Positions 1-19,858 of a stretch of DNA of 19,858 bases are shown here, piece after piece (positions within the stretch are counted from its first letter, which is position 1; the number at the start of each line of letters is the position of its first letter). The DNA is from Chloroflexota bacterium (GTDB taxonomy: Bacteria; Chloroflexota; UBA5177; JANWHV01). The stretch lies in NCBI GenBank assembly GCA_025924845.1, contig JAICHN010000040.1, positions 1-19,858 of the forward strand, read 5' to 3'. The position numbers and the translations under genes were made by a program. A model generated the notes under the pieces. The model did no database searches and was not told the DNA's origin. It saw only the letters and a program-made list of their open reading frames with translations.

Positions 1-2300
1 ACGTCCTCATGCACCTCGGGGAGCGCGTGTGGGTCCGACACGTGGAACCTTAACCGGTCGCCCGCCGGACTTCCCCCCTGGTCCAGCGAGGCGGCCAGTA
101 CATAAGCGCCGGCAGGTCCCTCGAGTCGTACGACTTTCGTGAAGACCGGAACCGCTAAGGGTCCATCCGTTCCCTGGGCCGGCGTAGGGATTTGCGCCGT
201 GATGTGCTGCTCCCAGACCGGTCCGGAAGGCCCGACTATGCGCAGGCGGGCCGGGTACTCGCCCGGCCCCAGCACATCCTCGTTGGCCAGCACGGCCTCG
301 ACCGTTACCTCGGACCCGGCGTACACGTGCCTTGAGGAGAGGAACAGGCACCAGCGCAGCGGCGCGAGGCCGTCCTCCAGGGCATCCACGATCCCCGGTT
401 TCCACTCGCGCCATAGGGTCCAGAGTCCTTCTCCCGTATAGCCGTGGTCCAGCATGCCCGTAACATTGTAGCCCGCCAGGGAGGGATTGGCGCGGATCAG
501 ATTGAGCCCGGCCAGCCGCCACCTTGAATGCAGACGCTGGCTCTCGCGCAGCAGATCGCGCGGGAACGGATAAACACGCCCCAATCCGTAGCGCTCCCAA
601 TCGGCCAGGTAAGGATCGAGCATCGCATGAAAGACACGCAGATCGTCAGCGGCCGGAGCAGTGGGCGATTGCTGGTAGCGCTTAACGATGTGCTCGACAT
701 CGAGCAGGCTGCCGATGCCATACTCAGAGAGGTAAACCGGTTTGGTTCCTGACCCCAGGGTGCGCAGAAACCTCTCGGTCTCGGCGGAGTGCGGCACTTG
801 TGGATACACGTGGGCATCCCCTGCCCCCGTCACGTAGGCAGGTTGCCCGGCATCGGCGGGAACCCGCGTCCCCGCACCCGGCACCTCGGGAGCATCAGGC
901 GCTTCGCTGCCCCACACGTGCTCCCAATGCGCGCTGCCCGGATTGCTGACCGAACCGATGCGGGTGGCGCGGTCCCAGCGTCCGCTGCCGAGCAGCACGG
1001 CTCGTGTCTGGTCGAACTCACGAAGCAACGGCAAGCTGCCCACGGCATGGCGGAAGGTCGGGCCGTCCTGCGTTTCGTTGAGTAGACCCCAGATCACCAC
1101 GCTGGGGTGGTTGCGGTCGCGCAGCACCATCTCGCGGAGGGCGCGGTCAAACCGTTGCCCCAGTTGGGGGGAATCGCCCAGTACCCAGGCGGCCAGGTTC
1201 TCTTCGTAGACCAGCAGCCCGATCTCGTCGCAACAGTCCAGTTGGGCGGGCAGGGGCATGCCGGCAATAAAGCGCACCATGTTCAGCCCGCATGCCTTGG
1301 CGAACAACAGATCGCGGCGGACCAGGTCCGGGTCGTCCGGTATGATGAAGCCGAGTGGAAAGTGGTTCCCCGTATGGGTTGAACGCACGAAGAGCCGCTT
1401 GCCGTTCAGCCGGAAGTAGCCGTCGACCACGCGGAAGTCGCGGAAGCCGCAGCGTATTGCCTGATCATGGTAATAGGTAGCGCCCGCCGCGCCGACCGCC
1501 TCCAGCCGTACCGTCACGCGATACAAATAGGGATCCTCGAGGCTCCAGAGGCGGTGATGGTCGATAGCGAGGGTGGTCTCGCCATGCCCATCACCCGGGG
1601 GCACCTCTATGGCGATGTCCATTGCGGCCAACGACTCTCCGACGGCAGCCGAACCGACCGAGACGTACAGCTTGACCATGGCCGTCCCCGCGGTGTCGTT
1701 ACGTAGGCTCACGGTCAGGTCAATCCGGCCGCTGTGGCTGTTCGGGCGGGCGAATACGTCGGTGATGCGGAGCGCGGGGACGATCAACAGTTCCACCGGT
1801 TGGACGATCCCCCCGTAGTTCAGCCCGTTACCGGGATGGAAATCCTCCATCAGCATCTTGTTGCGATGAGGGATCTGGCGCAGGGTAATATCGTCGATTG
1901 GCGTGTTGGTGGGGTTGAGGACCCTGACCGCCAGAAGGTTTTCGTTCGGCTGCAATGCGTCGGTAGCATCAAGACTGAACGGCGTCTCGCCGCCCTCATG
2001 GCTACCGAGATACTGTCCGTTGAGCCAGACTTCGCCCAGGTATTCCACGGCATGGAAATGAAGTAGGGCGCGCTCGTGGCCGGTCGGCCGGCGCGTCGGC
2101 GTGAACGAGCGCCAATACCAGGCGACGCCGTAACGGCCGGCGAACGACTGCTGGATCGTGCCGGGAACCGACGTCGGTCGTGTTTCGACCGCGGGAACCC
2201 CCCCAGGCCACTGATCTTCGCGTCCGCGATTAGCGGGATCGAGGGCGAGGGTCCACGTGCCGGTGAGCGGCTGCCGACTATCTGGGCCGGGGGTCGTCAT
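1..2300 (-). CDS. Glycoside hydrolase family 2 enzyme (beta-galactosidase/beta-glucuronidase-like), C-terminus cut by window edge
   Basis: An open frame of 766 codons runs from the ATG at 2300 down to the left edge without a stop, so the C-terminus is missing. The predicted role is hydrolysis of a terminal beta-linked sugar. Residues about 10-180 read as the GH2 sugar-binding jelly roll (WYWRSF at 61-66, VWLNGQYLGSHEGG near 91-104). An Ig-like domain follows to about 295, then the TIM barrel. Both catalytic glutamates are visible: the acid/base in HPSVVIWGLLNE (E409) and the nucleophile in PVYLSEYG (E526), so it should be active. Residues after about 650 form an extra beta-rich region that continues off the window. 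There is no signal peptide, so it is probably cytoplasmic. A perfect AGGAGGT ribosome binding site lies 8 bases before the ATG. The BNR gene ends 32 bp upstream, so the two are likely cotranscribed. The exact substrate cannot be read from sequence. Confidence 0.92.
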   Translation of the reverse strand, partial: MTTPGPDSRQPLTGTWTLALDPANRGREDQWPGGVPAVETRPTSVPGTIQQSFAGRYGVAWYWRSFTPTRRPTGHERALLHFHAVEYLGEVWLNGQYLGSHEGGETPFSLDATDALQPNENLLAVRVLNPTNTPIDDITLRQIPHRNKMLMEDFHPGNGLNYGGIVQPVELLIVPALRITDVFARPNSHSGRIDLTVSLRNDTAGTAMVKLYVSVGSAAVGESLAAMDIAIEVPPGDGHGETTLAIDHHRLWSLEDPYLYRVTVRLEAVGAAGATYYHDQAIRCGFRDFRVVDGYFRLNGKRLFVRSTHTGNHFPLGFIIPDDPDLVRRDLLFAKACGLNMVRFIAGMPLPAQLDCCDEIGLLVYEENLAAWVLGDSPQLGQRFDRALREMVLRDRNHPSVVIWGLLNETQDGPTFRHAVGSLPLLREFDQTRAVLLGSGRWDRATRIGSVSNPGSAHWEHVWGSEAPDAPEVPGAGTRVPADAGQPAYVTGAGDAHVYPQVPHSAETERFLRTLGSGTKPVYLSEYGIGSLLDVEHIVKRYQQSPTAPAADDLRVFHAMLDPYLADWERYGLGRVYPFPRDLLRESQRLHSRWRLAGLNLIRANPSLAGYNVTGMLDHGYTGEGLWTLWREWKPGIVDALEDGLAPLRWCLFLSSRHVYAGSEVTVEAVLANEDVLGPGEYPARLRIVGPSGPVWEQHITAQIPTPAQGTDGPLAVPVFTKVVRLEGPAGAYVLAASLDQGGSPAGDRLRFHVSDPHALPEVHED

Positions 2301-2332
2301 GACGGTCAACCTCCTAAATCTATATCGAGGTA

Positions 2333-3310
2333 TCAGGAGCGAGTACCGAGCAATTTTCTCGTCAAGCGCAAAACGCCAAGCTCCTCCAGACCGACCAGCA
2401 CCGGATCGCTGATCGCGAATGAGGGCGTCACCGCGAGACAGAGGGCACCGGGCGCCTCCGCCCGATCCGACCATGTTGTCCCCGCATCATGCGACAGGTA
2501 TACGGCTGATTCGGTGGCGATCAGGATCGTGCGATCGGCGCTGAAGGTAGGAGAGAGGACGACGGCATTCACGCAGGCATCACGCAAGGTGGGGCCGGTA
2601 GGCTCCCAGCTTACGCCGCGATCGGCCGAGCGGAAGAGACCGGACCGCTCCGTCCCCGCGTAAAGAGCGCCGTCCGCGCCAAACTCAGGCGAGATCGCCA
2701 GAGCCTGCACGACGGCTCCCTCGGCCGGTTGGCCGATTTCACGCCAGGCGCGTCCACCGTTCGGACTGCGGAACACGCCGGTGGCGGTAGCGGCAAAGAT
2801 GGTTTCATCACTGGAGAAACGTGGGGAGATCGCAAGCGCCGTGACGTCCAGATCGAGCAGGCCAAACCGGCCCGCTTCCCACGTCGTCCCTCGGTTACGG
2901 GTGACGAACACCCCGTCAGCCATGGTGGCGGCAAAGGCGGTGCCGTCGCGCGTGTATTCAGGCGACATTACGAGCGCGGTCACATCAACCGGCCGGCCCT
3001 GGAAATCTCCCGCCGTCCAGGAGGATCCCCCGTTCGTCACGCGAATAACGCCGCCGGCAAGGCCGGCCACCAGCAGTTCGCCGTCCTCCGCGAAGCCGGG
3101 AGAGACGGCCACCGCGCTGAGCGGCACGACAGGACCGGTCTCACCAAACGGGCGCCAGGTCTTTCCGCCATCCACGGAGCAAAACAGCCCAGCCAGGGTG
3201 GCGGCGAAGACCGTTGCATCACGATCGAAGTCAGGCGACACGGCGAGGGCCGTCACCGCGCTACCCGCCAGGGCGCCGCGATCCTCTACACCGTCCATAG
3301 CGGTCGTCAT
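2333..3310 (-). CDS. Seven-blade BNR/Asp-box beta-propeller protein, cytoplasmic
   Basis: This 325-residue protein is built almost entirely of seven tandem repeats of 44-46 residues, starting near residues 19, 64, 110, 156, 201, 247 and 291. The last one is shorter (35 residues). Each begins like VTALAVSPDF, continues with a D-x-T-x-FAAT strand, and ends in an Asp-box of the form S-x-D/N-G-G-x-T-W. Seven repeats match a closed seven-blade propeller of the BNR/WD40-YVTN class. There is no signal peptide, no membrane segment and no extra catalytic domain. It is therefore better called a scaffold or binding propeller than a sialidase, although databases often label such proteins exo-alpha-sialidase. 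It sits 41 bp after a GroEL-like gene and 32 bp before a GH2 gene. The start ATG at 3310 follows a GGGGAGGG sequence. Function is not known. Confidence 0.85.
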   Translation of the reverse strand: MTTAMDGVEDRGALAGSAVTALAVSPDFDRDATVFAATLAGLFCSVDGGKTWRPFGETGPVVPLSAVAVSPGFAEDGELLVAGLAGGVIRVTNGGSSWTAGDFQGRPVDVTALVMSPEYTRDGTAFAATMADGVFVTRNRGTTWEAGRFGLLDLDVTALAISPRFSSDETIFAATATGVFRSPNGGRAWREIGQPAEGAVVQALAISPEFGADGALYAGTERSGLFRSADRGVSWEPTGPTLRDACVNAVVLSPTFSADRTILIATESAVYLSHDAGTTWSDRAEAPGALCLAVTPSFAISDPVLVGLEELGVLRLTRKLLGTRS

Positions 3311-3351
3311 GCGCGGCCCTCCCCTTCGCTTCTACTCAATGGGACGAACGT

Positions 3352-5004
3352 TTATGGCTTGGCGACCGTCAACGGTTCGCGCTTGTGGACGAGCACATCG
3401 CTGATCAGGGTCATCACGGCGCCGCTCACCGCCGTTTCCAGCGCCTTCCGCAAGACCGGCACGGGATCCAAGATGCCCGCGTCCCACATGTCCACTACCT
3501 GGCCGGTACAGGCGTCGAAGCCGGACCAGGCATCCCCCGCCCGCACCTGGGCCACCACGGCATGCGCATCGAATCCGGCGTTGGCGGCGATCACGGCAAG
3601 TGGCTCCTCGATAGCCGCCGCCAATGCCTGAAAGGCGACGCTCTCCTCGGCCGACCCCGCGGGCACCTCCAAGGCCTCACGACAAGCCAGATAGGCCGCG
3701 CCTCCGCCGGGAGCCACGCCGTCGGCCAGGGCAAGGCGGAGCGCCTTTACGGTCCGCTCGGCCAATGCCTTGCGCGTCTGCTGCTCCTGCTCGGCGTCCG
3801 CGCCAACCTTGAGAATGGCCACGCCGCCCATCAGCTTACCCAGGCGTTGCCGGACCTGTTCCACCTCATCCGCCTTGGTCGTCGTCGCCAACTCCGCCCT
3901 CACCGCCGCGATCCGCCGCCGCAGAGCGCTAGGATCCGCGTCGCCTCCGTAGACGCCGAAGTTGCCCGAATTGACCCACACGTGATTGGCGCGGCCGAGA
4001 TCATCCAGGGTGAGGTTCGCGGCCCGTTCGCCGCTCGCCGCGGCTACGACGCGTCCGCCGGTCAGCACGGCCAGATCCTCGAGAATGCGCTCTCGGAATG
4101 GCGCTTCGGCCGGCGCACGAACCGCGACCGAACGCAGCTTCCCCTGGCGATGGTTGGCGAGGAGCAAACTCAGGGCGCTCCCAGACAGCTGATCGGCGAT
4201 CACCAGTAAACCGGGACAGCCGGCGGCGACCAGTCTATCTAACAACGGAATGAGATCCTCGGCCTCGGTCAGAGCCAGGTCGCTGATCAGGAGCATTGGG
4301 CCGTCAAGCCGAACCTCCTGCTTGTCGTCATCCGTAATGAAGTACGGCGAGCAATATCCTTCGTTCCAGTGAACACCTTCCACGTACTGCCTGGTCAGGC
4401 CGGCCGCGTAGCCGTTCTCTACCAGCAGGCAGCCATCCGGCCCGATGATCTCGAGGATTTCGCCCAGCATCCTTGCCAACTCAGGATCGTGACACATGGT
4501 GAGGGCGGCGCCGGCAATCTCGTCCGGCCCATTGAGCGGCCTTGCCTGGCGAAGCAGGGCATCCGACGCCGTTACAAGGGCATGCTCAAGGTGACGACGG
4601 AGTGCGACGGGGTCGCCGCCCGCCGCGATATACGGACTCAGTTGCCGGATGATCCCCTGCAGCAGCACTGCCGTGATGGCGCCGCCATCGCCCACCGCCT
4701 CGTAGGTCTTCCAGACGGCGTGGCGGAGGATCATGGCGCCCATGTTCACGTAAGGATCAGGGAGTTCGATCATGCGCCGCAGAATGGTAGCGGCGTCGTC
4801 CAGTACCTCGACGGGCCGCCCGGAGTCTACGTCCAATACGGCAACGGTGCGCGGCAGCGGTCCCAGGGTCGGGCGTACCGTTTCCACCATGCTTGCTATG
4901 CCGCGACGCAGGGCGTCCTGGGCCGCCGCCCCGATGAGAATCCCTGGACCTGATTGGGGACTTCGCGCCTTCCCCCCTGCCTTCCGCGCCATCCGATCAG
5001 ACAT
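3352..5004 (-). CDS. Divergent GroEL-like chaperonin (Cpn60 family) with altered ATPase residues
   Basis: This 550-residue protein aligns along its whole length with group I Cpn60: equatorial motif TVRPTLGPLPRTV (43-54), NMGA (87-90), apical GYCSPYFI (216-223), LTGGRVV (314-320), APGGGAAY (431-438) and DPVPVLRKAL near 513-522. The apical substrate-binding surface is well kept. The ATP site is not. The loop GDGTTTA of GroEL reads GDGGAIT (105-111), so Asp87 is kept (D106) but the threonines are mostly lost. The residue that aligns with catalytic Asp398, counted back from the GGG motif, is Arg417. The segment DDAATIL (69-75) resembles the NDGATIL of thermosomes more than GroEL. The C-terminal GGM tail is absent. 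No GroES gene and no CIRCE operator lie next to it. It is likely a specialised paralogue, not the housekeeping chaperonin. The start at 5004 has only a weak upstream GGAAAG; ATG at codon 5 is an alternative. Confidence 0.88.
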   Translation of the reverse strand: MSDRMARKAGGKARSPQSGPGILIGAAAQDALRRGIASMVETVRPTLGPLPRTVAVLDVDSGRPVEVLDDAATILRRMIELPDPYVNMGAMILRHAVWKTYEAVGDGGAITAVLLQGIIRQLSPYIAAGGDPVALRRHLEHALVTASDALLRQARPLNGPDEIAGAALTMCHDPELARMLGEILEIIGPDGCLLVENGYAAGLTRQYVEGVHWNEGYCSPYFITDDDKQEVRLDGPMLLISDLALTEAEDLIPLLDRLVAAGCPGLLVIADQLSGSALSLLLANHRQGKLRSVAVRAPAEAPFRERILEDLAVLTGGRVVAAASGERAANLTLDDLGRANHVWVNSGNFGVYGGDADPSALRRRIAAVRAELATTTKADEVEQVRQRLGKLMGGVAILKVGADAEQEQQTRKALAERTVKALRLALADGVAPGGGAAYLACREALEVPAGSAEESVAFQALAAAIEEPLAVIAANAGFDAHAVVAQVRAGDAWSGFDACTGQVVDMWDAGILDPVPVLRKALETAVSGAVMTLISDVLVHKREPLTVAKP

Positions 5005-5095
5005 TGGGCCAACTCACACTTTCCAATTAGGGGCTCGGTGCGCCGTCGCCCGATCGCTAAACCACCAGTACGGCTTGGCGGTTCCGATAGGTTTC

Positions 5096-5153
5096 GTAGG
5101 GGCACCCCGCCCTGGTCTGGGCCATCGAGGGCGCCTACAAGGGGTGCCCCTAC
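5096..5153. repeat. REP-like inverted repeat with 13-bp perfect arms
   Basis: The arm GTAGGGGCACCCC (5096-5108) is repeated as its exact reverse complement at 5141-5153. A nested pair CGCCCT (5108-5113) and AGGGCG (5128-5133) sits in the loop. Arms starting with GTAGGGGC and ending in GCCCCTAC are a common look for dispersed intergenic repeats in GC-rich genomes. Only one copy is present in this window, so repeat status is inferred. Confidence 0.65.
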
Positions 5154-5206
5154 CAGTGCGAGGCAACTTACGCTAAATTGTACGAGCGTAGACAATCCCG
5201 CGATAA

Positions 5207-5248
5207 AAGGGGCAGGGTCGGCGTACGCCGACCCTGCACAATCCCCTT
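5207..5248 (-). terminator. Perfect 26-bp palindrome, possible terminator of the importer operon or dispersed repeat
   Basis: Positions 5212-5237 are a perfect palindrome with arms GCAGGGTCGGCGT and ACGCCGACCCTGC. An outer pair AAGGGG (5207-5212) and CCCCTT (5243-5248) extends it around a 5-base bulge. Read on the minus strand, the stem comes about 100 bases after the stop of the secreted-protein gene and is followed by CCCCTTTT, a short T-run. This fits a weak intrinsic terminator. The same shape would also fit a dispersed palindromic repeat. Confidence 0.5.
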
Positions 5249-5334
5249 CATGGTAGCCGTCGGACCGCCTTCAGCCCAAACAGCCTGCCATGGCGGCATC
5301 CGATGCACGTGCAATTTGCCTTTGAGCGCCGCCT

Positions 5335-6120
5335 CTAGCCTTCGCCGAGGAACGTTCCGGAGTCACCTGCGGCAGGACCAACAAAGGTTCCCGTCCACTT
5401 CAACACGCCGATCGTCGTCTTGCTGGTGCCCACCACCATCACCGTACCTTTGTTCTTGGGCCAGAAGATGGTGGCAGCCATGTTACCGTTCGCGGCTCGG
5501 CCCACGACCGGGAGCACCGTGTCGTTGTCCAGGAACGCGAAGGTGCCGTCACCCCAACCATCGGCGGTGAGGTTGAGCGTGATCTCCCCGGCCAGGGCCA
5601 CTTTGTTCGCGCTACCCTTGCCGCTCTTGCCGCCGAGCGCAAAGCTAATGGTCTGCGTTTCGGGGGTCAATACCCACGAACCGGCATTGGCGTTTGCCGC
5701 GACGGCAACCGCGCCGCCCCACGTACCGGCCTTCTTGTTAAGAGCCTTGCCGGTCAGAGTCGCGTTCGCTGCCTTGCCCTTTACGGTCAGTTGAGCCGCG
5801 GTGGTGATCGTACCCTTTACCGACGCCGTGGTGTTGTCGGCAAGGGTGAGTGTCGCGGTAAGGATGCCCGTACTGTCCAGATTGCCGCTGACCTGACCCT
5901 CGATCGATCCGGCGCCCGTGCCCGACACGACTTGCGCCGCCAGATGATAGGTTACTGCCGTGACGGTCGCCGCCGCGGCGGGCTTGGCCGCGCTTACGGC
6001 ATGGCCGGGAGCGGCGTAGGTACTCTGCGTGACGCTGCCGCCAATGAGCGTCCCGAGGACAAGAATACAACCGAGCACGGTTCTACGCGCCGTTGACAAG
6101 TGAGTTCGAACGCCTATCAT
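5335..6120 (-). CDS. Secreted Ala/Gly/Thr-rich protein of unknown function in the sugar-importer operon
   Basis: I do not recognise this 261-residue protein. It starts with a clear export signal: basic residues at 5-13, a hydrophobic core at about 14-29, and a likely signal-peptidase I site near residue 36 (STYAA-PG). A Cys at 18 lies inside the hydrophobic core and is a poor lipobox. The mature part is rich in Ala, Gly, Thr and Val with alternating strand-like segments, which suggests an all-beta extracellular fold. No catalytic motif is visible. The start is well supported: AAGGAGT lies 9 bases before the ATG, and that site overlaps the stop codon of the upstream permease gene 14 bp away. 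This tight spacing puts the gene in the ABC-importer operon as its last member. A role in surface binding of the transported substrate is possible but is only inferred from position. Confidence 0.8.
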   Translation of the reverse strand: MIGVRTHLSTARRTVLGCILVLGTLIGGSVTQSTYAAPGHAVSAAKPAAAATVTAVTYHLAAQVVSGTGAGSIEGQVSGNLDSTGILTATLTLADNTTASVKGTITTAAQLTVKGKAANATLTGKALNKKAGTWGGAVAVAANANAGSWVLTPETQTISFALGGKSGKGSANKVALAGEITLNLTADGWGDGTFAFLDNDTVLPVVGRAANGNMAATIFWPKNKGTVMVVGTSKTTIGVLKWTGTFVGPAAGDSGTFLGEG

Positions 6121-6134
6121 GGGATTCTGACTCC

Positions 6135-7046
6135 TTAAAACTTCAAGCCGGTCATCGCCACGCCACGGATCATGTACTTCGATCCGAAGACGTAGGCGAC
6201 CATTAGCGGTATGGACGTTAACACGCCCGCCGCGATCAAATAGTCATAGCGGGTGATGAAAAGCCCCTCCAGCCCGGTAAGAAACAGTGGTAGCGTCTGG
6301 TTATTGGGACTGGTCAACACCACGAACGGCCACAGGTAATCGTTCCAGGTTCCCAGAAAGATGAAGATACTCAGCGCCGCGGCGGGCGAAGCTGAGAGCG
6401 GAATCACGATCTGGCCAAAGATCCGCCACTCCGAGGCGCCGTCAATGCGGGCGGCCTCAAGCAACTCCAGGGGAAGGGTCAGGATGAACTGACGCATCAT
6501 GAAGATGCCGAAGGTTGAGTAGAAGCCCGTGACGATCACACCTGCCAGGCTGTCGGAGAGGCCGGCATGACTGATCGTGATATAGAGCGGCACGAGCATC
6601 ACGACAAAGGGCACCATCAGGGTGGCCAGCAGCACCAGAAAGAGCAACTCCTTGCCGGGAAACCGGTACTTGGCGAACACGTATCCGGCCATGGTTGAGG
6701 TGAGGACCGACACGAAGGTCACGCTGAAGGTCACGATGACCGTGTTGCGGAAGCTGGACCACAGATTTGCCGCTCCCCACACGTACTGGTACGCGTCGAG
6801 GGTCCACTGATGCGGCAGAAAGTCTCTGGACTGCATCAATTCATGAAAGGGCTTTAATGAGCCGAACAGGGACCACACCAGGGGAGCAATGGCAATCAGC
6901 ACCCCTACGATCAGCACGAGGCCCATGACCAGTTGGCCCGGCTTAAACCGCGGTGTGCGCCTTTCGATCGACCCGTGCGATTGGCGGTAAGCGGGGTTGA
7001 TACTTACATCGGAAGGGTGAGTTGCGGCCATCGACTCTCTTGTCAT
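6135..7046 (-). CDS. ABC sugar transporter permease, MalG/carbohydrate uptake 1 type
   Basis: This 303-residue inner-membrane protein has about six hydrophobic segments (near 38-60, 103-125, 134-158, 165-185, 222-240 and 270-290). It carries the permease loop EAARIDGASEWRIFGQIVIP (197-216) that contacts the ATPase. The long N-terminal tail and the ending GLKF are usual for MalG-type permeases of the CUT1 family, which import mono- or oligosaccharides. It pairs with the MalF-type permease whose stop codon is 6 bp upstream. The ATG at 7046 lies very close to its AGGAAGG (4 bases), so ATG at codon 6 is an alternative start. No ATP-binding subunit is encoded nearby. Such systems often share one ATPase (MsmK/UgpC type) encoded elsewhere. 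Confidence 0.93.
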   Translation of the reverse strand: MTRESMAATHPSDVSINPAYRQSHGSIERRTPRFKPGQLVMGLVLIVGVLIAIAPLVWSLFGSLKPFHELMQSRDFLPHQWTLDAYQYVWGAANLWSSFRNTVIVTFSVTFVSVLTSTMAGYVFAKYRFPGKELLFLVLLATLMVPFVVMLVPLYITISHAGLSDSLAGVIVTGFYSTFGIFMMRQFILTLPLELLEAARIDGASEWRIFGQIVIPLSASPAAALSIFIFLGTWNDYLWPFVVLTSPNNQTLPLFLTGLEGLFITRYDYLIAAGVLTSIPLMVAYVFGSKYMIRGVAMTGLKF

Positions 7047-7052
7047 CCCTTC

Positions 7053-7988
7053 CTAGTAGGACCAGCTCATACGGGTGAGGCGAAGTGTTCCGAGCGTGAG
7101 CACCATGGTAATGGCGAATTCGACGAGGGCCGCGGCCGATGCCTGGCTGAACTGAAAGTTCTGGAAGGCAAGGTTGTAGATATAGAGATTGATCGTCATG
7201 GTCGAGTTGGCCGGACCGCCTCCGGTGAGCACCTGGGGAATAGTGAACTCTTGCAGCGCCCCAATCACGCCCAGAATGACCACAAGATTTAGGGTCGGCT
7301 GCACCAGGGGGAGCGTGATGTAGCGGAATCGGCCCCATTCGTTTGCTCCGTCTATCCGCGCCGCGTCATTGACCTCGGTGGGGATATTGAGCAGCCCGGC
7401 TGTCAAGATGACGATGGTGATCCCCAGCCCTTTCCAGGAACCGAAGAGCGCGGCGGTTGGAAGGGCCGCGTTGCCATCGGTCAGAAATCCGGATTGGGGC
7501 AGATGCACAAACTGTAACAGTGCATCGATTGGCCCGACCGCGGGGTCGAGCAGGTACTTGGCGATCAGGATGGTCGAGACGATCGGGACAACGACCGGCA
7601 CAAAGATCAGGCTCTGGAATAGGTTTCGCCCATGCGCCACATTGACCAGGCAGATCGCAATCACCAAGGCCAGGGGAATGCCGACGAAGATACCGATCGC
7701 GCCCCACTCGAAGCTGTTCTTCAGCGAGGTGGTAAACAGCGGATCGGAAAACAGTTCCCGGAAATTGTCCAGACCGACAAATCGGCCCGTACCGATAAGC
7801 CGATAGTGAATCAAGGCGATGTGGAACGCCTGGATCACCGACCAGAAAGAGACCACCGAGTACCACACGAGTAAGGGGACAAGCGTGACAAAACCAAACC
7901 AGAACTGCGGTTTCCGCAGCAACTTACCGACCAGGCGGGCGAATCCGCTTGATCTGGGCGCCGCGAGCCCTATACCGCTCTGCTCCAT
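7053..7988 (-). CDS. ABC sugar transporter permease, MalF/carbohydrate uptake 1 type
   Basis: This 311-residue inner-membrane protein has about six membrane segments, the first at 29-50. The signature loop reads EVNDAARIDGANEWGRFRYI (205-224), the MalF-side partner of the loop in the next gene. The start was chosen at ATG 7988, which follows GAGGA at a short but usable distance. An in-frame TTG at 8012 would add eight residues and also has a GAGG upstream, so it cannot be excluded. The gene lies between the binding protein and the second permease, in the usual CUT1 gene order. The 108-bp gap to the binding-protein stop contains a hairpin. Confidence 0.92.
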   Translation of the reverse strand: MEQSGIGLAAPRSSGFARLVGKLLRKPQFWFGFVTLVPLLVWYSVVSFWSVIQAFHIALIHYRLIGTGRFVGLDNFRELFSDPLFTTSLKNSFEWGAIGIFVGIPLALVIAICLVNVAHGRNLFQSLIFVPVVVPIVSTILIAKYLLDPAVGPIDALLQFVHLPQSGFLTDGNAALPTAALFGSWKGLGITIVILTAGLLNIPTEVNDAARIDGANEWGRFRYITLPLVQPTLNLVVILGVIGALQEFTIPQVLTGGGPANSTMTINLYIYNLAFQNFQFSQASAAALVEFAITMVLTLGTLRLTRMSWSY

Positions 7989-8037
7989 GGCGTTCCTCAC
8001 CGGTGATACCAATCCAATGCATCCTCTGCTCGCCGGT

Positions 8038-8070
8038 ACGGAGCTACCCTGGCCTACCCGATAGCTCCGT
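8038..8070 (-). terminator. Hairpin between binding-protein and permease genes
   Basis: ACGGAGCTA (8038-8046) and TAGCTCCGT (8062-8070) form a perfect 9-bp stem around a 15-base loop. Two more G-C pairs follow beyond one mismatch. There is no T-run after it. It lies just after the stop of the solute-binding-protein gene in transcription order. A stem in this place often protects the 3' end of the binding-protein message or partly stops transcription, giving more binding protein than permease. Confidence 0.5.
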
Positions 8071-8096
8071 GCCCACGCGGTAGTACTTACTGCCGT

Positions 8097-9524
8097 CTAG
8101 AGATTGGCGAGGTCACTCTTGTATTGCTTGTATTGGGCCACGGCCACGGCCTGAATCGCCTGCGCGCCTTGCTTCGCGGTCAGTTTGCCCAGGCGAACCG
8201 CCTGGCTCTGGCTGATGCAGGCGTCGACGAGCTTGTTGTAGTAGCCGACCTCGCCGATATATCTGACCGAGTCGAACGACTTCTGAATGTCCGGATTGGT
8301 GGCCAGAAAGTACGATGCATTTGTGGCGTTCGCGGGCTTGAAGCGGGTTTTGTCATGGAAGAGGATGTCCTTCCAGGCCACGATTGAAACACCGCCGTAG
8401 ATTTTGTCATAGATATACTGGCCGGGGCGCGAAGCCACCAGGCGGAGGAAACGGTCCGCGACGTTCGGGCTGTGAGCATCGGCAGACTCATTAATGCCCC
8501 ATCCCTGACCAGAGCCCACACCGACCGCTGGTTTGCCGTTTATAGCCGGAGCGCCGGCAATAACGAAATCGTAGCCCAGCGCGGGACCGAAGATGGACGC
8601 GGAGCCATTGGTCATACTAATGGCGCATTCGCCCTTGAGGGCTACATTTTCCACGGCGATAATGTCGCCCCATTCACGCTCGATCCCCATTTTGACCGGG
8701 GTCTCCACGTGAAGCTGCATAGCCTCAATGCCGGCTGGTGAATCATATTTGAACGTGCCGGTCGCCGAATCGAAGGGGAAGGTGCCCAGTTGATTCATGA
8801 TCATGTGGAGGGCCGCGTCGTCCCATCCCTCACCGCACAGGCCATAGCGGGTGACTTTTCCACCCTGCTTGAGCTGCAGCGCCTTGGCCAGGGTAAAAAG
8901 CTGATCATAGCTGTCAAAGGCGAACTTACCATTGCTGGGCGGATACTTGGATTCTAGGCCGGCCTTTTTGACCAGATCGCTCCGTACGTTGACATAGGGG
9001 CCAAGGCCGCCGTCGCATTCCAGCGGCACGCCGTAGATCTTGTTTCGCCAGGAAAACTCCTGGACCGAATCGCCGACGAAGTCGCGGGAAATCACAATGT
9101 GATTGGCCGCGTAGACGCTATTCCCGATGTCCTTTACCGCGCCCTGCGCGGCGAGAAGCACGATGTTCTGGCCGGTATTGGCGCAAAGATCGGGCTGCGT
9201 ACCGGCGGCCGTGGCGGCGATGAACTTGGTCGCGACGATCTCCGAGGCCAGGCCTGCCGCGGCCTGTGGCCTGAGAGTGATGGTCGAGCCGGTCTGTTTC
9301 TTGAACAGGGCGATCATTTCGTTGAATGCGTTGATGTGGGGCTGCCAGAGCATGCACCACATCGTGCCGGACTTTTCGAGGGCTTCGGCGCGTACGGCGG
9401 CGGGGGCCGCGGCAGCGGCCGTTTTGGCGCCCGCCTCCAGACCGGCGGCGGCCACGACGCCCGCTCCGACCGTTCCGGCCGCCGCTTTAAGGAAATCGCG
9501 TCTACTTTTTGGGGATGCGCCCAT
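8097..9524 (-). CDS. Tat-exported extracellular solute-binding protein, family 1 (sugar ABC importer)
   Basis: This 475-residue protein is the substrate receptor of the importer. The N-terminus carries a twin-arginine signal SRRDFLK at 7-13, then an Ala-rich hydrophobic stretch to about residue 40, so it is likely exported folded by the Tat system. The mature region begins with the family 1 pattern of a short strand, then HINAFNEMIALFKKQTGSTI (63-82), and continues in the usual two-lobe layout. Length matches the family (about 420-480). The start is firm: GGAGGAG lies 9 bases before the ATG. It is the first gene of a four-gene operon (binding protein, two permeases, secreted protein). The ligand is unknown; context favours a sugar or sugar acid. 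Transcription probably starts near 9680 from a promoter carrying the shared operator motif, which leaves a leader of roughly 160 bases. Confidence 0.94.
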   Translation of the reverse strand: MGASPKSRRDFLKAAAGTVGAGVVAAAGLEAGAKTAAAAAPAAVRAEALEKSGTMWCMLWQPHINAFNEMIALFKKQTGSTITLRPQAAAGLASEIVATKFIAATAAGTQPDLCANTGQNIVLLAAQGAVKDIGNSVYAANHIVISRDFVGDSVQEFSWRNKIYGVPLECDGGLGPYVNVRSDLVKKAGLESKYPPSNGKFAFDSYDQLFTLAKALQLKQGGKVTRYGLCGEGWDDAALHMIMNQLGTFPFDSATGTFKYDSPAGIEAMQLHVETPVKMGIEREWGDIIAVENVALKGECAISMTNGSASIFGPALGYDFVIAGAPAINGKPAVGVGSGQGWGINESADAHSPNVADRFLRLVASRPGQYIYDKIYGGVSIVAWKDILFHDKTRFKPANATNASYFLATNPDIQKSFDSVRYIGEVGYYNKLVDACISQSQAVRLGKLTAKQGAQAIQAVAVAQYKQYKSDLANL

Positions 9525-9688
9525 AGCCTATAACTCCTCCATGAGTTCCCGCGTGCGATTCTTTAGGTGCTTCCAGTCCGTCCGGCCGGCGAAGCCGCGA
9601 TCCTCTTCCCCTTCCCGTCTCGCTTTTGATTACCATCGGGGTGGGACGGCCCAGCCGGCGATCACCCCCCTCGATGGGAGATTCACAC

Positions 9689-9726
9689 ACCATATGCTAT
9701 CTCTATGGCATCTGTCAACAGTCGGC
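9689..9726 (-). promoter_or_regulatory. Promoter of the importer operon with operator-like site 1
   Basis: On the minus strand TTGACA (9718 down to 9713) is followed after 18 bases by TATGGT (9694 down to 9689). The site GCCGACTGTTGAC (minus strand, 9726 down to 9714) shares the decamer ACTGTTGACA with sites 2 and 3, but its left half-site is degenerate. Confidence 0.5.
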
Positions 9727-9844
9727 AAGAGCAACGTAGCGCCGTCACCTTCGCACCGTAACGAGCAAGGGCCAGGCGAAATGGCGGGCGGGGAGGATCG
9801 ATCGCTTTGGTCGCGGCCCGGTTTGTAACCGCATGGGCAGCATT

Positions 9845-9888
9845 CTGTCAAGTTAACTGTTGACAGCGGTCGGCACCGGTGCTACTTT
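9845..9888 (+). promoter_or_regulatory. Promoter of the aldolase gene with operator-like site 2
   Basis: TTGACA (9860-9865) is followed after 17 bases by TACTTT (9883-9888). Overlapping the -35 box is GTTAACTGTTGAC (9852-9864), a near palindrome that differs from site 3 by one base. A wider inverted repeat CTGTCAA (9845-9851) and TTGACAG (9860-9866) frames it. The -10 box is weak, so the promoter may depend on a regulator. Confidence 0.55.
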
Positions 9889-9949
9889 TTTATCTCATGG
9901 ACACTGGACCGGCGCGGCCTATGCATGCGCTGACGGAAAGGGATGGATG

Positions 9950-10897
9950 ATGCCAAATTCGGCGGGCGGGCACACGACCTGGAACTGGGCGGCTATCCTG
10001 CGCGGCGTGATCCCGCCGCTGATCTCTCCCCTGGACACCGAGGGGAACGTCGATGTCGAGGCCGGCGGCGCGTTGGTCAATCATTTGCTCTCCGGCGGCT
10101 GCAGCGGTCTCTTCGTGGTCGGCGGGTGCGGCATGGGTCCCTGGCTCACCACGACACAACGGGGCGAGACGATCCGCGGTATGGTCCGGGCCGCCGCCGG
10201 CCGAGCGCCTGTGCTCGCCGGCCTGATGCTCCCTTCCACCGCACCGGCCCGCGAGGCGGCCCGGCAGGCGGAGGCGGAGGGCGCCGACGCCCTCGTGGTC
10301 GGCTCTCCTTACTACTATGGGGTCGATGCCGACGACCAACGTCGTCATGTCGAGGCCATTCTGGAGGTCTCGCCGCTGCCCGTATTGCTCTATAACATCC
10401 CCCAGTGTACGTACCATCCCATCTCGCCCGAGACCGTGGCGATCCTGTCCCAAGAGCCCCGCGTCCTGGGAATCAAGGATTCGTCCGGCGTCTTGCCGAA
10501 CTTCCAGCAACTGCTGGCGATCAGGGACGCCCGCCCAGACTTTCGTGTGCTGCAAGGCGACGAGCGGGTCATGGCCGCCTGCATGCTCATGGGCGGGGAC
10601 GGCCTTATTCCGGGGGCGGGTAACGTGCAGCCGCGCTACTTTGTCGATCTGGTCCACGCGGCCGGTCGCGGGGACGTGCAAGAATGTCGTCGTCTACAGG
10701 AGCGGATCTTCGATCTCTGGAAACTCTTCGCCTACGGTCGTGGTCTCTCCGCGCTCTATGCCGCCTGCGGCCTGATCGGGATCGGCAGCGGGCGGCCGGT
10801 AGAACCGTGGATCGCGCCTGATCCGACCCAACGACAGGCCATCGAGGATATCCTGCATCGGCACGGGCTGCTCCCCCAGGCCGCCGGGCAACGCTGA
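9950..10897 (+). CDS. DapA-family aldolase/lyase (dihydrodipicolinate synthase/N-acetylneuraminate lyase superfamily)
   Basis: This 315-residue TIM-barrel enzyme should form a Schiff base with a 2-keto acid and cleave or join an aldol bond, releasing pyruvate in typical members. The Schiff-base lysine lies in GIKDSSG (K176) and the helper tyrosine in LLYNIP (Y148). GSPYYYG at 118-124 is also typical. The usual GTTGE motif near residue 58 instead reads GGCGM, so the threonine pair of true DHDPS is absent. This argues against lysine synthesis and for a catabolic role such as a 2-keto-3-deoxy-sugar-acid aldolase or a dehydratase. The start was set at ATG 9950 because AAAGGG lies 7 bases before it. 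ATG 9947 is in frame and adjacent, and a TTG further upstream at 9860 overlaps the promoter and is unlikely. The gene is followed by a hairpin, so it is probably transcribed alone. Confidence 0.88.
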   Translation: MPNSAGGHTTWNWAAILRGVIPPLISPLDTEGNVDVEAGGALVNHLLSGGCSGLFVVGGCGMGPWLTTTQRGETIRGMVRAAAGRAPVLAGLMLPSTAPAREAARQAEAEGADALVVGSPYYYGVDADDQRRHVEAILEVSPLPVLLYNIPQCTYHPISPETVAILSQEPRVLGIKDSSGVLPNFQQLLAIRDARPDFRVLQGDERVMAACMLMGGDGLIPGAGNVQPRYFVDLVHAAGRGDVQECRRLQERIFDLWKLFAYGRGLSALYAACGLIGIGSGRPVEPWIAPDPTQRQAIEDILHRHGLLPQAAGQR

Positions 10898-10919
10898 GCG
10901 CCCGGGGCTGAATCTAATG

Positions 10920-10952
10920 AAGTCGAGGCCAGGTAGTAGCTGGCCTCGGCTT
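10920..10952 (+). terminator. Hairpin terminator after the aldolase gene
   Basis: AAGTCGAGGCCAG (10920-10932) pairs with CTGGCCTCGGCTT (10940-10952) to form a 13-bp stem with one G-U pair and a 7-base loop. It lies 22 bp after the aldolase stop. No strong T-run follows, so it may be a weak or factor-assisted terminator. A new promoter follows at 11037. Confidence 0.6.
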
Positions 10953-11028
10953 GGATGTATACTGTCAGCAACTAGAAGTGAGCCATTGCTGCTGGGGTCC
11001 GTTCCCGCGGCGGGTCCCGGCAGATGTG

Positions 11029-11065
11029 GTCAACTGTTGACACACTCAAGTGCCCTTGTTATAAC
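11029..11065 (+). promoter_or_regulatory. Strong sigma-70-type promoter with palindromic operator (site 3)
   Basis: TTGACA (11037-11042), a 17-base spacer and TATAAC (11060-11065) match the housekeeping consensus at 11 of 12 positions. GTCAACTGTTGAC (11029-11041) is a perfect 13-base palindrome with a central T and covers the -35 box. A repressor bound there would block polymerase. This should drive the long catabolic cluster that follows. Confidence 0.72.
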
Positions 11066-11131
11066 TAGGCATCATAGCCGCGACGTTCTTAGTGAGCAAG
11101 CCGTCCAGGGCTCGGGCGGAAGGAGCACGGT

Positions 11132-11176
11132 ATGCTTGGATCGATGATCTTTACGGATAACCTGTATGGCTACTGA
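11132..11176 (+). CDS. Possible 14-residue leader peptide overlapping the dehydrogenase start
   Basis: The strong site GGAAGGAG (11118-11125) is followed at a good distance by ATG 11132, which opens the short frame MLGSMIFTDNLYGY and stops with TGA at 11174-11176. This frame overlaps the ATG of the next gene (11166) by 11 bases. The next gene itself lacks a good ribosome binding site, and its frame is closed by a TGA at 11145. Translational coupling through this peptide is a reasonable reading, but it could be chance. Confidence 0.4.
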   Translation: MLGSMIFTDNLYGY

Positions 11177-12152
11177 TTCCCGGCCACCCGTGGTGGTAGT
11201 GACCGACTTCGGTTTCACCGACGATCTGGCCGTCGAAAAGGCGGCCCTCGAACCGCTCGGCTGTACAGTGGTCGGCGCCCAGTGTCGAACCGCCGAAGAA
11301 GTCGCGGCGGTCACCAAGGATGCCGATTTCGTATTTACCCAGTTCGCGCCCGTCACCGCGTCGGCAATTCAGGCGATGAGTAGGGCGCGGCTGATCACTC
11401 GCTACGGGATCGGCGTGGATAATGTGGACTTGGTCGCGGCGCGCGAGCGCGGCATCCCCGTCTATAACGTGCCCGACTATTGCATTGATGAGGTGGCGGA
11501 CCACACGCTCGGGCTCATTCTCTCTCTTACCCGCCAGATCGCTCCTTTATCGGCCAGTGTCAAGGCGGGCGGCTGGAAACGGCCCCTTCCCCTACCAAAG
11601 TTTTACGCGCTGCGCGATCTGACCACCGGTGTGGTGGGGTGCGGACGGATCGGACGGCAGGTGATCGCGCGCCTCGCCCCCTTCAAGACCGAAATCCTGG
11701 CCTACGATCCCGCCATGAGCGCCGACCAGATCAAGGCCCTGGGCGCCGTCCCGGTCTCGCTCGACCAACTCTACGCCCAGAGCGATCTGGTGACCCTGCA
11801 TTGCCCCAGTACGGCGGAGACCCGGCGCATGATCAACGCGACTACCCTCTCCCAGATGAAGGACGGCGTGATCTTCATTAACGTGGCCCGCGGCACCCTG
11901 GTCGATCAGGGCGCCCTGATCGAGGCGCTGCGCAGCGGCAAAGTCGGCGCTGCCGGGCTGGATGTCACCGATCCCGAGCCGATCGAATACGATAGTCCAC
12001 TCCTGGCGATGAATAACGTGGTGATTACCAATCATTGCGCTTCCGGTAGCGACCGGGCGGCGGTCCTGCTGCGGCGCGGCGTGATCGACACGGTGGTGCT
12101 CGCCTTGCGGGGCGAGCGGTCGCCCAATTGCGTCAACGGTGTGACCTCGTGA
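11166..12152 (+). CDS. D-2-hydroxyacid dehydrogenase, NAD-dependent (phosphoglycerate dehydrogenase/CtBP-like)
   Basis: This 328-residue enzyme should interconvert a 2-hydroxy acid and a 2-keto acid with NAD(H). The nucleotide-binding motif is VVGCGRIG (156-163) followed by AYDP with Asp181, which favours NAD over NADP. The catalytic arginine is in NVARGTLVD (R242), the glutamate in DVTDPEP (E271) and the histidine in ITNHCASGSD (H290). The usual residue before that histidine is Pro, so NH is a small oddity. There is no ACT or other serine-biosynthesis domain, so a catabolic or glyoxylate/hydroxypyruvate-type role is more likely than serine synthesis. It is the first full-length gene after the strong promoter at 11029-11065. 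Its start ATG overlaps a short upstream frame that has the good ribosome binding site. Confidence 0.9.
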   Translation: MATDSRPPVVVVTDFGFTDDLAVEKAALEPLGCTVVGAQCRTAEEVAAVTKDADFVFTQFAPVTASAIQAMSRARLITRYGIGVDNVDLVAARERGIPVYNVPDYCIDEVADHTLGLILSLTRQIAPLSASVKAGGWKRPLPLPKFYALRDLTTGVVGCGRIGRQVIARLAPFKTEILAYDPAMSADQIKALGAVPVSLDQLYAQSDLVTLHCPSTAETRRMINATTLSQMKDGVIFINVARGTLVDQGALIEALRSGKVGAAGLDVTDPEPIEYDSPLLAMNNVVITNHCASGSDRAAVLLRRGVIDTVVLALRGERSPNCVNGVTS

Positions 12153-12225
12153 ATCGGGACATTGCAGTGCAGCTGCAGAGAGGGGGAGGGGCCGCGCCGT
12201 GCTACGGCGGCCCCGGGGTGAGACT

Positions 12226-13056
12226 ATGAGCCTGGAGAAGTTTGATCTTACCGGTAAGGTAGCGTTGGTAACGGGCGCGGCGGTCGGGCTTGGGCACGCC
12301 ATGGCCCTGGGCATGGCGGAGGCCGGGGCGGATGTGGCGGTCAGCGATATCAACGAAGAGGGGGTTCAGGCCACCAGCCGCGAGATCGAGAAGCTTGGCC
12401 GGCGCAGTATCGCCGTCCGCTGCGACAACGCGAAGCGCGACGATATCATGGCGCTCTACACCGAGCTCGATCGGGCCTTCGGTCGGATCAATATCTTGAT
12501 CAATAACGTTGGGGCCGGAGCGCGGTACCGTCCGGAGGAACTGCCCATTGATGAATGGGAACGGGTGGTCCGGATCTCACTCACCGGCACCTTCATCTCC
12601 GCCATCCAGGCCGGCAAGCGGATGATCGCCCAGGGTACGGGGGGCAGCATTATCAACATCGGCTCGACCTGCGGTATGTCCGGCATGGGACGGGGCAATT
12701 TGCCGCACGGCGCTTCCAAGGCGGGGGTCAATCAGATGACCCGCGATCTGGCCGTGGAATGGGGGCCGCACGGCATTCGCGTCAACTCGATCCAGCCCGC
12801 CCAGATCGCTACCGACGCCTGGGTCCGCGGGATGAACAGCATGCCCTGGGACTATCAGGCGTTCGAGCAGCATCTGCTGAACGGCATCCCCCTCGGGCGC
12901 TTGGGGAAGGACGACGACCTGGTTGGTCCCGCCGTCTTCCTCGCCTCGGACGCGGCCGCGTTCGTCACCGGCCACCTCCTCTTCGTGGATGGCGGCAACC
13001 TGGCCCTGAACGCGGCGGGGAGCATCGCCTGGCCCGCACCCCGAAAGGATGAGTGA
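12226..13056 (+). CDS. SDR-family oxidoreductase with catalytic Tyr replaced by His
   Basis: This 276-residue protein has the classical short-chain dehydrogenase layout: cofactor motif TGAAVGLG (16-23), Asp41 after the second strand (NAD preference), NNVGAG (93-98), and a VDGG motif near the end. The catalytic serine region reads NIGSTCG (S147). The expected YxxxK motif is HGASK (161-165), so the proton-donating tyrosine is His161 while Lys165 is kept. The enzyme may therefore work differently or be inactive as a dehydrogenase. The codon is CAC in a well-aligned frame, so a frameshift is not the cause. ATG 12226 was chosen because GGGGTGAG lies just before it. A GTG at 12199 would add nine residues. 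It lies 73 bp after the hydroxyacid dehydrogenase and before the FAH-family gene. Confidence 0.9.
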   Translation: MSLEKFDLTGKVALVTGAAVGLGHAMALGMAEAGADVAVSDINEEGVQATSREIEKLGRRSIAVRCDNAKRDDIMALYTELDRAFGRINILINNVGAGARYRPEELPIDEWERVVRISLTGTFISAIQAGKRMIAQGTGGSIINIGSTCGMSGMGRGNLPHGASKAGVNQMTRDLAVEWGPHGIRVNSIQPAQIATDAWVRGMNSMPWDYQAFEQHLLNGIPLGRLGKDDDLVGPAVFLASDAAAFVTGHLLFVDGGNLALNAAGSIAWPAPRKDE

Positions 13057-13077
13057 TGCACCGCTGTGCGGAGGGGA

Positions 13078-13113
13078 ATGAACCGTAATGCGGCACAGGA
13101 TGAGGAGAAATGA
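13078..13113 (+). CDS. Possible 11-residue upstream frame abutting the FAH-family gene
   Basis: GGAGGGGA at 13070-13077 sits directly next to ATG 13078, which opens the short frame MNRNAAQDEEK. Its TGA (13111-13113) ends at the base before the ATG of the next gene. The spacing is poor and the peptide is short, so this may be chance. The layout resembles the leader frame at 11132. Confidence 0.2.
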   Translation: MNRNAAQDEEK

Positions 13114-13977
13114 ATGCGACTGGTAAGCTTTGTCCGTGGCGGAGCAATCCGACTGGGCGCTCTCGGCGACCGGCAGGTGATTGACCTGAACCAGGCCGAT
13201 CCGGAACTCCCGTCTTCCATGATCGCCTTCCTTGAGAGCGGCGCGGCCGGCCTTGCTCGGGCCCGACGCGCGGTGGAGGCGGCGCCGCCCGCGGCGCGGG
13301 TTGCCCTCAGTGAGGTGACGCTCAAGGCGCCGATCCTCCATCCCGGCAAGATCATTTGTATCGGCCAGAACTATGCGGAGCACGCGGCGGAGTCCAACGC
13401 GGCCGTCTCGGCCTATCCAATCATTTTCGCCAAATACCCCAACGCCCTGATCGGCGACGGCGACGCCATCGTGCTTCCCAAGGTCAGCAACCAGGTCGAC
13501 TATGAGGGTGAACTCGCCGTGGTGATCGGCAAGCGCGCCAAAAACGTCAGCGAGGCGGAGGCGTTGGCCTATGTCGGAGGCTACGCGGCGTTCAACGACG
13601 TGAGCGCTCGCGATTACCAGATGCGCACCAGCCAATGGACGATCGGGAAGACATTCGATACCTTCGGCCCGATGGGCCCTGCCCTTACCACGGTGGACGA
13701 GGTGCCGGACCCCCAGAACCTGTCTATCCGCACCGTGGTCAGCGGTGAGGTCTTGCAGTCATCCCACACCCGCAAAATGATCTTTCCGGTCGCCGTGTTG
13801 ATTGCCTATGTCAGTTCGGTGATGACCCTGGAGCCGGGAGACATCATCGCAACCGGCACGCCGGACGGGGTGGGAGCGGCACGCACGCCGCAGCGGTTCC
13901 TGCGACCCGGTGATACGGTTCGCGTGGAGATCGAGGGGCTGGACGTGCTGGAGAACCCAGTCGTGGCCGAAGCATGA
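13114..13977 (+). CDS. Fumarylacetoacetate hydrolase family protein (2,4-diketo-acid hydrolase-like)
   Basis: This 287-residue enzyme belongs to the FAH fold and should cleave a C-C bond in a diketo acid or decarboxylate/hydrate an oxo acid. Metal ligands are visible as YEGELAVVIG (E131, E133) and FNDVSARD (D162). The catalytic histidine region is GQNYAEHAAE (H90), and the lysine is in GKTFDTFGPMGP (K179). The ending TGTPDGVG (247-254) is typical. Within bacterial sugar catabolism this subgroup includes 2,4-diketo-3-deoxy-L-fuconate and L-rhamnonate hydrolases, which make pyruvate and L-lactate. Ureidoglycolate lyase and acylpyruvase are close relatives and cannot be excluded. ATG 13114 follows GAGGAG at 6 bases. 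The 57-bp spacing from the SDR gene and 19 bp to the E1-alpha gene support one operon. Confidence 0.9.
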   Translation: MRLVSFVRGGAIRLGALGDRQVIDLNQADPELPSSMIAFLESGAAGLARARRAVEAAPPAARVALSEVTLKAPILHPGKIICIGQNYAEHAAESNAAVSAYPIIFAKYPNALIGDGDAIVLPKVSNQVDYEGELAVVIGKRAKNVSEAEALAYVGGYAAFNDVSARDYQMRTSQWTIGKTFDTFGPMGPALTTVDEVPDPQNLSIRTVVSGEVLQSSHTRKMIFPVAVLIAYVSSVMTLEPGDIIATGTPDGVGAARTPQRFLRPGDTVRVEIEGLDVLENPVVAEA

Positions 13978-13996
13978 CAAAGGAGGACATGGGTCA

Positions 13997-14992
13997 ATGG
14001 TAACCGCGGCCGGCACCACCCTGAGCAAGACGGATCTGCTGTCGCTGTATAGAAAGATGCTTGTACTCAGGCGAACCGAGGAGCAATTGGTCAGAGCCCA
14101 CCAGGGCGGCCTCATTCCCGGCGCCTGCCATACCTATGTCGGCGAGGAGGCCATTGCCGTGGGGGTCTGCGCCCATTTGCGCGACCAGGACGTGGTCTTC
14201 AGCACCCATCGCGGCCACGGCCATGCCCTCGCCAAGGGGGTCAGCCCCCGCGTGCTGATGGCCGAATTGTTCGGCCGGTCAACCGGCGTCTCAGGCGGTC
14301 GGGGCGGCAGCATGCATCTCTTCTCGCCTGAAATCGGCCTTTTGGGCACCAGCGGCATTGTCGGTCCCAGTATCCTGATGGCTACCGGAGCGGGCTATGC
14401 CTTTCGCCTGAGGGGAACCGATCTGGTCAGCGTGGCCTTCTTCGGCGACGGCGCCAGCAATAACGGCGCCTTCCATGAAGGAATCAATATGGCCGCGATC
14501 TGGGACCTTCCGGTGCTGTTCATCTGTGAAAACAACATGTATGCCACCGAGGTGCCGTACGCCACCGTGGCGCGCAACACCAGCGTAGCCGAACGTGGCG
14601 CCGTCTACGGCTTGCCCAGTATCGCGGTGGACGGCAACGATGTCCAGGCGGTCTATGCGGCGGCGGGCGAAGCGGTGCGCCGCGCCCGGGCCGGCGAAGG
14701 GCCGACCCTGCTCGAATGCAAGACCTATCGCACCCGCAGCCATGCCGAGGGCATGCGCGACGTCGGCTATCGCACGACCGATGAAGTGGCGTCCTGGAAA
14801 GAGCGCAGTCCGATCACCCGTCTCAAGGAGCGTCTACTGGCCGAGGGCCTGGCGAGTGAGGAAGACTGCGCCCGAATCGAGGCCGAGGTCGAGGTCGAGG
14901 TGGAGGAGGCGCGGCAGTTCGCCGTCGCCGGCCCGTATCCGGATCCCGCGACCGTGCTCGATCACGTCTACAGCAATCGAGAGGGACGATAA
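13997..14992 (+). CDS. 2-oxoacid dehydrogenase E1 alpha subunit (pyruvate/acetoin type)
   Basis: This 331-residue subunit binds thiamine diphosphate and, with E1 beta, decarboxylates a 2-oxo acid (or cleaves acetoin) and passes the acyl group to E2. The cofactor motif is visible as GDGASNNGAFHEG (150-162) ending in ENN (178-180). The HRGHGH (71-76) and TYRTRSHAEG (243-252) regions are typical of the active site and loop. Length and sequence style fit PdhA/AcoA-type E1 alpha. The start was set at ATG 13997, 10 bases after AGGAGG (13981-13986). The stop codon TAA shares one base with the ATG of E1 beta, which implies translational coupling. The substrate cannot be fixed; pyruvate from the upstream cleavage enzymes is the simplest guess. 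Confidence 0.93.
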   Translation: MVTAAGTTLSKTDLLSLYRKMLVLRRTEEQLVRAHQGGLIPGACHTYVGEEAIAVGVCAHLRDQDVVFSTHRGHGHALAKGVSPRVLMAELFGRSTGVSGGRGGSMHLFSPEIGLLGTSGIVGPSILMATGAGYAFRLRGTDLVSVAFFGDGASNNGAFHEGINMAAIWDLPVLFICENNMYATEVPYATVARNTSVAERGAVYGLPSIAVDGNDVQAVYAAAGEAVRRARAGEGPTLLECKTYRTRSHAEGMRDVGYRTTDEVASWKERSPITRLKERLLAEGLASEEDCARIEAEVEVEVEEARQFAVAGPYPDPATVLDHVYSNREGR

Positions 14993-15969
14993 TGCGGGAT
15001 CTGACTTTTACCGTCGCTGCCCGCGAGGGCCTGGCTGAGGAGATGGAGCGGGACGACACCGTCTTCGTGGTAGGCGAGGGCATCGGAGAACGGGGCGGCA
15101 ACTGGGCCACCACGGTCGGCCTCTACGAGCGGTTCGGACCCTGGCGCCTACGCGATACGCCGATCTCGGAGCGCGGCTTCACGGGTATGTGTACCGGTGC
15201 CGCGCTGGCCGGCACGCGTCCTATCGTGGACTTCATGTTCATCGACTTTCTGCTCGACGCCTGGGGCGAAATCATCAATCAAATGGCGAAGATGCAGTAC
15301 ATGAGTTCAGGCAGATTGAAAATGCCGATCGTCTTGCGCGGGGCCATTGGAGTGGGTCATGCCTCGGCTACCCACCACTCCGGCAGCTATTACTCAATGC
15401 TCGGTCACGTACCTGGTCTCAAAGTTGTCATTCCCACCAATCCCCGCGATGCCAAGGGCTTGCTCAAGACCGCTATCCGTTCCGATGATCCCGTGTTCTT
15501 CCTGGAGCATAAATCGGTGTTCGGGGTCCGCGGCCCGGTGCCGGACGAGGAGTACCTGATCCCCTTCGGCGAGGCGTCCGTGGTCCGCGAGGGCAGCGAT
15601 GCCACGGTGGTGGCGATCGGCTGGATGGTGCATCAAACGTTGGCCGCCTGCGCGGAACTGGCCAAGGACGGCCTTTCGATCGAGGTGATCGACCCGCGAA
15701 CCATCCTGCCCCTTGATATCGATACGATCCTGGCCTCGGTCCACAAGACGGGCCGTCTGCTGATCGTGGACGAGGATTACAGCTACTTTGGGGTGGGCGC
15801 CGAAATCACGGCCCAGGTGGTGGCGCGAAGTTTCGACGACCTGGACGCGCCGGTACAGCGCTTGAACGGCAGTTTCGCCCCCGTGCCCTACAGTCCGCCC
15901 CTGGAAGCCGCGATGGTGCCCAATCCTACCACCATTGCCCAGGCTATACGCGACTTGCTGGCCGAGTGA
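14992..15969 (+). CDS. 2-oxoacid dehydrogenase E1 beta subunit (pyruvate/acetoin type)
   Basis: This 325-residue partner of E1 alpha completes the thiamine-dependent heterotetramer. The conserved glutamate that activates thiamine lies in TPISERGFTG (E60). The active-site histidine region is HASATHHSGSYYSM (123-136), where most homologues have QHS; here it is HHS. The C-terminal transketolase domain contains EVIDPRTILPLD (near 230-241). The ATG overlaps the E1 alpha stop (TAATG). The E2 gene follows after about 46 bp. Confidence 0.93.
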   Translation: MRDLTFTVAAREGLAEEMERDDTVFVVGEGIGERGGNWATTVGLYERFGPWRLRDTPISERGFTGMCTGAALAGTRPIVDFMFIDFLLDAWGEIINQMAKMQYMSSGRLKMPIVLRGAIGVGHASATHHSGSYYSMLGHVPGLKVVIPTNPRDAKGLLKTAIRSDDPVFFLEHKSVFGVRGPVPDEEYLIPFGEASVVREGSDATVVAIGWMVHQTLAACAELAKDGLSIEVIDPRTILPLDIDTILASVHKTGRLLIVDEDYSYFGVGAEITAQVVARSFDDLDAPVQRLNGSFAPVPYSPPLEAAMVPNPTTIAQAIRDLLAE

Positions 15970-16015
15970 TGACCCAGACACGGCGCTCGTCGATGAAGCA
16001 AGGGAGGAAGCACGC

Positions 16016-17368
16016 GTGGCGGTAGAAGTGGTGATGCCGCGCCTGGGCTGGACGATGGAAACCGGCAGCGTGGCGGAATGGCTCAAGCACGACGGCGATG
16101 AGGTGCAAGCGGGCGATATCTTATTCACGGTCGAAACGGATAAGGTGGCGCAGGAAGTCGAGTCCATGGATAGCGGCATTCTGCGCATGCCGCCCGACAG
16201 CGCGCCCCCCGGCACCGCCGTTCCGGTGGGGGCCGTGCTGGCCTACCTGGTGCAGCCCGGCGAGGCGCCGCCCTTCGATGCGCGGCCTACGCCGCCCGCG
16301 CCGGCGCCGGTCCAGACTCCCCAAGCAGTGGCACCGGAGACGGTAGCCGGCGCGGCGGCCGTCCGGGCCAACGGCCTTGGCTCATCACCGGCCAGCCCGC
16401 GGGCTCGTCGGGTTGCCAAGGAGTTGGGGGTCGATTGGACCACGATTGCCGGCACCGGCCGAACCGGGCGGATCGTGGAGCGCGACGTGCGTGCCGTCGC
16501 CGCGCAACCGGCCGCGGCGCGGGCGCGGATAAGCCCCGTGGCGCGGAGGGTGGCCCAACAACAAGGGGTCGATCTGGATGAACTGGCGGCCCAGATGCCC
16601 GACAAGCGGATCACGCGGGCCGACATTGACGCTGCCGTCCGTCCCCCCGCTGACCAGGCTCCGCTGGGTGGGCGCTCCGAACCGCTCAGCCGAATGAGGC
16701 GCATCATCGGCGAGCGCATGGCCCAGAGCGTACATACGGTGGCGCCGGTCACCCTTACCACCGAGGTCGATGCGACCGAATTGGTGGCGCTGCGCGGACG
16801 AATCAAGCAGTCCTTGGCCGGATCCAACCGGCCAACCCCCTCCTATACCGATCTACTCGCGCGCCTGACAGCTCTCACCTTACTGGAGCATCCTCAGCTG
16901 AACAGCACGCTCACCGGAGAGGCGATCGTGCGTCACGATGTCGTGCATATCGGGATCGCGGTAGACACGGAGCAGGGCTTGCTGGTGCCGGTGGTGCGCG
17001 ATGCGCATCTGAAGTCGATCCAACGTATTGCCGAGGAATCGGCCCAGTTGATCGCGGCGGCGCGCGCCGGCAAGTCGAAGTCCGACGATCTAGGGGGAAG
17101 CACCTTTAGCATCACCAACCTGGGCATGTACGAGATCGACGCCTTTACGCCGATCATCAATCTCCCCGAGTGCGCCATCCTGGGCGTGGGCCGAATCATC
17201 GCCCGCCAGGTCGTGATCGACGAGGAAACCGAGGAACTTGCCGTCCGGAAGATGCTTGCGTTGAGTCTCACCTTTGACCATCGCGTGGTGGATGGGGCGC
17301 CCGCCGCCCGATTCCTCCAACAAGTCAAACACGGGATCGAGCATCCCTATGGCTGGCTTATCGCATAG
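16016..17368 (+). CDS. 2-oxoacid dehydrogenase E2 component (dihydrolipoamide acyltransferase) with two peripheral-subunit-binding domains
   Basis: This 450-residue acyltransferase forms the core of the complex. Domains in order: one lipoyl domain (1-80) with lipoylation lysine K43 in VETDKVAQEVES; a Pro/Ala linker (83-123); a first subunit-binding domain (125-161) with SPRARRVAKELGVD and GTGRTGRI; a second, more divergent copy (171-208) with ISPVARRVAQQQGVD and RITRADID but no GTG loop; and the catalytic domain (222-450) with the DHRVVDG motif (H422, D426). Most bacterial E2 proteins have one such binding domain. The start was set at GTG 16016, which follows GGGAGGA at 7 bases; ATG 15935 lies inside E1 beta. 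No dihydrolipoamide dehydrogenase (E3) gene follows, so E3 must be supplied from elsewhere. Confidence 0.93.
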   Translation: MAVEVVMPRLGWTMETGSVAEWLKHDGDEVQAGDILFTVETDKVAQEVESMDSGILRMPPDSAPPGTAVPVGAVLAYLVQPGEAPPFDARPTPPAPAPVQTPQAVAPETVAGAAAVRANGLGSSPASPRARRVAKELGVDWTTIAGTGRTGRIVERDVRAVAAQPAAARARISPVARRVAQQQGVDLDELAAQMPDKRITRADIDAAVRPPADQAPLGGRSEPLSRMRRIIGERMAQSVHTVAPVTLTTEVDATELVALRGRIKQSLAGSNRPTPSYTDLLARLTALTLLEHPQLNSTLTGEAIVRHDVVHIGIAVDTEQGLLVPVVRDAHLKSIQRIAEESAQLIAAARAGKSKSDDLGGSTFSITNLGMYEIDAFTPIINLPECAILGVGRIIARQVVIDEETEELAVRKMLALSLTFDHRVVDGAPAARFLQQVKHGIEHPYGWLIA

Positions 17369-17504
17369 CTTCTCATAAAAGCGACTTTGCCTTGGGGGGC
17401 CGGGATGGGGAAGCAAAAGCGGCGCTATTCTTCGGAGTAACTTCGGCCGCGAGTTATATCATCCGCCGCTGTCCGGTAATGGGTGGCGTAATCTGGAGGG
17501 TACA

Positions 17505-18599
17505 TTGGACGACGTACTGGTCGACGCGGATTCACTGCGGCGCTTCACGGCCGGGGTGCTGGAGGCGGTAGGGGTCGGTAGCGAGGATGCCGCCATCACA
17601 GCGGATGTCTTGGTCACGGCCGACCTGACCGGGCACGAATCGCACGGGGTGGCACGGCTGGAAGAGCAGTATTTGCGGCCGGTCCAGACGGGCGCGATTC
17701 GCGCCGGCGGCGGTTTGGTTACCCTGCGCGAAACGGCCGCCGTTTTGGTGCTTGACGCCCAGAACGGCCTGGGGCACCCCGCCGCGAAGCACGCTATGGA
17801 TCGCTGCATTGCCAAGGCGCGCGAGGCCGGAACGTGCATCGCCGTGGTGCGGCACAGCAATCACTATGGGATTGCGGGCTACTATCCGATGATGGCTGCC
17901 GCGCAGGATATGGTCGGCATCTGCTGCACCACGGCGGGCGCCCTCGTCGTACCCACGGGGGGCCGCAATATGTTGCTGGGCACTAACCCCCTGGCCGTCG
18001 CCGCGCCGACAAGGCGAAACCATCCCTTTATGCTTGACATGGCCACCAGTGTGGTGCCGATCGGCAAGGTAGAGGTGAAGGCGCGCCGCGCCACGCCCTT
18101 GCCTCTGGGTTGGGCGGTTGATGAACAGGGTCGGCCCACCACGGATGCCGCGGCGATGCTCGGTCATGCCTTTGGTGATATGAAAGGCGGCCTGCTCCCC
18201 CTCGGCGGCCTTGAGGCGGGGCATAAAGGCTACGGACTTGCCGTCATGGTCGATATCCTCTCCGGCGTGCTGGCAGGCGCCCAGGTCAGTCTGCATCTAC
18301 GCGAGGCGATGGCGCGCGGCGAGGGTGCCGGCGTGGGCCACTTCCTGGCGGCTATCGACCTCGCCGCCTTCTTTGACTCGGTAGACGAGTTCAAGGACGC
18401 CATGGATGCCTACATCGACGACCTGCACGCCGCACCGTGCGCTCCCGGCACGGATCGGATTCGCGTGGCCGGCGAACCGGAAGCCGAGGCGCGGGAACGT
18501 CACCTACGGGCCGGGCTTCCCTTGCATGGCGGCGTAGCGGCATCGCTCCAGGATTTGGGGCGAGAACTAAAGGTACCTCTATTCCAGCTGCTTGGGTAG
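17505..18599 (+). CDS. Malate/L-lactate/ureidoglycolate dehydrogenase family (Ldh2-type), NAD(P)-dependent
   Basis: This 364-residue enzyme belongs to the Ldh2/YlbC fold, unrelated to classical lactate or malate dehydrogenases. Members oxidise 2-hydroxy acids such as L-malate, L-lactate-like acids, sulfolactate or ureidoglycolate. Visible motifs are DLTGHESHGVARL (40-52, active-site His47), RHSNHYG (116-122, His120), LLGTNPLAVAAP and HKGYGLAVMVDILSG. The C-terminal pattern RVAGEPEAEAR and GLPL is also typical. The start is a TTG at 17505 with GGAGGG 5 bases before it; no in-frame ATG gives a full N-terminus. It lies 136 bp after E2, where I see no clear promoter or terminator, so it is probably still in the same cluster. 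In this context oxidation of L-lactate or a related product to pyruvate is plausible. Confidence 0.9.
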   Translation: MDDVLVDADSLRRFTAGVLEAVGVGSEDAAITADVLVTADLTGHESHGVARLEEQYLRPVQTGAIRAGGGLVTLRETAAVLVLDAQNGLGHPAAKHAMDRCIAKAREAGTCIAVVRHSNHYGIAGYYPMMAAAQDMVGICCTTAGALVVPTGGRNMLLGTNPLAVAAPTRRNHPFMLDMATSVVPIGKVEVKARRATPLPLGWAVDEQGRPTTDAAAMLGHAFGDMKGGLLPLGGLEAGHKGYGLAVMVDILSGVLAGAQVSLHLREAMARGEGAGVGHFLAAIDLAAFFDSVDEFKDAMDAYIDDLHAAPCAPGTDRIRVAGEPEAEARERHLRAGLPLHGGVAASLQDLGRELKVPLFQLLG

Positions 18600-18655
18600 C
18601 AGCCTAGCACGGGCTATGGGTGCTATGCTTGACGGATAGGACGGAGGAGAGATGC

Positions 18656-19450
18656 ATGGCAGAGAATACCGCTGAGTCGCCGTTCCGCCTGGACGGCAAG
18701 GTCGCGCTGGTCACGGGCGCCGCCTCGGGGATTGGCGAGCAGATCGCGCGGCTCTATGCGCGACAGGGCGCCGCCGTGGTCATCGGAGACCGCGATGAGC
18801 AGGGGAGCCGGCGCGTCGCCGAGGCGATCGCGGGCGAGGGCGGGCGCGCCGTCGTCCAGCAGCTTGACGTAACCAACGCGCAGTCCGCCGAGGAGGCCGT
18901 GCGCGCCGCGATCGGAGCCTTCGGCGGCCTGCATATACTGGTCAATAACGCCGGCGTGGGCTATGTAGGCGATGTGCTGGAGACCGATGAGGGCGAATAC
19001 GACAAGCTGATGGCGGTCAACGTTAAGGGCGTCTTCCTCTGCTCACGGGCCGCCCTACGGCACATGGTCGAACACGGCGGAGGCGTTATTGTGAACATCG
19101 CCTCGGTCGCCGGTCAGGTCGCGGTTAGCCGGCGGTTTGCCTATGGGGCATCGAAGGGCGCGGTGATCGCGATGACCAAGAGTATGGCCATGGATTTAGT
19201 GGAGCGTGGTATTCGAGTCAACTGCATCTGCCCCGGCACCATCTACACCCCATTTGTCGAAGGCTATCTCAATCGCTTCCATCAGCACAACCGGGAGGAG
19301 ACTCTTGCCGGCCTCAACGCGCGCCAACCGGTAGGTCGCCTCGGCCGACCCGACGAGGTCGCCTATGCCGCGCTCTATCTAGCGGCGGACGAAGCGGCAT
19401 TCGCCACCGGCTCGGCATTGGTGATCGATGGAGGGCTCACGGCGCGCTAA
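18656..19450 (+). CDS. SDR-family NAD-dependent dehydrogenase, canonical active site (2-keto-3-deoxy-fuconate dehydrogenase/DHRS6-like)
   Basis: This 264-residue enzyme has every classical SDR residue: TGAASGIG (20-27), Asp45 for NAD, NNAG (97-100), VNIASVAG with S150, YGASK with Y163 and K167, and a VIDGG ending. The segment NCICPGTIYTPFVEGYL followed by a helix rich in charged residues and RQPVGRLGRPDEVA resembles the DHRS6-like group, which includes 3-hydroxybutyrate dehydrogenase type 2 and 2-keto-3-deoxy-L-fuconate dehydrogenase. That assignment is by recognition only. ATG 18656 was chosen because GGAGGAG lies 6 bases before it. It is the last gene of the rightward cluster and lies 56 bp after the Ldh2-type gene. 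With the FAH-family enzyme it could form the dehydrogenase-hydrolase pair of a diketo-acid route. Confidence 0.9.
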   Translation: MAENTAESPFRLDGKVALVTGAASGIGEQIARLYARQGAAVVIGDRDEQGSRRVAEAIAGEGGRAVVQQLDVTNAQSAEEAVRAAIGAFGGLHILVNNAGVGYVGDVLETDEGEYDKLMAVNVKGVFLCSRAALRHMVEHGGGVIVNIASVAGQVAVSRRFAYGASKGAVIAMTKSMAMDLVERGIRVNCICPGTIYTPFVEGYLNRFHQHNREETLAGLNARQPVGRLGRPDEVAYAALYLAADEAAFATGSALVIDGGLTAR

Positions 19451-19482
19451 GGGCAAGCCTCGTATGTAGCGGGGAATTGGTT

Positions 19483-19528
19483 GAGCCGCGGTCAGAGCTC
19501 ACTCGCAAGTGAACCCTGACCGCGGCTC
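19483..19528. terminator. Bidirectional hairpin between convergent genes
   Basis: GAGCCGCGGTCAG (19483-19495) and CTGACCGCGGCTC (19516-19528) form a perfect 13-bp stem. Inside its loop TCACT (19499-19503) and AGTGA (19508-19512) form a second stem with a CGCA tetraloop. It lies between the converging ends of the SDR gene and the MoaD-like gene, so it can serve both. Neither side has a T-run, so a repeat element is an alternative reading. Confidence 0.6.
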
Positions 19529-19535
19529 TCATCTC

Positions 19536-19832
19536 CTAACCGCCGGCCATCGCTCCCACGACCAGAAACGGCTCTGTCCCCCTCGTTACCGCGTCGGGGA
19601 GCGGCGCGTCCCGCGGCTCGTGGGACAGATCCTCTTCGCAGGCGAAGAACCGCACAAAGGGGCGGCGCTGCAGCGTGGCATGGTCGCGCATCGTCCCCCG
19701 CAGCACCGGGTAGCGGGCCTCGAGGGCATCGAGCACCGCGCCGAGCGTGGCCGGGCTCTCAACTTGCAGTTCCACCGCGCCGTTGACGCGGGCCAGCGTC
19801 CTCAGATGGGTGGGGAGCACTACGTGAATCAT
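19536..19832 (-). CDS. MoaD/ThiS-like small ubiquitin-fold sulfur-carrier protein
   Basis: This 98-residue protein has the length and layout of the beta-grasp sulfur carriers: an opening strand [13 protein letters not shown], a helix [14 protein letters not shown] (29-42), and a C-terminus ending in VVGAMAGG. The final Gly-Gly (97-98) is the site that is activated and made a thiocarboxylate in MoaD and ThiS. Many relatives of this subgroup are annotated only as MoaD/ThiS family. No MoaE, MoeB or ThiF gene is visible in the window, so the pathway is unknown. The gene converges with the SDR gene and is unlikely to be part of the sugar cluster. The upstream region is cut by the window edge, and no strong ribosome binding site is seen before the ATG. 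Confidence 0.82.
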
Positions 19833-19858
19833 TGCAGTGTCTGCACTTCAACGGACAG

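Follow-up and report, generated by a model that had tools for sequence, protein, structure and literature searches.

The window, as we call the whole 19,858-nt stretch of Chloroflexota DNA that was analysed, encodes a GroEL paralogue in which the catalytic aspartate is replaced by arginine. The protein belongs to a single clade of Chloroflexota paralogues and is under purifying selection, and genes of this clade are repeatedly paired with a gene for a β-propeller protein of 7 or about 14 blades. From these observations we infer an ATPase defect and a partnership with the propeller. We propose, at a probability of about 0.45, that the window protein is a chaperonin of group I, that it binds ATP with very slow hydrolysis or none, and that it is reserved for the propeller as a chamber or holder (features in Table 1). 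ATP hydrolysis is regarded as the clock of GroEL, and the laboratory mutant D398A nearly stops it.

Table 1. Position of the chaperonin gene, its altered sites and its neighbours in the window.
Feature	Position	Strand	Basis
Cpn60/GroEL paralogue, divergent group I, 550 aa	3352..5004	minus	ORF, Pfam, NCBIfam, AlphaFold2
R417 codon (GroEL catalytic D398)	3754..3756	minus	ungapped alignment
D70 codon (GroEL D52, retained)	4795..4797	minus	alignment column
GDGGAIT for GroEL GDGTTTA; D106 is Mg-binding D87	4672..4692	minus	alignment
C-terminal tail VLVHKREPLTVAKP, replaces Gly-Met tail	3355..3396	minus	sequence comparison
BNR/Asp-box seven-bladed β-propeller, 325 aa	2333..3310	minus	Pfam, AlphaFold2, blade profile
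261-aa protein, signal-peptide-like start, upstream neighbour	5335..6120	minus	ORF; no Pfam match

The window chaperonin matched Cpn60_TCP1 (Pfam PF00118) with 139 bits (cut-off 34) and the NCBIfam model PRK12849 with 422 bits (cut-off 352), and it scored 393 bits with the GroEL equivalog TIGR02348, below the cut-off of 582. Its AlphaFold2 model (pLDDT 89.5) has the three-domain GroEL fold, with a TM score of 0.88 to PDB 5opx. Profile and fold both identify the protein as a member of the Cpn60/GroEL superfamily. GroEL-type chaperonins were the top PDB sequence matches, and identity with E. coli GroEL was 33% (residues 22–539). The initial annotation had described the segment DAATIL as thermosome-like, a resemblance that is superficial by profile scores. 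A thermosome origin was rejected: the thermosome model TIGR02339 gave 55.7 bits against a cut-off of 671.1, compared with 393–422 bits for the GroEL models, and the CCT models gave 24–51 bits, far under the family cut-offs.

R417 aligns without gaps with GroEL D398, and the phosphate-loop motif GDGTTTA reads GDGGAIT (TTT replaced by GAI), as had been noted from the sequence alone. The equivalents of D52 and D87 are retained in the window protein, so weak hydrolysis may persist; E. coli GroEL D398A has about 2% residual ATPase activity (PMC3813556). E416 had been considered as an acidic stand-in for D398, but it aligns with E397. That column is variable among the best 120 of 210 relatives (E 61, Q 24, K 12, R 10, others or gap 13); because it is not conserved, E416 was rejected as a substitute.

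Like E. coli GroEL, the window protein keeps the three domains, the GGG loop and the pocket residues G32, G88, G415 and D495. The apical client-binding surface is also conserved, as first described, with Y199, S201, Y203, F204, L237, L259 and N265 identical. Unlike E. coli GroEL, it has LP in place of K34-G35, alanine for the inter-ring R452, and E and S for R197 and K327, residues that are altered in much of the Arg class as well. E386-R197 and D83-K327 form intra-ring salt bridges in GroEL. The loss of the GGM tail was confirmed: VLVHKREPLTVAKP stands in its place, and similar tails were seen by eye in most relatives among the matches listed. The long GGM repeat is missing also from several canonical Chloroflexota GroELs.

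Relatives were collected by scoring 7996 candidates, 210 of which passed an E value of 1e-30. Among the best 120 of these 210, the window protein included, position 398 is R in 84, A in 21, E in 6, H in 2, Q in 2, K in 1, G in 1 and a gap in 3, and the few proteins with a named organism come from Chloroflexota. The listed proteins, together with cpn60 genes of Chloroflexota genomes and with E. coli GroEL as the root, gave a tree of 236 rows, in which a few genes are represented both by their protein and by their locus. In the FastTree reconstruction, 148 rows form a single Chloroflexota paralogue clade (support 1.00) that sits among the canonical GroELs of the phylum; three very divergent rows from one locus (L182) were kept out of both the clade and the canonical group. 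IQ-TREE likewise placed the paralogues on one side of one branch (SH-aLRT 100; 52 of 75 chosen rows). The initial annotation had looked to a tree for the place of the protein among groups I, II and III. The tree covers E. coli GroEL and Chloroflexota cpn60 sequences, with the paralogues as one clade among the canonical GroELs; the comparison beyond group I was by profile score. The claim of a paralogue without the catalytic aspartate extends to the clade as a whole, and its reading as a slow or non-hydrolysing chaperonin is plausible by analogy with the GroEL mutant.

Position 398 separates the 148 clade rows into R (85), A/S/G (26), D (15), E (13) and other residues or gap (9), whereas every one of the 85 canonical rows has D52, D87 and D398. 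Alanine replaces T90 in 82 of the 85 rows with R, and G32, D87, G88, G415 and D495 are each preserved in 80 to 85 of these 85, most misses being gaps. The A/S/G class has mostly lost D52 too (24/26), and D87N occurs in 9 of the 13 rows with Glu. Read by eye, the FastTree topology implies two or more departures from aspartate. On the 75-row IQ-TREE tree, which was computed with the 398 column included and has several inner forks open, the state of this residue (D, E, R or other) changes 7 times. The basal paralogues keep D398, yet their K34-G35 pair is altered and they carry the new tail.

The nearest relative with DNA (L001) encodes an orthologue 77% identical to the window chaperonin and shares the order ABC permease, 261-aa gene and cpn60. 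Between the two genes dN/dS was 0.098, at a dS of 1.6 that is near saturation. The window chaperonin is under purifying selection, and a pseudogene was rejected because dN/dS is about 0.10. Further close relatives were not found in the order (1 genome) or class (7 genomes) of this closest relative genome (G001).

The gene immediately downstream of the window chaperonin, which the initial annotation overlooked, lies on the same strand after a gap of 41 bp, and a GGGGAGGG stretch precedes its ATG. Its product matched the BNR families PF02012 (39 bits, cut-off 27) and PF15902 (47 bits, cut-off 33). The AlphaFold2 model (pLDDT 91.3, pTM 0.90) has seven blades, and a blade profile built from the window propeller and its relatives found seven repeats. 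Blades were counted with this profile, since Asp-box and first-strand patterns missed some. Long relatives gave 12 to 15 blade matches, with 14 in 6 of 11. No signal peptide was evident by eye in the window propeller or the long relatives. The scores do not identify the protein as Ycf48 (PRK13684, 26.8 against a cut-off of 326; PF14870, 26 against 27). G-beta is the best PDB match of the model, mainly an effect of the shared fold.

When the neighbours at 24 loci (the window and 23 others) were clustered, a single 12-member BNR cluster was obtained, all of whose members are same-strand downstream neighbours of cpn60 paralogues. The fetched loci were then merged and their cpn60 genes classed by two profiles into 41 distinct paralogue-like and 88 canonical-like genes. 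A propeller gene lies immediately downstream of 21 of the 41 paralogues (18 lack it and 2 are cut by contig ends), but of none of the 88 canonical-like genes, 80 of which are flanked by 400 bp or more. Three of the pairs (L119, L131, L148) came to light through their propeller genes, and the count is 18/38 if they are left out. These pair counts span related loci and are not phylogenetically independent. A chance neighbour was rejected on the contrast of 21/41 with 0/88.

Pairing accompanies the loss of D398, although the loci share ancestry and pairs occur in the Asp class as well. Split by residue 398, a propeller gene follows 9 of 9 Glu genes (one more is cut off), 4/7 with A/S/G, 3/7 with Arg, 1/1 with Gln and 3/14 with Asp. 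The totals are 17 of 24 assessable genes that have lost D398 and 3 of 14 that have kept it, the residue being unread in one further pair and one cut-off gene. In the subclass that combines D87N with D398E (L002, which is the same as L054, L090, L093, L098, L099 and L212; also L056), the propeller gene adjoins all six members that were assessable and had both residues read; at L056 the contig breaks off. The nearest relative, L001, lacks an adjacent propeller gene; a partial one lies on another contig of its genome.

In the reverse direction, 40 stretches around propeller genes not known to be paired were inspected. Four contain an adjoining paralogue gene or fragment (L119, L131, L143, L148) and 36 show no cpn60; three of the latter (L118, L125, L133) have less than 400 bp to the contig end on the expected chaperonin side. 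The surroundings of unpaired propellers are mixed, with a glycerate-kinase-like gene and a LysM protein, and folate genes, recurring by eye.

At the level of genomes, the propeller family (E ≤ 1e-60, query from L083) is present in 50 of 301 Chloroflexota genomes. The paralogue, assigned by score rank and tree with four candidates scored per genome, occurs in 27 of the 301. The propeller accompanies it in 23/27 genomes as against 27/274 of the others (Fisher p 8e-17, with counts made by eye). Of the four misses, G147 and G186 have a weaker propeller gene adjacent to the paralogue, and four genomes outside the 27 (G138, G143, G154, G234) have paralogue genes or fragments that each adjoin a propeller gene. 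The propeller without a known paralogue occurs in 24 genomes; cpn60 was searched copy by copy in 11 of these, and the fetched copies fell outside the clade. The propeller therefore does not need the chaperonin in general. In the class of G195 the propeller is found in 10 of 11 genomes with paralogues and 2 of 18 without, and one of those two (G234) has a paralogue fragment. In the class of G002 many propeller genomes have no clade member, so that presence there tells little.

No GroES match was found in the window (best E value 0.88), and the window gene differs from E. coli groEL in that groES is not adjacent. All 15 of the relatives' genomes that were searched have a groES gene. The closest relative genome has three cpn60 genes, one of which is canonical, keeps D398 and adjoins groES. 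Within the fetched stretches groES accompanies 42 of 88 canonical-like genes and 6 of 41 paralogues, crude counts because flanks differ in length. Five of these six (L060–L064, from G119, G036, G079, G223 and G159) are basal, keep D398 and have a tail ending in NVNP, with groES adjacent; they are possible intermediates between groESL and the derived pairs. The sixth, L131, is the only D398-less paralogue beside groES, and its stretch also holds a canonical cpn60.

These data suggest that (i) the window chaperonin has retained the fold of GroEL, its apical client surface and most of its nucleotide pocket, and would still form rings and bind ATP; (ii) with Asp398 gone, along with parts of the allosteric and ATP-phosphate network, ATP hydrolysis would be many times slower than in GroEL or absent, and the protein would act as a chamber or holder that cycles slowly or does not cycle; and (iii) the propeller from the adjoining gene may be a dedicated client that is folded, assembled or stored there, general folding being left to the ordinary GroEL-GroES. 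The holder or scaffold of the initial annotation is thus one of several readings, now with a candidate client or partner. The 7 or 14 blades match a seven-fold ring, which is suggestive only. The match may be coincidence, because seven is the commonest blade number of propellers and unlinked family members are similarly long.

Alternatively, the two proteins may form a lasting complex, in which a static ring serves as scaffold or store and has the propeller as its cofactor, cap or plug, and not as a client to be released. We regard this as unlikely, although the loss of the catalytic residue and of salt-bridge partners argues against cycling, D398-less paralogues lie away from groES save for L131, and 7 blades here and 12–15 blade matches in the long partners, 14 in six of eleven, would suit seven-fold rings; the symmetry is open to the doubt just given. 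A bolder proposal, quite improbable in our view, is that the lineage abandoned ATP-driven cycling at least twice after duplication, leaving a seven-fold ring, locked with ATP, that would hold or assemble a cytosolic propeller of 7 or 14 blades, or carry it as a cap. The pair would be the bacterial analogue of CCT with its WD40 clients, and their symmetries would match.

The paralogue could instead be a general-purpose or stress-specific GroEL that hydrolyses slowly through D52 and D87 and still cooperates with GroES, its propeller neighbour being incidental. The retained D52 and D87 equivalents, the conserved apical GroES- and client-binding residues and the groES genes of the relatives would fit, and GroEL D398A still binds GroES. 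The propeller downstream of 21/41 paralogues and 0/88 canonical-like genes, and the additional loss of D52 in 24/26 of the A/S/G subclass, make this explanation unlikely as well. Hetero-oligomeric chaperonins exist, chloroplast Cpn60 among them, and relatives' genomes hold canonical copies with which a non-hydrolysing regulatory subunit could mix to slow or tune their rings. Such a role is very unlikely for a protein that is only about 34–38% identical to most of the canonical copies fetched, has a different tail and carries alanine at inter-ring R452. A decaying duplicate without function would explain the missing catalytic residues, but it is barely credible given the low dN/dS (0.098 at dS 1.6), the sites and tails common to many relatives and the recurrent propeller pairing.

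Our preferred reading, a dedicated chamber or holder for the propeller, has partial parallels. MmoG and PrmG are GroEL-like genes in monooxygenase operons with a presumed client; the operon link is similar, and the type of client and the lineage differ. CCT/TRiC is a chaperonin that serves seven-bladed propellers, and WD40 propellers, G-beta among them, need it for folding (PMC8544692). The window protein, unlike CCT/TRiC, is not group II by sequence (56 versus 393–422 bits). Divergent GroEL paralogues with differences in the ATP region are already known: in Chlamydiae, GroEL2 and GroEL3 coexist with a canonical GroEL and are reported to differ in their ATP- and GroES-binding regions (PMC1892554). 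They belong to another lineage, and the window protein scored 149.9 and 154.4 bits with NF038370 and NF038369 against cut-offs of 600. We know of no propeller partner of the chlamydial proteins. Actinobacterial and other duplicate GroELs can lose the Gly-Met tail in one copy and keep it in the other (PMC11978752); the accessible sections of that source treat tails and not loss of the catalytic Asp, and never name Chloroflexi. A description of the clade, or of the chaperonin-propeller pairing, was not found in one open-access literature library.

D52A/D398A is an engineered GroEL double mutant. The natural lineage described here has Arg at 398, or Ala/Ser/Gly, mostly with D52 lost, or Glu, often with D87 changed to Asn. 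With a window member under purifying selection and canonical GroEL in its relatives, it offers a test of how a chaperonin can be used without hydrolysis, and the recurrent propeller neighbour is a candidate client for such tests. The paralogues that combine the new tail with an intact D398, five of which adjoin groES, branch off outside the D398-less ones; the order in which the groES neighbour was lost, the propeller gained and catalysis lost can therefore be deduced.

Elsewhere in the window, a minus-strand frame at 3–2486 that runs off the end is a GH2-like glycosidase by eye. Together with ABC transporter and sugar-acid-like genes (6135–19450), it resembles a carbohydrate-use region, also by eye.

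Other chaperonin oddities were observed among the fetched loci. A 1135-aa frame in G207 (L182, 2009–5413, minus strand) contains two whole cpn60 domains (36–563 and 578–1108), with Asn at position 398 in the first and Asp in the second. Adjoining it is a third cpn60, also divergent, whose residue 398 is Lys. The 1135-aa frame is either a natural tandem-fused chaperonin or an assembly error. G013, G207, G281 and others in the class of G002 have at least 3 to 9 cpn60 profile matches each, some of them fragments of single genes, and many cpn60 copies in this class keep D398 and have odd tails, including very long GGM repeats.
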